Shown piece by piece: positions 1 through 64,000 of a stretch of DNA of 64,000 bases. How positions within the stretch are numbered: position 1 is the stretch's first letter; each line of letters opens with the position of its first letter. A program made the position numbers and the translations under genes. Under the pieces are notes generated by a model. It ran no database searches and had not been told where the DNA came from. It saw nothing but the letters and a program-made list of their open reading frames with translations. The stretch spans positions 1 through 64,000 of the forward strand of contig JAPWHL010000019.1 of the NCBI GenBank assembly GCA_027214255.1. The letters are read 5' to 3'. The stretch is from Roseovarius aestuarii. Its GTDB lineage: Bacteria; Pseudomonadota; Alphaproteobacteria; Rhodobacterales; Rhodobacteraceae.

Positions 1-560
1 GTATCCGTCGCGATGCCGTCGCCAAAACTCAGCTGGAACGTCAAGGTCTCGGGGCCGGACCCCGCCACCCGTGTCGGCGCGGTAAAGCCGGGCTTGTCTG
101 CGTTGACATCCGACAGGGTCACCACCGTACCCCCCGTCTGCGACCAGGTATAGCTCAGCGTCTGGCCCGTATCCGGATCGGTTGAGCCCGTTCCGTCCAG
201 CGTCACCGCCGCGCCGGAATTCACCGTCTGCGCTGGCCCGGCTTCCGCCGTCGGGGCCGTGTTGGCCGGGGCATTAACCGTGATCTCAACCGTGTCCGTA
301 TCCGTCGCGATGCCGTCGCCAAAACTCAGCTGGAACGTCAAGGTCTCGGGGCCGGACCCCGCCACCCGTGTCGGCGCGGTAAAGCCGGGCTTGTCTGCGT
401 TGACATCCGACAGGGTCACCACCGTACCCCCCGTCTGCGTCCAGGCATAGGTCAGCGTCTGGCCCGTGTCCGGATCGCTCGACCCCGATCCGTCCAGCGC
501 CACAGAAGCGCCCGAGGCCACGGTTTGATCCGCGCCCGCATCGGCCGTCGGGGCCGTGTT
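1..560 (-). repeat. 297-nt tandem repeat encoding 99-residue PKD-like units
   Basis: One full unit (560 to 264) and the beginning of a second (263 to 1) are visible inside the secreted-protein gene. Bases 1-142 and 298-439 are identical over 142 bases; the rest of the unit differs at scattered positions. The period of 297 keeps the reading frame. The array continues past the left edge, so the total copy number cannot be seen. Confidence 0.9.
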
Positions 561-1196
561 TATAAATTCGAGCCTTATACTAGATCCAGCACCAAAGGTC
601 GTGACACCAGATCCAAATCCCGAATGAAAAAAATCGATCCTCCAGGTTCCTGCCGCAGGTGAACGACCAATGTTCTTCCTGCCACTGTAACTTACGGGGT
701 CGGCACTTGCTGGAAACCCAAAATTCAGGCTCCCATAATAATAACCGACTTGTCCCCCCGGGGAGGTGATTTGTATTCGTATGATATCTCCCCTGGCGGC
801 GCCCGTAAATTCAGCGGAGAAATCAAAATAGATGTTGGTGACCGTCGCTTCAGGCGGGCTTGCCGGGACTATGAAATTTCGCGACGTCCCGCCCGAAGAC
901 ACATCCACGCTTATACCTGAAATATCAAAAGTTTGAACTGTCGTTTGGGCCTGCACAGTTGCCACCATCGCCATCAAAGCGACAAGCCCCGCCATGAGCC
1001 GTGACATGAATGTGCCGAAAACAGACTGCTTTTTCGGCGACGTCGGAACGGCCGTGGCAACCGCGTCAGTTTGATATGCAGGGGGCGCAGCCGCATCCAG
1101 CAGGCAGACATCCAAGAGCCGAGGATCGCATTTCGCTGCCATCACCGTTGTAAAATCCAGAATCCAGTGACGGACCCGTTTAATCAAAAATGCCAT
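1..1196 (-). CDS. secreted PKD/Ig-like repeat protein, N-terminal part (runs off left edge)
   Basis: About 398 codons of a larger gene are visible; the frame is open to the window edge. An in-frame TAA lies directly upstream of the ATG at 1196, so that is the furthest possible start. An ATG at 1007 (residue 64) begins a clear signal peptide (MSRLMAGLVALMAMVATVQA), so the protein is either made with a 63-residue N-terminal extension or starts at 1007. Neither start has a good ribosome binding site, and a small hairpin (1014-1038) lies just upstream of the 1007 start. Residues about 85-212 form a beta-rich region ending in a GTWRIDFF motif that recalls P-type domains; this is a weak resemblance. 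From residue 213 there are 99-residue Ig/PKD-like repeats with the signature NTAPTADAGADQTV and DGSGSSDPD. The likely role is a surface or secreted adhesive protein, by inference only. Confidence 0.75.
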   Translation of the reverse strand, partial: MAFLIKRVRHWILDFTTVMAAKCDPRLLDVCLLDAAAPPAYQTDAVATAVPTSPKKQSVFGTFMSRLMAGLVALMAMVATVQAQTTVQTFDISGISVDVSSGGTSRNFIVPASPPEATVTNIYFDFSAEFTGAARGDIIRIQITSPGGQVGYYYGSLNFGFPASADPVSYSGRKNIGRSPAAGTWRIDFFHSGFGSGVTTFGAGSSIRLEFINTAPTADAGADQTVASGASVALDGSGSSDPDTGQTLTYAWTQTGGTVVTLSDVNADKPGFTAPTRVAGSGPETLTFQLSFGDGIATDTDTVEITVNAPANTAPTAEAGPAQTVNSGAAVTLDGTGSTDPDTGQTLSYTWSQTGGTVVTLSDVNADKPGFTAPTRVAGSGPETLTFQLSFGDGIATD

Positions 1197-1313
1197 GACT
1201 TATAAAACGTCCACCATTGCCCGCATGAAATCAGCGGAAGAATTTATGGTGAAAGGCTAAGTTATGGAGTATGCATTAACAATTACTACAAAATGATAAG
1301 AAACATTTATCTC

Positions 1314-2240
1314 ATGAATACCAAGGACCTCGATCTAAACCTGCTTATCCTGTTCGATGCGATCTATTCGACGGGCAGTATCAGTCGCGCGGCGGTTATG
1401 CTGGACATGAACCAGCCGACCGTTTCGAACGCTCTGACCCGGCTGCGCAAACAATTGGACGATCCATTGTTTGTGCGCGAGGGCAAGGGGGTACGCCCCA
1501 CCGAACGCGCAGATGTGATCATTGCGCCGGTGCGTCAGGCGCTGCTCAGCGTGCGCTCGATCCAAGAAACCGGAGGCCCGTTCGATCCCGCCTATAACGA
1601 ACGGTTGTTTCGGCTGCATGTCTTTGATGTGTTCGAGCCCTTGATCATGCCGGGTCTTGCCGCGCATGCGGTAGACAACCCAAAACTTGCCTTCAAATTG
1701 CTGTATCCGCAGGCCATCACCGGCGAAACTGCGGTGATCGACGGGCTTGCCGATTTGGCCATTGGAATGATCCCAGACCGCGAGCCTAATCTGGAGTGGG
1801 AAGAACTGTGCCCCATGGATTTGGTGGTTGTCGCACGCAAGGGCCATCCAACGCTAAAGGACACCATCACCGGCCCGGAGATCGCGAGCCACGGGCATGT
1901 CATTCTGGACCTGAACATGCCAGCCGCCGCCCAAGGTGCACGAAGCAATACCAAGAAACTGGTTCTGACGAAAAAGAACCCACTCCGGCAGGCCATTCAG
2001 GTACCGCGCCCTTCCTCCATCGTCACGATCGTAGCAAGCTCGGATTTGATAGGATTTTTACCGCGTTTTTATGTTGAATCGCTGCCCGATCAAGGCGGCC
2101 TGCAAATCCTGACGCCGCCGCATGAATTAAGCAATCTGCGGTTCTATATGATCTGGAATCAACGGCGCGATAACGATCCCAGTATCATCTGGTTACGCCA
2201 ACACGTTAAAGACGCCGTGCATCGGGCCATAGCCCGTTAG
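1314..2240 (+). CDS. LysR family transcriptional regulator
   Basis: DNA-binding regulator of the LysR family, about 308 residues, the usual length. Residues 1-60 carry the winged helix-turn-helix (LDLNLLILFDAIYSTGSISR, then a PTVSNALTRLRK recognition helix); the rest is the periplasmic-binding-protein-like effector domain. I chose the ATG at 1314 because family members begin a few residues before the DLNLL motif; an upstream ATG at 1293 would add seven residues and also lacks a good ribosome binding site. The gene converges on the MFS transporter and overlaps its stop by 4 bases, so the usual divergent LysR-target layout is absent. The target and effector are unknown. Confidence 0.88.
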   Translation: MNTKDLDLNLLILFDAIYSTGSISRAAVMLDMNQPTVSNALTRLRKQLDDPLFVREGKGVRPTERADVIIAPVRQALLSVRSIQETGGPFDPAYNERLFRLHVFDVFEPLIMPGLAAHAVDNPKLAFKLLYPQAITGETAVIDGLADLAIGMIPDREPNLEWEELCPMDLVVVARKGHPTLKDTITGPEIASHGHVILDLNMPAAAQGARSNTKKLVLTKKNPLRQAIQVPRPSSIVTIVASSDLIGFLPRFYVESLPDQGGLQILTPPHELSNLRFYMIWNQRRDNDPSIIWLRQHVKDAVHRAIAR

Positions 2241-3508
2241 GACCGATGTTCCGACCGCGCGTACGCCCCGGCCCGCCAGAACAACCAAGCGGCCCCAATA
2301 CCGAAGAATTGCAAGCTGGCCAGCCCCAGACCAAGCGGTGATCCGACACTTCCCGCAGAGAAATCGCTGATCACGCCAACGATAACCGGGCCTAGGCTGA
2401 GGCCAATCACATTGGTGCCGAACATCATGATCGCCGTAGCCATTGGCCGCTGAGAGGCGGGCAAGTACCCGTAAACATGCGACATAGCTGGTGCGATGTA
2501 GATGCCGTTGAACGCAACCGGAATGACCAGCACGATCAATGCCACTGGCGACGCCCCCAAGGCATAAAACCACAGCGCGCCCAGTTTTGCGACAATAAGG
2601 GTCATGGCAACAAACCGCATACTACCGCCAAGTGTGCGCGCCTCGGTGCGGTCAGCAAACAGCCCGCCCAACCAAGTGCCGATCGCCCCCACAACCCCGA
2701 CCAAAACAGCCAAGTACAACCCGACCATGGGCAACGCCAAGCCGTGCTCGCGGACAAGATATGTTGGCACCCATGCGACCCCGCCAAAGTTAACAAGGCT
2801 TGCAAGGATCAGTCCGAAAAAGGCACACCGCGCACTGGCCTGTGCCCTGATCCGGCCCAACGTTGCCAAAGCCGTCGACTTGGTCACTGTCGGCGTTTCA
2901 GTCCCGTTGGGCGCAGGTTCTTGCTGTGCTGGTTCATGCAGCCATATCCGCAAACATACAGCGACCAGAAGGCCGGGTGCCCCGGCCACCACAAACGCCG
3001 TACGCCAACCCCAATTCGCGGCCACCACCCCGCCAACCACGAACGCCAGAAGCAAACCAAAGTTTCCACCAGCCTGAAAGATAGCAAGCGCCGACGCGCG
3101 ACGGTTCGGCGGAAAAGCATCGGCGATCATCGCATGAGAGCCGGGCATCACCGTGGCCTCTCCAAGCCCAACGACAATACGCCCGAACAGCAAAGAAGCG
3201 AAACCCACCGCTGCCCCCAGCCCCATTGTGGCAAGGCTCCAGCAGGCAACGGCCCCGGTTAACAGCGCCTTGCGCCGCCCCGGCACACAAAACCGCGCTG
3301 CAACAAAGCCAAACACCCCGTAAGCGACAGCGAAAGACAGGCCCGACAAGGCCCCAAGCTGAATATCGTTAAAGCTGAATTCCCTGCCGATCTGTTCCAA
3401 AACGATGGCCAGAATATGCCGGTCGAGATGGCTTAACGTCAAAGCCACCGTCAGCAATGCCAACATCACACGACGGCGCGGAGTAGCAGTAAGATCCGGC
3501 GCATTCAT
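2237..3508 (-). CDS. MFS transporter, spinster-like
   Basis: A 423-residue inner-membrane transporter with about 12 predicted hydrophobic segments. The first helix carries LSHLDRHILAIVLEQIGREF, and the loop after helix 2 reads RFCVPGRRK, a version of the MFS loop motif. The helix-4 region (GRIVVGLGEATVMPGSHAMI) matches the spinster/hexuronate-type branch of the family. It starts at ATG 3508 and ends by overlapping the convergent LysR gene. The substrate cannot be told from the sequence; organic anions are common in this branch. It is transcribed alone, with a long non-coding stretch upstream. Confidence 0.85.
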   Translation of the reverse strand: MNAPDLTATPRRRVMLALLTVALTLSHLDRHILAIVLEQIGREFSFNDIQLGALSGLSFAVAYGVFGFVAARFCVPGRRKALLTGAVACWSLATMGLGAAVGFASLLFGRIVVGLGEATVMPGSHAMIADAFPPNRRASALAIFQAGGNFGLLLAFVVGGVVAANWGWRTAFVVAGAPGLLVAVCLRIWLHEPAQQEPAPNGTETPTVTKSTALATLGRIRAQASARCAFFGLILASLVNFGGVAWVPTYLVREHGLALPMVGLYLAVLVGVVGAIGTWLGGLFADRTEARTLGGSMRFVAMTLIVAKLGALWFYALGASPVALIVLVIPVAFNGIYIAPAMSHVYGYLPASQRPMATAIMMFGTNVIGLSLGPVIVGVISDFSAGSVGSPLGLGLASLQFFGIGAAWLFWRAGAYARSEHRS

Positions 3509-4275
3509 CCTGTAAAATCCCGCCGCATAAACAAACCTAACACGAATTAAAAACTTGCATAGCTATTCAACTGGAAACGTCGGGCACACAATTCGCCTTT
3601 GTTCCAGAACACTAGGGCGGTCTATGCGCAGAATTTGGGTAGCCGGACAGATTACGCCAGTCATAATGCAAGAAAAGTTAAATACACGTTTGAAAAAAAT
3701 TCCAGGAACAGTCCCTGACCTACTCACATCGAAGCCTAGCTTTTCCCAAGAGAAACGACAAGCTTTTGACACAGTTAAAATCAGATGAAGTTCGAACGCC
3801 ACCCGGGTCGTTCACCGGAACTCATACACACCGCTAAAGACTTTCCCGTTTGATGGCACCAGTTCCGGCCAGCTGACCTATCCATCATCAGGTCAATATC
3901 GGCGAGCCAAAAGCAGTCCGAACCAAGAGAAGGTACCGTTACACTCGCCCCGCAGTTCCTTCGCACCAAGCGCAGTCCGGTCTTCCTTGAATATCCCTTT
4001 TGAATACTCCTCGTTGCAATCCCTCGTTTTCACTGCCCACATTCTTGATGGGAACTGGGCTCACCTCAAGCCTCCGAAACAGCACAGGCGATGGGTCAAA
4101 ACCAGTACTGTCAACCGGCGGCCCTGTTCCCCAGCCCTAAGGGCGTGGGAACCAAACGCCCTACCCCGCGTTTGTCCTTCAGAAAAACCTAGCCGCGTGA
4201 TGTCACTGCCCCGCCAAACGGACGGGCCAAAAAATGACAGGCAGCGCGCGGCACTCAAATCTTATGGAGGGTACG
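3509..4275. other. intergenic region with no supported gene
   Basis: About 770 bases between two divergently transcribed units. Short open frames (for example 3555-3788 on plus and 3563-3802 on minus) lack a convincing ribosome binding site, composition or family resemblance. The part near 3541-3790 is clearly richer in A+T than the neighbouring genes. The only site I can support is the EcfG-type promoter at 4148-4172. Confidence 0.6.
4148..4172 (+). promoter_or_regulatory. EcfG-type general stress promoter
   Basis: GGAAC at 4148-4152 and CGTT at 4169-4172, separated by 16 bases, match the alphaproteobacterial EcfG consensus. It lies about 100 bases upstream of the 4276-6057 gene cluster and points into it. 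Confidence 0.8.
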
Positions 4276-4758
4276 ATGACCAATTCCACACCTAATGTTT
4301 CAAAAGCCAAAAAAGAAGCCGAGAACACAGCGCACGCCCTCAAGGATCGTGCGACAGCAGCCTATGACAGCACAAAAACCAAGGTCCAGGCCGAGGTGTC
4401 TGACCTGCGCGATCGCGCTGGAAACCGGGTGCATGACGCCAAAGATTCAGTTGCCGACAGGTTTGATTCCACGGCAGAGCGGCTGGACGATGCGGCCCAA
4501 AACATGACCGAAGGATCACCGCAGGCCGAAGCGGCCCATCGGGTCGCATATGGCGTGTCCAACGCGGCACAAACCCTGCGCGATGCAGAGCTATCAACAC
4601 TGGGTGATGACCTGACCCATGTAGCGCGTCGTCATCCCGTGGCCTTCGCCGGGGCTGCGGCCCTTGCAGGTTTTGCCGTGGGGCGCTTTCTGAAATCTTC
4701 AGGCACACGCAACGCGAACAGCAAGGCACGTCACGGCACGGGCCGGGGTTCGGTATGA
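4276..4758 (+). CDS. helical stress protein with C-terminal membrane segment (DUF883-like)
   Basis: A 160-residue protein. Residues 1-100 are charged and strongly helical with repeated Ala/Asp/Lys patterns, resembling LEA-like or apolipoprotein-like proteins. A Gly/Ala-rich hydrophobic segment near residues 125-145 (HPVAFAGAAALAGFAVGRF) looks like the terminal membrane anchor of ElaB/YqjD (DUF883) proteins, which dock ribosomes or other partners at the membrane. The ATG at 4276 follows GGAGGG. It is the first gene after an EcfG promoter and overlaps the next gene by 4 bases, so the three genes 4276-6057 form an operon. The family call is by pattern, not certain. Confidence 0.7.
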   Translation: MTNSTPNVSKAKKEAENTAHALKDRATAAYDSTKTKVQAEVSDLRDRAGNRVHDAKDSVADRFDSTAERLDDAAQNMTEGSPQAEAAHRVAYGVSNAAQTLRDAELSTLGDDLTHVARRHPVAFAGAAALAGFAVGRFLKSSGTRNANSKARHGTGRGSV

Positions 4759-5156
4759 TCGAACCGGATCAACCCTCGCGGAATGCCACGCTGATATCTT
4801 CGGTTCTGGACCATCTGCATCGGCTGATCCGCAAGGAAATGGCCCTGATCCGGTCCGAAGTTTCGCAAAAGCTGAACCGGGCGGCGGTTGCTGTGGGCAT
4901 GATAACGCTTGCGGTGATTGCCGTTCTGACCGGCCTGAATGTTCTGGCCGGTGCCTGTGTCGCCCTTCTGATCGACCTTGGCCTCAGTGCCGGATGGGCA
5001 GCCCTTAGCGTCGCAGGAACGTTCACCCTGATCGGCGCCATCCTGTGCTTAAGAGGCATACACATTCTGAAAACCACGTCATTGGCCCCAACTGAAACAG
5101 TTGCTGCGCTCAAGCGTGACGCCCAAGTCCTGAAGGAGAGTTTTCATGACCCATGA
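4755..5156 (+). CDS. phage holin family / DUF1469-like membrane protein
   Basis: A 133-residue protein with a charged helical N-terminus (residues 1-45) and two membrane segments at about 46-72 and 78-100, then a short cytoplasmic tail. This is the layout of the Actinobacteria-type holin-X/DUF1469 family, which despite the name is chromosomal and is often found next to DUF883 and DUF3618 genes, as here. It overlaps the genes on either side (4755-4758 and 5146-5156), which argues for translational coupling. Its role in the stress response is inferred only from the shared EcfG promoter. Confidence 0.75.
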   Translation: MIEPDQPSRNATLISSVLDHLHRLIRKEMALIRSEVSQKLNRAAVAVGMITLAVIAVLTGLNVLAGACVALLIDLGLSAGWAALSVAGTFTLIGAILCLRGIHILKTTSLAPTETVAALKRDAQVLKESFHDP

Positions 5157-6057
5157 CCAGTCTCAATCCAGTATCGAAGATGAAATAGCCGCCGAGCGTT
5201 CGGCCTTGGCCGACAGCCTCAGCCAGCTGTCGGCGCAATTGTCACCAGAAAATCTGGTGTCTGCCGTCGGTGACACTTTGAAAGATCAAAGCGATGCCTT
5301 GGCCCAAGCCGTCGTCAAAGGTGCGCGGGAAAACCCCGTCGCGCTGGGATTGATGGGGGCCGGTTTGGCATGGCTATTGATAGGCGGAAAATCGGCTGGT
5401 CATACTGACAGCAACGCAGCTTTTGATCGCAGCCCATCGCCCACATCGGGCGGGTTCAACCACCACAGCGATCCGTCCGAGTTCACAGATCGGGTGCGCG
5501 CCGCCGATCAGGTGAGCAACTCCAAGGATGCGGACCCAAGCCGCCTGAACAAGGCCGCACAGTTTGTCAGCCAAACTGCGGCTGACATGCGGGACTCGTT
5601 GTATGATGGCACTTCCGAACTGGGTGACATTGCCCGCGCGCGAGTGATCCAGGCCCGCCAAAAGGCAATCAACGCACAGGCCCGAATTGAGGCGGCGGGG
5701 GGTGACGCTGCCCGCATTGGCCGCCGCACCTTTGAGGACAATCCACTGATGATCGGTGCCGGCATTGTCGCAGCCGGGGCTGCACTCGCTTATGCCTTGC
5801 CTCGGACCGACGCAGAGAACAAGGCGTTCGGCCGCCACCGCGACGCGCTGGTCGACGAGGCCGAACGCGTTTTGCAAGAAGAACTGGAACGCATCAAAGC
5901 CTCGGGGCGGGCAGCAATGGACGAGGTGCGGACAATGGCCAGCGAGGCGGTAGACCAGGTGCCCACCGGTACCGATGCGGCAGACTTGGCTGAAAGCACG
6001 CTGCGCAAAGCCGGGCAGCGCGTCAAGGACCGCGCAGAAAACGCCCACTCTTCCTAG
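5146..6057 (+). CDS. DUF3618 domain-containing membrane-associated protein
   Basis: A 303-residue protein. The N-terminus (residues 8-45, IEDEIAAERSALADSLSQL) matches the DUF3618 pattern, followed by a hydrophobic segment at about 67-84. A second hydrophobic segment lies near residues 200-222, and the remainder is long charged helix, probably coiled coil. It is the third gene of the EcfG-driven cluster and overlaps the holin-like gene by 11 bases. The three proteins together look like a membrane-tethered helical set; their mechanism is not known. Confidence 0.75.
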   Translation: MTHDQSQSSIEDEIAAERSALADSLSQLSAQLSPENLVSAVGDTLKDQSDALAQAVVKGARENPVALGLMGAGLAWLLIGGKSAGHTDSNAAFDRSPSPTSGGFNHHSDPSEFTDRVRAADQVSNSKDADPSRLNKAAQFVSQTAADMRDSLYDGTSELGDIARARVIQARQKAINAQARIEAAGGDAARIGRRTFEDNPLMIGAGIVAAGAALAYALPRTDAENKAFGRHRDALVDEAERVLQEELERIKASGRAAMDEVRTMASEAVDQVPTGTDAADLAESTLRKAGQRVKDRAENAHSS

Positions 6058-6131
6058 GGCAGTTCAGGAAGCCCTGAAACAGCAAAAACGCTTGGCCCGC
6101 ACCCGCCGTGTTCACCCGTCAGGAGGCAAAC

Positions 6132-6560
6132 ATGAAGACCATCCCATGCGCCGCCTTCCTGACCGTGTTCACGGCGATCGCGGGCTCGCACTCGACGCGG
6201 GCCGAGGAGCCCGCACCACCACGCACGGTTATCGCCATTTTCGCGCCCCCATCTGTCACGCGAGACGGGTATGAAACCGTGCCGGGCGACGAAATTGAAG
6301 CCAACAGCCTGATTCATCAACGGGTGTATGACGCTGATGAAAACTGGATCGGCGTCGCCAGGCAATTGGTTCAAAACGCTTCAGGGACGGCAATCGGTAT
6401 CATCGTTGATTTCGGTGGGTTTCTGGGTATGGGCGAAAGCTCGGTCGCGATCAGGTTGGACAGCCTGACAGTTCTGCGCAATGTCCAAGAAAACAAAACT
6501 CGGATCTACCTCAGCGTCAGCGACAAGGTTCTCGATACGCTGCCGACATATCGCAGATAA
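6132..6560 (+). CDS. exported PRC-barrel domain protein
   Basis: A 142-residue protein with a signal peptide (residues 1-24, ending near STRAEEP). The body carries a PRC-barrel-like fold: the strand pattern around NSLIHQRVYDADENWIGVAR and then GIIVDFGGFLGMGESSVAI is typical of exported PRC-barrel proteins of Rhodobacteraceae. The ATG at 6132 is preceded by a strong AGGAGG; an in-frame start at 6108 is less likely. No EcfG site lies directly upstream, so it may be read through from the preceding cluster. It ends 37 bases before a strong terminator. Confidence 0.78.
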   Translation: MKTIPCAAFLTVFTAIAGSHSTRAEEPAPPRTVIAIFAPPSVTRDGYETVPGDEIEANSLIHQRVYDADENWIGVARQLVQNASGTAIGIIVDFGGFLGMGESSVAIRLDSLTVLRNVQENKTRIYLSVSDKVLDTLPTYRR

Positions 6561-6597
6561 AAACTTGAACAGCTCTACAATACACACGCATAGAACG

Positions 6598-6629
6598 AAA
6601 ACGCCCCGGACATCCATCCGGGGCGTTTT
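6598..6629. terminator. bidirectional intrinsic terminator
   Basis: A perfect 13-bp stem, arms 6598-6610 and 6617-6629 with a 6-base loop, flanked by A and T runs. It sits between the convergent PRC-barrel and CsbD genes and can serve both. Confidence 0.9.
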
Positions 6630-6664
6630 GTATGCGTCATTCCGTTCGGGCCATTAACCGAGGA

Positions 6665-6862
6665 TCAATGCTTGGACAGCCAATCGTCAACCTCGTTACG
6701 GGCCTCTTCTTTGCCCTTGCCATACCGCTCTTGAATGAGGCCTTCCAGACGCTCACGGTTGCCTGCGGCCTTGTCCAATTCATCATCGGTCAACTCGCCC
6801 CAATGTGCTTGGGCTTTGCCCTTCATCTGCTTCCATTTACCTTCTACTTGGTCCCAGTTCAT
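6665..6862 (-). CDS. CsbD family stress protein
   Basis: A 65-residue hydrophilic protein with the full CsbD pattern: MNWDQVEGKWKQMKGKAQ at the start, then WGELTDDELDKAAGNRERL and a helical end. CsbD proteins are induced by general stress regulators in many bacteria, but their biochemical role is unknown. The ATG at 6862 is preceded by AAGGAG; longer starts would lie in the promoter. A GGAAC-N17-CGTT site (6922-6897, minus) lies just upstream, so it is a likely EcfG target. Confidence 0.9.
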   Translation of the reverse strand: MNWDQVEGKWKQMKGKAQAHWGELTDDELDKAAGNRERLEGLIQERYGKGKEEARNEVDDWLSKH

Positions 6863-6896
6863 TTCAGTCTCCTTTCGAGTGACGTTATGCAAATTA

Positions 6897-6922
6897 AACG
6901 CCGGGCCTGTGGCGACTGTTCC
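6897..6922 (-). promoter_or_regulatory. EcfG-type promoter of the csbD gene
   Basis: On the minus strand GGAAC (6922-6918) and CGTT (6900-6897) are 17 bases apart, 35 bases upstream of the CsbD start codon. It lies back to back with the plus-strand promoter at 6931. Confidence 0.82.
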
Positions 6923-6930
6923 CTGCGCGT

Positions 6931-6956
6931 GGAACATTTTTTGCTCCTTCGGCGTT
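6931..6956 (+). promoter_or_regulatory. EcfG-type promoter of the AI-2E transporter gene
   Basis: GGAAC (6931-6935), a 17-base spacer and CGTT (6953-6956). The start codon follows 20 bases later, so the leader is very short. Only 8 bases separate it from the opposing csbD promoter. Confidence 0.82.
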
Positions 6957-6976
6957 AACCTGCCAAAGGAGCTTGC

Positions 6977-8020
6977 ATGAAAACTATTCCGTCAATCCGG
7001 CCAGCCGTGTGGTTCTTGGCCATCGCAACGGCGTTGGTCATTTTGAAAGTGGCTGCACCCTTGTTCGGGCCGGTTGTTTTGGCACTGGTAATCGGCGTCG
7101 TCCTGTCCCCCTTCGCGGGGCGAATAGATCGCTTGGGCGCGCCCCCTGCCGTCGGGGCGTTTCTAACATTAGCCGCATCACTCAGCGTCATTTTACTGAT
7201 GCTGTTCCTGATTGAGCCGGTCCTATCCGAGGCCGTGCGGCGCGCCCCCATAATCTGGGCCGAACTGCGAGATATGATAGCGTCCATTCAATCCGCTTTG
7301 CGCGGGCTGGACAATGTCACCGACCAAGTATCGCAAGCCCTGAACGACAGCCCGGACGACCCGGCGACGACCGTTGAAAAGGCGGCGCGCAAATCTGAAG
7401 ATGCCCAGCAAGGCGTGCAGATGCCGGGCATTGCCGATGCGCTTCTTTACGCGCCCGCCTATGCCGCGCGGTTGATGATTTTCATCGGCACACTTTACTT
7501 CTTTTTGCTGTCACGTCGCGAAGTCTATGACTGGATCAGCGCATCGGATCTGGCCGTCAGCACCGCTAATATGCTTGATGCCGAACACGAAGTGTCAAAA
7601 TACTTCCTGACCATCACGATGATCAATGCCGGGTTCGGCACCCTGATCGCCGCCCTGCTGATGACGCTAGGGATGCCTTATGCCATTCTTTGGGGTTTTG
7701 TTGCATCTTTGGCCAATTACATTCTCTACCTTGGGCCTGCAGTTTTTGCCGTGGCGCTTTTGCTGGGCGGGATCGTATCGTTTGATGGTCCGATCAGCTT
7801 TGTACCTGCAGCGATGTACGTTTCCTTGAACATGATCGAAGGCCAGTTCGTCACACCCAGCCTAGTAGGCCGCCAAATGAGGGTCAGCCCGCTCTTGGTG
7901 TTCTTGTCACTGGTGTTCTGGCTGTGGATGTGGGGGCCGGTTGGCGGCATCATCGCCATTCCGCTGCTGGTTTGGGCGCTGGCAGTCATGAAACGCAGAC
8001 CCAAGGCGTTGAACGGCTAG
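6977..8020 (+). CDS. AI-2E family transporter (PerM-like)
   Basis: A 347-residue inner-membrane protein of the AI-2 exporter/PerM family with about 7-8 hydrophobic segments: a pair at the N-terminus, a third near residues 65-85, a large polar region at about 90-155, then a C-terminal bundle. The GTLIAALLMTLGMPYAILWG segment and the LVGRQMRVSPLLVFLSLVFW region are typical of the family. The substrate is uncertain; only some members move AI-2 and others export ions or are uncharacterised. The ATG is preceded by AAAGGAG and an EcfG promoter. It converges on the phospholipase D-like gene. Confidence 0.85.
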   Translation: MKTIPSIRPAVWFLAIATALVILKVAAPLFGPVVLALVIGVVLSPFAGRIDRLGAPPAVGAFLTLAASLSVILLMLFLIEPVLSEAVRRAPIIWAELRDMIASIQSALRGLDNVTDQVSQALNDSPDDPATTVEKAARKSEDAQQGVQMPGIADALLYAPAYAARLMIFIGTLYFFLLSRREVYDWISASDLAVSTANMLDAEHEVSKYFLTITMINAGFGTLIAALLMTLGMPYAILWGFVASLANYILYLGPAVFAVALLLGGIVSFDGPISFVPAAMYVSLNMIEGQFVTPSLVGRQMRVSPLLVFLSLVFWLWMWGPVGGIIAIPLLVWALAVMKRRPKALNG

Positions 8021-8038
8021 GGCACGCATCCTAGCGTT

Positions 8039-9589
8039 TCACACCAGTTCTTCGGGCACACCGGGCAGATTGCGACCGAACCGGCGCGCTGCTGCAACAG
8101 GGTAAGAAAGAACAAACCCTTGACGATCCTCGGGCGCGCGGTCTGCGTTGTCCTTGGCCAACTGCCGCCACGTGGCTACGGCCGTCTCCGGATCATAGGC
8201 TGCGGCCGGAGCATCCTCGGGCAACCAATGCTGAAAACACCGGCGGCGCATTGTGTTCACCGTATCCGCCCCACGCAAGGTCACGCCTGCCTCGGTATCC
8301 CAACGCAGGCTGCGACCGTTAAGGTTAGCCGACGAAACAAGCGCCGCCGCGTCATCGAAAATGGACACCTTGGCATGCAGATAGACCAACGGGGCCTCTT
8401 GCAAGGCGCTTCGGCCATGACTGTACGATTGTTTGGGCTGCGCGGGGGACATGACAAAGCACCGCTCTTTAAATGCCTTGCGCACCAATCCTACACATTT
8501 AGCCTGAAGGTATTCACCATAACGCGCGTCGCTGGACGTTGATCCCTCAAAGGCAACGTCATCCGGCGCTCCGGGCAGGACCAGCAGCAGATTTAACCGC
8601 GCATTGGCGCGCGCTGCCCGCACCAACGCACGGGCCAATGAGACGCTGCGAAAATATTGGGTTTCCAGGTAAATCAACTGGCTAGATTTCTCAAACCACT
8701 CAAGATGCGCGCGCTCGATCCCAGTATCGACCGGCTTTGGAGACATGCGGAATGTCTCGCGCGGATGCCGGGCAGATAACGTGCGCACCAGATTTGGCAA
8801 ACGCGACGCGGTACGATCACCATTCGCGACTGGCGTGATTTCGTTCAGGTGATCACGCGCGTCGGCTGCGGCGGGGCCATCAATCAAGACCTGCGTGTCA
8901 TGCCATGTCTGCGCGCCGGGCCTGTCATGTTCGGGCGTATCATAGCGCCGTTCGTTCAGATCCAGACCACCAATGTACAGCCGCTGACCATCAAACACCG
9001 CCAGTTTCTGATGATGGGTTACAGGCACAATTGCCGGAATGGGCCACGTTTTCGCCCTCAGTTGAGGATGCTTACCACGCAGATAGGGCGTCAGGCCGGG
9101 CATGTGTTTCAGATCATGGCACGCGTCCTCAAACGGCAGTTCATTCAGGCGTGCAGCCTCGGCGCCGATTTTGCGCAAGATTTTGGATCGCAACATAACA
9201 CGCGGCACCAACCCCATACGCGCCGGATGCAGCAAAGGCAGCAACGTCATCAAATCGGGGTTCCCGGATGCCTCGCCCGCAGCCTTTAATGCAGTCACCG
9301 AGCGCCATGTCATGCGATGTAAATCCGGTGCAACAACAGGATCAAAATCCGTCAACAACAAGCGAAATTTCACCCCACGCGCCAACGTATGCGCAATCAG
9401 ATCGGCCCAGGTTTCGCCAATTGCTCGCGCTTCGTGCGAACATAACCGCGTGCATGGATCAAACACCCGAAAACCTGCCGAAATCTCGGACTCGGCCTCC
9501 AGAAACAACCGCTCGAACACTGGATACGCCTCTGACGCCGTCAGAAACAGCTGTACCGCACTTGAAGCGTTATCATCGGATCGGCCCAT
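8039..9589 (-). CDS. phospholipase D-like protein (cardiolipin synthase/PLD superfamily)
   Basis: A 516-residue protein with two HxKxxxxD catalytic motifs: the first at His193, Lys195 and Asp200, the second near residue 405 (YLHAKVSIFD, followed by SSANLNGRS). The pair forms one active site that breaks or exchanges phosphodiester bonds, usually of phospholipids. No signal peptide or membrane segment is seen, so it is cytoplasmic or peripheral. It begins directly at the end of the sensor kinase gene, placing it last in the nepR-ecfG-kinase operon. That links it to stress-dependent membrane lipid changes by inference. Confidence 0.82.
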   Translation of the reverse strand: MGRSDDNASSAVQLFLTASEAYPVFERLFLEAESEISAGFRVFDPCTRLCSHEARAIGETWADLIAHTLARGVKFRLLLTDFDPVVAPDLHRMTWRSVTALKAAGEASGNPDLMTLLPLLHPARMGLVPRVMLRSKILRKIGAEAARLNELPFEDACHDLKHMPGLTPYLRGKHPQLRAKTWPIPAIVPVTHHQKLAVFDGQRLYIGGLDLNERRYDTPEHDRPGAQTWHDTQVLIDGPAAADARDHLNEITPVANGDRTASRLPNLVRTLSARHPRETFRMSPKPVDTGIERAHLEWFEKSSQLIYLETQYFRSVSLARALVRAARANARLNLLLVLPGAPDDVAFEGSTSSDARYGEYLQAKCVGLVRKAFKERCFVMSPAQPKQSYSHGRSALQEAPLVYLHAKVSIFDDAAALVSSANLNGRSLRWDTEAGVTLRGADTVNTMRRRCFQHWLPEDAPAAAYDPETAVATWRQLAKDNADRAPEDRQGFVLSYPVAAARRFGRNLPGVPEELV

Positions 9590-11329
9590 TCAATGATCCG
9601 CCGGATCATGCGAGAATTCCTCGACGTTGAAAGTAACCGCGACAGTATAGGTCGCATCGGTGATTTCGGTCTGTACTTCACCGCCCAATTGCGAGGCAAA
9701 CGCGCGGATCAGTTGACTGCCCAGCCCTGTTCCAGCCAGTTCTTCTGTGGCATCCGGCGAGATGGAATTTTCACAAACCAAACGCGCAATCCCCGGCTCA
9801 ATCAAAGTCAGGGATGCCCGCATTCTCGCCCGCCCCCGCGATGAGGCAGCGGCGTATTTAACAGCATTCGTCGCCAGCTCCGACGCCAGCAAAGCCAGCG
9901 GGACCGCCTGATCGGGCAGCAGGATCACGTTCTCAAAATCGCTGTCATAGTCCATATTGTCACCAGCTTCTGCGCCCGCCACCACCAGATGATTGAACAA
10001 TTCAGTCAACAAAGCGCCCGCGTTGGTCTGGCTGAGGTTTTCAGCCTGATAGAGATTGCGATGCACCGTCGCCAAGCCCAGAATACGCTCCTGCAAACGT
10101 TTCAGCGTTGCCACGGTTTCCGGGCGCTTTGCCTTACGGATTTTCATATTCATGATCGACGAAATCAGTTGCAGGTTGTTCTTGACCCGATGATGAACCT
10201 CTTTCAGCAGCACGTTCTTTTCGCGCAATGCATCTTCCATCTGGGCCTCGTCATCCAGCAGGCTGAACGCCATTTCGGAAAACGCATCTTCCAATTCTTC
10301 CAACTCACTGGAAAGGGTACGGTTGCGCGCACTGGTATCAAAACTGCGGGTTTTCGCGAAAATCTGCATCTTGCGGCACAGTCCCGCCACATGGCGTACG
10401 ACCAGCTGATCAACCGCCAGATAAGAGACTCCCAAACTGGCCAGAAACATCAAAAGCGGCACAATAAGAGGCGTCAGAGGGACTCCGAGAATTGTGAACG
10501 TATCACGTTCGATCGGCCATACCGCCAAAGCATAAGCCAGGCCGGGGATGAGGGGCACGACGGCAAAGTTCCGTTTTGCTCCGGATCTATCATGCCCGAC
10601 AAACGTGACCGATGGATTGCCCGCCAGTTGCGCCAATGGAATGTTGCCCGGCAAGGACATCAGATTGTCCTTCAGCCCGGATTGCGACGATAGGATCGCA
10701 CCATCCGCGTTAAAAGTGGTCAGGCTGATCGGTCGTTTTTCGGCGTTTTCATCAACCTGGTTCGCAACCAAATGAACCGGCATCGAAATCGAGATATAGC
10801 CCGAGAAAGCACCTTCATCAAAAACCGGATGGAGGATGTTGATCACGTTTTCTCGGCTGACTGTCGGCCTGTCGATAGCCGCAATCGACGGTTGTGGATG
10901 CATCATTCCATCACCGATCCGCGTGGATTGACTTAGATCAACAGGGGTGGCGGCGGACGAGCATGTCACCATACCATCCTCAGGCACGAACCCGATGAAC
11001 GAATACCTGCCGTTTTCCTCCAGGTATTTCCCCAAGTAGCGCCGACAGCTTTCTGGGTCATCCTGAATGAGCTGCAGAATCGAGCTAAGGGCCTCGGCCG
11101 CGCCGAAAGCGCGCTCGATCACCTGACGTTCGCCAAAAGCGGCACGGTTTGTTAAGGCCAGCAACGTTAATTCAGAATGGCTGCGCACCTCTTCCGAGAG
11201 ATAGCGCGTTTGCATGATACCCATGACGCCAATGGGCAGCAGCGCCAACGCCAAAACTGCTGCCACGCGAAACCTTAGCCCACGCGAGATAGGCCGCCTT
11301 GGCGCAGAGTCGGTCCTGATCTCTGGCAT
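9590..11329 (-). CDS. HisKA_2/HWE-type sensor histidine kinase of the general stress response
   Basis: A 579-residue membrane sensor kinase. Transmembrane helices lie at about 22-42 and 286-306 and enclose a sensor domain of about 240 residues on the periplasmic side. A HAMP-like linker follows, then the HisKA_2 box around residues 377-390 (EVHHRVKNNLQL, phospho-acceptor His379 or 380) and an ATPase domain (ASELATNAVKYA). Kinases of this class phosphorylate PhyR in alphaproteobacteria. It starts at the base where ecfG ends, so it is coupled to ecfG and is the probable PhyK-like input. The signal sensed is not known. Confidence 0.85.
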   Translation of the reverse strand: MPEIRTDSAPRRPISRGLRFRVAAVLALALLPIGVMGIMQTRYLSEEVRSHSELTLLALTNRAAFGERQVIERAFGAAEALSSILQLIQDDPESCRRYLGKYLEENGRYSFIGFVPEDGMVTCSSAATPVDLSQSTRIGDGMMHPQPSIAAIDRPTVSRENVINILHPVFDEGAFSGYISISMPVHLVANQVDENAEKRPISLTTFNADGAILSSQSGLKDNLMSLPGNIPLAQLAGNPSVTFVGHDRSGAKRNFAVVPLIPGLAYALAVWPIERDTFTILGVPLTPLIVPLLMFLASLGVSYLAVDQLVVRHVAGLCRKMQIFAKTRSFDTSARNRTLSSELEELEDAFSEMAFSLLDDEAQMEDALREKNVLLKEVHHRVKNNLQLISSIMNMKIRKAKRPETVATLKRLQERILGLATVHRNLYQAENLSQTNAGALLTELFNHLVVAGAEAGDNMDYDSDFENVILLPDQAVPLALLASELATNAVKYAAASSRGRARMRASLTLIEPGIARLVCENSISPDATEELAGTGLGSQLIRAFASQLGGEVQTEITDATYTVAVTFNVEEFSHDPADH

Positions 11330-11886
11330 CAGAACGCAGTCGCTCTGTTCTTTCCGATCACTGCCATCGTCGCCTGATCTGTCATTTCAATGGCCTCATC
11401 GTCATCCAGGTGCATTAACTCGGCCAGCCGTTGCCGACCTCGGTTTGCACGGCTTTTGATGGTGCCCACGGCAACCCCACACATATCGGCCGCTTCTTCG
11501 TATGAGAACCCCGAAGCGCCAACCAAGATCAACGTTTCGCGCTGTTCATCCGGCAACTGATCAAACGCCCTGCGAAAATCGCGCATCTGCAAACGTCCGT
11601 CATGTGCCGGCTTTTCCGACATGCCTTCGGTAAAGACACCGTCCACATCCGCCACTTCGCGTTTGACCTTGCGACGACTGGAGTAATAGGTATTGCGCAG
11701 AATGGTGAATAACCACGCACGCATGTTTGTGCCAACCTCAAATTTCTCGATATTGGTCCAAGCCTTGACGACCGTATCTTGCACCATATCATCAGCTGTC
11801 GCGCCATTGCGCGTCAGGCTAAGGGCAAAAGCCCGCAGTGCCGGCAGATGCTCTACCAGCTCGTCGCGTGGATCCGAAGTGTTCAT
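11329..11886 (-). CDS. ecfG: EcfG-type RNA polymerase sigma factor
   Basis: A 185-residue ECF sigma factor. Region 2 spans about residues 12-75 (TADDMVQDTVVKAW, then MRAWLFTILRN) and region 4 about 108-160 (LPDEQRETLILVGASGFSYE and the helix GVAVGTIKSRANRGR). It directs RNA polymerase to GGAAC-N16/17-CGTT promoters of the general stress response. The ATG overlaps the nepR stop by 4 bases, so anti-sigma and sigma are made together. Eight close copies of its target motif lie within 12 kb of this gene, including one driving its own operon. The family assignment rests on context as well as sequence. Confidence 0.92.
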   Translation of the reverse strand: MNTSDPRDELVEHLPALRAFALSLTRNGATADDMVQDTVVKAWTNIEKFEVGTNMRAWLFTILRNTYYSSRRKVKREVADVDGVFTEGMSEKPAHDGRLQMRDFRRAFDQLPDEQRETLILVGASGFSYEEAADMCGVAVGTIKSRANRGRQRLAELMHLDDDEAIEMTDQATMAVIGKNRATAF

Positions 11887-12047
11887 TTTGGGTCATCCGT
11901 CCCTGAACTGTCATCCTGTTGTTTCAGTTGCGCCAGCAGATCCTTGAACCGGTCGGGCAGCTCTTCCTCGACTTTCTCCCGGAACACTCTGCGCAGGTTG
12001 TCGTCGATCTGCTGCAGCGTCCGCGCGTTCGGTTGTTCTTTTCCCAT
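11883..12047 (-). CDS. nepR: NepR anti-sigma factor
   Basis: A 54-residue protein with the NepR core LQQIDDNLRRVFREKVEEEL (residues about 9-28), the two-helix element that holds EcfG in unstressed cells and is captured by phosphorylated PhyR. The ATG at 12047 is preceded by GGCGGA; longer in-frame starts would overlap the promoter. It overlaps ecfG by 4 bases and is divergent from phyR, the standard alphaproteobacterial layout. Confidence 0.92.
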   Translation of the reverse strand: MGKEQPNARTLQQIDDNLRRVFREKVEEELPDRFKDLLAQLKQQDDSSGTDDPK

Positions 12048-12090
12048 AGGTCCGCCTGATGCTAAAAATCGCGTAAGTAACACTTTCTTT

Positions 12091-12115
12091 GGAACCAAAC
12101 GCCCCGCTGCGTGTT
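12091..12115 (+). promoter_or_regulatory. EcfG-type promoter of phyR
   Basis: GGAAC (12091-12095), 16-base spacer, TGTT (12112-12115), one base off the CGTT consensus. The phyR start codon lies 37 bases downstream. Confidence 0.75.
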
Positions 12116-12122
12116 TGGTTCC
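12098..12122 (-). promoter_or_regulatory. EcfG-type promoter of nepR-ecfG
   Basis: On the minus strand GGAAC (12122-12118), 16-base spacer, CGTT (12101-12098); a full consensus match. It gives autoregulation of the sigma factor operon. It overlaps the phyR promoter almost completely. Confidence 0.85.
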
Positions 12123-12152
12123 AAAGAAAGTTATATTTTCGGGAAAAAAAGA

Positions 12153-12968
12153 ATGACAGCACAGATCACCGACCAGGACTTGACCACTCAGATCGGCGCA
12201 AATCTACCATTTCTCCGGCGCTATGCGCGGGCGCTGACCGGAAATCAGACAAGCGGCGATACTTATGCCGCCACAACACTTGAGGCAATCCTGACCGACC
12301 GCAGCACATTGGAGACATCCATGGCTGTCAAACCGGCCTTGTTCAAAGTGCTGCACACGATCTGGCAAAGCAGTAAAAGCACCGCGGTTTCTGGGGCTGA
12401 AGACGGCCTTGAAGGGGCCGCGCAAAAACACATGGCCCGTCTGACAGAAAACACACGCGAGGCATTGTTGCTGCACACGATTGAAGAGTTCACCTTTGGT
12501 GAAGTGGCTGCGATCATGGGCATTGAACAAACCGAAGCCGAGCATCTGGTCGCTGTCGCCCACCGCGAAATGGCCGACAGCATCGCCGGAAGCGTCCTGA
12601 TCATCGAGGATGAGCCAGTCATTGCCATGGATCTGGAAAGCCTTGTCTGCGATCTGGGCCATCGCGTGACAGCCATCGCGCGCACCCGCACCGAAGCCAT
12701 GGAAAAAGGATCCGCCGACAAACCGGATTTGATTTTGGCCGACATCCGGTTGGCGGACAATTCATCAGGAATTGATGCGGTGAATGATCTGTTGGGCAAA
12801 TTCGGAACCCTGCCTGTAATCTTTATCACTGCCTACCCCGAGCGCCTGTTGACCGGCGACCGCCCGGAACCTGCGTTCTTGATTTCAAAACCTTACAACG
12901 AAGATCAGGTGCGCTCGGCCGTCAGTCAGGCGATGTTCTTTTCGACGACTGCCACACTCAAGGCATAG
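12153..12968 (+). CDS. phyR: PhyR response regulator (sigma-like domain plus receiver)
   Basis: A 271-residue protein. Residues 1-140 resemble ECF sigma regions 2 and 4 but serve as a decoy that binds NepR; residues 146-265 are a receiver domain. The acidic pair is Glu152/Asp153, the phosphoacceptor Asp197 (LILADIRL), the conserved Lys246, and the FITAYPERLLTG stretch is the FATGUY-type motif of PhyR receivers. Phosphorylation exposes the decoy and frees EcfG. The ATG at 12153 was chosen because earlier in-frame starts fall inside the promoter palindrome. It is divergent from nepR and ends before a strong terminator. Confidence 0.93.
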   Translation: MTAQITDQDLTTQIGANLPFLRRYARALTGNQTSGDTYAATTLEAILTDRSTLETSMAVKPALFKVLHTIWQSSKSTAVSGAEDGLEGAAQKHMARLTENTREALLLHTIEEFTFGEVAAIMGIEQTEAEHLVAVAHREMADSIAGSVLIIEDEPVIAMDLESLVCDLGHRVTAIARTRTEAMEKGSADKPDLILADIRLADNSSGIDAVNDLLGKFGTLPVIFITAYPERLLTGDRPEPAFLISKPYNEDQVRSAVSQAMFFSTTATLKA

Positions 12969-13003
12969 GGCGTCTCACGCTGTTTACCTAAAGGCGATAA
13001 CGC

Positions 13004-13032
13004 AAAAGCCCCGCCAAATTGGCGGGGCTTTT
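13004..13032. terminator. bidirectional intrinsic terminator
   Basis: A perfect 12-bp stem (13004-13015 with 13021-13032) and a 5-base loop, with A and T runs built into the arms. It lies between the convergent phyR and dps genes. Confidence 0.92.
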
Positions 13033-13054
13033 ATTGGCTCTACTGGTTGAACTA

Positions 13055-13552
13055 TTAATCCTTGGAGATTGCACGCAACATCCACGCGGCCTTTTCGTGG
13101 AATGTTGATCGGGCTGTCGCCATGTCGGCGGTCACTGGATCACTAGAGTCCTCGGCCAATTCGATTAAGGCATGCAGGCGATGGGCCACGCGTTCGTGAT
13201 CCTTGGCAAGGCTCTCGCACATGTCGCCGGCGGTGCATCCGTCCTCCAGATCGGTGATCACCGAATCTTTCAACAGGGTTTTCAAACGGTGCGGCGCCAT
13301 CTGGCCCAGCGCGCGGATGCGCTCGGCCAGTTCATCGGCAGCGCCAAACATTTCCTCGTATTGGCCTTCGGTCAGTTTGTGGATCGAAAAGAACAGCGGC
13401 CCTTCCACGTTCCAATGGCACGCATGCGTTTTAAAAATAAGACGATACGTGTCCCCCAGAACATCGGCAAGCCCGGCGGAAATACCTTTTGCATTCTTGA
13501 TACCGGTCTTAACCTTGGCATCTTCGGCTACGATTTTCAGCGCGTCTGTCAT
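13055..13552 (-). CDS. dps: Dps family DNA-protecting ferritin-like protein
   Basis: A 165-residue protein with the Dps signature THACHWNVEGPLFFSIHKLT followed by EEMFGAADELAERI, which carries the inter-subunit ferroxidase His, Asp and Glu ligands. Dps dodecamers oxidise and store iron using peroxide and protect DNA under stress. The ATG at 13552 is preceded by AAGGAG. A full EcfG promoter lies 33 bases upstream (13610-13585), so it belongs to the stress regulon. It shares a terminator with phyR. Confidence 0.93.
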   Translation of the reverse strand: MTDALKIVAEDAKVKTGIKNAKGISAGLADVLGDTYRLIFKTHACHWNVEGPLFFSIHKLTEGQYEEMFGAADELAERIRALGQMAPHRLKTLLKDSVITDLEDGCTAGDMCESLAKDHERVAHRLHALIELAEDSSDPVTADMATARSTFHEKAAWMLRAISKD

Positions 13553-13584
13553 GACTTTCTCCTTTGTCTGATTTTCACCTGCCC

Positions 13585-13610
13585 AACGCAAAACCCTCAC
13601 AGGATGTTCC
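13585..13610 (-). promoter_or_regulatory. EcfG-type promoter of dps
   Basis: On the minus strand GGAAC (13610-13606), 17-base spacer, CGTT (13588-13585). It is correctly placed upstream of the Dps start. Confidence 0.85.
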
Positions 13611-13665
13611 ATATCCTTTGGCCAAACTGACCAATGTTTGTTCTCGGAACCCTGAAACAAAACAG

Positions 13666-13692
13666 GGGCGGCCAATTGGCCACCCCCGGTTC
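13666..13692 (-). terminator. probable terminator of the DUF1328 gene
   Basis: On the minus strand a GGGGTGGCC / GGCCGCCCC stem with one mismatch is followed by a T-rich tract (TGTTTTGTTT). It lies about 20 bases after the stop codon at 13712. Confidence 0.6.
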
Positions 13693-13711
13693 AAACATCT
13701 CTGCGGCCTCT

Positions 13712-13882
13712 TCACGGAGAGCGGCCACGAACCAGTTGCATCAACAACGCCCCGACAAACAGTACGACGAAGATGAAAAACAGGATTTGCGCGATCGATG
13801 CCGTGGCAGACGCGATACCACCAAAGCCCAAAACCCCGGCGATAATGGCGACAACAAAGAAAACGATGGCCCAATATAACAT
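13712..13882 (-). CDS. DUF1328 small membrane protein (YtjA family)
   Basis: A 56-residue protein, almost entirely two membrane helices (residues 1-23 and 27-50) with the family pattern [20 protein letters not shown] then [15 protein letters not shown] and a short basic end. The function of the family is unknown; members are often stress induced. The ATG at 13882 follows AAAGGA. An EcfG consensus site at 13967-13942 precedes it, adding it to the local regulon. Confidence 0.88.
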
Positions 13883-13941
13883 ACGATGTCCTTTCAATTT
13901 CCAGCGTTCCCCACCCAATCAGTGGTCATTTCTGAAAATAG

Positions 13942-13967
13942 AACGCAGCGCGCGGCAGAGTGGTTCC
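13942..13967 (-). promoter_or_regulatory. EcfG-type promoter of the DUF1328 gene
   Basis: On the minus strand GGAAC (13967-13963), 17-base spacer, CGTT (13945-13942), 60 bases before the start codon. Confidence 0.8.
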
Positions 13968-14015
13968 ACGCCTTCACAATGTCGCTTCATAGACCCGGCC
14001 AACATCAGATCTACG

Positions 14016-14408
14016 TCACATCTCGCCGGGCGCCAGCCGACGGCGCTCCCTAAGGAGGCCCATGATCGCCTCATTCGTAAACGGAGCGGGTACGCATATC
14101 TCGGCCAGCGTTACATCCTCATTTAGTGGCGCACGGCCACCGATCCGCACCATAAGCGCGCCATGATTTTGCACCAACGACAAGAACGTTTCGTCCTGCG
14201 TCTGGGCCACCTTGCCATTCAGAAAAACCATGTCCACCCGGCCACCGTCTGAAAGGATGCCGCACGCAATGGATAAGGTGGTTGCGGCCACAACGTTAGC
14301 ATCCTTGTCGGCTGTACGCAGGATGTCGCACAGATCCTCGGATACGAACAAATCAGGTTCGACGACAATGTAACGCAAGTGCATTCGGGGTGTTTCCACA
14401 AGAGTCAT
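14016..14408 (-). CDS. degenerate receiver-domain protein
   Basis: A 130-residue single-domain protein with the layout of a response-regulator receiver: a first strand and acidic pocket (RYIVVEPDLFVSEDLCDIL, residues 12-30), a helix, then the strand that should carry the phosphoacceptor. That strand reads VDMVFLNGKV, with Asn where Asp is expected, and the conserved Lys near the end is not evident. It is therefore probably a pseudo-receiver that cannot be phosphorylated in the usual way. It starts at ATG 14408 (an ATG at 14384 is an alternative) and is divergent from the Crp/Fnr gene. Its partner is unknown. Confidence 0.65.
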   Translation of the reverse strand: MTLVETPRMHLRYIVVEPDLFVSEDLCDILRTADKDANVVAATTLSIACGILSDGGRVDMVFLNGKVAQTQDETFLSLVQNHGALMVRIGGRAPLNEDVTLAEICVPAPFTNEAIMGLLRERRRLAPGEM

Positions 14409-14481
14409 AACACCGGACTATGGAACCAATTTCAGTTTCAGGCATTAAACTGTGACATAGCTGCATGGGAGACCTGACTGT

Positions 14482-15216
14482 ATGGCGACTAAATGCGCCC
14501 AATGCCCTTTGCGCCGCAGCGATTTGTTTGCAGCACTCAGCGACGACGACATCCGGTTCATGGATCGTTTCAAAGTTGGTGAGCTGATCATTGACCCCGG
14601 CACTCCCCTTTTGATGGAAGGGTCCAATAGCCCGCAATTGTTCACCGCCCTTCGCGGTATGGGCCTGCGCTTTAAGACGTTGGAAAACGGGCGGCGACAG
14701 GTTCTGAACTTTGTCTTTCCGGGGGATTTCATTGGCCTTCAGGCCGCAGTTATGGGGGAAATGCAACATTCTGTTCAGGCCAGTTCGGCCATGACTCTAT
14801 GCGTTTTCAACCGGTCCGAGTTCTGGAATTTCTTCAAATCGCACCCCGAACGCGCCTTTGACCTGACATGGCTGGCTGCTGTCTCGGAACATTTCTTGGG
14901 TGAAACTCTGACCTCGGTCGCGCAGCGCAACGCGACTGAAAGGGTGGCGTGGGCCTTGTGCAAGATCATGCAGCGCGGGCACGCTTTGGGGCTGAGTAAA
15001 GGACACACGATGCCCCTGCCATACCGCCAGCAGGATCTGGCGGATGCATTGGGCCTGTCATTGGTTCACACCAACAAAACGCTTGGAAAACTGCGTGATC
15101 GCCAATTGGCAAACTGGGGGGATGGGATGTTGACCGTGAGTGACATTGCCAAGTTGATGCGCATTGCCGGTATGGACGCCGATACAGATTGCCTGCCAAC
15201 ACAGCCCCTGATGTAG
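14482..15216 (+). CDS. Crp/Fnr family transcriptional regulator
   Basis: A 244-residue regulator. Residues about 25-145 form the cyclic-nucleotide-binding-type beta barrel (PGTPLLMEGSNSPQLFTALR, then VLNFVFPGDFIGLQAAV), and residues 160-225 carry the winged helix (RQQDLADALGLSLVHTNKTL). The N-terminus has CAQCPLR, a pair of cysteines seen in FnrL-like branches, but the central cysteine needed for a 4Fe-4S cluster is not evident, so oxygen sensing is doubtful. A GGGAGA ribosome binding site precedes the ATG. It sits within the stress island, divergent from the pseudo-receiver gene. Confidence 0.87.
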   Translation: MATKCAQCPLRRSDLFAALSDDDIRFMDRFKVGELIIDPGTPLLMEGSNSPQLFTALRGMGLRFKTLENGRRQVLNFVFPGDFIGLQAAVMGEMQHSVQASSAMTLCVFNRSEFWNFFKSHPERAFDLTWLAAVSEHFLGETLTSVAQRNATERVAWALCKIMQRGHALGLSKGHTMPLPYRQQDLADALGLSLVHTNKTLGKLRDRQLANWGDGMLTVSDIAKLMRIAGMDADTDCLPTQPLM

Positions 15217-15277
15217 GCACGCGATTGTCGCTTACACGTTCGTTTTCCTGAAACGCTTTGCGCCGCAAGAAAACAGC

Positions 15278-16195
15278 CTAGACGTCCAGATAGGTATCTG
15301 CAGCAGATGCACCACGTTCCCCCAAAGGGCGCGGATCACCGACTGTGCTGTCGGGTTTTGTGTGACGCTCCAACTCGGCGTTGATAGCCCCCCCGATCAA
15401 CAACAAAAAGCCACTGATAAAAAGCCACATAAGCAGGGCGATCACGGCCCCGATAGAACCATAAACTTCGTTGTATGTGCCGAAATTGGCCAGATAGATT
15501 GAAAAACCGACCGACGCGATGGCCCACAACCCGACGGCAAGAACAGCACCCGGCGAGATCCAAGCCACACGTGCTGCCCGCCTGTTCGGACCATAGCGAT
15601 AGACCAGACCGGCCCCTGCCAATAAAATTCCCACGGCAACCAGCCACCTGATCGTTTCGACCGCAAACTGGGCAAAGACCCCCAATGGAACAAAGGCCAT
15701 GACGACCGGGGTGATGATGATCGCCCCAATCGCCGTCAATGCAACCAGCACCAGCGCAAGCGTGAGCCCAAACGCCGTCAGATAATGCCAAATCCCGCGA
15801 CGCTTTCGTTCGTCATAAACGGCGTTCATCCCTTGCATCAACGCAGCAACCCCCGCACGCGCAGACCAGATGGCCAACAATATTGACAGGATCGAGGCCC
15901 AGCCCAACTTGCCTTCATCCGCGTTGGCAAGGGCCTTAATCTGGCCGCTGATCAATCGATACACATCCTCTGGAAACAGAAAATCATATCGTTCTACCAG
16001 TGGCAGAATGGACTGAGGGTCACCAATCACCCCCCATAACGCAATGATAGCGGCAATGGCCGGGAACAGTGCCAGCATCCCAAAAAACGCTATGCCTGCG
16101 GCGATCATAACCAAACGTTTTTCGTCAACCGCGTGGTAGACGCGTTTGGCCACTGACCACCAAACAGCCGGGCCGTGATTTGGCAATGGAACCAT
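15278..16195 (-). CDS. YihY/BrkB family inner-membrane protein
   Basis: About 305 residues with six membrane segments and the family region DEKRLVMIAAGIAFFGMLAL near residues 25-45, followed by ARAGVAALMQGMNAVYDERK at about 113. The family was once called RNase BN by mistake; its true role is unknown. I placed the start at ATG 16195; a TTG at 16198 is directly upstream. It follows the PLDc_N gene with only 3 bases between, so both are likely transcribed from the EcfG promoter at 16507. Confidence 0.85.
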   Translation of the reverse strand: MVPLPNHGPAVWWSVAKRVYHAVDEKRLVMIAAGIAFFGMLALFPAIAAIIALWGVIGDPQSILPLVERYDFLFPEDVYRLISGQIKALANADEGKLGWASILSILLAIWSARAGVAALMQGMNAVYDERKRRGIWHYLTAFGLTLALVLVALTAIGAIIITPVVMAFVPLGVFAQFAVETIRWLVAVGILLAGAGLVYRYGPNRRAARVAWISPGAVLAVGLWAIASVGFSIYLANFGTYNEVYGSIGAVIALLMWLFISGFLLLIGGAINAELERHTKPDSTVGDPRPLGERGASAADTYLDV

Positions 16196-16198
16196 CAA

Positions 16199-16390
16199 TC
16201 AACCTCGCCCGCTGGCCGCGCGCGGGCCTGCGATAAGCCAGAAGATAAAACCGAGAATGGGTAAGAACACGACAAGAAGAATCCACAGCACCTTTTTTCC
16301 AGTGCCGGAATTGGACCCGACGATTGACACAATGGCCCAAACAGCGAGGACCAGAACGATAAAACCCCCAAAACCGGTGTATTGTGTCAT
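16199..16390 (-). CDS. PLDc_N domain small membrane protein
   Basis: A 63-residue protein with two membrane helices (residues 8-25 and 33-54) and the WILLVVFLPILGFIFWLIAG segment that defines the phospholipase D N-terminal (PLDc_N) family. Such stand-alone proteins have no catalytic domain. The ATG at 16390 follows AAGGA. It is the first gene after a minus-strand EcfG promoter and is followed immediately by the YihY-type gene. Confidence 0.85.
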   Translation of the reverse strand: MTQYTGFGGFIVLVLAVWAIVSIVGSNSGTGKKVLWILLVVFLPILGFIFWLIAGPRAASGRG

Positions 16391-16482
16391 TCAGAATGTC
16401 CTTCTTTTGGGTCGTTTCAATGGTCGTTCTGTAAACATGGCGCGATCTAATCACACAGTTTGCACAATGGCATTAACTGTCT

Positions 16483-16507
16483 AACGTCGGTGGTAGTGAT
16501 TGGTTCC
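16483..16507 (-). promoter_or_regulatory. EcfG-type promoter of the PLDc_N-yihY operon
   Basis: On the minus strand GGAAC (16507-16503), 16-base spacer, CGTT (16486-16483), 92 bases before the start codon at 16390. Confidence 0.78.
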
Positions 16508-16687
16508 CCCGTCTGACGCGCTTTGCAAATCCGATCCTCTTATGGTGCAAGCATCGGCGCATATGGTCCAGCGAATTACACCCAACCAGGCAGACGCATT
16601 GGACATGGCGTTGTCTAAAGCGCTGAGTACAGTAAATTGCCTTATGCCCCAATGCTCGCGCCTCCCGAACTGCCGTATGCTGTCCTG

Positions 16688-17302
16688 ATGCCCCGATCAA
16701 GTGATACGACCACAACGCCACTGGCGCGCCAGATCAGCACATGCCGCCTTTGCGCGGACCGTTTTGCGGCAACGGCCACCGCACATGCACCGCGTCCCGT
16801 GCCATGGTTCACTCCTAAGGCACGCATCCTAATTGCAGGTCAGGCGCCGGGCGCGCGGGTTCATGCCTCGGGCATTCCATTTAACGACCCGTCGGGGGAT
16901 CGGCTGCGTGATTGGCTAGGGTTGGATCGCGACACGTTTTATGACCGCGCACGCATCGCCATCGTGCCCATGGCGTTCTGCTTTCCCGGCTATTCCGCCA
17001 AAGGGTCGGACCTGCCACCACCTCCCGTCTGCCGCGCGACATGGCATAATCACGTCATGGCCGAGCTAACCAATCTATCGGTTCGCCTCATCATCGGGGG
17101 GTATGCCCATCGGTATCATCTAGGAGCGCGTACCAATGTGACACAAACCGTTCAGGCATGGCGCGACCTGCCAACCGGCACGTTTGCCTTGCCTCACCCG
17201 TCGTGGCGCAATACCGGGTGGTTGAAGAAAAACCCGTGGTTTACGGATGAATTGCTGCCCGTGCTTCGGGCCCGCGTCAAGGAGGCGCTGAACGATGGTT
17301 GA
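16688..17302 (+). CDS. uracil-DNA glycosylase family protein
   Basis: A 204-residue protein of the uracil-DNA glycosylase superfamily. Motif A reads GQAPGARVHASGIPFNDPSG and the second active-site motif is HPSWRN near the C-terminus. Cysteines in CRLC and further on (AFCFPG, PPVCRA) could bind a 4Fe-4S cluster as in families 4 and 5, which is an inference. These enzymes excise uracil or other damaged bases. I chose ATG 16688 because homologues begin just before the CxxC; an ATG at 16637 would add 17 residues. It overlaps the next gene by 8 bases. Confidence 0.82.
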   Translation: MPRSSDTTTTPLARQISTCRLCADRFAATATAHAPRPVPWFTPKARILIAGQAPGARVHASGIPFNDPSGDRLRDWLGLDRDTFYDRARIAIVPMAFCFPGYSAKGSDLPPPPVCRATWHNHVMAELTNLSVRLIIGGYAHRYHLGARTNVTQTVQAWRDLPTGTFALPHPSWRNTGWLKKNPWFTDELLPVLRARVKEALNDG

Positions 17303-18089
17303 AGTCACAGTACTGGACACAGCCCACGCAGCCATGCAGGCCGACCCTGACGACACATCGGCGCGTCTGGCGTTCTATCACCGGCTCGCAGGGTCCGAAC
17401 TCCATCTGTTGCTCGAAGCCGAACCAACTCCCGGCAGCGATCAGGTTTCACCACAGGTGTTCGAGGTCGAGGGCGTGACCTATGCGCTCGCCTTTGACAC
17501 CGCCGACCGTCTGGCCGCCTTTTCCGGCGCACCTGCCCCTTACGCGGCATTACCGGGGCGCGGGCTGGCAGGTATGCTGGCCGAGGGCGGAGTTGGACTG
17601 GGCCTCAATCTGGACGTCGCCCCTTCGGCGATCTTGATTCCACCCGATGCCCTGAATTGGTTGCGTGACACACTCGGAGTGGACAGCCCCAACGCGGCCT
17701 CAACCCTCCCCGAGGCCGTACACGCGCCCGGCAATCTGCCTCCAACCTTGCTGCAAGCACTCGACAGTGCGCTGGCACGCATGGCCGGCTTGGCGCAACG
17801 GGCCTATCTGGCCGAAGCGCTCTATCCTGGTGGCGTAGAGGGCCATGTTCTGATGTTCATCGGCGCGATCCCCGAAGCAGAAGAGGCGCTGACCCGCGCG
17901 GTATCTGAAGCGTTGGTTTTTTCAGGCATCGAGGCGGGCGCGCTGGATGTCGGGTTTACCGAGGCAGACAGCGTGTTAGCCCAGCGTCTGGCACGCGTGG
18001 GACTACAATTTGATCTACCCGAAGTGACCAAACAGGTTGCCAGAATCACCCCCGGATCGGACCCGCAAAAACCGCCGAAGCTTAGATAA
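17295..18089 (+). CDS. SseB family protein
   Basis: A 264-residue, acidic, soluble protein. The region VFEVEGVTYALAFDTADRLA (about residues 55-75) followed by YAALPGRGLAGMLAEGGVGL matches the SseB N-terminal domain, and the C-terminal half (GHVLMFIGAIPEAEEALTRA) fits the SseB C-terminal layout. The molecular role of these proteins outside enhanced serine sensitivity in E. coli is not known. Its start lies inside the glycosylase gene, so the two form an operon. A 10-bp-stem terminator follows. Confidence 0.72.
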   Translation: MVEVTVLDTAHAAMQADPDDTSARLAFYHRLAGSELHLLLEAEPTPGSDQVSPQVFEVEGVTYALAFDTADRLAAFSGAPAPYAALPGRGLAGMLAEGGVGLGLNLDVAPSAILIPPDALNWLRDTLGVDSPNAASTLPEAVHAPGNLPPTLLQALDSALARMAGLAQRAYLAEALYPGGVEGHVLMFIGAIPEAEEALTRAVSEALVFSGIEAGALDVGFTEADSVLAQRLARVGLQFDLPEVTKQVARITPGSDPQKPPKLR

Positions 18090-18098
18090 GCGCCGACA

Positions 18099-18128
18099 TG
18101 ATGCCCCAGATCAGGGCGGGGGCATCAT
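18099..18128. terminator. intrinsic terminator between convergent genes
   Basis: A perfect 10-bp stem (18099-18108 with 18119-18128) and 10-base loop, followed by CTTTT on the plus strand. It lies between the SseB-like gene and ghrA. Confidence 0.75.
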
Positions 18129-18136
18129 CTTTTCGG

Positions 18137-19066
18137 TCAGTACCCGTTTGCACGGTCCACAAGATGTACAAACGGCTCTCCGGCCTCACCGCGGCGGATG
18201 TTTTCCACGATGACTTCTGACGCAGTTCGAGCCCGCGTTTCCGAGGCAATATGCGGTGTCACCGTCACGTTTGGATGTGCCCAATAGGGATGCTCGACCG
18301 GCAAAGGTTCGATCCGGAAAACATCCAGCGTGGCATGTGCGACCTGCCCGCTGTCCAGCGCCGCCAGCAAGGCCTCATCATCAATCAGCGGCCCGCGTCC
18401 GGGATTCACGACAAACGCACCACGCGGCAAGCGCTCCAATCTTTCGGCGTTCAACAGATTGTCCGTCGCCCCCGTCAGAGGCAACAACAGCACAAGAATT
18501 TGCGCCGTCTCCAACGCCAGATCCAGACCCGCGTCACCATTCAGGCACGTGATGCCGGAAAAATCCTTTGCAGATCGGCTCCACCCAGTTACGGGAAACC
18601 CCAATCCGGCCAGCGCCTGCGCACAAGCTGTCCCCAATGCGCCAAGCCCCAGAACAGTGATCGGGCGATCCGCCGCAAGGGGGGGCACTTCCGTGCGCCA
18701 AAGCCCGTCCTGCCCCTGAATATGCGAATCCATACCCAGATGGTGGCGCAACACATGGCCTGTGACCCATTCCACCATGCCCTGCGTCAATCCATGATCA
18801 ACCATACGCGCCAAAGGCTGTGTCAGTGTCGCGTTGGTCACCACATCCTCGACCCCGGCCCACAGGTTCAACACCGCCTTTGCACGGGTATAGGGCGTAA
18901 AATCCGTCAATCCGCTGTTCGGCGCATAGATGATGTAATCGACTTCTTCGGGGGGGATGTCCGTGGCGACATGCGCCTTGATCCCTGCCGCGTCTAGTGC
19001 CGCGCGCAATGGCGGCTCGTATTGAAGCCAGCGAGGCGGAAGGGCGGCAAACAGGACATTGGGCAT
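18137..19066 (-). CDS. ghrA: glyoxylate/hydroxypyruvate reductase A (D-2-hydroxyacid dehydrogenase)
   Basis: A 309-residue NAD(P)H-dependent 2-hydroxyacid dehydrogenase. The Rossmann motif GLGALG lies near residue 139, the NPGRGPLIDDEALLAALD segment near 222 carries the catalytic Arg/Asp region, and TPHIASETRART near 273 carries the active-site His. The short N-terminal domain (YIIYAPNSGL, LNLWAGVEDV) is the GhrA type. It reduces glyoxylate and hydroxypyruvate. It follows rodA by 18 bases on the same strand, so it may be carried on the cell-shape transcript. Confidence 0.87.
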   Translation of the reverse strand: MPNVLFAALPPRWLQYEPPLRAALDAAGIKAHVATDIPPEEVDYIIYAPNSGLTDFTPYTRAKAVLNLWAGVEDVVTNATLTQPLARMVDHGLTQGMVEWVTGHVLRHHLGMDSHIQGQDGLWRTEVPPLAADRPITVLGLGALGTACAQALAGLGFPVTGWSRSAKDFSGITCLNGDAGLDLALETAQILVLLLPLTGATDNLLNAERLERLPRGAFVVNPGRGPLIDDEALLAALDSGQVAHATLDVFRIEPLPVEHPYWAHPNVTVTPHIASETRARTASEVIVENIRRGEAGEPFVHLVDRANGY

Positions 19067-19084
19067 CTTGAGAACTCTCGGTCG

Positions 19085-20224
19085 TTATCTAGGTCTGTGA
19101 ACATGCGCACTTTGGACCAATCCGAACCCAATCAAAAGGATCAACATTGCCGATCCGCCATAACTGACCAGTGGCAAGGGCACACCCACAACCGGCGCCA
19201 GCCCCATCACCATCGACATGTTCACCGAGAAGAACAAAAAGAACGTCGTCGCAATGCCAAAGATCAACAGTGACGAGAACCTGTCACGATTGGCCACCGC
19301 CGATGAAATGCAGAACACGATGATCAACACATACAGTCCCAACAACGAAATCGCCCCGAGAAAGCCGAATTCCTCGGCAAGCGTGGTAAAGATAAAGTCG
19401 GTATGTTTTTCGGGCAGAAAATTCAGGCGCGATTGCGTGCCCTGCATAAAGCCCCGTCCCGTCCATCCCCCAGAGCCAAGCGCGATTTTGGACTGGGTGA
19501 TGTGATATCCCGCACCCAATGGATCACTGGAAGGGTCCAGAAATGTGTCTATCCGCCGATATTGATAATTGGCCAACAACTGCCAATCCGTGCCACGGCT
19601 GCGAAACACGGCGGTAACCAGACCGATGACCGCGGCCACCACAGCCGCGAAATAGGCCCAATGCACCCCGGCGAAAAACATCATCGCGCCCCCCGCCGCA
19701 ATCAGCAGGATCGAAGTGCCGAGATCGGGCTGCTTCAACACCAGATAGACAGGCACAAGAATCAGCACGACAGGAATCAACACCCAAACTGGACGCGATG
19801 TGCGCTCCATCGGCAACCAATCGTAATAAGCGGCCAACAACATCACCAACGTGATTTTCATCAGCTCAGAGGGTTGCAGACGCATGAACCCCAGATCGAT
19901 CCACCGTTGCGCGCCCATACCGATACTGCCGAAAAATTCGACAGCGAACAGCAGGGCAAGCGACACACCATAGGCCACGCCGGCCACGCTTCGCCAAAAC
20001 CAAATTGGCACCATCCCAACACTCAGCATCGCCACGAAACCCAGCGCAAACCGCTTCATTTGCGGTTCGGTCCACGGTTGAAACGAGCCCCCTGCGACGG
20101 AATAGAGCATCAAGAACCCGACGCACGCCACCGCTGTCAGCAACAAGGCCAACGGCCAGTTCACATAAAGTATTTTGCGCAGGCCGGTCGGGACATTCTT
20201 GACGGTGTATTCAAGATAGCTCAT
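19085..20224 (-). CDS. rodA: RodA peptidoglycan glycosyltransferase (SEDS family)
   Basis: A 379-residue polytopic SEDS protein that polymerises lipid II during cell elongation. Key stretches are QRWIDLGFMRLQPSELMKIT near residues 107-126, GWTGRGFMQGTQSRLNFLPE in the large loop, and PLVSYGGSAMLILLIGFGL at the end. The start overlaps the mrdA stop by 4 bases, coupling it to its transpeptidase partner. It is the fifth gene of the mre cluster. Confidence 0.95.
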   Translation of the reverse strand: MSYLEYTVKNVPTGLRKILYVNWPLALLLTAVACVGFLMLYSVAGGSFQPWTEPQMKRFALGFVAMLSVGMVPIWFWRSVAGVAYGVSLALLFAVEFFGSIGMGAQRWIDLGFMRLQPSELMKITLVMLLAAYYDWLPMERTSRPVWVLIPVVLILVPVYLVLKQPDLGTSILLIAAGGAMMFFAGVHWAYFAAVVAAVIGLVTAVFRSRGTDWQLLANYQYRRIDTFLDPSSDPLGAGYHITQSKIALGSGGWTGRGFMQGTQSRLNFLPEKHTDFIFTTLAEEFGFLGAISLLGLYVLIIVFCISSAVANRDRFSSLLIFGIATTFFLFFSVNMSMVMGLAPVVGVPLPLVSYGGSAMLILLIGFGLVQSAHVHRPR

Positions 20225-22161
20225 GCGCGATCACTTGCATCCTTGGAGTAATCCGGACGGGCCTCGCGCAGGCGCTTTTGCTGGGCGCGAATACGGGCGC
20301 GGTCCTTGCTTGGGTAGGCCTCCAGCGGGGGGTCTTCACCATAAAGCGCCTGCAACGTGATGTCGCGCGCCACGGGGGCCGCCGCAGATGACCCTCCTCC
20401 ACCATGTTCGATCACAACAGCGACGGCATAGCGCGGATTGTCATGCGGCGCGAAATCGACAAACAACGCATGGTCGCGTCGCTCCCACGGCAAATCCGAA
20501 TTGCGCCGCACGCCCTGTGCACGCTCGGCGGCCGTAATGTTGCGCACCTGACTGGTCCCGGTCTTGCCGGCCATACGCATACCCTCGGCGACGATGCGAC
20601 TGCCATACGCAGTGCCGCGCCGATTGTTCGAGACGTCATACATGGCACGCCGGATGGTGCGCAGATTGTTTTCATTCAGGCCCATATCTTCGCCATGGCC
20701 CGTCGGCGTTTCGACCCCGTCTATGGATTTGATCAGCCGTGGCGTCACTGAACGCCCCGTGGCCAAACGCGCGGTCATCACCGCAAGCTGCATCGGCGAG
20801 GTCAACACATAGCCCTGCCCGATTGAGGCATTCACACTGTCACCAATCACCCAATCCGTGTTGCGCGTTTCGCGTTTCCACTGTTTGTCAGGCACGAGCC
20901 CCGTTGCAACGCCTGTCATTGGCAGGTCGTGCTGGACGCCCAAGCCCAGACGCCGGGCCATCTCGGATATTTTCTCGATCCCTGTGCGCAGGGCCATTTC
21001 ATAGTAATAAACGTCACAGCTTTCGCGTAACGAGCGTGCCAAATCGACGTTCCCGTGACCTGCTCGTTTCCAGCAATGGAATTTGCGGTCACTGACCTCT
21101 AGGTAGCCGGGGCAATAGACCGTGTCGTCAGGAACGGATATTCCCGCCTCCAGCGCCGCCAACGCCGTTACCATCTTGAAGGTAGAGCCGGGCGGGTAAA
21201 TCCCCTGTACCGACTTGTTCGGGAGGGGGCGGTACTTGTTTTCCAAAAGTGCGTTATAGTCAGCTACGGAAATGCCACGCACGAACAAGTTGGAGTCAAA
21301 CCCCGGCGTCGAGACACTGGCCAGAACATCTCCCGTCTCACAATCCAGTACGACCGCAGCAGCACTTTCGCCCTCGAGGCGAGCGTGAATGTAAGATTGC
21401 AGCGCGCTGTCTGTCGTAATTTGCAAATCCCGCCCCGCCTGACCTTCGCGGCGGTCCAATTCACGCATGACCCGTCCGGCCGCGTTTTGTTCAACACGTT
21501 TCGTGCCAGCAGTGCCGCGAAGGATATCCTCGCGTTGGTTTTCCAGCCCGACCTTACCGATCTGGAACCTCGGAATCAGCAGCAATTGGTCAGGGGCCTC
21601 GATCCGCTCAAGATCATAGTCACTGACGGGCCCAACATACCCCACGACATGGGCATATTCATCATTCATCGGGTAACGGCGTGACAGACCCACCTCTGGG
21701 CGAACCCCCGGCAAGGCCGGGGCGTTAACCGCTACACGGCTTAACTCCTCCCAAGAGACACGATCAGCGATCGTGACTGGATGCAGGCGCGTGCGCAGCA
21801 TCTCTTCGCGGGCGCGCTTTACCTCGTCCGGGTCCAATGTCACCAAACGCGACAGACGCTCAATCACGCGATCCACATCTCCGGCCTCATCACGCTCCAT
21901 CGTGATGCGATAGCTGGGAACATTCTCGGCAATGATCAGCCCATTGCGATCATAGATCTGGCCACGAGCGGGCGGTATCAACCGGATTTTGATCCGGTTT
22001 TCCTCGGCCAGCAACCGAAACTGGTCAGCCTGATCGACCTGCAAATACCGCATCCGCCAGGCCAGAAGGCCCAGAAAGCCCGCCTGGCCAGCCCCGACGA
22101 TCAAACCGCGACGGGTGACTTTGCGATGGCTCAGGGCCGTATCACGTTTGGGACGTCTCAT
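20221..22161 (-). CDS. mrdA: penicillin-binding protein 2 (peptidoglycan D,D-transpeptidase MrdA)
   Basis: A 646-residue class B penicillin-binding protein with one N-terminal membrane segment (about 22-40). The pedestal domain follows, and the transpeptidase domain has the SxxK motif in PGSTFKMVTAL, and KTGTSQV near residue 546. It cross-links peptidoglycan made by RodA during elongation. Start and stop overlap mreD and rodA by 4 bases each, so translation is coupled. The length is normal for the family. Confidence 0.95.
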   Translation of the reverse strand: MRRPKRDTALSHRKVTRRGLIVGAGQAGFLGLLAWRMRYLQVDQADQFRLLAEENRIKIRLIPPARGQIYDRNGLIIAENVPSYRITMERDEAGDVDRVIERLSRLVTLDPDEVKRAREEMLRTRLHPVTIADRVSWEELSRVAVNAPALPGVRPEVGLSRRYPMNDEYAHVVGYVGPVSDYDLERIEAPDQLLLIPRFQIGKVGLENQREDILRGTAGTKRVEQNAAGRVMRELDRREGQAGRDLQITTDSALQSYIHARLEGESAAAVVLDCETGDVLASVSTPGFDSNLFVRGISVADYNALLENKYRPLPNKSVQGIYPPGSTFKMVTALAALEAGISVPDDTVYCPGYLEVSDRKFHCWKRAGHGNVDLARSLRESCDVYYYEMALRTGIEKISEMARRLGLGVQHDLPMTGVATGLVPDKQWKRETRNTDWVIGDSVNASIGQGYVLTSPMQLAVMTARLATGRSVTPRLIKSIDGVETPTGHGEDMGLNENNLRTIRRAMYDVSNNRRGTAYGSRIVAEGMRMAGKTGTSQVRNITAAERAQGVRRNSDLPWERRDHALFVDFAPHDNPRYAVAVVIEHGGGGSSAAAPVARDITLQALYGEDPPLEAYPSKDRARIRAQQKRLREARPDYSKDASDRA

Positions 22162-22697
22162 GCCCGGCCCGCCACTGCTGCGACGTCGCCGGGACGCACC
22201 CTGCGCACCCGTGCAAATAAGGCCGATGCGGCCACGACCAGCGGATAGACCAGAACGGTCATTGCCATTTGCATCAGGCTAAGACCCAAAGGCGCCTGCG
22301 GCACCAACAGAATGGCCAGTACCGTGCGTTCGGCAAGTGTCATCGCGACCAAAGCGATAGCTACCGAAAGCCATTCAGGCGCAAACCCCATGTCGCGCAG
22401 CCCCGCCGCACGCGCTTTTAATGCCTCGGACCCAATCAGCACCAATGCGGCCCACAGGCCCGGCGGGCGTTGAAACATCAGGTCTGCCAACAACACCAGC
22501 GCGGCAATCAACAAAGGTGGCGCATATTCGGGGCGACGCAATACCCACGCAAAGGTCAACGCCACAATCAAATCCGGCCCGGCCCAGCCACGCGGTAATG
22601 TGTCCAACGGCAACAAGCGCCAAAAGATGATCGACAAGCACACAGCGGCAAAGATTAACCGTCGGGCCAGAATGTAGATTCCGGATTGCTCAACCAT
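22158..22697 (-). CDS. mreD: rod shape-determining protein MreD
   Basis: A 179-residue membrane protein with five or six hydrophobic segments in the place always taken by mreD. MreD sequences are poorly conserved, so position counts for much of the evidence; a WGLPRGW-like stretch (DTLPRGWAGPDLIVALTFAW) is present. I chose ATG 22697, which overlaps the mreC stop by 8 bases and follows GAGGAAGG; a GTG at 22706 is an alternative. Confidence 0.88.
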   Translation of the reverse strand: MVEQSGIYILARRLIFAAVCLSIIFWRLLPLDTLPRGWAGPDLIVALTFAWVLRRPEYAPPLLIAALVLLADLMFQRPPGLWAALVLIGSEALKARAAGLRDMGFAPEWLSVAIALVAMTLAERTVLAILLVPQAPLGLSLMQMAMTVLVYPLVVAASALFARVRRVRPGDVAAVAGRA

Positions 22698-23625
22698 CGA
22701 TGGCACCTTCCTCCGGTTCGCTTACACTCGCATCAGATTGGGCATGCCCGGCTGGCCCGATCAATGTTCCCGGGGTCTCGATCCGTGTCGATCCATGGTC
22801 ACGCAACACACGTAAAAATTCAAGCCGCTCGTAATCCGCGGCAAGGCGCAACCGCATCCGCCCGCCCGGATCCTGCGCCACCTGCCCCAACAACAGCCCA
22901 GCAGGAAACACCCCGCCGTCACCGGATGTAATCACCCGATCACCGGGGCGCACACTGCCGGCATCCTCAAGAAAATCGACAGGCGGCGCAGCGGTGTTAT
23001 CACCGATCACCAATGCACGTTGTCCCGAAGGTTGCACCGTAACCGGTATACGGCTGGATGTGTCGGTCAACAGGATGACCCGCGCCGAGTTTTCACCAAC
23101 ACCGGAGACACGTCCGACCAATCCTAAACCGTCCATCGCGGCCCAGCCGTCGACGATCCCATCGCGCGCACCGACATTCAGCAACACCGATTGCCGAAAA
23201 GGCGACCCGCTGTCGGCACTGACCACGCCCGTCACAAAGGTCAGGCGCGGGTCCAGCCGGACATTGTTAAGATCCAGCAGACGGGCATTTTCCTGCTCCA
23301 GTTGCAGCGCGGCCTCTTTCCATGCCTGCATTCGTTGCAACTCTCGGCGCAGTTCCTGATTTTGCTGATAAATGCGCTGATAGCTTTGAAAATCCCGCAA
23401 CAGACTGACTGTTCCCGTGACCGGTGCCATCATCCAATCAAAATTTGGCACGACAGTATCGACCACTTGGGCGCGAAACCGTTCCACGCGGGGGCTGTCA
23501 ATTCGCCAGAACAAGAACAGTCCCAGCAGACACACCAACAACACCCCCAGAAGCAAGCGCTTCAGCGGTCCGGTGTAATCGTCGGACTGTCTTTTGTCCT
23601 TGGCCAACGGGGCCCCTTTCGACAC
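22690..23625 (-). CDS. mreC: rod shape-determining protein MreC
   Basis: A 311-residue bitopic protein: a membrane helix at about 23-41, a coiled coil near residues 75-120 (QNQELRRELQRMQAWKEAAL), and the beta-barrel domain with VGARDGIVDGWAAMDGLGLV and ITSGDGGVFPAGLLLG. MreC scaffolds PBP2 and RodA in the periplasm. The start at 23625 is a GTG. It follows mreB after a 112-base gap and overlaps mreD. Confidence 0.93.
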   Translation of the reverse strand: MSKGAPLAKDKRQSDDYTGPLKRLLLGVLLVCLLGLFLFWRIDSPRVERFRAQVVDTVVPNFDWMMAPVTGTVSLLRDFQSYQRIYQQNQELRRELQRMQAWKEAALQLEQENARLLDLNNVRLDPRLTFVTGVVSADSGSPFRQSVLLNVGARDGIVDGWAAMDGLGLVGRVSGVGENSARVILLTDTSSRIPVTVQPSGQRALVIGDNTAAPPVDFLEDAGSVRPGDRVITSGDGGVFPAGLLLGQVAQDPGGRMRLRLAADYERLEFLRVLRDHGSTRIETPGTLIGPAGHAQSDASVSEPEEGAIDG

Positions 23626-23737
23626 AGGACGGCGACGGCGGAAGGCGCGCGTCGATCATCAGATACCACACAAAACTATATAGGGTGTAGTGGCGTCAAA
23701 CCCATACCCGCGTGACGGCGGAAATGAGCAGATCTTT

Positions 23738-24799
<1,062 letters not shown>

Positions 24800-25006
24800 T
24801 CATGAATGCGGATAATGCTTCTGGCATGCGCCAGCAGACAATCGCCCTTATAGAGCGATGGCGCTTTACGTTAAAGGCCCTGTTTGCAGCGGATCAGCGC
24901 GTATTTGCCAGAAATGGGTATTGGTTTGCATAGCGGCGCTGACCGCTTAATCTTGCGCCGCTGTAAAGCGACCAAGGCGGGCGGGCGCCGTAAACAGGGA
25001 TGTAGG

Positions 25007-25213
25007 ATGCTGATCGTTGTCGGACTGTTTATAGCATTTGTTCTGGTGGTGATTTTCTCCAACCGGAAAACGCGCAATTGCCGTTGGCGTGCAGACCAAA
25101 CTGCCGACGTCGACGGCTCCAGTGCATGGCGCTGTGCCGCCTGTGGTGGGCGGGTCTTTACAACAAGCGGCAAACCGCCTTTGATTTGTTTGCTGAATTC
25201 CCCAGATCTGTAA
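25007..25213 (+). CDS. small membrane protein with zinc-ribbon-like CxxC
   Basis: A 68-residue protein: one membrane helix (residues 1-18, MLIVVGLFIAFVLVVIFS), then a basic stretch RKTRNCRW and the motif WRCAACGGRVFTTSGKPP, with a further Cys near the end. The single Cys before and the CxxC after would allow a metal site, but a full four-cysteine zinc ribbon is not obvious. Similar small proteins of unknown function occur in Rhodobacteraceae. The start was taken at ATG 25007, after TAGG; a longer frame from 24884 is not supported. It precedes the DUF1989 gene by 12 bases. Confidence 0.65.
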   Translation: MLIVVGLFIAFVLVVIFSNRKTRNCRWRADQTADVDGSSAWRCAACGGRVFTTSGKPPLICLLNSPDL

Positions 25214-25225
25214 GGCGTACCGTCA

Positions 25226-26098
25226 ATGACACACATTCCGACTGCCCCCGACGACGCTGACGACCGACGCGCGATCACACCTGTAATTTGCTATCCCAAT
25301 GACACGCTACAGCAACCAGATCTGTCGCTCTATGCCAGCGCGCGCACCGACGCGGTCAAAATTGACGAAATTCGCGTCAATCCTCGCGACGCCGCCTGCT
25401 TTACTGCCAAGGCCGGCCAGTTCTTTCGCATTTCATCCATCGAAGGGCCGCAAGTCGGTGATCTGAACATTTGGAATGCCCATGACCTGAACGAGCGATT
25501 CTATTCTGGAAAATCGCGGGCCTTGCATGGCACCCACCTGACCACCGGAGAACGAATGTGGAGCAGTTTCCCTGCTCTTCGCCCCATGGCCACGATCACC
25601 ACCGACACGTTAGGATGGTACGGGATGGACGCGTATGGCGGATCCGTTCATGATGTGATCGGCACGCGGTGCGACCCCTATACCGGTAATCTGTTGTCAG
25701 GGTCGCAATATCACCATTGTTGCCACTCGAATCTGACCCGCGCACTCAGTGATAGAACCGGCCTGCCATTGCACGAAGCCGAGCGTCACGTCCATGATGT
25801 GCTGAATGTGTTTATGTGCACCGGCTTCACCCGCGATACAGGGCAATACTTTATGAAGGCCAGCCCCGTGCGTCCCGGTGACTATCTGGAATTCTTCGCC
25901 GAAATCGACCTGCTGGGCGCGTTATCAGCCTGCCCCGGCGGGGATTGCTCAACCCAGCATTCCAGCGATTCGGTTCCTTGTTATCCCTTATTGGTCGAGG
26001 TGTTCGCACCTCCGCCCGGCGCATTGCAGGGGTGGGTCAGCCCGGCACTTAACGGTTACGACCGCAGCCATGGCAGGGCCACGACCAAAGACGCATAG
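25226..26098 (+). CDS. urea carboxylase-associated (DUF1989) family protein
   Basis: A 290-residue cytoplasmic protein with the DUF1989 pattern: AKAGQFFRISSIEGPQVGDL near residue 61, then FYSGKSRALHGTHLTTGERM, and CHSNLTRAL with DVLNVFMCTGF, where His and Cys residues are thought to bind metal. Relatives accompany urea carboxylase and act in guanidine/carboxyguanidine-related or other unknown reactions; no urea carboxylase gene is nearby here. The long N-terminal extension of about 35 residues is unusual. A strong terminator follows. Confidence 0.85.
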   Translation: MTHIPTAPDDADDRRAITPVICYPNDTLQQPDLSLYASARTDAVKIDEIRVNPRDAACFTAKAGQFFRISSIEGPQVGDLNIWNAHDLNERFYSGKSRALHGTHLTTGERMWSSFPALRPMATITTDTLGWYGMDAYGGSVHDVIGTRCDPYTGNLLSGSQYHHCCHSNLTRALSDRTGLPLHEAERHVHDVLNVFMCTGFTRDTGQYFMKASPVRPGDYLEFFAEIDLLGALSACPGGDCSTQHSSDSVPCYPLLVEVFAPPPGALQGWVSPALNGYDRSHGRATTKDA

Positions 26099-26204
26099 GC
26101 TGTGCCTTTGGGATACAACGGATGGCGCAGGCGCAAGGCACGCACCTAAGATGTTGCACCGTACTGTGGCCAGCCCCGCATCACTGACAATGGTCCCGAA
26201 AACA

Positions 26205-26234
26205 CAAAGGCCCCGGATCTCTCCGGGGCCTTTG
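26205..26234. terminator. intrinsic terminator between DUF1989 gene and ctaD
   Basis: A perfect 12-bp G+C-rich stem (26205-26216 with 26223-26234) and a 6-base loop, flanked by A and T tracts. It lies in the 270-base gap between convergent genes; no coding feature is seen in the rest of that gap. Confidence 0.9.
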
Positions 26235-26368
26235 TCTGTCTCATTCAACCGTTATCTTAAAGCACTTCAAGAAACACTGCGGCATTGATTTTCTTGAAAC
26301 GCGTGCGGGGTATCAGCGTTGCGCGCGTTTCAATTCATTTTCATGCCTCAGGCAGAGTTATAAACGCC

Positions 26369-28042
26369 TTAGTGGCCGGGTTGCTTGTCCCATTCTTCCT
26401 GCTTGGGCAGGATTTCGAACGTGTGCTCAGGTGGAGGCGACGGCAGCGTCCACTCCAGCGTATCGGCATATTCGTTCCATGGGTTGTTTTCGGTGACGCG
26501 TGCACCACGCAACAGCGAATAAAGCATAATGCCAAAGAAGAACACAAAGCTGGCAAAGCTCAGGAATGCGCCCATCGACGACCACCAGTTCCACGGCGCA
26601 AAGGCCTCGGGATAGTCGATGTAGCGGCGAGGCATGCCCTGACGACCCAAGAAGTGCTGTGGGAAGAATGTAAGGTTCGCGCCAATGAACATCGCCCAGA
26701 AATGCAGTTTGCCCGCCCATTCAGGGTACATACGGCCCGTGATCTTGGGGAAGTAGAAATAGATACCCGCAAAGATCGCAAAGATCGCACCCAAGCTCAT
26801 TACATAATGGAAGTGAGCCACAACATAATAGGTATCGTGATACGCCCGGTCCACACCGGCCTGCGCCAGAACAACACCAGTCACGCCACCCACGGTGAAC
26901 AGGAACAAGAAACCAAACGCCCATAGCATGGGTGTTCTGAAGTCAATCGAACCTGCCCACATTGTCGCGATCCAGCTGAACACTTTCACGCCTGTCGGGA
27001 CAGCGATCACCATCGTCGCCAGCATAAAGTATGATTGCTGCGTCAGCGACATACCAACAGTGTACATGTGGTGCGCCCAAACAACAAAGCCCAGCGCCCC
27101 AATGGCGATCAACGCCCAAACCATCGGCAAATAGCCAAAGATGGGTTTGCGGCTGAACGTGGCGATCACGTGGCTGATGATGCCAAAGCCGGGCAGGATG
27201 ATGATATACACTTCAGGGTGGCCAAAGAACCACAGGATGTGTTGATACAGAATCGGGTCACCACCGCCGGCAGGATCAAAGAACGTCGTGCCAAAGTTCC
27301 GGTCTGTCAGCAGCATTGTGATCGCGCCCGCCAGAACCGGCAGAGCCAACAGAATCATCCACGCAGTCACAAAGATCGACCATGCAAACAGCGGCACCTT
27401 GAACAAGGTCATGCCCGGCGCGCGCATGTTCAGGAATGTGGTGATCATGTTGATCGCGCCCAAGATCGAGCTAGCACCAGACACGTGAACCGCGAAAATG
27501 GCCAAATCCATCGAAATCCCGGCCTCGCTGGTGGACAACGGCGGATACAGGACCCAACCAACGCCCGACCCCAGCTGCCCATTGCCGCCCGGTGCCAGCA
27601 ACGATGCCACACCCAGCGACGTACCGGCCACATACAGCCAGAACGACAGGTTGTTCATCCGTGGAAACGCCATGTCCGGCGCGCCGATTTGTAATGGCAT
27701 CAAGTAGTTACCGAAACCACCAAACAGCGCGGGAATCACAACGAAGAACATCATCAGAACACCATGATAGGTGATCATTACGTTCCACAAATGCCCGTTC
27801 GGCGTACATTCTCCTGCGGCTGCCGCGGTGAAACGCGCGCCCTCCAGACACATGTACTGCACGCCCGGCTCCATCAGTTCCAACCGCATGTAAACGGTGA
27901 ACATAACGGAAATCAAACCGACGAGCGCCGATGTGATCAGGTAAAGGATACCGATATCCTTGTGGTTCGTGGACATGAACCACCGGGTAAAGAACCCGCG
28001 ATCGTCATGGTGGTCGTGGCCGTGAATGGCTGCGTCTGCCAT
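26369..28042 (-). CDS. ctaD: cytochrome c oxidase subunit I (aa3 type)
   Basis: A 557-residue haem-copper oxidase subunit with 12 membrane helices. The CuB histidine and cross-linked tyrosine are in [20 protein letters not shown]; the haem ligands are in [10 protein letters not shown] and [20 protein letters not shown]. The helix bearing [20 protein letters not shown] fits an A-type oxidase. It reduces oxygen to water and pumps protons. The ATG follows AGGAGG. The other subunits are not in the window, which is the common arrangement in Rhodobacteraceae. Confidence 0.97.
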
Positions 28043-28284
28043 GGCTGCCTCCTATTTGGTGCGTTCTTATTGCGCAGCGCTATTGGTGGCGCGCGCCATA
28101 TTTCCTGATCCGGTTTTAATGCGCCCCGCTCGGGCGGGCAATGTCAGAGTTTGACGTGGATCAAATTAAATTGTCGCACCTCAAAATGGCTAAAACCTCC
28201 TGCCTGACCATAAAGGCCGCCGACAGATGGCCCTTTGGATGCTCTGGACCTTTGATCACATTTGAATTTCAGCACAAAGACTTG

Positions 28285-28310
28285 GGAACCAATCCGACCA
28301 CGCGGGTGTT
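28285..28310 (+). promoter_or_regulatory. probable EcfG-type promoter of the HdeA-like gene
   Basis: GGAAC (28285-28289), 17-base spacer, TGTT (28307-28310), one base off CGTT. It is the only clear site in the 344-base gap 28043-28386, which otherwise holds nothing recognisable apart from the start region of ctaD. Confidence 0.6.
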
Positions 28311-28386
28311 GAGACCTCAGAACAGCGGGTCAGGTCAGGCAGAGAGCCGGACAACACACTCCGCTAGGAAATGAAGGATACGATTG

Positions 28387-28770
28387 ATGACACAGTTTCG
28401 CAAAATCACCACCGCAACCGCTATTTTGGGCGTCTGCGCCCTCTTGTCCACCGGCGCATTTGCCACCACCCATAACGACATGACATGCGGTGAATTCAAC
28501 GCATTGGACGCTGACGGCCAAAAGACCGCCGTTATGCACATGCAAGGCCCGAATGGTGGCCGTGAAGCCGCACGCGATGACGCATCCGGCACTGGCGACG
28601 ATACCGCCAACGACATGGCCAGCTCATCCAGTGAAGGCGTTGCTGCCACGTCAGGCCAAGAGGCCGCACATGACGCCGCCCGAGGAGACGACATGGTCGC
28701 ATCCATGGTCGATCACTGCAAAGGCGGCGACGATTTGATGATCAAAGACGTGCGCCACCCGTCTGAATGA
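28387..28770 (+). CDS. HdeA-like periplasmic acid-stress protein
   Basis: A 127-residue exported protein. The signal peptide (residues 1-26) ends at GAFA-TTH. The mature part has the HdeA-type first cysteine motif MTCGEFNALDADGQKTAV and the second MVDHCKGG near the end, which in HdeA form the only disulfide. Between them lies a long low-complexity insert of about 45 residues rich in Ala, Asp, Gly and Ser, not found in E. coli HdeA. HdeA is a periplasmic chaperone active at low pH. GAAGGA precedes the ATG at 28387, and an EcfG-like promoter lies upstream. Confidence 0.68.
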   Translation: MTQFRKITTATAILGVCALLSTGAFATTHNDMTCGEFNALDADGQKTAVMHMQGPNGGREAARDDASGTGDDTANDMASSSSEGVAATSGQEAAHDAARGDDMVASMVDHCKGGDDLMIKDVRHPSE

Positions 28771-28833
28771 TGCCGCAAACCTCTGCGCGCTGCCTCCGTC
28801 CCTTCGTTTAGCAGCGCGCAAGGCGGCATCTCT

Positions 28834-28870
28834 GGCCCGTGATTCCCCGCAGGAATCGCGGGCCTTTTTT
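28834..28870 (+). terminator. intrinsic terminator after the HdeA-like gene
   Basis: A 13-bp stem (28834-28846 with 28852-28864, one imperfect pair) with a 5-base loop, followed by six T residues. Confidence 0.88.
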
Positions 28871-28933
28871 ACGTGTGTTGTGCGCGCCACCTAGCGGGGG
28901 CACGCAGGCGTCAGTCAGACCCCAAAACCGCAC

Positions 28934-29596
28934 CTACACATGTGGCGACTCTTGAAACACATCGCCAAAAGTCCGGCGCAAGGCGACATCCACATCCGCC
29001 ATCGTCACGGGCAAACCTAAATCGACCAAACTTGTCACGCCATGGTCGGTGATTCCACAAGGCACAATGCCGCTGAAATGCTCCAAATCTGGTTCGACGT
29101 TGATTGAAATACCGTGAAAGCTGATCCACTTGCGCAGGCGAATCCCGATGGCTGCGATCTTGTCTTCTTGCGGCAGGCCCAGCGCAGTTTTTGGCTTTTC
29201 AGGCCGTGTGACCCAAACACCGACACGCCCCGGCCGGACCTCGCCCGTGACGTTGAATTCACCCAATGTGGCGATCACCCACGTCTCTAACTGTTGCACA
29301 AAAGCCCGCACATCGCGGCCCCGCACCCCAACGTTCAGGAGGACATACACAACCCGCTGTCCCGGTCCGTGATAGGTATACTGCCCACCACGTCGCGCCT
29401 CGTATACGGGAAAGCGATCTGGATCGGTCAAATCCTCGACCTTGGCGGATGTTCCCGAAGTATAAAGCGGCGGGTGCTCCAGCAACCAGATCAATTCATC
29501 CGCCTCGCCGCGCGCAATAGCATCGGCACGTGACTCCATTTCGGCCAGAGCCTCGGGATAGCCGGTCAAACCGGGTGATATTTTCCATTCCACCAT
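28934..29596 (-). CDS. lipB: octanoyltransferase LipB
   Basis: A 220-residue enzyme that moves octanoyl from acyl carrier protein to lipoyl domains. The [20 protein letters not shown] motif, the lysine segment [20 protein letters not shown] and the catalytic cysteine in [15 protein letters not shown] are all present. I chose ATG 29596 (MVEWK), since upstream residues of the longer frame are not family-like. It is transcribed towards the HdeA-like gene, away from tRNA-Leu. Confidence 0.93.
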
Positions 29597-29717
29597 AAGC
29601 GATCTGATACACTCGCTCTGCGTCCTTGCAAAGAGTCCCGGACGCGATACGCATTGCATCGATTTGCCCCTTCACAAACTTCGCACAAGTCGCTAAACGC
29701 CAAGTCACCATGACTGT

Positions 29718-29803
29718 GCGGTCGTGGCGGAATGGTAGACGCGCAGCGTTGAGGTCGCTGTGGGGTAACACCCGTGGAAGTTCGAGTCTTCTCGACCGCA
29801 CCA
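29718..29803 (+). tRNA. tRNA-Leu (anticodon GAG)
   Basis: A 7-bp acceptor stem (29718-29724 with 29793-29799), discriminator A and encoded CCA at 29801-29803. A 5-bp anticodon stem CAGCG/CGCTG frames the loop TTGAGGT, giving anticodon GAG. A long variable arm (GGG-TAAC-ACCC) and a T loop TTCGAGT complete a class II leucine tRNA. It reads CTC and CTT codons. Confidence 0.96.
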
Positions 29804-29973
29804 TAATACTCTCGGTATTTACGAGCCACCAAGCCAAAGCGGCAATGCATAGCCCGCTGTGTGTGCAGGCCTCGCAAGATCAACCAGAATGGATATCGAC
29901 CGGAGTTGCGAAACACGGCTGCGAAATTCGAAGCCCATTCAGTACTCCGGCAAACATTGCTTACAATCACGCC

Positions 29974-31293
29974 TCACTTTTTCACTGGTTGAACTTTGGG
30001 TTCGCGCAGGTCCTTGCGTTTGAGCCACGCAAGATAGGTCGGGGCCACTTGGCGTAGCAAACCGTGCACCGGGAACGGCTTGGGTTCGGTCGCAGGCATC
30101 GCCAGCTCTCGGGTATCTACGCCTGTCACGGCACGGGCGATATCACGACCCATCGCGACGCTGAACGCCACTCCCCGTCCGTTACAGGCCACCCAGGCCC
30201 ATCCATCTGGTCCCAGTTGATGAACACGCGGAAACCGATCCCAATTCATTCCAAGATACCCCGACCAGACATGCGTCATCTTGCGTTCGCCTAGCGACGG
30301 ATAGGCCTCGGCCAGATTGCGTGCCGCTTTACGTTTCACACGGTCCGGGACGTTGTAACGGCCAAGAACCGCCGCGCCGGTGATCAGCCGATTGCGCGCA
30401 TCATAGCGGAAAAACCGCAGATCCCCGCGCGTATCTGACACCGCCTGACGCCCCGGTAGAATGTTCTGTCGAAGCGCGTCATCCACCGGTTCGGTGGCCA
30501 TCTGCCAGCCAAGCACCGGGATCAACGACCTTGCAATCCTTGGGGCCAGTTGTGGCTCCAGATCGCCGGTATATGCGTTGGTTGCCATTATCAACGCCCG
30601 CGCTTTGATCATAGCGCCATCTGTGTGCAACACCCATTCAGCGCCTTGACGCTGAAAACGTGATACGGGGCTGGATTCGTGGATGATAACGCCCAGTTCC
30701 TCGGCCACTTTCGCCATTCCGCGCGCAAGCGCCAACGGATTCACATGCCCGCCTGTGGGGTTCAACATACTGCCATGCCACAGGGCGCTTCCCAACAAGT
30801 CTGCTGTCTGTTGGTTGTCGCGCAATTCAGCCGGAAAACCATGTCGCTGCCATGCCTCGACCCGGCGTTGCAACAATGCCACCCGTCCCGGACTATGCGC
30901 GGGCTGAAGCCAGCCTGTCTGCTCTGCCTCGGCTTGAATGTCGAATTCACGCACCAGATCAAAAAGGATGTTGGCAGAGTTGCCGATCAATTTGACAACG
31001 CGTTTGCCTGCCTCGCCATAGCGATGGATCCAGTCATCCGGTTCTGCTGCGGTCAACACCGGAATAACCTGACCATTGTTACGCCCCGACGCCCCCCAAC
31101 CGACGGCCTTCCCTTCCAGAAGGGTAACATGATGGCCACGGCGGCGCGCCTCTATCGCTGCTGACAGGCCGGTAAAGCCTGCGCCGATAATGGCCACATC
31201 TGTTTCAATCGTCCCAGTCGCGGCTGGCGCTATGGCGCGTGGAGCCGCGGTATCGGCCCAAATCGTGGGCGGAAATCGCACCGCGCCGGTCAT
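29974..31293 (-). CDS. FAD-dependent oxidoreductase (DAO family, PuuB-like)
   Basis: A 439-residue amine/amino-acid oxidase of the DAO fold. The dinucleotide motif is VAIIGAGFTGLSAAIEARRR near residue 33, followed by GASGRNNGQV, a pattern of the PuuB/OrdL branch that oxidises gamma-glutamyl-putrescine or N-alkyl amino acids. The C-terminal half has the GYLGMNWDRFPRVHQLGPDG segment. It is the last gene of the nine-gene operon and overlaps the VOC gene by 4 bases. A secondary amine released upstream in the pathway is the likely substrate, by inference. Confidence 0.85.
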   Translation of the reverse strand: MTGAVRFPPTIWADTAAPRAIAPAATGTIETDVAIIGAGFTGLSAAIEARRRGHHVTLLEGKAVGWGASGRNNGQVIPVLTAAEPDDWIHRYGEAGKRVVKLIGNSANILFDLVREFDIQAEAEQTGWLQPAHSPGRVALLQRRVEAWQRHGFPAELRDNQQTADLLGSALWHGSMLNPTGGHVNPLALARGMAKVAEELGVIIHESSPVSRFQRQGAEWVLHTDGAMIKARALIMATNAYTGDLEPQLAPRIARSLIPVLGWQMATEPVDDALRQNILPGRQAVSDTRGDLRFFRYDARNRLITGAAVLGRYNVPDRVKRKAARNLAEAYPSLGERKMTHVWSGYLGMNWDRFPRVHQLGPDGWAWVACNGRGVAFSVAMGRDIARAVTGVDTRELAMPATEPKPFPVHGLLRQVAPTYLAWLKRKDLREPKVQPVKK

Positions 31294-32150
31294 GCGGGGA
31301 TGAACTCCACAATCGTACCCGCTGCGTATTCCGGGCCGACGGCAATGCCGAGGGGCGTGCGAATGGCAGGAACTTTGCTGCGCGCCAGCACCTCCGTCAC
31401 TGCGTCCTCGCTATGAACGTTCAATTGGACCGCAGAGAAAGCGCCAGTCGGCAGCTTGTTTAGATTGAGTCCCTTATAGACACGTGCCAAAGTTTCACGC
31501 GACATCAGCTTTATTGATGCGGAATTTGGACCTGTAGTCACCTCTACTCCGCCGTCTATCGAGCGAACCACACCATTGGCAAACAGGCGCGCGAATGCCT
31601 TGGCATCCCTTTCGGGCGCATCACTTTGTGCTACAATGCCCGCCAACCCGCAGGCCGCGTTTGCATGCACTTGCAAACTGGGCAACCAGACAGTGTCGCG
31701 GCTGCGATGCTGACACATGAACACGGTGCCAATCGGCACCTCTTGCGGTGCAAATCCCAGTATGGAGAACGCAGCAACCCCCTGACCGCCCCCCGGAAGG
31801 TCAACCGGGCGTTCAAAGCTGCCCGGATTTTGCGTCGCGATTCCCAGATTATCCAGCGCCTGTTCCGCCGCACTCGCGTCATCAACGCGGCAGGCGATGG
31901 AATGCAGACCCTCGCCTTGGGTTTTCAGCATGTCATAGCGCGGAGCATTCAACGCGGTGGGGCGCACAAGCCCCAGCAACTCAAAATAATCATCGGGAAA
32001 CATGATGGTGTGATTGGCCGAACCTTTGGCCTCCGAGTGCATGCCGCGCGGTGAAAGCGTGAACCCAAGCGCTGCAAACTGCGCGACGGCCGCGTCCAAA
32101 TCGGCGACAAGACTGTAGCAATGGTCGATGCCTTTGACGGGATGGGTCAT
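31290..32150 (-). CDS. VOC family (glyoxalase-like) protein
   Basis: A 286-residue protein of the vicinal oxygen chelate fold. The N-terminal domain starts IDHCYSLVADLDAAVAQFAA and contains the metal-site histidine and glutamate (DYFELLGLV); a second, weaker half (FSAVQLNVHS) follows. Such two-domain proteins act as lyases, isomerases or dioxygenases. I chose ATG 32150, preceded by AAGAGG. It lies between the class-V PLP enzyme (86-base gap) and the FAD oxidase (4-base overlap). The reaction is unknown. Confidence 0.8.
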   Translation of the reverse strand: MTHPVKGIDHCYSLVADLDAAVAQFAALGFTLSPRGMHSEAKGSANHTIMFPDDYFELLGLVRPTALNAPRYDMLKTQGEGLHSIACRVDDASAAEQALDNLGIATQNPGSFERPVDLPGGGQGVAAFSILGFAPQEVPIGTVFMCQHRSRDTVWLPSLQVHANAACGLAGIVAQSDAPERDAKAFARLFANGVVRSIDGGVEVTTGPNSASIKLMSRETLARVYKGLNLNKLPTGAFSAVQLNVHSEDAVTEVLARSKVPAIRTPLGIAVGPEYAAGTIVEFIPA

Positions 32151-32236
32151 ATGAGCCTCTTTTACTGGAACAGAGCCTTGGTCCGGCATGCCGTTCCCTA
32201 CCGTTTTCAAATTATACGCGCGTCTGCTGTGCTATC

Positions 32237-33685
32237 TCACGCGATTCGCGCCTCAGTGTCCCTGTGGCGAAACCGGGCGGTCGCAGGATCGTTCACATAA
32301 TCACGTGCGCGGGCGTCACATTCGCGAGCCAGAGATGCGACACCGCCAAGGATGCGCTGCACCTCGTCCTCATCATGCAGCCAAGACAGGTTCAACCGGA
32401 CCCAGCCGGGTTTTTCCATTTCATGACCTTCTGACAGCCGGGAAAACAAGGCATCCGATCCGGCCTCATCTATTCCCAAAAGCTGATGGGCGTATGGACC
32501 GGCACAGGCACACCCGCCACGCGCCTGAATGCCATAAAGGTCGCTGAGCATACGCGTGAACATCTGATGATGAACCGGCCCTTTGTCATTTGTCACAACG
32601 AAAGACAGGATCGGCAACGCGTCGGCCGCGCTGCGTTCAAGCAACCGTATCTGCGGCACCCCGGCCCACGCTTTTAGCGCGCGTTCGCGCAGGTCGGTAT
32701 CGATCCGAGTGATTTGTTCAATGCCCACGGCATCCTTGACCAACATAACAAGTGCGGCGCGAATATCGCCCACGACATTGGGCGTGCCCGCCTCTTCGCG
32801 CGCCTCAACCCGTGCCGAATAGTCATGCCGCCACGGCGAGACAAACGTAACGGTGCCCCCACCCGGTGCGGTCGGGGTTGCACATTGCACAATACTGTCG
32901 CGCACCACGGCCACACCTGATGCACCGGGACCGCCCGGAAACTTGTGCGTAGAAAAAACAATCGCATCTTTTTCGGCCCCTGATGCGGGACACATGTCCA
33001 TCGGCAGATAAGGGCCACCACCGGCATAGTCCCAGATGGCAAGCGCCCCATAGCTCTTTAACAAGCGCGTAACCGGATCGGGCTGCGTCAGGATGCCCGT
33101 CACATTTGACGCCGCAGAAAAACTGCCAACCACCAGATCCGATTCGGCACCCTTTAACAGTTCCTCAAGATGGGCCAGATCGACCCCGCCGTCGGCTCCC
33201 GGACGCGCAACCCTGATCTCGGCCCCGCTTTCACGCCAAGGCAGTATGTTTGAGTGATGCTCGTAAGGGCCGTGAATGACTGTGATACGCTCGCCTGCGC
33301 GCACGCGCTCTTGGATACGCAGCAGCCGGGCGATGCGATTCAATCCGGCGGTTGCGCCGGACCCGGAAAAAATCACATGGCAGTCATGCCCAGCACCTGT
33401 CAGACGGGCAATTGTCGCGCGCGCTTCTTCACGCATACGGGTCATTGCCTCGCCGCAGGCGCTGGCCTCGGTGTGGCTGTTGGCATACCAGGGCAACACG
33501 TCTGTCGCTACGAAATCCTCGACCTGCCGCAAGGCCCGCCCCGACGCAACATAATCAGCGTAAAGCATCCTTTTCGGGCCGTAAGGCGTGGAAAATTCCA
33601 TGTTTCGCCCGACAAGACCGTCGCGCAGATAGCTGACAACATCATCACGATCGAGTGCCGCGCGGAAACGTTTTAGCGGTGTCAT
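32237..33685 (-). CDS. class-V PLP-dependent enzyme, cysteine-desulfurase-like
   Basis: A 482-residue fold-type I enzyme. The PLP-binding lysine is in FSTHKFPGGPGASGV, the ring-contacting aspartate in WDYAGGGPYLPM, and the glycine loop in SGSGATAGLNRI. The segment RGGCACAGPYAHQL has cysteines at the place where SufS/IscS-like enzymes carry the persulfide cysteine, so a C-S or C-Se lyase role is possible. It is longer than SufS (about 405). It lies inside the LacI-controlled operon, 17 bases after the permease gene, so it is probably catabolic and not for Fe-S assembly. Confidence 0.82.
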   Translation of the reverse strand: MTPLKRFRAALDRDDVVSYLRDGLVGRNMEFSTPYGPKRMLYADYVASGRALRQVEDFVATDVLPWYANSHTEASACGEAMTRMREEARATIARLTGAGHDCHVIFSGSGATAGLNRIARLLRIQERVRAGERITVIHGPYEHHSNILPWRESGAEIRVARPGADGGVDLAHLEELLKGAESDLVVGSFSAASNVTGILTQPDPVTRLLKSYGALAIWDYAGGGPYLPMDMCPASGAEKDAIVFSTHKFPGGPGASGVAVVRDSIVQCATPTAPGGGTVTFVSPWRHDYSARVEAREEAGTPNVVGDIRAALVMLVKDAVGIEQITRIDTDLRERALKAWAGVPQIRLLERSAADALPILSFVVTNDKGPVHHQMFTRMLSDLYGIQARGGCACAGPYAHQLLGIDEAGSDALFSRLSEGHEMEKPGWVRLNLSWLHDEDEVQRILGGVASLARECDARARDYVNDPATARFRHRDTEARIA

Positions 33686-33702
33686 GAGGCAGGCTCCTAA
33701 GA

Positions 33703-34494
33703 TCAGGTTGCGATAGTCATCTTTTCAATTCCGTACAGCCGGTCTGCAATCAACAAGGCGACAACAGCAAGCAACAGTTGAAGCGTCGAAAGCGCCGCGA
33801 TCGAAGGATCAAACTGATGTTCCATATAAGCCAGCATCACGACCGGCAGTGTATTTGTTTGCGCCGAGCCGAAAAAATAGCTGACCGGCAAATTGTCAAA
33901 CGACGTCAGGAAGGAAAACAGGCAACCTGCGGCAATTCCGGGCCGGATAAGCGGAAGCGTTACTTCACGAAACGTCGTAAATCGCGACGCTCCAAGGATC
34001 ATTGCCGCCTCTTCATAGGCCGGCGACATGGAACGATAAACCGCCGTGACCGTGCGGATCACATAAGGCAGGCAAATCACAGTATGCACAATTGTCAGTG
34101 CAAGGAACGAAATGCCAAATCCCAACCAAGACAGAAAAAAGAGCGATGCGAACCCGATCACGATCATCGGCATGGACAGTGGCGACAGCAAGAAGGTTGT
34201 GATGGCTGTGGCCCAGCCCGAGCGACTGCGCGACAGATAGAGTGCGGCAGGTATTCCAAGCAAGCAACTGGCGACCGTGGCCACAACGGCAAGCTTAAGA
34301 CTGACCCAAAGTGAATCGATAAACGGCTGGTATTCAAAAATCCGGGCGAACCACTGCATGGACCAGCCGGGGATCGGAAATGCCGCATATCCCGCTGACG
34401 TAAAGGAAATCACCACGACCACCGCGATGGGCAGGATCATGAAGATGAAAAAGGCTATGGTGAATATCCACAGAATGACATCGCTCAGTTTCAT
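33703..34494 (-). CDS. ABC transporter permease, PotC-like
   Basis: A 263-residue inner-membrane subunit with six helices and the permease EAA loop (YEEAAMILGASRFTTFREVT) that docks the ATPase. It belongs to the spermidine/putrescine-type importers. ATG 34494 was chosen over 34551 because MKLSDVIL starts the first helix and the longer form lies in the preceding gene. One base separates it from that gene. Confidence 0.88.
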   Translation of the reverse strand: MKLSDVILWIFTIAFFIFMILPIAVVVVISFTSAGYAAFPIPGWSMQWFARIFEYQPFIDSLWVSLKLAVVATVASCLLGIPAALYLSRSRSGWATAITTFLLSPLSMPMIVIGFASLFFLSWLGFGISFLALTIVHTVICLPYVIRTVTAVYRSMSPAYEEAAMILGASRFTTFREVTLPLIRPGIAAGCLFSFLTSFDNLPVSYFFGSAQTNTLPVVMLAYMEHQFDPSIAALSTLQLLLAVVALLIADRLYGIEKMTIAT

Positions 34495-34495
34495 G

Positions 34496-35338
34496 TCACG
34501 CCCCCTGTCGCCGCACGAGCCGCAGCTGCAACCATAGACAAACCAATGCAATGGCCAGCAAGATGGTGCTCATGGTCGAGGCAAGCGCAAAATCGCGGGT
34601 CGTGTTGAACTGCTGATAAATCAGTAGGGGCAGGGTTTGGAACCCGCCGCCCAACAGGACCAGCGTTACAAAGGATCCGTTGGCAATCATGAACACAAGG
34701 ATCGCCCCGGTGCCAATCCCGTCCATTGTCAGCGGCAGTGTCACCTCAAAGAAGGTGCGCAGTTTGGACGCGCCTAGCATAAGCGCCCCCTCTTCCAGCC
34801 GTCGGTCTACGCCCTGTAGTACGGACGCAATGGAAAGCACGGCAAACGGCACAAGGACATGAACCAATGCAGCGATGGCCAATCCCGGCGTATTCAACCA
34901 GCGCAGCGGCACATCGAGAATGCCAAGATCAGTGACCAACCATTGATTGACCAGCCCGCGTCGGGCGAACAATACTTGCCAGCCAAATGTCCGCATGATG
35001 ATGGATGTCAGTAGCGGCGCAATCAGCAAAAAGATGAAAACCCCCGATAGCCGTCCTGCCTTGCGCACCAAAACGTAGGCCACCGGATAGGCGATAACAA
35101 CCGAGATAACTGTAACCGCCGCCGCCAGAACAACCGTCTCGACGATCACACCAAGGTAAAAGCGATCCGTCAGAAAGCTTGTGTATCGTGACAGGGTGAA
35201 CCCGCCATCTTCTGACATGAAAGAACGCATCGAATTATCGAAAAGCGGCATCACAAAGAAAACCGCAAGGAAAATCAACGCCGGGGCCAATAGCATGGCT
35301 TGGCGGAGCTTGGCATTCATCGGGACAGAATCGGACAT
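34496..35338 (-). CDS. ABC transporter permease, PotB-like
   Basis: A 280-residue inner-membrane subunit with six helices; the first is LAPALIFLAVFFVMPLFDNS and the EAA loop reads LEEGALMLGASKLRTFFEVT. It pairs with the PotC-like subunit to form the membrane channel of a type I importer. It follows the binding-protein gene after 53 bases, with a probable leader in that gap, and precedes the PotC-like gene by one base. Confidence 0.88.
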   Translation of the reverse strand: MSDSVPMNAKLRQAMLLAPALIFLAVFFVMPLFDNSMRSFMSEDGGFTLSRYTSFLTDRFYLGVIVETVVLAAAVTVISVVIAYPVAYVLVRKAGRLSGVFIFLLIAPLLTSIIMRTFGWQVLFARRGLVNQWLVTDLGILDVPLRWLNTPGLAIAALVHVLVPFAVLSIASVLQGVDRRLEEGALMLGASKLRTFFEVTLPLTMDGIGTGAILVFMIANGSFVTLVLLGGGFQTLPLLIYQQFNTTRDFALASTMSTILLAIALVCLWLQLRLVRRQGA

Positions 35339-35391
35339 AAGACCTCAAACAGGTTGGCCCCCCGTTGGACACTCAACGGGGGGCTGCGTCA

Positions 35392-36432
35392 TTACATTCC
35401 GATCTCACGGTTCCAGCGATCCACCCATTCATTTCGCAGACGCGCAATATCTGCGTAGGGCGGTAGGTTGGCCTTGGACAGCGGCGTCACGCGCGAGGCA
35501 AGTTTGTCGCTGTAGACCACCTCGGAATTGGTCACACCATAGTTCAGGATCTCGGCGAACTTGGACTGGTTTTCTGGTGCCAGTGCTTCGTTCAGGTATT
35601 CCCACGCCAGATCCGAGGCGTTCTTGGGCTTCTGGATCGCGACCGCTGTCATCGCGCCGCCTTCTTCGGGGTTAACGAAGTCGATCCAGTCCACGCCTTC
35701 GTCTACGTGGTTCCACGTGCGCCCGTCAAAATAGATGCCCAGATCCGCTTCACCCGAGGCAAGGTGATTGAAGAAATCGTTTGGTCCTGCCCAGAAGACA
35801 AGATTGTCTTTCATCTTCGCCATCGCTTCGAAAAACGGGTCGACATTGTCCGGCGTGCCGCCCAACGCGTCATTCAACGCCCAGATAAAGAAGACAGGCG
35901 TCACGGCATAAGAAATCGACGGCACAGAGGCCACGAATTCCCCGGACGCCACGCGATCCACAAACGCGGCAAAGCTTTTTGGCGGCTCTGCAACGACCTG
36001 CTTGTTATAGGTGATGCCACCCACGCCATAGTTCAAATAGGTTCCTTTACCGAGGCAAGCATCAGTGAATTCCTGCGGGATGTTGGCAAGGTTTGGAATT
36101 TTGTCGACTGTGAAGTCATCCATCAGGCCGCCTTCTGCCGCGATCACAGCCAAATCTGGCGACATGATCAGCACATCCAGCGGCGGCTTCTCGGGGTTGG
36201 CTTCGACTTGGGCCAACCATTGAGGGGGCCCACCAAGGGACACTGTCGCGGTCGCCCCGGTCTTGGCTTCGAAAGGGGCGACAAAGCAGTCGCGAACGGC
36301 CTGCTCCCAGACACCACCATAGGCGGTGACATTCAGGGTGCGGTCTTGCGCGTGCAATGGCAGCCCATTGAGGCCCAGAAGGCCCGTCGCTACCGCGCCG
36401 GTACCAAGAAAGGTGCGTCTTTTCATATTCAT
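35392..36432 (-). CDS. ABC transporter substrate-binding protein (PotD-like), Tat-exported
   Basis: A 346-residue periplasmic binding protein. The signal begins MNMKRRTFLGTGAVATGLLG, with the twin arginines of the Tat pathway, and cleavage is expected near LHAQ. The mature start (LNVTAYGGVWEQAVRDCFVA) is typical of polyamine/opine-type binding proteins. Its overlap with the hydantoinase B stop (4 bases) and the genes around it suggest it delivers the hydantoinase substrate. The ligand cannot be read from the sequence. Confidence 0.87.
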   Translation of the reverse strand: MNMKRRTFLGTGAVATGLLGLNGLPLHAQDRTLNVTAYGGVWEQAVRDCFVAPFEAKTGATATVSLGGPPQWLAQVEANPEKPPLDVLIMSPDLAVIAAEGGLMDDFTVDKIPNLANIPQEFTDACLGKGTYLNYGVGGITYNKQVVAEPPKSFAAFVDRVASGEFVASVPSISYAVTPVFFIWALNDALGGTPDNVDPFFEAMAKMKDNLVFWAGPNDFFNHLASGEADLGIYFDGRTWNHVDEGVDWIDFVNPEEGGAMTAVAIQKPKNASDLAWEYLNEALAPENQSKFAEILNYGVTNSEVVYSDKLASRVTPLSKANLPPYADIARLRNEWVDRWNREIGM

Positions 36433-38486
36433 GAGGTTTCTCCGTTGGGGTTAAGCCGGCTTTCCGGTTCTATTTCAATAGTGCTCAGACAGGTTTCGAG
36501 CCGTTTGATCGCGGCCTCAAGATGTGGGCCGCTAGCGGGCGTGCGCGGAAAGCTAGAAGGCAAATCCGCCAGCACAGTTTCAAATATTTCGCGCCTGCGG
36601 CCTTGGCGGCGCGACAACGGCATAGCAATCAGCGCAGCATTCAGCCGGTCCATTTGTCCGGTCGCAAAAATTCCATCCCAATTGTTCCGCTCGGGCCCAA
36701 AATCAGTGCCATCATTGGCCATGGCCCCAGCGCGCAGTGCCTGCGTGGCCTCTTCATCCAATGCGCCATCCACCAAAGCGACACCATAGATGCGACGCGC
36801 AAAGTCTACTGTGACGAATCCGGCCTGTACATCGCGCAGAACGGCAAAAGGATCACGCTTCATCGGGTCACCCCAACCGCCCGCACCGGGGGTGCGGAAT
36901 GTAACAATGTCTCCGGCCTCGACCTCCAGCACGTCAATTTTCCCAAGGCGGCGTTCGCGCGGGCAACCTTCGTTGACCACCAACGAACCCGGCGAGCCGG
37001 GGAAACCACCCGCCTGACCCCATGGCCGAAACAGCATACGTTCCATCCCGCGCGCCAAGATATGCGACCCGTCTGTGAGCACCCGAAAAGACAGCTCCAT
37101 CCCGCAGCCGCCGCGCCATTGTCCAGCACCGCTGGAATCGGGCCGCAAGCCATAGTGCAACACCTCAACGCCCAGCTCGGCCTCGACCGACTCGACAGGG
37201 TTGTTCGCAAGGTTCGATATGCCACTGTCGCGTCCGTCGATCCCGTCATGTCCTTTGCGCCCGCCGGTACCGCCAATCAGCGGCTCGATCACCTGCACCA
37301 TGCGCCCACCGGATGGCTTTGGTTCGCTCATCACGATGGGGATCACCGTACCAGATGCCGCCGCAGGCAGCACATCGGGCAAGGCCAATCCGAAAGCCCC
37401 GTTCAAGATATCGTTCACCCGGATCGCAGCGGCATGGCGCACCCCGGTCGCAGCAGGCTCCTCGGGGTTAACAAGGCTGCCTTTGGGCGCGGTGATCGTC
37501 AGAGGCCGCAAAAGGCCCGCGTTAAGAGGCGCCGAGCGGTCCAACGTCTGCACCAGCGCAAGCATGCGCAGTGTCAGCCAAGCATGCGGTCGCCCGCACG
37601 AGGGAATATTCATCGCCGCCGCCACCTGCGGATCGGTCCCGGTAAAATCCAGATGGACCTTTCCGTTCTTGATTTCCACAGCGACCGACAGGCGGACAGG
37701 AATGCGGCTGGTGGCGTCATCATCTAGATAGTCGGAAAAGCTGTATCGCCCTTCGGGTATCTGGCGCAGAACGGCCTCAGCCTTGCCAGCGGCATACGCC
37801 ATCAATTCGTCTTGCGCGGCAGTCATTTGATCCGGGCCGTGCTGACCAAGCATCTGTTCAATACGTCGCCGCCCTGTCGTAAGGGACGCCAACATGGCGC
37901 GCACGTCCCCCATGTTGGCCTCGGGCGTGCGAGAGTTCAAATCGAGGAACAGCTTGACCTCCAGCGTCATTTTCCCGCGCTTCATGAGCTTCAAAGGAGG
38001 AATGCGAAGCCCCTCCTGATAAATCTCTGTATTTGTTGGGGAAATAGATGACGCCACGCGCCCACCAACATCCGAACTGTGCACAAAGCACCACCCATAA
38101 GCCACGATCTTGCCCTCATGGAAATAAGGCTCGATCATGTGCAAATCGGGCAGGTGCGTTGACAGTCCCTTGGACAGGTAAGGGTCGTTTGTCAGAATAA
38201 CATCGCCGGGTTCAAGCGCTCCGAAATTGGCAATCGCCGCTTCAATTGTGGGCATGCATTCCAGCCCGACGAAGCCGGACACGCCAATCGAACGGGGGTA
38301 GGCAAAGAACCGGCCATCAAGCCCGGCAAGCGCGCAAACAAAATCCGCTGTTTCCTTGACATACAGGGTACGCCCCGTGCGTTGCAGAGTAAGGCACATC
38401 TCTTCGGTGACGGAGGCAAATTTGTTGCCAAGAATCTCTAACAGAACCGGGTCAAGGGCCTTGGCAGTGGTGGAATGACTGTTCAT
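36429..38486 (-). CDS. hydantoinase B/oxoprolinase family protein
   Basis: A 685-residue HyuB-type subunit. It opens with DPVLLEILGNKFASVTEEMC, the family's N-terminal pattern, and includes DVILTNDPYLSKGLSTHLPD and a glycine-rich C-terminal part ending near TPGAGGWGDPMKRDP. With HyuA it hydrolyses cyclic amides (hydantoins, 5-oxoproline) or carboxylates ketones, using ATP. It overlaps hyuA and the binding-protein gene by 4 bases each, so stoichiometric production is likely. Confidence 0.88.
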   Translation of the reverse strand: MNSHSTTAKALDPVLLEILGNKFASVTEEMCLTLQRTGRTLYVKETADFVCALAGLDGRFFAYPRSIGVSGFVGLECMPTIEAAIANFGALEPGDVILTNDPYLSKGLSTHLPDLHMIEPYFHEGKIVAYGWCFVHSSDVGGRVASSISPTNTEIYQEGLRIPPLKLMKRGKMTLEVKLFLDLNSRTPEANMGDVRAMLASLTTGRRRIEQMLGQHGPDQMTAAQDELMAYAAGKAEAVLRQIPEGRYSFSDYLDDDATSRIPVRLSVAVEIKNGKVHLDFTGTDPQVAAAMNIPSCGRPHAWLTLRMLALVQTLDRSAPLNAGLLRPLTITAPKGSLVNPEEPAATGVRHAAAIRVNDILNGAFGLALPDVLPAAASGTVIPIVMSEPKPSGGRMVQVIEPLIGGTGGRKGHDGIDGRDSGISNLANNPVESVEAELGVEVLHYGLRPDSSGAGQWRGGCGMELSFRVLTDGSHILARGMERMLFRPWGQAGGFPGSPGSLVVNEGCPRERRLGKIDVLEVEAGDIVTFRTPGAGGWGDPMKRDPFAVLRDVQAGFVTVDFARRIYGVALVDGALDEEATQALRAGAMANDGTDFGPERNNWDGIFATGQMDRLNAALIAMPLSRRQGRRREIFETVLADLPSSFPRTPASGPHLEAAIKRLETCLSTIEIEPESRLNPNGETS

Positions 38487-40549
38487 GCCTTGGTCCTTTC
38501 GATGATCAGGTTGCCTTGGGCGTCGACGGTAGCGGCCCAGCCCGGCAAAATGACAGTGGTGGTTTCAGGTTGTTCAACCACACTAGGGCCGGGCAGAATG
38601 GCCCCTTGACCCAGCGCTGCGCGGTCATAAATCCGCGCCGCGTGCCATTCCCCCTTGTGGAAAATATCACGCGTGGCACGTACTGGCGCCCCATCGCCCG
38701 TGGCCGTAGACGGGGCCAGTGGTAACCCGGCGCCTATCATGGCAAGACGGATTGTGCCGATCTCAACCGGGGCAGTGGTATCGCGGAAACCATAGATGCG
38801 CTCATGTTCGCGGTGGAACGCTTCGGCATAAGCCGTTGCATCGGCCCCTTCGTCCAGCGTGACACGCAACTCAAAAGCCTGCCCCGCATAGCGCATATCG
38901 GCCGAGCGTTCGGCCCGGCGTTCAGCCAGATCCGGCAACTCCGCGTCCAGCCACGCATCGCCATCGGCTTGTAATGCGGTGAATGTCGCCTCTGCCATTG
39001 CGGCGGTTTCAGGCGTCACCTCGTATCGCAATGACCGCACAAAATCGCGGCGCAGATCGGCCCCGGCGGCCCCCATTGCGCAATAGGCGCCAGCCGCCTG
39101 TGGGACAAGAATGCGGGTGATCCCGATTTCCTCGGCCAACAGGTTGGCATGCGTCGGACCAGCACCGCCAAATGGCAGCAGGACAAAGTCACGCGGATCC
39201 AACCCGCGCTCGGCCATGGTCCGAAACAGCGATCCCGCCATGCCAGCCGAAGCCACAGCCAACGCACCTTGGGCCAGACGCGCAGCGCAGTCTTTGCCCT
39301 GCATACCAATACGCGCAGCAACATCTTCAAGCGCAGCGCGCGCGGCATCCGCATCCAGCGGCATGGTGCCGCCGCCAAAATTGTCCGGATCAATGAAACC
39401 ACAGGCGATAAAGCAATCGGTCACGGCGGGTTCTGCCCCCCCCTGCCCATAAGAAACCGGTCCGGGATGGGCCCCTGCGCTGTGGGGCCCCACTTTCAGT
39501 ACACCTTGCGCGTCTGCCCACACGATTGATCCACCACCTGCCCCGATGGCGTTTACGTCCACGACAGGCAGAACCAACGGCAACCCGCCAATGTCCGTGC
39601 GTGTTGCGATCCCGGCAGTACCCTCGGTGGCCACGGCCATGTCCGAGGACGTGCCGCCCATATCGAAGGTGATGATGCTCTCCATTCCGGATTGCGCGGC
39701 CTGCCGCACAGCCGCCATCACCCCAGAGGCAGGGCCGGACAGGATCGTTTCCACGGGCCGCGCCACGGCAGAAGCCGCCGACAAGCTACCGCCATTGGAT
39801 GCCGTCACCAGCAGCGGAGCAGTAACCCCAATCTGCGCCAAACCCTTACCTAAGCGATCGAAATAATCGCTCATCATAGGTTGGATATAAGCATTCAGGC
39901 ACGCGACCAGAGTACGCTCGTACTCCCGGATCTCGGGCCAGATCATCGCGGCCGAGGATATCGGCAAGGTCTTCAACCGCGCGGTCAGTTCATCCGCGAT
40001 GCGCCCCTCGGCCTCGGGGTCTCCGTATCCGTTGATTAACATCAACGCGGCCGCATCCAGATCAAGCCCGGCCAATTCAGCGGCAACACGATCCAATTCA
40101 GCGGCGTCCGGGCGTTGGGTAAGATTACCATCGCGATCAAAGCGCGCGTTGATCTCAATCACTCGTGCGCGCGGCACCAATGGCACCTCTTTCTCAGCGT
40201 GCAGATCGAAAGATGAGGACATTCGGCAGCGCGCAATCTCTAGAACGTCGCGATACCCCTTGGTCACAATCAGACCGATCTTTGCGCCGCGCCGCTGGAT
40301 AATGGCGTTCAATCCGATGGTCGTGCCATGCATCAAACCGGCCACATCTGCGGGCCCCATTTCTTCGCGCGCAAGAAGCTTTTTCAACCCTTCAATCGGC
40401 GCACGGGACGGATCATCAGGCGTTGACGGCTCTTTGAACAACGCAACTCGACCCGTTTCGGCGTCGGCCATTACGAAATCGGTAAATGTGCCGCCAACAT
40501 CAATACCGATGCGCAGTCGTCCCGCCGCCTTTTGGGGGATGTCTTTCAT
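38483..40549 (-). CDS. hydantoinase/oxoprolinase A family protein
   Basis: A 688-residue HyuA-type subunit of the actin-like ATPase fold. The phosphate-binding motif RIGIDVGGTFTDFVMADAET lies at residues 13-32, the central domain has FDMGGTSSDMAVAT and GAGGGSIVWAD, and PFGGAGPTHANLLAEEIGI follows. Substrates are activated by phosphorylation before ring opening by HyuB. It is the second gene of the operon, 5 bases after the ATPase gene. Confidence 0.9.
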   Translation of the reverse strand: MKDIPQKAAGRLRIGIDVGGTFTDFVMADAETGRVALFKEPSTPDDPSRAPIEGLKKLLAREEMGPADVAGLMHGTTIGLNAIIQRRGAKIGLIVTKGYRDVLEIARCRMSSSFDLHAEKEVPLVPRARVIEINARFDRDGNLTQRPDAAELDRVAAELAGLDLDAAALMLINGYGDPEAEGRIADELTARLKTLPISSAAMIWPEIREYERTLVACLNAYIQPMMSDYFDRLGKGLAQIGVTAPLLVTASNGGSLSAASAVARPVETILSGPASGVMAAVRQAAQSGMESIITFDMGGTSSDMAVATEGTAGIATRTDIGGLPLVLPVVDVNAIGAGGGSIVWADAQGVLKVGPHSAGAHPGPVSYGQGGAEPAVTDCFIACGFIDPDNFGGGTMPLDADAARAALEDVAARIGMQGKDCAARLAQGALAVASAGMAGSLFRTMAERGLDPRDFVLLPFGGAGPTHANLLAEEIGITRILVPQAAGAYCAMGAAGADLRRDFVRSLRYEVTPETAAMAEATFTALQADGDAWLDAELPDLAERRAERSADMRYAGQAFELRVTLDEGADATAYAEAFHREHERIYGFRDTTAPVEIGTIRLAMIGAGLPLAPSTATGDGAPVRATRDIFHKGEWHAARIYDRAALGQGAILPGPSVVEQPETTTVILPGWAATVDAQGNLIIERTKA

Positions 40550-40554
40550 GTCTT

Positions 40555-41646
40555 TTACTCCTCGCCCGTTGCAGGATCAGTGACGATCACACTGCCCTCA
40601 ATCGGCCAGCCCAAAGGCACCTTGTCCCCAATCGCCAAACCGCCCTGCCCGAGGGCCGCGTCAGCTTGCCGATAGGCTGTGATTTCCATTTCCGTGCCGT
40701 CCAGAGCAACGCGATACGCTGCATAAGATCCGCGAAAGGAGCTGGTGACGACTCGTCCAGACAAGCCCTGCGGCAACGTCCCGGCCTCGGCACCCAAAAC
40801 GACACGTTCAGGGCGAACGGACAAAACCGCTTCGGTCCCGGCGTCGGCGGCCCGTGGCAAAGGCAAGTTGCCAACCGCAGTTGCCAGCGTCCGACCGTCG
40901 GCACCGACACGCCCTTGAAACAAGTTTGAGGCCCCCAAAAAAGTGGCGACAAACGACGTTTCAGGGCGGTCATAAATCTCGTGTGGCGCACCAAGCTGCA
41001 AAATGCGCCCTCCTTGCATGACAGCGATCTGATCGGACATCGACATCGCCTCTTGCTGATCATGCGTGACAAGCAACGTGGTAATTTCCAACCTTTGCTG
41101 CATCTCGCGAATCTCAAATTGCATCGACTCTCGCAGTGATTTGTCCAGCGCCCCCAAAGGCTCATCCAAAAGAAGTACCTGAGGGCTGACAATCAGGGCC
41201 CGTGCCAAGGCCACCCGTTGCTGTTGCCCACCTGAAAGCTGCGAGGGATACATATCCTCGCGCCCGTTCAAGTGGACCATGTCCAGCATCTTGCGCATCT
41301 TTTCGGTCTGCTCTTGCTTGGACGCGCCTGCCATGCGCGGTCCAAACGCAACGTTTTCCGCCACTGTCCGGTGTGGAAACAATGAATAACTCTGAAAGAC
41401 CATGCCCAGCCCACGCTTGTTGGGGGCTTGGCGGGTAACGTCCTTTCCGCCGATTTCGATACGGCCAGAGTCGGGCGTTTCAAATCCGGCCACCATACGC
41501 AGCGTGGTTGTCTTGCCGCAGCCTGACGGCCCAAGCAGGGAAACAAGCGCACCCGGCTCGATAGTCAGATCGAGATCATCGACAGCCGTCAGCGCGCCGA
41601 ATTTTTTGCGGACAGATGACAGGGTCAGAGTAGAGGGGGCGTTCAT
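40555..41646 (-). CDS. ABC transporter ATP-binding protein, PotA-like
   Basis: A 363-residue ATPase. Walker A is GPSGCGKTT, the signature LSGGQQQRVALARAL, and Walker B LLLDEPLGALD; a C-terminal TOBE domain begins at about residue 285. It powers the PotB/PotC-like permeases, although hydantoinase genes lie between them. I used ATG 41646; a TTG sits directly before it. It is the first gene of the operon, 29 bases from the palindromic operator. Confidence 0.9.
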   Translation of the reverse strand: MNAPSTLTLSSVRKKFGALTAVDDLDLTIEPGALVSLLGPSGCGKTTTLRMVAGFETPDSGRIEIGGKDVTRQAPNKRGLGMVFQSYSLFPHRTVAENVAFGPRMAGASKQEQTEKMRKMLDMVHLNGREDMYPSQLSGGQQQRVALARALIVSPQVLLLDEPLGALDKSLRESMQFEIREMQQRLEITTLLVTHDQQEAMSMSDQIAVMQGGRILQLGAPHEIYDRPETSFVATFLGASNLFQGRVGADGRTLATAVGNLPLPRAADAGTEAVLSVRPERVVLGAEAGTLPQGLSGRVVTSSFRGSYAAYRVALDGTEMEITAYRQADAALGQGGLAIGDKVPLGWPIEGSVIVTDPATGEE

Positions 41647-41675
41647 CAAACGGTCTCCGTTGGGTCACAAACCAG

Positions 41676-41693
41676 TATTGTAGCGCTACAATA
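41676..41693. promoter_or_regulatory. LacI-type operator palindrome
   Basis: TATTGTAGCGCTACAATA is a perfect 18-bp palindrome with the central CG typical of LacI-family operators. It lies 29 bases upstream of the ABC ATPase start and 88 bases upstream of the divergent LacI gene, so it can control both. Confidence 0.85.
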
Positions 41694-41780
41694 ACATGTA
41701 AAGAAGATTCTGACCCGGCACCTTCAGCCTTGTTTGAACTGGCTGATCATTGCATTTTGGCGCTGTGACACGAGGAAATT

Positions 41781-42773
41781 ATGCCCACTCCAAGAAAATG
41801 CACGATGCAAAACGTTGCGAAGGCCGCAGGCACCTCGCCCATGACGGTGTCAAATTGCTTTCGTCATCCTGACCGGGTTCAGGAGAAAACCCGATTGACC
41901 GTGCTGCGGGTTGCGGCGGAATTGGGCTATGTGCCGAACATGTCGGCGGGCCTTCTTGCCGCGGGGACCAGCCGGGTGATCGGTGCCGTACTGCCTTCGG
42001 TACGCAATTCCGCATTCTACAACTACACCGTCGGCATGCGCCGAGAGGCCACCAAACGTGGTTTCGAAGTCATCACCATGATCGCCGAAACCCCCGAGGA
42101 AGAGCTCTCCTCGGTGCAGACCCTACTGGGCCTGCGCGTCGCCGGTGTCGCGTTGGTTGCAGGCCCCCACGCGCCCGAGTTGCACCACCTCATGGACCGG
42201 TGCGGCACGCCTGTCGTTGAAAGCTGGGGCGGCGAAAACGCCATTGGTTCAGGTGTTGGCTACAACGTAGGCGATGCCAGCCGGGATGTGACACGCCACT
42301 TGATCGCACAGGGCCGCCGCAGGATCGGATTTGTCCAGATTTCTGGCGGGGGCGGTCTGCGATACGCCCATCGGCTACCTGCGTTCCAGCAGGAAATGTT
42401 TCGCGCAGGCTTGGCAGATGATCTGGTTTTGACAATTCGCGCGTCTGACGGGTTTGGCGCTGGCGCTCAGATTATAAACGATCTGGTTGCGCGCGAACCG
42501 CGCCTTGACGCCGTTCTTTGCCCTTCCGACATTGTTGCCGCCGGGGCCGTGTTCGAGTGCAATCGGCGCGGCCTTTCGGTCCCCAAGGAAATCGCCATCG
42601 CAGGCTGGGGAGACTACGATATCGGTCGGCAGCTCACCCCGACACTCACCACCATAGCCCCGTTTGCAGACGAAATTGGGATCAGCGCGGTATCGGCCCT
42701 GCTGAATGCCTCTGACCGTGATCAGTCGCCAATCCAAACACGATACGCACTGTACATCCGTGAAAGCGCCTAA
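41781..42773 (+). CDS. LacI family transcriptional regulator
   Basis: A 330-residue regulator with the N-terminal helix-turn-helix (TMQNVAKAAGTSPMTVSNCF), a hinge with LAAGTSRVIGAVLP, and a periplasmic-binding-protein-like effector domain. GntR/GntK-type sugar-acid sensing is common in this branch, but here the neighbours suggest a nitrogenous ligand. GAGGAAA precedes the ATG. It is divergent from the nine-gene operon and the likely reader of the palindrome between them. Confidence 0.9.
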   Translation: MPTPRKCTMQNVAKAAGTSPMTVSNCFRHPDRVQEKTRLTVLRVAAELGYVPNMSAGLLAAGTSRVIGAVLPSVRNSAFYNYTVGMRREATKRGFEVITMIAETPEEELSSVQTLLGLRVAGVALVAGPHAPELHHLMDRCGTPVVESWGGENAIGSGVGYNVGDASRDVTRHLIAQGRRRIGFVQISGGGGLRYAHRLPAFQQEMFRAGLADDLVLTIRASDGFGAGAQIINDLVAREPRLDAVLCPSDIVAAGAVFECNRRGLSVPKEIAIAGWGDYDIGRQLTPTLTTIAPFADEIGISAVSALLNASDRDQSPIQTRYALYIRESA

Positions 42774-42879
42774 CCGGCCCAAACCCTCAGGTCCAGCATT
42801 GCGCCCGACAGCAACCTCACGCTGTAAGCACCTGTAAAACCCACCTTGCGGGGTGGAAAATTAACATAATCCAAAATCT

Positions 42880-42894
42880 TGACTTATTTTATCA
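42880..42894 (+). promoter_or_regulatory. IRO-box-like iron regulatory site over a probable promoter
   Basis: TGA-N9-TCA (TGACTTATTTTATCA) matches the IRO-box pattern described for RirA in Rhizobiales. It overlaps a possible -35 TTGACT (42879-42884) whose -10 would be TATCAG (42902-42907) after a 17-base spacer. It lies about 90 bases before the haem receptor start. Confidence 0.6.
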
Positions 42895-42986
42895 ACTTTT
42901 ATATCAGCCCCCTATAGATTCGAACCAGCAAGCCCTTTTGCGCACGCTAGACGACTAAAAAATCGGAAAGCAAAAGGGACAGGGCT

Positions 42987-45233
42987 TTGACCAAATTATC
43001 GTATTTGAACACGCGTGCCTCGTTGCATGTCGCGCTTGGGGCGTGCCTTGCCACATCCAGCACAGCTCAGGAACAGGCCATAGATCTGGGTCAGATTCTT
43101 CTGAGCACAGACCGCGCCAACCGAAACGTGCGGGAACTTCCTGCCAATGTGACCGTCGTTGGCGAAGATGAAATCGAGGATCACGGCATTTCGGACATGC
43201 AAGAACTGGTCCGTAACGTGCCGGGAGTCACAGTCGGCAGACAAACGACCGGTGCCGATCCGTTCAGCACCTTCGGCGGCTTCACCATTCGTGGCGTCGG
43301 CGGCAACCGCGTCGCGATTCAGATCGATGGATCGCGCGTACCTGAAAGGATCATCGACGGCACCCGTGATTATCTTGACTTCAACTTTACCAAGCAAGTC
43401 GAGATCGTGCGCGGCCCTGCGTCGGTGCAATGGGGTGCGGACGCGCTGGGCGGTCTGGTAGCGCTTGAAACCATTGATCCCGAAGACCTGCTGGAAGGAC
43501 GTGACCGGGCTGTGAACGTCAAAGGCGGTTTTGACAGCTCCTCCAACACCACGTCTACATCGCTCAGTTATGGTCAAAGGTTCTCTCCTGATTTCTCGAT
43601 GCTGATAGGCGTAGCACGCGACAGTGGGCATGAACCCGAACTGTCCAATGCACGCGATGATGGTGGCATCTATGGGTGCACGCGCAACATTGCGTACGGG
43701 GCAACCAGCTGTGGTGATTTTGATCCAACAGATTCAACGTCAACACGGACCCTGCTCAAGGCAGTCTGGACACCCGGCACGCAACACAGATTGGAGTTCA
43801 GCGCGGATTTGCTGAGGCGTGATACCGATGTCGTCCAGAATTATTCACTGGGCCCGGTCATAAACAACACAACAGGCGTGGCGACCGGAGAAATCATCGA
43901 CAGTAAAACGCGCAATCTGGATCTGAACCGGGATCGCTATGGGATCGAATACACATTCACCCCCGACAGCGGCATCTTTTCAGAGGTCAAGACAACCTTT
44001 GCCTATACGCCAAACGGATATGAACGAACCGGTTTCGAAAACTCCACCTCGGCGGCAGGCGACCGGATCACGACCCAAGATGCACTTAGCTATTCAGAAG
44101 ACTTTTACGAGCTGGACATTCAAGCCACTGCAAACTTCTCGTTGGGCGCATCCGATCACCGTTTGGTTATGGGGTTTGACGGCGACATTGCCAAAACAAA
44201 CTATTCACGCCGCGATGTTGAAACCAACCTGACGACGGGCACCGTTACCGAAACACGCGCCGGTGGTTTCAATTTTGCCAACGCGACAACACAACGCGCG
44301 GATATTTATGTTGAAGATCGCATTACATTTGGCGGTGGCCGGTTCGAACTGACTCCGGGCCTTCGGTTTGCGACCTACAAAATTGATCCCAGCCTTAACG
44401 CGGATTACCAAACAGTTCCGGGCAAGGAACCCGTCGTTCGCCAGGATGAACGCCTGTTGAAAAGCCTTGGCGCAACGTACCGCTTCAACGACAATTGGTC
44501 AGCGTGGGCGAAGTATGGTGAAGGCTTTAAAATGCCGACCGCCCAGCAGCTTTACACATCCTCACCCGGATTCTTTAACCTGATTCCAGCACCCAACCTA
44601 AGCCCGGAAGAAGTGGAAAGCTATGAGGTCGGCCTGCGTTATGAGCAAAGCGGCGGTTTCGCATCCATCAACGCTTTCCGTGCCAAGTACAGCAATTTCA
44701 TTGAATCCTTCTATTTTGTGCCCGGCACCAATGACATCACCTATCGCAACATCGCAAAGGTCGACATCTGGGGGATCGAAGCGTCTGGGGGCATGGCAAT
44801 CGGCGCAAACACAAACCTCAGCTTTGCCGCCGCTTGGCAAAAAGGCGAACAACGCGCCAACCCAACATCGGCCAAGACGGCAACCACACTGCCCCCATTC
44901 ACGGCCTCGGTGACATTAAGCCATGTCTTTCCGGCCTATGGTGTAACCGTTGAAGGTGTCGCCTCGTTTGCTGGCGATGTGAAACGGACGGACAGCGCGA
45001 CCGATTTCAAACCCGATGGGTATGCATTGCTGGATCTCTACGCCAAGTGGGAAGTGATGGACAACGCGTTCCTCAAGTTCGGCGTGCAAAACGTCACCAA
45101 CGAACGTTACTTCATGTCCTCAGCCTCCAGTTACGGCGTGACGGCGTCTCCGGGTGTAACCAAGACCAACCCGATCGAGCTTCAAACCGGGGCGGGACGT
45201 ACGTTCAATGTCGGCTTTGACGTCACATTCTGA
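42987..45233 (+). CDS. TonB-dependent haem/haemoglobin receptor
   Basis: A 748-residue outer-membrane receptor. After a signal peptide (about 28 residues) come the plug domain (LPANVTVVGEDEIEDHGISD, then FTIRGVGGNRVAIQIDGSRV and VEIVRGPASVQWGADALGGL) and a 22-strand barrel ending in NVGFDVTF with the terminal Phe. The plug resembles the haemoglobin/transferrin/lactoferrin receptor group. Translation starts at TTG 42987 after AGGGACAGGG. It heads a four-gene iron operon with 1-4 base overlaps. Confidence 0.88.
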   Translation: MTKLSYLNTRASLHVALGACLATSSTAQEQAIDLGQILLSTDRANRNVRELPANVTVVGEDEIEDHGISDMQELVRNVPGVTVGRQTTGADPFSTFGGFTIRGVGGNRVAIQIDGSRVPERIIDGTRDYLDFNFTKQVEIVRGPASVQWGADALGGLVALETIDPEDLLEGRDRAVNVKGGFDSSSNTTSTSLSYGQRFSPDFSMLIGVARDSGHEPELSNARDDGGIYGCTRNIAYGATSCGDFDPTDSTSTRTLLKAVWTPGTQHRLEFSADLLRRDTDVVQNYSLGPVINNTTGVATGEIIDSKTRNLDLNRDRYGIEYTFTPDSGIFSEVKTTFAYTPNGYERTGFENSTSAAGDRITTQDALSYSEDFYELDIQATANFSLGASDHRLVMGFDGDIAKTNYSRRDVETNLTTGTVTETRAGGFNFANATTQRADIYVEDRITFGGGRFELTPGLRFATYKIDPSLNADYQTVPGKEPVVRQDERLLKSLGATYRFNDNWSAWAKYGEGFKMPTAQQLYTSSPGFFNLIPAPNLSPEEVESYEVGLRYEQSGGFASINAFRAKYSNFIESFYFVPGTNDITYRNIAKVDIWGIEASGGMAIGANTNLSFAAAWQKGEQRANPTSAKTATTLPPFTASVTLSHVFPAYGVTVEGVASFAGDVKRTDSATDFKPDGYALLDLYAKWEVMDNAFLKFGVQNVTNERYFMSSASSYGVTASPGVTKTNPIELQTGAGRTFNVGFDVTF

Positions 45234-46954
45234 TGCGCAGTGTCCTGTGTCGCATCTGGCGTCTTACCATGCTCTCGGCCTCAGGGCCGGGGGCATGGAT
45301 CGGTTTGCTGCTTTTTGGTGTGGTGTTGGCCCTACAGTTCATAGATGTGTGGGTCGATGTTCAAATGATCGCTTGGTACAAGCGGTTCTATGATGCTTTG
45401 GAACAGGTCGATGCCGCCGCTGCCATACGCGAACTATGGGTGTTTGGTGGTATCGTCGCTATGTCGGCCGCGATTTTTCTGGTCAGTGACTATCTACGCA
45501 AACGCCTGCTGCTGCGCTGGCGCTCGCGCCTGACTGATAAAGCACTGGATACATGGACCGACGGGCACGCCTATTGGTTACTGCGTCCGGGTCTTTCACC
45601 TAAATCCGTGGACAACCCAGATCAACGTGTTGCGCAGGATTGCAATCGCTTTGTCGAGCTGTTTTTGCACGAAACTCTGGACGTTATCACACGCATCGTC
45701 GCGCTGTTTTCCTACATCGTTATCTTGTGGAACCTGTCGGATTTTGTTCTGACCCTCCCGGTCTTTGGCAACGATCTGGCTGTGCCTCATTATCTGGTAT
45801 GGCTCGCCTTTATATATGTCGCTATTTCCAGCGTGTTTACGCACCTTATGGGCAGACCTCTGAAATCTTTGGTATTCAGGCAGGAGAAACGCGAGGCAGA
45901 CTTTCGCTATGCTCTGATCCAATTGCGCGACAATGCCGCCGAGGTCGCATTCTCTAAGGGTGAGAGCGCCGAACGGCGGCGTCTTGCCAATCGTTTCGAC
46001 GGCATTCGTCAGAACTGGAATCGCCTGATTGGACGTGAGTTTCTGTTGGGGCTGTTCACAAGGCCCTATTACCAATCGATTTTGCGCGTGCCCCTGTTCT
46101 TTTCGCTACCCGCCTACTTTGCTGGCGCTGTTACTCTGGGCGGTCTGATGCAGTTGTCCGGTGCCTTTGGTCGGGTCACACAAACGCTAAGCTGGTTCAT
46201 TTTCTCTTACCGCAGCCTTGCCGAATTTGCAGCCGTTGCAGAACGATTGGACGATCTGTTTGCCAGCGCGCAAAACCCTGCGCCAATGCCCGACACGCCG
46301 ATGGCAATCCAGCGAAGCCATTCGGGCGACGATGTGCTGCGTGTAACCGATCTAGAGCTGTACACACCGCAAAACCGCGCACTCGCACCGGTCCAAGATT
46401 TCGCACTCGCTCCCGGAGGTCGTGTCTGGATACGCGGCCAGTCCGGGCAAGGCAAAAGCACGCTGCTGTCTGCCATCGCGGGGCTGTGGCCATATGGCAG
46501 GGGGCAGATCGAGGTACCTCAGGGCGACACCCTGTATCTGCCGCAGCGTCCGCATCTCTTTTCTGAAGGGCTCGCCGCTGCTGCCTGCTATCCGCACGAC
46601 CCTGCCACCATCCCCGAGGCGCGTCTGCGCGAGGTCCTGTCCTGTCTTGGCCTTGCGCATCGGTTAGAGAATCTGAACGTCACCGGGCCCGGCGCGCTTG
46701 AAGGGTTGTCGATGGGAGAACGCCAACGCCTTGCTCTGGCGCGCGTTCTGCTTTTGCGCCCCACCACTGTTGTTCTCGACGAAGCAACCAGCGCCCTTGA
46801 TGCAGCAGCCGAGGCACACGTTCTCACCCTGCTGCGCCGGGAACTGCCACAGGCAACCATCATCTGCGTTGCCCATAACGAACCATTCGCGCTTGCCCCT
46901 TTCGACATTTGGCAAGTTGGCGAACCCTATGAAACAGAAAGGAAGTCAGCATGA
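45233..46954 (+). CDS. ABC transporter with fused membrane and ATPase domains (SbmA/YddA type)
   Basis: A 573-residue half transporter. Residues 1-350 form the ABC_membrane_2 domain with six helices, and an ATPase domain follows with Walker A GQSGQGKST, signature LSMGERQRLALARVL and Walker B TVVLDEATSALD. The fold is of exporter type, yet relatives such as BacA/SbmA and Rv1819c import peptides or cobalamin. Its position directly after the haem receptor suggests transport of haem or a related iron compound across the inner membrane, by inference. It overlaps the receptor stop by one base. Confidence 0.83.
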   Translation: MRSVLCRIWRLTMLSASGPGAWIGLLLFGVVLALQFIDVWVDVQMIAWYKRFYDALEQVDAAAAIRELWVFGGIVAMSAAIFLVSDYLRKRLLLRWRSRLTDKALDTWTDGHAYWLLRPGLSPKSVDNPDQRVAQDCNRFVELFLHETLDVITRIVALFSYIVILWNLSDFVLTLPVFGNDLAVPHYLVWLAFIYVAISSVFTHLMGRPLKSLVFRQEKREADFRYALIQLRDNAAEVAFSKGESAERRRLANRFDGIRQNWNRLIGREFLLGLFTRPYYQSILRVPLFFSLPAYFAGAVTLGGLMQLSGAFGRVTQTLSWFIFSYRSLAEFAAVAERLDDLFASAQNPAPMPDTPMAIQRSHSGDDVLRVTDLELYTPQNRALAPVQDFALAPGGRVWIRGQSGQGKSTLLSAIAGLWPYGRGQIEVPQGDTLYLPQRPHLFSEGLAAAACYPHDPATIPEARLREVLSCLGLAHRLENLNVTGPGALEGLSMGERQRLALARVLLLRPTTVVLDEATSALDAAAEAHVLTLLRRELPQATIICVAHNEPFALAPFDIWQVGEPYETERKSA

Positions 46955-47682
46955 CCACCGACACCACACCACAGGCCGATCCGCAGGCCAATGATGCCCT
47001 AAAGGGCCGCTGGGCATTGAAGGACGTTCAGCCCGAAACAGTGCTTGATTTGCTGCCCGGCATGGACCGCGTGATGATTGCCATTCGCGGCGGCAACTTT
47101 ATACACGAACGGCTGGGAACCGTGGACAGCGTATCCTCCAATGACGGTAACATTGTCATCAAAGGCGCAGAGCAGGACATCACAGTGCCCGAAAACACAT
47201 TGCAAAGCGTTGTTCTGGATATCTCGACCGAAATGCGTGGCAAACTGTACCCAAGGCTGGAATTTCAGGGCGCAGATGGCACGCGCATAATGTCCGTGAC
47301 CGGGCTAGAGGGGATCAATCCATTCGACGCGGCATTGTCATCCCTCTCACGCAGCGCGATTGATCTTGCCCCCGTCCCGACACGCGGCGACGATCCAACG
47401 CCGGAAATTGCGCCTGATGATCCGGGCCTGACCTTTCTGTCGCAGTTCAGTGACAATAAAGACCCGGTGCAAATTCGCGCTCTGTGTGCCGACGCAGTTC
47501 AGCGTTGGGACGGCGTGATCGAAAAAATCGTACCCATGGGGGGACATATCAACGTCATGACCTCAGGATTCCACCTGCATCTGGCCGCAGGCGCAGTCGC
47601 ACACTGGGAGTCAGACGGCGGAATTCACCGCGCCATGGACGACTCAGGTCACCCCATCGGTCTTGAGGTGGTTGCACCATGA
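46951..47682 (+). CDS. haem-utilisation protein, HemS/ChuX-like fold (tentative)
   Basis: A 243-residue soluble protein. The region LLPGMDRVMIAIRGGNFIHE (about 36-55) and RLEFQGADGTRIMSVTGLEG (about 110-129) resemble one half of HemS/HmuS or the ChuX/HutX proteins, cytoplasmic haem carriers and degraders. It is shorter than HemS (about 340) and longer than HutX, so it probably has one such domain plus a partial second (MGGHINVMTSGFHLHLAAGA). It overlaps the ABC gene and the ChaN gene by 4 bases each. Confidence 0.55.
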   Translation: MTTDTTPQADPQANDALKGRWALKDVQPETVLDLLPGMDRVMIAIRGGNFIHERLGTVDSVSSNDGNIVIKGAEQDITVPENTLQSVVLDISTEMRGKLYPRLEFQGADGTRIMSVTGLEGINPFDAALSSLSRSAIDLAPVPTRGDDPTPEIAPDDPGLTFLSQFSDNKDPVQIRALCADAVQRWDGVIEKIVPMGGHINVMTSGFHLHLAAGAVAHWESDGGIHRAMDDSGHPIGLEVVAP

Positions 47683-48485
47683 ACGCTGGCGAATGGATCA
47701 CCCCCGGCACAGGCACCTCTCTAAGCCACGCCGAAGTCATCAAGCGGGCAAGTGCCGCACCCGCCGTTCTCTTGGGGGAAACCCATGACCGTGCAGACAT
47801 CCACCGCTGGCAAATGCATGTCGCTGCGGGAATTATGGCCCATCGGCGTGATATCGTACTCGGTTTTGAGATGTTCCCGGCCCGGCTTAACCCTGTTCTT
47901 GCGCAATGGATCGCGGGCGATTTGGACGAAGATACATTTCTGACCCGTGTGGAATGGACAACTGTCTGGAACTTCCCACCCGAACTGTACATGCCATTAT
48001 TCCGTTTCTGCCGAGATTTCGGAATTGAAATGATCGGTCTGAACTGTCGCCGTGGATTGGTCAGCGAAGTCGGCAAACTTGGCTGGGACGCCATAGACGC
48101 CCCGGCCCGCGAAGGCCTGACTCCATCGGCACCCGCAACTGCCGCTTATCGTCGTTTCCTGTTCAACATTACCGGTGGGGTGCGCGAAGGCCGCGAGGCG
48201 CAATCGGCTGATGATCCTGCTTTTGATCGTTTCGTACGGGCGCAACAGACATGGGACCGGGCCTTTGCCTGCCGCATCGCTGATCGCATCGCTGCGCCAG
48301 ATGCCCCGTTGGTGATCGGCATCATCGGTCGCGGACATCTGGAATTTCGCGGCGGCACGCCGTTCCAACTTGGTGATCTGGGCATCGACAATGCCGCAGT
48401 CCTATTGCCTGTTGATAAGGACGCGCCCCATTACCCAGATCAGGCAGACGCGTTGTGCTATATGCCAACACGCCTTCCGGGTTAA
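47679..48485 (+). CDS. ChaN family (haem-binding) protein
   Basis: A 268-residue protein of the ChaN/DUF399 family, shown by VLLGETHDRADIHRWQMHVA near residue 31, GFEMFPARLNPVLAQW and the C-terminal IGIIGRGHLEFRGGTPFQLG. Known ChaN proteins are lipoproteins that stack haem; this one has no lipoprotein or signal sequence, so it would be cytoplasmic. It is the last gene of the iron operon. A terminator lies about 45 bases downstream. Confidence 0.85.
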   Translation: MNAGEWITPGTGTSLSHAEVIKRASAAPAVLLGETHDRADIHRWQMHVAAGIMAHRRDIVLGFEMFPARLNPVLAQWIAGDLDEDTFLTRVEWTTVWNFPPELYMPLFRFCRDFGIEMIGLNCRRGLVSEVGKLGWDAIDAPAREGLTPSAPATAAYRRFLFNITGGVREGREAQSADDPAFDRFVRAQQTWDRAFACRIADRIAAPDAPLVIGIIGRGHLEFRGGTPFQLGDLGIDNAAVLLPVDKDAPHYPDQADALCYMPTRLPG

Positions 48486-48526
48486 GAGCCCCGGCAGGTA
48501 TCGCGGACCATCCCTTAGCCCGCTGT

Positions 48527-48575
48527 AAAAAAGCGCCCCGCCATGTATCCACAACGGATCAAAGGCGGAGCGCTT
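48527..48575 (-). terminator. intrinsic terminator of the siderophore-interacting protein gene
   Basis: On the minus strand a 12-bp stem (48575-48564 with 48542-48531, one mismatch) with a 21-base loop is followed by six T residues. It lies between convergent genes; the plus-strand side lacks a T tract. Confidence 0.75.
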
Positions 48576-48615
48576 GGCATTTCAATCACGTTCTGCAAAC
48601 CGACTTGTTCGGTTT

Positions 48616-49677
48616 CTATCTTTCATCGCGCTTTTCCATGTCTTCGTCTGTCCAATATGCAGCGCATTGAAATTCGCCTTTATCCAGCCCGTTATCGATT
48701 AAATAGCCGCGCGCGGCGATCACCTCTTTTCGCTCGGCAGCAAAGAAAACAAATCGATCTTGATTGGGAAGGATCGCATCCTGCAAGCTGCCCAGAGGCG
48801 TCGCGTCGCCGCCCCGTAACTTCCATTCAATCTGCACATCCCGAGGATGGGGCAGGTCCTGAATATCTCCGGCGTCCGGTACAAATAGTACCGCCGCGCC
48901 TTTGGTCGTCTCTGGCAGATCTTTTAGCATACGTGCAATCACCGGCACGGCGGTTTCGTCCCCGATTAGGCAAACCCAAGCCGCAGGCACGGCCCCTCGC
49001 CCTCCGCCGGGGCCCGTCACGGCCATCTGTGTTCCGACCGTCAAGGAACGGCACCATTCAGTGACCCGCCCGCCATCATGCAAGAACACATCGAACGCGA
49101 TGCGGGTTAATCCGTCCGGCTGGGTTTCAATTGAACGCGTGGTGTAAACCGGACGATGCCATGCCTTTGAGCCTCCGGGCCATTGGGTAATTCCAGCGTT
49201 ATCCAAATAGGGCCAGCCAGCCCCCTCTGGGCCGAACAGCAACCGAAAATGAAAACCGCCCTCGTCAAACCGCGCAAGGTCGGGCCCCTCGATGACAACC
49301 CGGGTATAAGATGGCGTCAGCGGGCGCACCTCGACCACAGTCGTCATGCTCATATTCGCCGGCTGGCTCGATACCGCTTTCGTGCTCCACTCTGGCGTCA
49401 AACCTGCCTCGGTCATCCGTTCAGCCACCAAATCGCGCAGCAATTGCAACGACGACGCCGATTCAGATGTTAGCTCCACCTGCGTTTGCACGGCTGTTCC
49501 CGACAGATTGATCTGTCCCAACCGAAACCGAATAGAAACGCCTTCGTCGCTGTCTTCGGCCTGCAAGCCGATCTGCTGGGCGAACGCACAAAACTGTTCG
49601 GCCACCATGTCATAAGGCGCGGAAACTTGGGCCCTGCTTGAAAGAGCCGCAGGTGTAATTGGGGATTGTTTAGTCAT
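48616..49677 (-). CDS. DUF2218-siderophore-interacting protein (FAD-dependent ferric reductase)
   Basis: A 353-residue fusion. Residues about 15-95 match DUF2218 (LQLLRDLVAERM near 75), and the rest is a siderophore-interacting protein: the flavin-binding barrel with YTRVVIEGPDLARF and RPVYTTRSIE, then an NAD(P)H-binding domain (VCLIGDETAVPVIARMLKDL) and the terminal FQCAAYWTDED. Such enzymes reduce ferric siderophores or haem iron. ATG 49677 (MTKQSP) was chosen over 49701. It faces the haem operon. Confidence 0.88.
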   Translation of the reverse strand: MTKQSPITPAALSSRAQVSAPYDMVAEQFCAFAQQIGLQAEDSDEGVSIRFRLGQINLSGTAVQTQVELTSESASSLQLLRDLVAERMTEAGLTPEWSTKAVSSQPANMSMTTVVEVRPLTPSYTRVVIEGPDLARFDEGGFHFRLLFGPEGAGWPYLDNAGITQWPGGSKAWHRPVYTTRSIETQPDGLTRIAFDVFLHDGGRVTEWCRSLTVGTQMAVTGPGGGRGAVPAAWVCLIGDETAVPVIARMLKDLPETTKGAAVLFVPDAGDIQDLPHPRDVQIEWKLRGGDATPLGSLQDAILPNQDRFVFFAAERKEVIAARGYLIDNGLDKGEFQCAAYWTDEDMEKRDER

Positions 49678-50124
49678 GTGAAACTCCGAACTCACGACCA
49701 TCGCCGCGCGTATGAGGGGCGTTGAGCCCGCTTTTTATGTGAAGGAAACATTGCCGAGGATTGACAGAGGCCATTCGCACGCGCGCATCCCAGAACAGAA
49801 GGCGTACGGCGCGAGAAATTGATCGCGGAATAGGAAAAACGGGCTCTGGGATCATGATACGTGTGCTGAAATCCATGCGGTACATTGTTCCGCTGGCACC
49901 AGGCTCGCTTGAACGCACTATATGCGAGTCTTTTAGTCGGGAAAAGGAGGTTTTCTGAACGAGCGCTCTGGTAGCTCAGGTTTTTCCCGAAACGCTTTCA
50001 CACGCAGAAAAAGACCCTGAGGCAACGGTTAACGTGATACACGTACCGACCATAAAACGTCGACATCAAGCGCCATGTAAGTATCGCCAGCCATCGGGAA
50101 AACCCACGGGCAGACAATCAAACG
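49678..50124. other. intergenic region with no supported gene
   Basis: About 450 bases upstream of the siderophore-interacting protein gene and downstream of the hydrolase gene. A plus-strand frame at 49761-49958 is too weak to call. I looked for a TGA-N9-TCA site and found none. An imperfect inverted repeat near 49976-50022 could end the transcript from the furoate operon. Confidence 0.5.
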
Positions 50125-50891
50125 CTATGCATGCGGCAAGTGTTGAATGGATTGCCACATCTTCAAAACCTGATCGGGATAGTCTTTGTAAAGATCATGC
50201 GTCGCACCGCTGACCAACTGCGCTTTCAATCGAGATGGCGCAACTGCCTTAACAACCACGTCCACTTGGGCAGTCGTCCCAAATGCGTCATCTGTGCCTT
50301 GAATAAGGCCCAGCGGGCATTTGATGTCCCCCAGAAGATCAAGAATAGACCACGTGATCATCTGCGGTGAAAGCCACAGATCAAGCCACGCGTCAAAGGC
50401 CTCTGTTACATTGTCGTGACGCCGCGCAAGAGCTGTGCGAAATACGATGTTGTCTCGCATGGTGGCAAGATCGCGAAGCCCCGCAAGCGTTTGGTCCTCT
50501 ATCATGCTATGAGGCGCTATGGCTGTAACCGAGCGGACCAGTTCAGGCCGAGTTGCTGCTGCAATCAGCGAGATACTCCCCCCGTCGCTATGGCCGACCA
50601 GATGGACAGGGCCAAGGGCCATACCTGTCAGAAACTCAGGCAGCACTTGCTGCGCTTCGACATGCAGATAATCCAGCGCCTTTCCCACCTTGCGCACGGG
50701 CGTGCGCCCACAGCCGGGACGCGAATAAGACACAAGCCGCAGGTCAGGCCGCTGCTGCGCGAACGCATCCATGACAGCACCCATTGAATCAACAGTGCCG
50801 AAACCATGGTGCAAAAACACCACCGTTTCAGCACTGTCCGGACCAATCGAAAGCACCTCAATCGGTCCGGTATCAACGTCCAGTATAAACT

Positions 50892-50895
<4 letters not shown>
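50125..50895 (-). CDS. alpha/beta hydrolase
   Basis: A 256-residue hydrolase. The nucleophile elbow is GHSDGGS (Ser near residue 98), the acid is in QGTDDAFG, and the histidine in GATHDLYKDYP completes the triad; the oxyanion region is VFLHHGFGTVDSM. It is the last gene of the 2-furoate operon and overlaps livF by 4 bases. Opening of the 5-oxo-dihydrofuroyl-CoA lactone, or release of furoate from esters, are possible roles; neither is shown. Confidence 0.83.
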
Positions 50896-51590
<695 letters not shown>

Positions 51591-51594
51591 TTGA

Positions 51595-52335
51595 TCACCC
51601 ATGTCCGAAATAGGCCGCTTGGACAGCGGGATTGGCGCGGACTTCGGCAGGAGAGCCGTCCGCGATTTTCTGGCCTTGATGCATGACAATGACATGGTCC
51701 GAAACCGACATAACGATCCCGATATCATGTTCAATCAGCAGGATGGAAACCGTGTCAGTCAGGCTTCTGATAAGCTCTTCGGTTTCATCGGTGTCGGCAT
51801 GGCTCATGCCCTGCGTGGGCTCGTCCAGCATCAACACCTTCGGCTCACAAGCCAGACACATGGCGATTTCAAGCCGACGCTGTTCACCATGGCTTAGGTA
51901 TCCGACCTGCTCATGCATCTTGCCTTGCAGCTCGAACCGCTCGATCAGTTCGTCAACCTTCTGCGCCGCACGCCCGGTACGGCGCAGCGGGCGAAAGGCA
52001 TGTGAAACCGGTTCCAGAATTTGCGCCGCCAGACGCAGGTTCTCGCGCACCGTCATTTCAAAGAACAAATTTGTAATCTGAAACGACCGTGCCAGCCCGA
52101 CTTGTTGCAGCTGCGCCGGGCCAAAGCGGGTGACATCCTTACCGTCCAGATACACCTTGCCCGAATTGGGCTTTAACGCACCTGAAATCAGGTTGAAAAG
52201 CGTGGTCTTGCCCGCGCCATTGGGCCCGATCAGCGTGGTAATCTCATGCGGTACGGCAGACAAGCTGATGCTATCGACAGCCTTTAGCCCACCAAAAGCA
52301 ATACTGAGGTCTGATGTTTGCAAAATGGGTTTCAT
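51595..52335 (-). CDS. livG: Liv-type ABC transporter ATP-binding protein (LivG)
   Basis: A 246-residue ATPase with Walker A GPNGAGKTT, the LivG-specific GLARSFQITNLF segment, signature LSHGEQRRLEIAM and Walker B VLMLDEPTQGMS. It pairs with LivF under the LivH/LivM channel. It overlaps livM by 4 bases. Related operons in other bacteria carry aromatic acids, which fits the furoate genes upstream. Confidence 0.92.
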   Translation of the reverse strand: MKPILQTSDLSIAFGGLKAVDSISLSAVPHEITTLIGPNGAGKTTLFNLISGALKPNSGKVYLDGKDVTRFGPAQLQQVGLARSFQITNLFFEMTVRENLRLAAQILEPVSHAFRPLRRTGRAAQKVDELIERFELQGKMHEQVGYLSHGEQRRLEIAMCLACEPKVLMLDEPTQGMSHADTDETEELIRSLTDTVSILLIEHDIGIVMSVSDHVIVMHQGQKIADGSPAEVRANPAVQAAYFGHG

Positions 52336-53360
52336 GAGTTTTCCCCGCTGGTTCTGTCACCTGAGGACGCCGAACTGGTCTCTGACTGTGTCAGGCGGCG
52401 CTCCAGCCACGGCTTCACAACGCCGACGACCCCCTTGGGCATGAACAAGATTGCGCCAATAAAGACGACGCCGATGGCGATCAGGTGATGCTCGGTATAG
52501 CTGCCGACGATGGATTTCAGAAAGGTCAGCAAAACAGCGCCGTACAACGCGCCAATCAATGTGCCGACCCCTCCAAGCACCACCATGATGACCGCATTCC
52601 CTGATGATGCAAAGAACATCAGTTCTGGCGAAACAAAACCGCGCAGCATGGGATAGAGAGCACCGGCAATCCCCGCGACCACCGCGGCAACGACATAGCA
52701 CACCATGCGTGGTGCCCACGTGTTGTAGCCCAAGAACGGCACCCGCTTTTCATTCGCCTTAAGGGCGATAACGACGCGCCCGAACGGTGTGGTAAACATA
52801 TAGGCCACCGCAGCATAAAGCGCGATCACGACGGCCAATGTCAGCATAAAGAATCCCGCCGGATTGCCCGCAGACACCGTCACAATGCCCAGAGGGATTT
52901 CCAGAACAGGCACACCGATCAATCCATCCGAGGCCCCCAGTTCGCGGGTATTATAGACAACTTTGGCCACGACCTGAGCCATGCCAAAGGTGATCAGCGC
53001 AAAATAGACACCGCGCACCCGGTTGGCGATCAGCCCGCCGAGGATCCCCGCAATCAGACTGGCCGTTGTGGCGGTGCCCATTGCCAGCCAAAATGATGGC
53101 ACTTCGCGCAGAACCAGTGCCGACACATAGGCACCGATCCCAAAGTAAAGCGCCTGCCCCAAGCTCAGCAAGCCACCGAAACCCAGCAGAATATCCACCG
53201 ACAAGGCCAGCCCGCCAAGGATCAATGCCTCGGTTCCAAGACGCAGATAGAACATGTCGTCCATAGCAACGGCCAACGCGACACAAATCAGCCCAACACC
53301 CATCAAGACTGCGAACAATACATGGTTCGCACGCATGGAAATATCTAACCGGTCATGCAT
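52332..53360 (-). CDS. livM: Liv-type ABC transporter permease (LivM)
   Basis: A 342-residue permease with about 9-10 helices and the LivM segments LLGFGGLLSLGQALYFGIGA and GLIANRVRGVYFALITFGMA. ATG 53360 follows GGGAGGATT and overlaps the livH stop by 8 bases. With LivH it forms the membrane channel of the importer. Confidence 0.92.
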   Translation of the reverse strand: MHDRLDISMRANHVLFAVLMGVGLICVALAVAMDDMFYLRLGTEALILGGLALSVDILLGFGGLLSLGQALYFGIGAYVSALVLREVPSFWLAMGTATTASLIAGILGGLIANRVRGVYFALITFGMAQVVAKVVYNTRELGASDGLIGVPVLEIPLGIVTVSAGNPAGFFMLTLAVVIALYAAVAYMFTTPFGRVVIALKANEKRVPFLGYNTWAPRMVCYVVAAVVAGIAGALYPMLRGFVSPELMFFASSGNAVIMVVLGGVGTLIGALYGAVLLTFLKSIVGSYTEHHLIAIGVVFIGAILFMPKGVVGVVKPWLERRLTQSETSSASSGDRTSGENS

Positions 53361-54237
53361 GGCCAATCCTCCCAAACAGGCCCTGAGGACGGAACATCAA
53401 GACAAGAACCATGACACCGAACACGATGGGGTCTGCCCAGACTGGTGAGATGACAAGGCTTGATATGGCCTGCACCTGCGTCAGGAAAATCCCCGCGATG
53501 ACAGCGCCCCAGATCGAGCCAAGCCCCCCGACGATCACCACCGTAAAGGCCAACAAAATGAAATCTCGCCCCATGGTTGGAAACACCGAATAGATCGGTG
53601 CCAGCAACACACCCGCCAGCCCCGCCAGCGCCACGCCAAAGGCGAATGTCCCGGAATATACCCAGCCCACGCGCACACCAAGACTGGCCGCCATGTTGCG
53701 GTCATAAGCAGCAGCACGCACAATCGCACCCAACCGCGTTCGATAGACCACAAAGGCCACTGCCAAGATCACCACCGCCCCAAAACAGATCAGGAACACA
53801 CGATATGTGGGGATCACGATGCCCAAAAGGTCCGTCGCCCCCGGCAATGGATTTTCGGGGCGATGGGTGTTTGGCCCAAACAGGATTTTCAACACGTCTT
53901 CGATGATCAAACCCAAGCCGAATGTAACCAGCAGGGTCGACACATGCCGGTCCGCCCCGTCATAGACGCGCCGGACCAGAAACCGTTCGGTGATGACCCC
54001 CAAGGGGATCATCAAGAGGGGCACAAGCGCAATCAGCACCCAATAATTGATGCCTGTAAGGCTTAACGCCAGAGCAACAAAGGCACCGATGGCATAAAAT
54101 TCTCCATGGCTCATGTTGATGACGTCAAGCAGCCCAAAGATGATTGTCAGACCCAGCGCGACAAGGATCACAGAGATCCCCAGCGCCAGACCATTCAACA
54201 TCTGCGGAGCCAAGACATAATGCAGATAGGCTTCCAT
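53353..54237 (-). CDS. livH: Liv-type ABC transporter permease (LivH)
   Basis: A 294-residue permease with about eight helices, containing the family stretches LTIIFGLLDVINMSHGEFYA and AAAYDRNMAASLGVRVGWVY. It lies 24 bases after the binding-protein gene and overlaps livM. The layout LivK-H-M-G-F is the standard one. Confidence 0.92.
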   Translation of the reverse strand: MEAYLHYVLAPQMLNGLALGISVILVALGLTIIFGLLDVINMSHGEFYAIGAFVALALSLTGINYWVLIALVPLLMIPLGVITERFLVRRVYDGADRHVSTLLVTFGLGLIIEDVLKILFGPNTHRPENPLPGATDLLGIVIPTYRVFLICFGAVVILAVAFVVYRTRLGAIVRAAAYDRNMAASLGVRVGWVYSGTFAFGVALAGLAGVLLAPIYSVFPTMGRDFILLAFTVVIVGGLGSIWGAVIAGIFLTQVQAISSLVISPVWADPIVFGVMVLVLMFRPQGLFGRIGHA

Positions 54238-54261
54238 GCGTTTCTCCCCCGCCGTTGCGTT

Positions 54262-55434
54262 TTAGAAACGATCACATGTGTCGGCACCGATGGCGGCTTC
54301 ACCGTCGATCCGATTTGCAATTGTGAATGCGCCGTCTTTGATCTGGACCACATACATCGGCTGAATCGCCTGATGATCGCCTGCGCGGATGGTTTTCTTG
54401 CCCTGGGGGGTATCCCATTCCATGCCTTCCAGCGCAGTGCGTACAGCGTCTGTGCCGGTCCCGCCTGCCGCCTCAACCGCCTGTTTGTAGGCAAACAGAA
54501 TACCATAACTATCCGCGCCATACAGATCCGGGTCAGCGCCGTTGCGTGTGTTGAACGCCTCGACGAACGCCTTGTTTTCGGGGGTATCAATCAGCGTCGA
54601 ATACCCGACCCCGGTGATAAAGCCTTCTGCCGCCGCACCGATGGCTTTGATGTTCTGGCTAGTCACAGTACCGGACGCGCCAAGGATCGTCAGACCGTCC
54701 CGGATGCCAAAGTCCTGCATCTGTGTGAACAGGCGCACTGTGTCGTTCCCCGCCACCGATGTATAAAGGACTTCGGGACCAGCCGCGCGGATATGGCCAA
54801 AGTACTGGCTGTAATCCTTGGCATCCAATGGCGCATACACCTCACCCGTGGAATTTGCACCCACAGCCTCGGCGTTGCCTTTGAAGGCGGCAACCGTCGA
54901 GCGGCCCATCTCATAGTCAGGACCAAGATAATACACCTTGGCGCCCGGCTTTTCCTGTGTCAGCCATGCGGCGAGTGCCGCCGATTGCTGCCCTGCGCGG
55001 GCATTGACGCGAAACACGTTTGGCGAACATTTTTCACCTGTAATCGCATCCGAAAACGACACTGTCGTCGCGATCAACTTGTCTGCACGCTCGGCCACCT
55101 GCCCGACGGCCAAAGTTGCACCCGAATTGACCGTACCAGTGAGAAAATCAACATTCTCTGACGTCAGCAGCTTTTCTGCCTTTTGAACGGCAATGGCGGG
55201 GTTTGCTTCGCTGTCCTCATAGACCAGCTCGATCTGGCGGCCCATAATTCCGCCCGCGCTGTTGATTTCTTCAGTGGCCATCTCAAGCCCCCAAGTGACC
55301 TGCTGACCGATACCTGCATAGGTGCCGGAAATCGGCGTCAGGACGCCGATCCGGATCGGACCATCCTGTGCCGAAGCCGAGCCTGCAATCAGCGCAGCCA
55401 TCGCAACGCTTGCTCCCAGTTTTTTAAGTGTCAT
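54262..55434 (-). CDS. livK: Liv-type ABC substrate-binding protein
   Basis: A 390-residue periplasmic binding protein. The signal peptide (residues 1-23) ends at GSASA-QDG; the mature start IRIGVLTPISGTYAGIGQQV is typical of Peripla_BP_6. The two Cys residues of the ligand lobe (EKCSPNVFRVNARAGQQSAA and the terminal CDRF) are noteworthy. ATG 55434 follows GGGAGGAAA. Given the operon, its ligand may be 2-furoate or a related aromatic acid. Confidence 0.88.
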   Translation of the reverse strand: MTLKKLGASVAMAALIAGSASAQDGPIRIGVLTPISGTYAGIGQQVTWGLEMATEEINSAGGIMGRQIELVYEDSEANPAIAVQKAEKLLTSENVDFLTGTVNSGATLAVGQVAERADKLIATTVSFSDAITGEKCSPNVFRVNARAGQQSAALAAWLTQEKPGAKVYYLGPDYEMGRSTVAAFKGNAEAVGANSTGEVYAPLDAKDYSQYFGHIRAAGPEVLYTSVAGNDTVRLFTQMQDFGIRDGLTILGASGTVTSQNIKAIGAAAEGFITGVGYSTLIDTPENKAFVEAFNTRNGADPDLYGADSYGILFAYKQAVEAAGGTGTDAVRTALEGMEWDTPQGKKTIRAGDHQAIQPMYVVQIKDGAFTIANRIDGEAAIGADTCDRF

Positions 55435-55484
55435 GGTCTTTCCTCCCATTTTACTTCCTCCCGTAGTTTCAAGGTATTGACAGA

Positions 55485-56288
55485 TCAGCGGCCGACGAAA
55501 ACCGGCTTGCGCTTTTCGTGAAAGGCCTTGACCCCTTCCGCAAAATCTTCGGATTGGCGAAGACGGCTGTACCCGTGGCCTTCCAGTTCGATCCCGGTAG
55601 CCACCGTCGCGTTTTCGCTATCATTCAACAGTTTCTTGGCCGTGCGTTGCGCCATCGGCGAGAAGCCACGCAGCTCGCTCACCAATGCGTCGGTGGCTGC
55701 CTCCAATGCGTCATCTTCGACCAGTTCCACGGCAATGCCCCAATCATAGGCCTGCTGACCGCTGATACGGCGCGAACGCATGACGACATCTTTGGTGCGG
55801 GCCAACCCGATCAACGCCTGAAGCCGCGCAGACCCACCGGAACCGGGAATCTGACCCAGTTTCTGTTCCGGCAATGCGTAACGCGTGGATTTTGCGGCGA
55901 TACGGAAATCGCACGCCAGCGAGATTTCGAACCCGACCCCAAACGTGTAACCTTTGTTCGCGGCGATCACCGGCTTGGCACAGCGCCAAGGGGCGGCGAT
56001 GTTATCTGCAAGGTGGCTGACATGTTCGGGCGACGCGTCAAGAAAGCCCTTGATGTAACCGCCGGACGAAAAATTCTCGCCCTCGGCACGCAGCACGATC
56101 ACACGCACCCGATCATCGCCATCCAGCGCCTCAAACGCGGCGCGCAACTGATCGCGCTGCCGCATTGAAATCACGTTCATCGGCGCCCGGTCCAGGATAA
56201 TGTCGCCACGCTCGTTCTCGGCATCTACTTCGATGCGAAAACCATCCAGATCGGCCAGTGCCGGGTGGTCATAATTCGGGTTTGTCAT
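55485..56288 (-). CDS. hmfE: crotonase family, probable 2-oxoglutaryl-CoA hydrolase (HmfE-like)
   Basis: A 267-residue crotonase. The oxyanion loops are FSSGGYIKGF near residue 74 and ANKGYTFGVGFEISLACDF near 110. The gene position directly after the acyl-CoA ligase and the molybdenum dehydrogenase matches hmfE of the 2-furoate pathway, which hydrolyses 2-oxoglutaryl-CoA to 2-oxoglutarate. Sequence alone would only support an enoyl-CoA hydratase/isomerase. It overlaps the ligase gene by 4 bases; the transporter genes follow after 50 bases. Confidence 0.72.
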   Translation of the reverse strand: MTNPNYDHPALADLDGFRIEVDAENERGDIILDRAPMNVISMRQRDQLRAAFEALDGDDRVRVIVLRAEGENFSSGGYIKGFLDASPEHVSHLADNIAAPWRCAKPVIAANKGYTFGVGFEISLACDFRIAAKSTRYALPEQKLGQIPGSGGSARLQALIGLARTKDVVMRSRRISGQQAYDWGIAVELVEDDALEAATDALVSELRGFSPMAQRTAKKLLNDSENATVATGIELEGHGYSRLRQSEDFAEGVKAFHEKRKPVFVGR

Positions 56289-57856
56289 GGGGTTTTCTCC
56301 TTCATGGCAGCAGAACTGTGCGCTGCGGTGTCTTGTTGTTCAGGTGTGTAATTTCCCGCGATCAGATCGCGGCGAAGCAGCTTTCCAACCGGAGATTTCG
56401 GAAGCTCGGCAACGAACACAAAGTCCTTGGGCCGCTTGAAATTGGCGAGGGATGATGCGCGGCAATGCTCGGTCAAAACCGCGGCTGACACATCGCCGTG
56501 ACGTTTGACGAATGCGGTAACGATTTTACCCCACCGTTCGTCGGGCAAACCGACCACGGCGCATTCAGAGACATCCGGATGCGTGGACAGACAGCTTTCC
56601 ACTTCGACAGGCGAGACATTTTCACCACCGGTGATGATCATATCATCCACCCGACCAGACACGAACAGATCGCCATCCGCATCAAAATGCCCGCAATCTC
56701 CGGTAAAGTACCAACCATCCTTCATTGCTTTCTCGTTGGCAGCAGGGTTCTTGAAATACCCCTCAAAGGATTCGTCCCCCGCCAGTGTGGCAATGATTTC
56801 CCCTTCGCAGCCTTGCGCGACAACGGCCTCTGGATCGCCAGCGCCCATCTCGACCACACGCAAATGCTGGTTCAATCCCGCCCTACCGGCCGATCCAGGC
56901 TTGGCCACAGCGTTTTGCTCGATCGAAAACGTGTAAATTTCAGAGGAACCGAAATGGTTCACGAACAGTTCGGGCTTGAACGCAGCATCGACCCGTTTCA
57001 GCAGCCCATCAGTCATCGACGCACCGGCATAGCCCAGCCGCTTGACCGATGTGAGGTCGGTACTCTTGAAATCCGCATGCTCCAGCAGATCATAATAAAG
57101 CGTGGGCACCAGATAGAGACTTCCGATCCGTTCCTCGGCAATCAGGCGCAAGGCAGCCGCGCAATTGAACCGCGGCAGACACACAAACAGGCCGTTCAGC
57201 AACGTCATCGCCAATAGCGACCGTACCCCCATGGTATGATAGAGCGGCATCACCCCCAGCGTGACGTCTCCCATCGGCATCATGTTCTGCGCGATATGGG
57301 CCAATGCGCCCGCCCGTTCGGCCCGGTGTCGACGCGGCACGCCTTTGGGTCGGGCTGTTGTCCCACTGGTGTACAGCATGATCGACCAATCTTCGGCACT
57401 GGCCTGTGGGCTGGCATCGGGTGCAGACGCTCCGATGATCTGGTCAAATTCGAGCGCGCCGGGAACAGCGACCTGATAGGTCAGGCTTGGCAGGTGTGCG
57501 ACCTTGGTGGCGGCCCCCATTGCTTCAACACTGGAGCCGTCAAAGGCCAGCGCGCGCGCCTCGCTATTGGTGACGAAAAAGTCGATCTCATCCGGGGTGG
57601 CCCGCCAGTTGACAGGCACAATGATAACCCCTGCCAGCTGGCAGGCCCAATGCAGACTGGCGGCGGCGCGATTGTTCTGCATGGCCACAACGATGCGGTC
57701 ACCATGGCGTAGCCCCATGTCGGCCAACCCAACCACCAATGACGAAATCTGCGCGAACCAGTCTTCATAGCTAAGCCGGGTATCACCATCTACAATCGCC
57801 ATCGACGTCGGCGCGCGGGCCACACTGGAAACAAGAGAACGACCAAGATCAAGCAT
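56285..57856 (-). CDS. hmfD: acyl-CoA ligase, probable 2-furoyl-CoA synthetase (HmfD-like)
   Basis: A 523-residue adenylate-forming enzyme. The phosphate loop is IMLYTSGTTARPKGVPRRHR, the adenylate motif YFTGDCGHFDADGDLFVSGR with DDMIITGGENVSP, and the catalytic Lys lies in KSPVGKLLRRDL near the end. It activates a carboxylic acid with ATP and CoA. Its place between the dehydrogenase subunits and the crotonase fits 2-furoate activation. It overlaps its neighbours by 8 and 4 bases. Confidence 0.78.
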   Translation of the reverse strand: MLDLGRSLVSSVARAPTSMAIVDGDTRLSYEDWFAQISSLVVGLADMGLRHGDRIVVAMQNNRAAASLHWACQLAGVIIVPVNWRATPDEIDFFVTNSEARALAFDGSSVEAMGAATKVAHLPSLTYQVAVPGALEFDQIIGASAPDASPQASAEDWSIMLYTSGTTARPKGVPRRHRAERAGALAHIAQNMMPMGDVTLGVMPLYHTMGVRSLLAMTLLNGLFVCLPRFNCAAALRLIAEERIGSLYLVPTLYYDLLEHADFKSTDLTSVKRLGYAGASMTDGLLKRVDAAFKPELFVNHFGSSEIYTFSIEQNAVAKPGSAGRAGLNQHLRVVEMGAGDPEAVVAQGCEGEIIATLAGDESFEGYFKNPAANEKAMKDGWYFTGDCGHFDADGDLFVSGRVDDMIITGGENVSPVEVESCLSTHPDVSECAVVGLPDERWGKIVTAFVKRHGDVSAAVLTEHCRASSLANFKRPKDFVFVAELPKSPVGKLLRRDLIAGNYTPEQQDTAAHSSAAMKEKTP

Positions 57857-58358
57857 CTTTGGTTTCCTTTGAAATGGTTTCGGCGGCTTCGAGCGCAGCG
57901 TTTAGAATGGCCTGATAGCCGGTGCAGCGACACAGATGACCTGACAGAACATCGCGAATTTGATCCTCATTCACGTCCGGCGTGTCGCGCAGCAACGTGT
58001 CCAGAGACATCAGGATACCAGCCGTGCAAAACCCGCACTGGAGGGCATGGTTTTTACGAAAAGACTCCTGCAACACCGACAACCGGTCAGGCGCGGGGGC
58101 GAGCCCTTCAACCGTATCCACCACCGCCCCGTCGACCTGCACGGCCAAGGTCAGGCAACTGCGTGCCATCGAACCATCAATTCTCAGGGTGCAGGCACCG
58201 CAAACCCCATGTTCGCACCCGACATGGGTGCCGGTAGCGGCCAGTTCGTGACGCAAAAAATCGCTTAGCAGCATACGGGGCGTGGCCTGCCCTTCGACCA
58301 GCTGACCGTTCAGCGTCAATGTCACCGTGTGGCGTTGATCGGCGTTCAAGCGGCGCAT
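57849..58358 (-). CDS. hmfC: 2Fe-2S subunit of molybdenum dehydrogenase (HmfC-like)
   Basis: A 169-residue subunit with two [2Fe-2S] sites: the plant-ferredoxin-type CEHGVCGACTLRIDGS plus a further Cys, and the C-terminal QCGFCTAGIL with CRCTGYQ. It passes electrons from the molybdenum cofactor to the FAD subunit. It overlaps the FAD subunit gene by 13 bases. The same architecture occurs in CO dehydrogenase and xanthine dehydrogenase, so the furoyl-CoA assignment rests on the operon. Confidence 0.8.
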   Translation of the reverse strand: MRRLNADQRHTVTLTLNGQLVEGQATPRMLLSDFLRHELAATGTHVGCEHGVCGACTLRIDGSMARSCLTLAVQVDGAVVDTVEGLAPAPDRLSVLQESFRKNHALQCGFCTAGILMSLDTLLRDTPDVNEDQIRDVLSGHLCRCTGYQAILNAALEAAETISKETKDA

Positions 58359-59173
58359 TGGCGGGCCTCCTTCAGCGCGGTTGCGCCCAGATTGCGGACA
58401 AGATCACGACGATACCGGGCACTGGCATGCAGATCCGCGCGCGCATCCAATGACCACGCCAGCGCGTTCAACGCCTCTGCCTCATCCGATGGGTCCAGCG
58501 TGTCCCAATCATGCAAAACCGGCGTGTCGTTGACACCGCCGATGGCCAAGCGCACACGGTCATTTGAAATCAGCGCGGCACAGGCAACGATGGCAAAGTC
58601 CCCCTTGCGGCGGCCTACCTCGCGAAATCCGGTGCCGGTGCCGGCAGGCATTTGGGGAAACTCGACCGCCTCGATGACTTCATCGTCGGCTTTGTCCGTC
58701 AGCATCATACCCATAAAGAAATCGGCGGCGGCAACCTTTCGCCGTTTGTTCCCCCGACGCAAAATCACCGTACCGCCCAGTGCGGCCAACGTCAGCGGAA
58801 GCTCCGAAGAGGGATCAGCATGCGCGATTGAACCACATATCGTGCCACGTGCACGTGTCTGCGTATGACCCACCCAAGGCAGGCTGCGCGCCAACAATGG
58901 TGCTGCCGCGCCAAGACCCGGCCACGCCAAAAGATCGGCCTGACGGACCCCGGCCCCAACGTGCAGAACGGCCTTGTCTACAGTGATCTGACGCGCGTCT
59001 GTTGCAGGCATGATATCGACCAGAACTGCGGGCTGGGCCAGACGCATGTTCAGCATCGGCATCAATGATTGACCACCCGCCAGAATCCGGGCGGCGTCAC
59101 CATTCTGTTCAATGACCTGCGCGGCCTCGTCCAGACTGTCACAACGCACATAATCAAAGGGGGCCGGTTTCAT
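58346..59173 (-). CDS. hmfB: FAD subunit of molybdenum dehydrogenase (HmfB-like)
   Basis: A 275-residue subunit with the FAD-binding motifs ARILAGGQSLMPMLNMRLAQ near residue 29 and ARGTICGSIAHADPSSELPL near 108, and a CO-dehydrogenase-flavoprotein C-terminal domain (GFREVGRRKGDFAIVACAAL). It accepts electrons from the Fe-S subunit. It overlaps the large subunit by 4 bases, which implies matched synthesis. Confidence 0.82.
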   Translation of the reverse strand: MKPAPFDYVRCDSLDEAAQVIEQNGDAARILAGGQSLMPMLNMRLAQPAVLVDIMPATDARQITVDKAVLHVGAGVRQADLLAWPGLGAAAPLLARSLPWVGHTQTRARGTICGSIAHADPSSELPLTLAALGGTVILRRGNKRRKVAAADFFMGMMLTDKADDEVIEAVEFPQMPAGTGTGFREVGRRKGDFAIVACAALISNDRVRLAIGGVNDTPVLHDWDTLDPSDEAEALNALAWSLDARADLHASARYRRDLVRNLGATALKEARQCAA

Positions 59174-62121
59174 CGCGCACCTCCCAACAGGGCGCGCAAT
59201 CGCACCATCAGACCTTGTTTGGGGGCCTGCCCGCCAGCCTTGCGTCCCAAAGCCGCAAAGAATTGACCGATCACAATCTTTGCGGCGCCGTCCAACAGAC
59301 GCCCGCCAACGGCAGCGACCTTGCCGCCAACAGCGGCCTCATAGCGATATGATATTACGGTGCCGCCTTGTTCATCCGGCGTCAGGGTGACTGTACCTGT
59401 CCCCGATCCGGTACCCAAAGCCCCGCTGGCCTTGCCGGTCAACACCGCGCTGTGCGGCTCGACCAGATCCGACAGACCAACATCCACGCGATACCGTCCT
59501 TTAACCGGCCCAACGCCCAGCGTGACATCAGCAACAAAGCGCGTCGGCGTAATCTGTTTGACGCCATGCGCACCGGGGATCATCGCGGCCAGTTGGTCGG
59601 CGTCCATCAGCAAATCCCAGATTTGCTGGGGGGACGCATCAACCCGCGCTTCGCCTTGACCTGACAGGCCTTTTCCATTTGGTTCTGGCGCCGTCATCTG
59701 CCCTTCCGGTGCAGGGCGCTCATCCGCAAGCAGGTCTGCAATCCGCGTCGGACTTAACGGCAGTGTCAAATCTAGCGGGCCATGGGCCGGGGCCAGCGCA
59801 TCTGCCACCGCATTGGCAATACAAACAGGGGTGGACATACAATTGCCCTCACCAACGCCCTTGGCCCCCAACGGCGTCAGCGGCGATGGTGTGCAGATGT
59901 GCAGGATTTGTAGATCAGGAATCTCATGGATGGTCGGCACCGGATAGTCGGCAAAGGTGCCCGCCAAAAAGGCACCGTCATCCGCATATGCGTATTCTTC
60001 AAAGAGGGCCGCACCCACGGCATGTGCAAAGGCACCCCGAATTTGGCCTTCGACCATACCTTCATGCAGGATGGTCCCACAGTCATGCATGGTGACATAA
60101 CGGTCAATCCGCACCTCGTGGGTGACGGGATCAATCTCGACCCCGCAAAAGTCAAAGATAAACGCATGGCACAGCGATGAATTTATTCCGTCACCTTCGG
60201 TCGGAGCCGTCAGTTCCGGAGCGGTCCAAATCGCGGTTTCGCGGATAGGACTGCCAACGCCATCGGGCAGCGTGGCTGGAGCCCAATGCGCCGCCGAAGC
60301 AACGCGGGAAAAACTAAGGGAGGCGTCCGGATTCGCGATCGAAAACACCTTCCCGCCCGCAAATTCGATATCCTCTGGTGTGACGTTCAATTGTGCGGCG
60401 GCAATCTGTGCGATCCGGTCGCGCAAACGATCCGCAGCAATCCGCACCGCCCCGGCCGACGCAGCGGCGAACCGGCTGGAATAGTTGCCAGCGGCAATCG
60501 ACCATGCATCTTTGGCCGTATCCATGGCGGCAGTAACACGGATGGCCTTTGGGTCCAGCCCCAGCCGATCGGCAATAATGCCTGCCACGATGGTCTTGTG
60601 CCCTTGCCCCTGCGGGACCGAATCGATCTGCGCCGAGACACTTCCAACCGGGTCGATTGAAATCGTCGCACAAGATTGCGCACCGTTCTTTGGTCCTGCC
60701 TTTGCGCGCTCGGCTGGGGTCAGTGCAGTCGACAGATATCCCATGTTGGATACGGATGGCTCTACCGCTGCCGTCAGGCCAATTCCATAGATCCGCCCCT
60801 CGGCGCGCGCGTCATCGCGCCGCGCCAACAGCGCCTTATATGCTCCGTCGGATACCGCGCGCTCTACGGCCTGCGTGTAATCGCCGGAATCATAGGTGGC
60901 CCCGCTGGCCGTCCGGTAGGGGAACGACTGGGTTCCAATCAGATTGGTGCGGATCACATCCAACGGATCAAGGGCCAGATCGACCGCCACACGCTGCATC
61001 AACCGCTCCAGCGCAAAGTAGATTTGCGGCCCACCGAAACCACGATTGAGGCCAGTCGGTGTTTTGTTTGTCATAACAATACGGTTGCGAACCGACAGGT
61101 TGGGGATGTCGTAAGCCCCGCACAAATTGCCGTGCATCCGATAGAGCGTTGCCGGTTCCGGCGCACGTAGATATGCCCCCACATCCTCGACCTGATCATA
61201 GGCCAAGGCGGTCACACGACCGGATTTTGTCACGGCCGCGCGCAATGTAATCGCGCGATTGGTCGCCGACACCGATGCGGTCAAATGTTCCAGACGGTCC
61301 TCAACCCACTTGACTGGCCGATCAGCAATACGCGCACAAGCCCCAAGCAAAGCAATGTAAGGAAAGACACCTTGCTTCACGCCAAAGCTACCGCCAGAGT
61401 CTTCGGGAGTTTTCAGGCGCAACCGATTGCCCGGCACATTCAGCGCGCGCGCAATCACCGGATGGATAGAGAACGGGCCTTGAAAATTGGCACTTACATC
61501 ATAGGCCTGATCGTGGGGATGCCATTCGGCCAGAACACCATAGGTTTCGATGGGCGTGCATGAATTACGCGGATAGCGCACGGAAATTTCAGTTATGTGA
61601 TCAGCCGTTGCAAAGGCCGCATCCGGATCACCATAGCTGAATTGCCGCTCCGATCCCAGATTGACGCCCATTTCATCGTGCAGGATGGGCGCGTCGTCGC
61701 CCAACGCCAGAAGGGGATCAATCACCGGGGGAAAAACGTCATATTCGACCTTGATTAGATCCAGCGCATCCTCGGCCAAATACCGATCTGCTGCCAGAAC
61801 TACGGCAACCGGCTCTCCGGTATAGCGGACCTTATCGCGTGCAATTGGCCAGCACTGGATCGGAAGCTTCACACCGACCATCAGGGGCGCGGCCACTTGG
61901 GCGTAATCATCACCGATGATCACCGAATGAATACCCTTCAAGGCACGCGCGGCGCTGGTGTCGATAGATTGGATACATGCGTGGGCATGAGGGCTGCGCA
62001 AAATCGCGGCGTGCAAAGCCGCGCGAGGTGTTGGCAGGTCGTCAAAAAAACGCCCACGGCCCGTCACCAACGGCGCGTCTTCGACCCGCAACATGGCCGG
62101 ATTTGGGGTGCCCCCTAACAT
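59170..62121 (-). CDS. hmfA: molybdopterin large subunit with C-terminal CoxG-type domain (HmfA-like)
   Basis: A 983-residue large subunit. Residues 1-120 are the aldehyde oxidase/xanthine dehydrogenase a/b hammerhead, then the Moco-binding domain follows to about 790. The active-site loop reads TGLNRGFGGPQIYFALERL, lacking the AYRCSFR motif of CO dehydrogenase, so it is not CO oxidation. Residues about 830-960 form a CoxG/SRPBCC domain (VDASPQQIWDLLMDADQLAA, TLGVGPVKGRYRV), often a separate gene. It is the first structural gene after the AraC regulator; GGAGGAAG precedes the ATG. 2-furoyl-CoA hydroxylation is the likely reaction. Confidence 0.78.
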   Translation of the reverse strand: MLGGTPNPAMLRVEDAPLVTGRGRFFDDLPTPRAALHAAILRSPHAHACIQSIDTSAARALKGIHSVIIGDDYAQVAAPLMVGVKLPIQCWPIARDKVRYTGEPVAVVLAADRYLAEDALDLIKVEYDVFPPVIDPLLALGDDAPILHDEMGVNLGSERQFSYGDPDAAFATADHITEISVRYPRNSCTPIETYGVLAEWHPHDQAYDVSANFQGPFSIHPVIARALNVPGNRLRLKTPEDSGGSFGVKQGVFPYIALLGACARIADRPVKWVEDRLEHLTASVSATNRAITLRAAVTKSGRVTALAYDQVEDVGAYLRAPEPATLYRMHGNLCGAYDIPNLSVRNRIVMTNKTPTGLNRGFGGPQIYFALERLMQRVAVDLALDPLDVIRTNLIGTQSFPYRTASGATYDSGDYTQAVERAVSDGAYKALLARRDDARAEGRIYGIGLTAAVEPSVSNMGYLSTALTPAERAKAGPKNGAQSCATISIDPVGSVSAQIDSVPQGQGHKTIVAGIIADRLGLDPKAIRVTAAMDTAKDAWSIAAGNYSSRFAAASAGAVRIAADRLRDRIAQIAAAQLNVTPEDIEFAGGKVFSIANPDASLSFSRVASAAHWAPATLPDGVGSPIRETAIWTAPELTAPTEGDGINSSLCHAFIFDFCGVEIDPVTHEVRIDRYVTMHDCGTILHEGMVEGQIRGAFAHAVGAALFEEYAYADDGAFLAGTFADYPVPTIHEIPDLQILHICTPSPLTPLGAKGVGEGNCMSTPVCIANAVADALAPAHGPLDLTLPLSPTRIADLLADERPAPEGQMTAPEPNGKGLSGQGEARVDASPQQIWDLLMDADQLAAMIPGAHGVKQITPTRFVADVTLGVGPVKGRYRVDVGLSDLVEPHSAVLTGKASGALGTGSGTGTVTLTPDEQGGTVISYRYEAAVGGKVAAVGGRLLDGAAKIVIGQFFAALGRKAGGQAPKQGLMVRLRALLGGAR

Positions 62122-62221
62122 ACCCGCTCTTCCTCCCAGATAAACGCAGTTGTCAGACCACGTTATCCAGTCAGATCGGTGGAAACCGAGCGATGCGCGT
62201 CGCGCTATTTACCCAGGAGTC

Positions 62222-63088
62222 TCAAAGTCGCAGGAAATTTGACAGATCACCCAACCTGCTTGTCGCCCGAAAGTTGGATGGGGCGACCCCCGCGTGATCG
62301 CGAAAGAATCGCGTAAAGTGGGCTTGGGTCGAGAACCCCAAACGATCCGATAAAGTCCCGAAACTAACATCACTGGACAAGGTGGCGCTGACCGCCTGCT
62401 CCAGCCGGATCATGTTCAGAAAAACCCGCGGCGTCACGCCGGTCGATGCTTCGAACACGCGGAAAAAATTCGCCCGGCTCATCCCCGCAGATTGCGCCAG
62501 CTGATCAACACCACCGATGCTTCCGGGGTCTGTTCTGATTTCAGTGATTGCTTTGCTAACACGCCAATCTATGGATTGCGTGCGCGCCGCGTCACGCAGA
62601 CTGTCGCCGATCGTGCGCCACGGCGTGAACCGCTCGATCACGGCAACCATCAATGCACTTAACTGGGATTCATGATCCGCCCCAGCGGTGGGCGCATGCA
62701 CCATCGACGCAGACAACTCAAGCGTCTGCTTGCGAATTTCGGGGGTGATAGCGTCAGAGATTTTTCCAAAAAAACCCGCACCACCGCTTGCAGCCCAATT
62801 GCCACGCAACATCGCCAGCCATGTAGGCTCTATGTAAAGGGCCAGAATAATGGTGCGCGGTGCGTCGGGGCGGTGGACATACGCATGCGGCGTCCATGCA
62901 TTGATCAAAACGGCGCTTTCATCCGTCAGATGCGCAACCTTGTCGCCCACCAAGAAAGACGTGTCCGCGCCATCGACCTTTAGCAACACATGGCAATGCG
63001 GATGCGCATGGCGCACCAGAGACCGGTCCATGTCAAGCAGTGCCACACGGCCGAAGGGGCCGGTTCTGATCCTCAAAGCGTCAGACAT
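62222..63088 (-). CDS. AraC family transcriptional regulator
   Basis: A 288-residue regulator with an N-terminal cupin-like sensing domain (residues about 1-100, with HAHPHCHVLLKVDG) and two C-terminal helix-turn-helix motifs: GGVDQLAQSAGMSRANFFRV near residue 190 and LSDRLGFSTQAHFTRFFRDH near 253. It is upstream of and co-directional with the furoate operon, with a 100-base gap, so it is the probable activator. The 197 bases upstream (63089-63285) hold no gene and should contain its promoter. Confidence 0.88.
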   Translation of the reverse strand: MSDALRIRTGPFGRVALLDMDRSLVRHAHPHCHVLLKVDGADTSFLVGDKVAHLTDESAVLINAWTPHAYVHRPDAPRTIILALYIEPTWLAMLRGNWAASGGAGFFGKISDAITPEIRKQTLELSASMVHAPTAGADHESQLSALMVAVIERFTPWRTIGDSLRDAARTQSIDWRVSKAITEIRTDPGSIGGVDQLAQSAGMSRANFFRVFEASTGVTPRVFLNMIRLEQAVSATLSSDVSFGTLSDRLGFSTQAHFTRFFRDHAGVAPSNFRATSRLGDLSNFLRL

Positions 63089-63285
63089 TCCACTGTTCTA
63101 GCGGTTTTCCGAGGATTGTCACTGTATATGTAGGGCCATGATCACCCGCCCGCCTAAAAGAACATAAGGCATTTCATACGTCACCTATCAGTAGATAACA
63201 CCGCCAATGGCCTGAATCTGCTGCGGGCTGTACAGCCATTAGACCCCTCTTCCATTCCATCCCCGCACAGGCACGGGGCGCAAGA

Positions 63286-64000
63286 TCACTGCATCATGCT
63301 TGGCAGCCACAATGACAGTTGCGGAAACGAAATGAGGAAGGTCAAAACCACCAAATCAACAGCAATGAACCACCCAACACCACGGAAAATCGCCGACAAG
63401 GCAACGCGATCCCCCAATGCGCCCTTGATGACATAGACATTCAACCCGACAGGCGGCGTCAGAAGACCGATCTCCAATAGCTTCACCAGAACGATGCCCA
63501 GATAGATCAGGTCCAACCCGGCCTCATTCGCCATGGGTAGAATGATCGGCATTGTCAGCAACAAGATGCCAATGGAATCCAGAAAGCAGCCCAAAAACAA
63601 ATACAGCAGTGCAATCGCCACCAGAACCAACAGCTGCGAGGTGCCAAAACTGACAAAGCTCTGGGCAACAAAAGTGGGCACACCTGACAAGGCCATGAAC
63701 TTGCCCAACAAGGCTGTACCGATCACCACCATGAAGATACTGGATGTGCCGATCAATGTTTGCCGGATCGACGCCGACAGGACCGCCAGTGTCAGACTAC
63801 GCCGCAGGCTTGCCACGACAATGGCCAAGGCCGCGCCGACAGCCCCTGCCGCCGTAGGTGTGAAGAAACCCAGAAAGATGCCCGTTAGGACCCCAAGGAT
63901 GATAACTGGCAAGGCCCATGTCTCGGCGATGGCCTGCCGGATGTCGGCGCGCGTGAACCGCTCACGAACGGGCGGGGCCAAACTTGGTTTCAAAGCACAA
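63286..64000 (-). CDS. TRAP transporter large permease (DctM-like), 5' end beyond window
   Basis: The C-terminal 238 codons of a DctM-type subunit; the frame stays open to the right edge, so the true start lies outside. Visible features are about seven helices, the ETWALPVIILGVLTGIFLGF segment, the GCFLDSIGILLLTMPIILP motif and the KLLEIGLLTPPVGLNVYVIK segment that marks the family. It uses an ion gradient with a periplasmic binding protein to import organic acids. It ends 200 bases upstream of the AraC gene, on the same strand, so it may be a separate unit. Confidence 0.9.
   Translation of the reverse strand, partial: CALKPSLAPPVRERFTRADIRQAIAETWALPVIILGVLTGIFLGFFTPTAAGAVGAALAIVVASLRRSLTLAVLSASIRQTLIGTSSIFMVVIGTALLGKFMALSGVPTFVAQSFVSFGTSQLLVLVAIALLYLFLGCFLDSIGILLLTMPIILPMANEAGLDLIYLGIVLVKLLEIGLLTPPVGLNVYVIKGALGDRVALSAIFRGVGWFIAVDLVVLTFLISFPQLSLWLPSMMQ

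Follow-up and report, generated by a model that had tools for sequence, protein, structure and literature searches.

A general stress response locus of Roseovarius aestuarii with clustered EcfG-type sites around a predicted bidirectional promoter between phyR and nepR

The first 64,000 nucleotides of contig JAPWHL010000019.1 of Roseovarius aestuarii (this whole stretch is the window) contain the genes of a general stress response (GSR) surrounded by sites resembling EcfG promoters, which raises the question of whether regulator and targets are gathered here by more than chance, and of what the promoters at the centre of the group might do. A sequence-only reading had proposed eight EcfG-type promoters at 4148-16507 and had called such a block unusual. 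Its names for NepR, EcfG, PhyR, Dps, PLDc_N, YihY/BrkB, AI-2E, holin 3_6, DUF3618, CsbD and DUF1328 were upheld by profile matches, while 'DUF883-like' for 4276-4758 had to be dropped, as no DUF883 match and only weak matches below cut-off were obtained. The genes of the block are as follows:

4276..4758, + strand: 160-aa protein, first gene of its cluster, probably with amphipathic helices (weak Apolipoprotein/phasin matches, all below cut-off)
4755..5156, + strand: holin 3_6 membrane protein (PF07332)
5146..6057, + strand: DUF3618 protein (27.4 bits, cut-off 24.9)
6108..6560, + strand: PRC-barrel protein, without a strict site of its own
6665..6862, - strand: csbD (PF05532, 70.4 bits)
6977..8020, + strand: AI-2E family transporter (PF01594)
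8039..9589, - strand: phospholipase D-like protein (profile match), likely the last gene of the nepR operon, abutting the kinase gene
9590..11329, - strand: HisKA_2/HWE sensor kinase of PhyK type (PF07568 and PF07536 above cut-off)
11329..11886, - strand: ecfG, general stress sigma factor (NF009198, 340 bits, cut-off 270)
11883..12047, - strand: nepR, anti-sigma factor of 54 aa (PF18557, 52.5 bits, cut-off 25.7)
12153..12968, + strand: phyR, anti-anti-sigma response regulator (NF006623, 346.6 bits, cut-off 240)
13055..13552, - strand: dps (PF00210)
13712..13882, - strand: DUF1328 small protein (profile match)
14482..15216, + strand: Crp/Fnr-type regulator (profile match), without a site
15278..16198, - strand: yihY, BrkB family (profile matches)
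16199..16390, - strand: PLDc_N small protein (profile match)

By profile matches the locus therefore holds the components that characterise an alphaproteobacterial GSR locus, namely NepR, PhyR, an ECF15/EcfG sigma factor and an HWE/HisKA2 kinase. NepR (PF18557) was matched once in the source genome, and PhyR carries a sigma-like domain fused to a receiver (PF22029, PF22233, PF00072). NF009198 is titled 'RNA polymerase sigma factor' and, with the nepR-phyR context, we take its match to be EcfG; the kinase scored 199.6 against the PhyK model NF051872, which is below that model's cut-off of 750.

All eight proposed sites were found to be real, seven as exact GGAAC-N16/17-CGTT matches (4148+, 6922-, 6931+, 12122-, 13610-, 13967- and 16507-) and one, 12091+, with TGTT. 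They precede gene starts by about 20-104 nt and are predicted to serve the following genes:

4148..4172, + strand: EcfG-type promoter for the 4276-6057 cluster (exact GGAAC-N16-CGTT)
6897..6922, - strand: EcfG-type promoter for csbD (exact pattern match)
6931..6956, + strand: EcfG-type promoter for the AI-2E family gene (exact pattern match), back to back with the csbD promoter
12091..12122, both strands: shared, overlapping two-way EcfG promoter (phyR promoter 12091-12115 on the + strand, nepR promoter 12098-12122 on the - strand)
13585..13610, - strand: EcfG-type promoter for dps (exact pattern match)
13942..13967, - strand: EcfG-type promoter for DUF1328 (exact pattern match)
16483..16507, - strand: EcfG-type promoter for PLDc_N-yihY (exact pattern match)

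The window contained 8 matches to GGAAC-N16/17-CGTT against 1.41 expected, a number reached by 0 of 100 dinucleotide shuffles of the 64 kb; the eighth exact match (21029-21053, - strand) lies outside the block, inside a coding frame. The source genome (4,411,245 bases) contained 63 exact matches, 7 of them within the 12,360-bp block, where 0.157 were expected with the 56 others as background (Poisson P(>=7) about 4e-10). Beyond the window, 46 of 55 exact sites fall within frames of at least 80 aa, and of 20 sites judged by eye (19 of these 55, plus 21029) only about eight appeared promoter-like. Genome-wide, the bare pattern was not enriched in the source genome, the reversed pattern giving 188 matches against 63, which is the one result favouring a compositional artefact as the source of the clustering; among 40 relatives the reversed count lay variously above or below the real one. 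As bare genome-wide counts are uninformative, spacer-shifted patterns were preferred as the control. Over the loci compared, a spacer of 16 gave 322 sites and one of 17 gave 235, against a mean of 19.6 for each control spacer, so that the equal counts looked for under an artefact were not found there, and site density dropped with distance from the phyR/nepR junction. An artefact of composition is, on these figures, scarcely credible.

Equal site density elsewhere, which would speak against the clustering, was not borne out in 40 related genomes, where 272 sites per Mb were counted within 10 kb of nepR and 15 per Mb elsewhere. These densities come from 216 sites over 0.79 Mb near nepR, counting the phyR/nepR pair, and from 2,492 over the remaining 163.6 Mb or so. 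For the wider comparison, NepR was detected in 188 of 394 genomes (187 of 393 genera), and 128 relatives were taken from the listed matches, 68 with mostly the best E-values and then 60 lower; genomes outside that listing, and some with the locus near a contig end, were left out. Four of 129 loci (L125, L150, L368 and L383) were excluded as having no divergent phyR/ecfG pair at the thresholds used, leaving 125 genomes from 124 genera (the window and L084 share a genus).

Site density and conserved target sites thus bear out that an EcfG-type regulon is gathered compactly about its regulator, while the claim that such a block is unusual did not hold, this being common at Rhodobacteraceae GSR loci. 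GSR-bearing members of the family had a median of 3 further sites per 20-kb locus, with at least 6 in 19 of 125 loci and at least 7 in 11; on the same scale the window has 7 with the in-frame site 21029 and 6 without it, and 15 of 125 loci had no other strict site nearby. The clustering is real and is a frequent trait of the family's stress loci, not special to the source genome.

Most of the named targets (dps, csbD, DUF1328, PLDc_N and AI-2E) often keep their sites in other genera. A csbD gene was found near nepR in 44 relatives, with a site in 37; for dps the counts were 41 and 30, for DUF1328 87 and 60, for PLDc_N 45 and 32, and for the AI-2E gene 36 and 17, while control spacers gave an expectation of 0.4-1.6 for the DUF1328, csbD, PLDc_N and dps site counts. 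A homologue of the 4276 gene lay near nepR in 17 of 128 relatives (site in 11 of the 17), and a sensor kinase homologue was present in the loci of 121 of 128. Of five genes tested beyond the edges of the block, none lay close to nepR in more than 3 of the 128 relatives (range 0-3). The conserved sites of csbD, dps, DUF1328 and PLDc_N suggest that these genes belong to a core stress set of the Rhodobacteraceae.

At the centre of the block the 12091(+) and 12122(-) sites overlap by 18 of their 25 bp and form one near-palindrome of 32 bp, a shared element that was missed earlier because the phyR and nepR promoters had been taken as two sites. Both half-promoters match the EcfG consensus, with TGTT on the phyR side, and each -35 sits 1-3 bp (usually 2) from the opposite promoter's -10. 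The -10s are separate and the common part is the interleaved -35/-10 block, so that no symmetrical -10 common to both promoters, the criterion for sigma70 bidirectional promoters, was found. Counting outward from the centre, 22 of the first 25 base pairs are complementary in the window; over 109 loci, extended dyad symmetry of the flanks was weak (0.355 vs 0.330, reached by 23 of 2000 permutations) and for this reason is not claimed as a family feature.

Exact facing GGAAC...GTTCC boxes were found at the phyR/nepR junction in 109 of the 125 genomes with divergent phyR/ecfG, at an offset of 31 in 72 and of 32 in 37; the remainder of the same loci (2.41 Mb) held 2 facing pairs at these offsets, and 10 of the 125 loci had no such pair. 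With spacing left unconstrained, CGTT or TGTT lay at a spacer of 16 or 17 in 85 of 109 loci on the phyR side and in 83 of 109 on the nepR side, and at 15 or 18 in none on either side. Both -10s were present in 80 of 109 when GGTT was also allowed; a recognisable -10 was missing on one side in 27 and on both sides in 2. Among the first 69 loci, all 43 strict facing pairs at offset 31/32 lay at the phyR/nepR junction, and 48 pairs stood back to back, a few of them sharing a site. When named genomes were scanned with the DNA pattern alone, 72 of the 80 stretches listed (of at least 118) were placed between divergent phyR and ecfG and 2 others between phyR and nepR (74 in total), with 1 beside nepR-ecfG at a contig end; the element was seen in Rubellimicrobium, Thioclava, Sulfitobacter, Roseovarius and Celeribacter, and in Cereibacter ovatus and C. 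changlensis. The arrangement is found in most of the related genera examined.

Outside the family, 3 of 28 loci from other Alphaproteobacteria families (two genera) had facing boxes at offset 31, one position being mismatched, and about seven had back-to-back -35s 3-9 bp apart, most of them mismatched. A class-wide scan for a reverse promoter with one -35 matched 44 of 385 genomes and was set aside as mostly chance-like against its control columns. Three genomes of one genus stood out in that scan (G434, G560 and G656), and the matches of G434 and G560 adjoin nepR.

The half-sites GGAAC-N2-AAC are rather rigid (gap of 2 in 164 of 187 counted), leaving room for a reading in which the palindrome is the operator of another dimeric regulator, contains EcfG-like boxes and has one real promoter. 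The Crp/Fnr-type gene, the candidate at hand, is a frequent neighbour (58 of 128 relatives' loci, with a site in 2), fewer than the 109 of 125 with the element. All four boxes are of EcfG type at EcfG spacing, with the -10 absent at 15 and 18; the 3 loci at offset 30 or 33 include 2 in which, although the half-site is shifted, a consensus -10 remains at spacer 16 on one side or both, and 1 with AGTT at 17 in each direction; and, as far as the consulted parts of two papers go, EcfG dependence of both units is described for the class (PMC8103513, PMC4814048). An operator therefore appears improbable.

The reading preferred here, with a probability of roughly 0.78, is that of a GSR control locus within a 12-kb cluster of likely direct targets, centred on one bidirectional, mutually exclusive EcfG promoter at 12091-12122. 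Weighing against it are the loci with no facing pair, those with no other strict site nearby and those short of a -10 on one or both sides. The partner switch itself, like the dependence of both units on EcfG, has already been established in the family by others. From one stretch of 32 bp, EcfG promoters would lead outward in both directions, rightward to phyR and leftward to nepR-ecfG-kinase-PLD, so that a polymerase bound in either orientation should lie over the opposing promoter. During stress, phosphorylated PhyR would take NepR, and the freed EcfG would bind the palindrome in either orientation, each event yielding either PhyR, which would raise the response, or NepR-EcfG-kinase, which would reset and re-arm it. 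With both promoters competing at a single site, their output ratio would be set by the relative strengths of the half-promoters and not by the amount of active EcfG. Mutual exclusion, the fixed output ratio and the expression of each target are inferred from sequence.

It is also conceivable that the two divergent EcfG promoters are ordinary ones, confined to a short intergenic region, their overlap kept by descent alone and without regulatory effect. Common descent could account for one geometry in one family, the extra flank symmetry is weak, and E. coli bidirectional promoters, which are reported not to compete at basal activity, may fire too seldom to do so (PMC12825309). Set against this, the geometry is kept in 109 of 125 genomes, some loci have a further, fused variant (offset 26), its -35 boxes doubling as the opposite -10s (GGTT or TGTT), and the remaining divergent EcfG pairs at these loci vary between -1 and -103. 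Descent alone is thus considered unlikely, though by no means negligible.

Available text on the alphaproteobacterial GSR locus describes the same proteins in divergent order with EcfG consensus promoters on both units (PMC8103513, PMC4814048); here, by comparison, both promoters occupy one 32-bp near-palindrome. The bacterial bidirectional promoters of Warman et al. 2026 (PMC12825309) likewise have pseudo-symmetrical DNA, divergent RNAs and mutually excluding polymerases, exclusion being only predicted in the present case. As described in the sections at hand, which treat no ECF case, those promoters have a common sigma70 -10, a start-to-start distance that is most commonly 18 bp, and low basal activity, whereas here whole ECF promoters are interleaved with both -35s and starts would be about 32 bp apart. 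For Rubellimicrobium thermophilum, of the same family, GSR promoters were predicted with a similar consensus, and overlap goes unmentioned in the accessible text (PMC12148442); the palindrome was found in this species (L297) in the named-genome scan. In R. sphaeroides the genes at the phyR locus are ordered alike, Crp-Fnr again lying downstream of phyR, and a start has been mapped upstream of nepR, opposite to phyR; PhyR has a limited role there, in membrane stress, and the consulted part of the paper does not describe an overlapping promoter (PMC5830050). Text searches of PMC yielded no description of overlapping phyR/nepR promoters, a statement about the texts searched and not about print as a whole.

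Going further, the palindrome might act as a ratio clamp of polymerase size, holding the proportion of PhyR to NepR-EcfG-kinase at every EcfG activity, with outputs alternating in single cells, and the Rhodobacteraceae might have kept the palindrome or its offset-26 form as part of the partner switch. Under competing binding such a ratio would be independent of enzyme concentration. This extension is offered tentatively, at somewhat less than even odds. In R. sphaeroides under membrane stress, ecfG mRNA rose and phyR mRNA did not, according to the text available (PMC5830050), which, for the preferred reading too, speaks against simple phyR/ecfG coupling; the element itself is known from the two Cereibacter species named above.

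The behaviour of a partner switch is decided by how its anti-sigma factor is balanced against the antagonist. If the proposed reading is true, the PhyR/NepR balance would be built into 32 bp of DNA through competing production, a proposal testable in the named genera carrying the element. The element may also serve as a DNA signature locating stress loci without a protein search, and offers a conserved case in which an ECF sigma factor may drive transcription in both directions.

A search for the EcfG-type promoter pattern GGAAC-N16/17-CGTT gave eight matches in the window, seven of them within the 12.4 kb block at 4148-16507 that the sequence-only reading had described as a compact general stress regulon; the seven exact sites lie where that reading had placed them, and its eighth, at 12091 on the plus strand, has TGTT as its -10 box, as noted there. 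Shuffled versions of the window held a mean of 1.41 matches, and eight were reached in 0/100 shuffles. Scanning the 4.41 Mb genome with the exact pattern yielded 63 matches, and the 7 in the 12,360 bp of the block compare with 0.157 expected (P = 4e-10), in agreement with the proposed density above background. Outside the window the genome has 55 sites, 46 of them inside a frame of 80 aa or more. Inspection by eye of 19 of the 55, and of the site at 21029, found about eight which seem placed upstream of a gene, so the block may account for roughly half of the strict sites in this genome that look like promoters.

Six of these outside sites (L048, L055, L061, L059, L079 and L039) precede genes for an MgtC protein, an Fe/Mn superoxide dismutase, a PRC-barrel protein and a second PRC-barrel-like one (below the Pfam cut-off) and, by eye alone, a small membrane protein and a secreted outer-membrane-like barrel (no Pfam match); another site precedes, again by eye alone, an alanine-rich secreted protein. 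The small membrane protein resembles, by eye, a family having a site in another genus. Also among the roughly eight, and far from the block, an exact site (L082; G000:C99, 489-514, minus strand) precedes a frame read by eye as a 22-residue hydrophobic peptide (MRSIIYLVG...).

As the sequence-only reading had assigned them, the sites of the block precede phyR, nepR, dps, csbD, a DUF1328 gene, PLDc_N-yihY, an AI-2E-family gene and the 4276-6057 cluster; the chosen start codons lie about 20-104 nt beyond the -10 boxes. On the minus strand nepR, ecfG, a HisKA_2 kinase gene and a phospholipase D-like gene form a series with overlapping or abutting ends, and phyR is oriented opposite to it. The features of the phyR/nepR junction are:

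12091-12115, plus strand: phyR promoter, on the same 32 bp as the nepR promoter
12098-12122, minus strand: nepR promoter, on the same 32 bp as the phyR promoter
11883-12047, minus strand: nepR, 54 aa

Separately, the contig opens (1-1196, minus strand) within a frame containing long repeats, nearly identical and by eye about 290 nt each; it probably encodes a large repeat protein that the assembly has truncated.

In a sample of the family, NepR was found in 188/394 genomes (187/393 genera). Stretches of up to 20 kb surrounding nepR were taken from 128 others which, with the window, gave 129 loci (2.53 Mb), 125 of them with divergent phyR/ecfG. These 125 held 322 sites at spacer 16 and 235 at spacer 17 (control spacers averaged 19.6), and density dropped with distance from the junction. 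Outside the phyR-ecfG interval the mean was 3.2 sites per locus (median 3), with at least 3 in 68/125 loci and none in 15/125. Equal density elsewhere, named in the sequence-only reading as evidence against a cluster, was checked in 40 genomes: 216 sites per 0.794 Mb near nepR (a count taking in the phyR/nepR pair) versus 2,492 per 163.6 Mb elsewhere, about 18-fold higher near nepR with genome sizes rounded. The suggestion that the block is unusual was not supported; its own count is 7 (6 without a site inside a coding sequence), and 7 or more were found in 11/125 loci and 6 or more in 19/125.

A site preceded nepR in 93/126 loci having the gene and, where the gene lay near nepR, DUF1328 in 60/87, csbD in 37/44, PLDc_N in 32/45, dps in 30/41 and the AI-2E gene in 17/36; the homologue of the 4276 gene had one in 11/17. 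Association was weaker for PLD (12/58), YihY (7/32) and PRC (3/27), with few or no sites for the Crp/Fnr gene (2/58), the kinase (2/121), the holin-like gene (1/18) and DUF3618 (0/20). PLD, the kinase, YihY, holin-like and DUF3618 would be operon followers in the window, so a directly preceding site is not expected. Past the block edges, LysR was nepR-proximal in 3 of 128 relatives, MFS in 0 and three other genes, which we take to be uracil-DNA-glycosylase-like, dehydrogenase and RodA-like, in 0 each; within the block, the frame at 14016-14408 was near nepR in only 3/128. As genes and sites recur near nepR while the edge genes do not, the block is largely a recurring gene set of variable content. 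A 329 aa family (F016), amidoligase-like by reading, also lies near nepR in the first relatives' loci (L084-L151), with EcfG sites in 8/15; the window's first 22 kb showed no member of it.

The 32 bp on which the phyR and nepR promoters both lie read GGAACCAAACG-N10-TGTTTGGTTCC. Exact facing -35 boxes stood at the junction in 109/125 genomes, at offset 31 in 72 and 32 in 37, while the remaining 2.41 Mb of those loci held 0 pairs at 31 and 2 at 32; ten of the 125 had no pair at the junction. A search between the facing boxes, unconstrained by spacing, placed CGTT/TGTT at spacer 16 or 17 in 85/109 on the phyR side and 83/109 on the nepR side, with none at 15 or 18 in the 109 loci; a few boxes stood at other distances, most often 21-22 (10 and 13 counts), where they overlap the -35 of the facing promoter. 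When GGTT was also allowed, in line with the consensus GAAC-N16,17-C/GGTT in an excerpt of PMC4814048, both -10 boxes were present in 80 loci, one in 27 and none in 2.

Strict pairs no more than 120 bp apart were surveyed in the first 69 loci: 43 faced each other at 31/32, at the phyR/nepR junction, 4 faced at 26/27, and 48 (a few with a common site) were back-to-back at -1 to -103. Such back-to-back divergent pairs favour one spacing (13/48 at -22 to -25; window block and L084-L151). A scan of GTDB r220 genomes that used only the DNA pattern gave at least 118 stretches; among the 80 matches listed, 72 lay between divergent phyR and ecfG, 2 between phyR and nepR, 1 at a contig end adjoining nepR-ecfG and 5 in other places (four rows from cyanobacteria, one from a Desulfovibrionaceae MAG). 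Carriers among the matches listed include Rubellimicrobium thermophilum, Cereibacter ovatus, Thioclava pacifica, Roseovarius tolerans, Celeribacter halophilus and Sulfitobacter species. In 28 class-level loci from other families, defined by NepR alone, 3 (two genera) had boxes facing at offset 31 with a single mismatch. A pair at offset 26 was seen in one locus with a single mismatch and in another three with two mismatches, and back-to-back -35 boxes 3-9 bp apart, most with a mismatch, in about seven.

Offset 30 or 33 was seen in three loci of 125: L109 retains TGTT and GGTT at spacer 16, L138 retains CGTT at spacer 16 on the nepR side only, and L353 has AGTT at spacer 17 on both sides. These three loci hint that promoter spacing is conserved more than the half-site. 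A fused form (offset 26, 27 bp), in which GGAACC is one promoter's -35 and, reversed (GGTT or TGTT), the other's -10, was present in 3/125 loci and in 6/22 further order-level loci from two genera (2 of the 6 genomes being among the three), in all three sampled species of both (L213, L215, L217, L221, L225, L231). Its identity as a phyR/nepR promoter variant is less certain, because offset 26 is commoner in the background (13 in 2.41 Mb).

Loci of this type are already known, as are bidirectional promoters and the presence of EcfG promoters before both units; in the PMC literature searched, no description was found of an EcfG promoter that is palindromic, overlapping and widespread in the family, nor of a quantified regulon cluster. 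Excerpts of PMC8103513 and PMC4814048 describe general stress control by partner switching, with EcfG-dependent promoters on both units. At the geometry observed, a single polymerase footprint should cover both promoters, whose start sites would be about 32 bp apart, and their use would thus be mutually exclusive. Under competing occupancy the ratio of the outputs would not depend on the EcfG level; two separate promoters that differ in strength, in contrast, would drift toward equal saturation. Counting against coupling of both outputs, membrane stress in R. sphaeroides raised the mRNA of ecfG but not that of phyR (PMC5830050, in excerpt). According to an excerpt of Warman et al. (PMC12825309), competition at a bidirectional promoter appears once it is active enough, and interference at such promoters reduces noise. 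By analogy, EcfG promoters under stress may be active enough for this competition.
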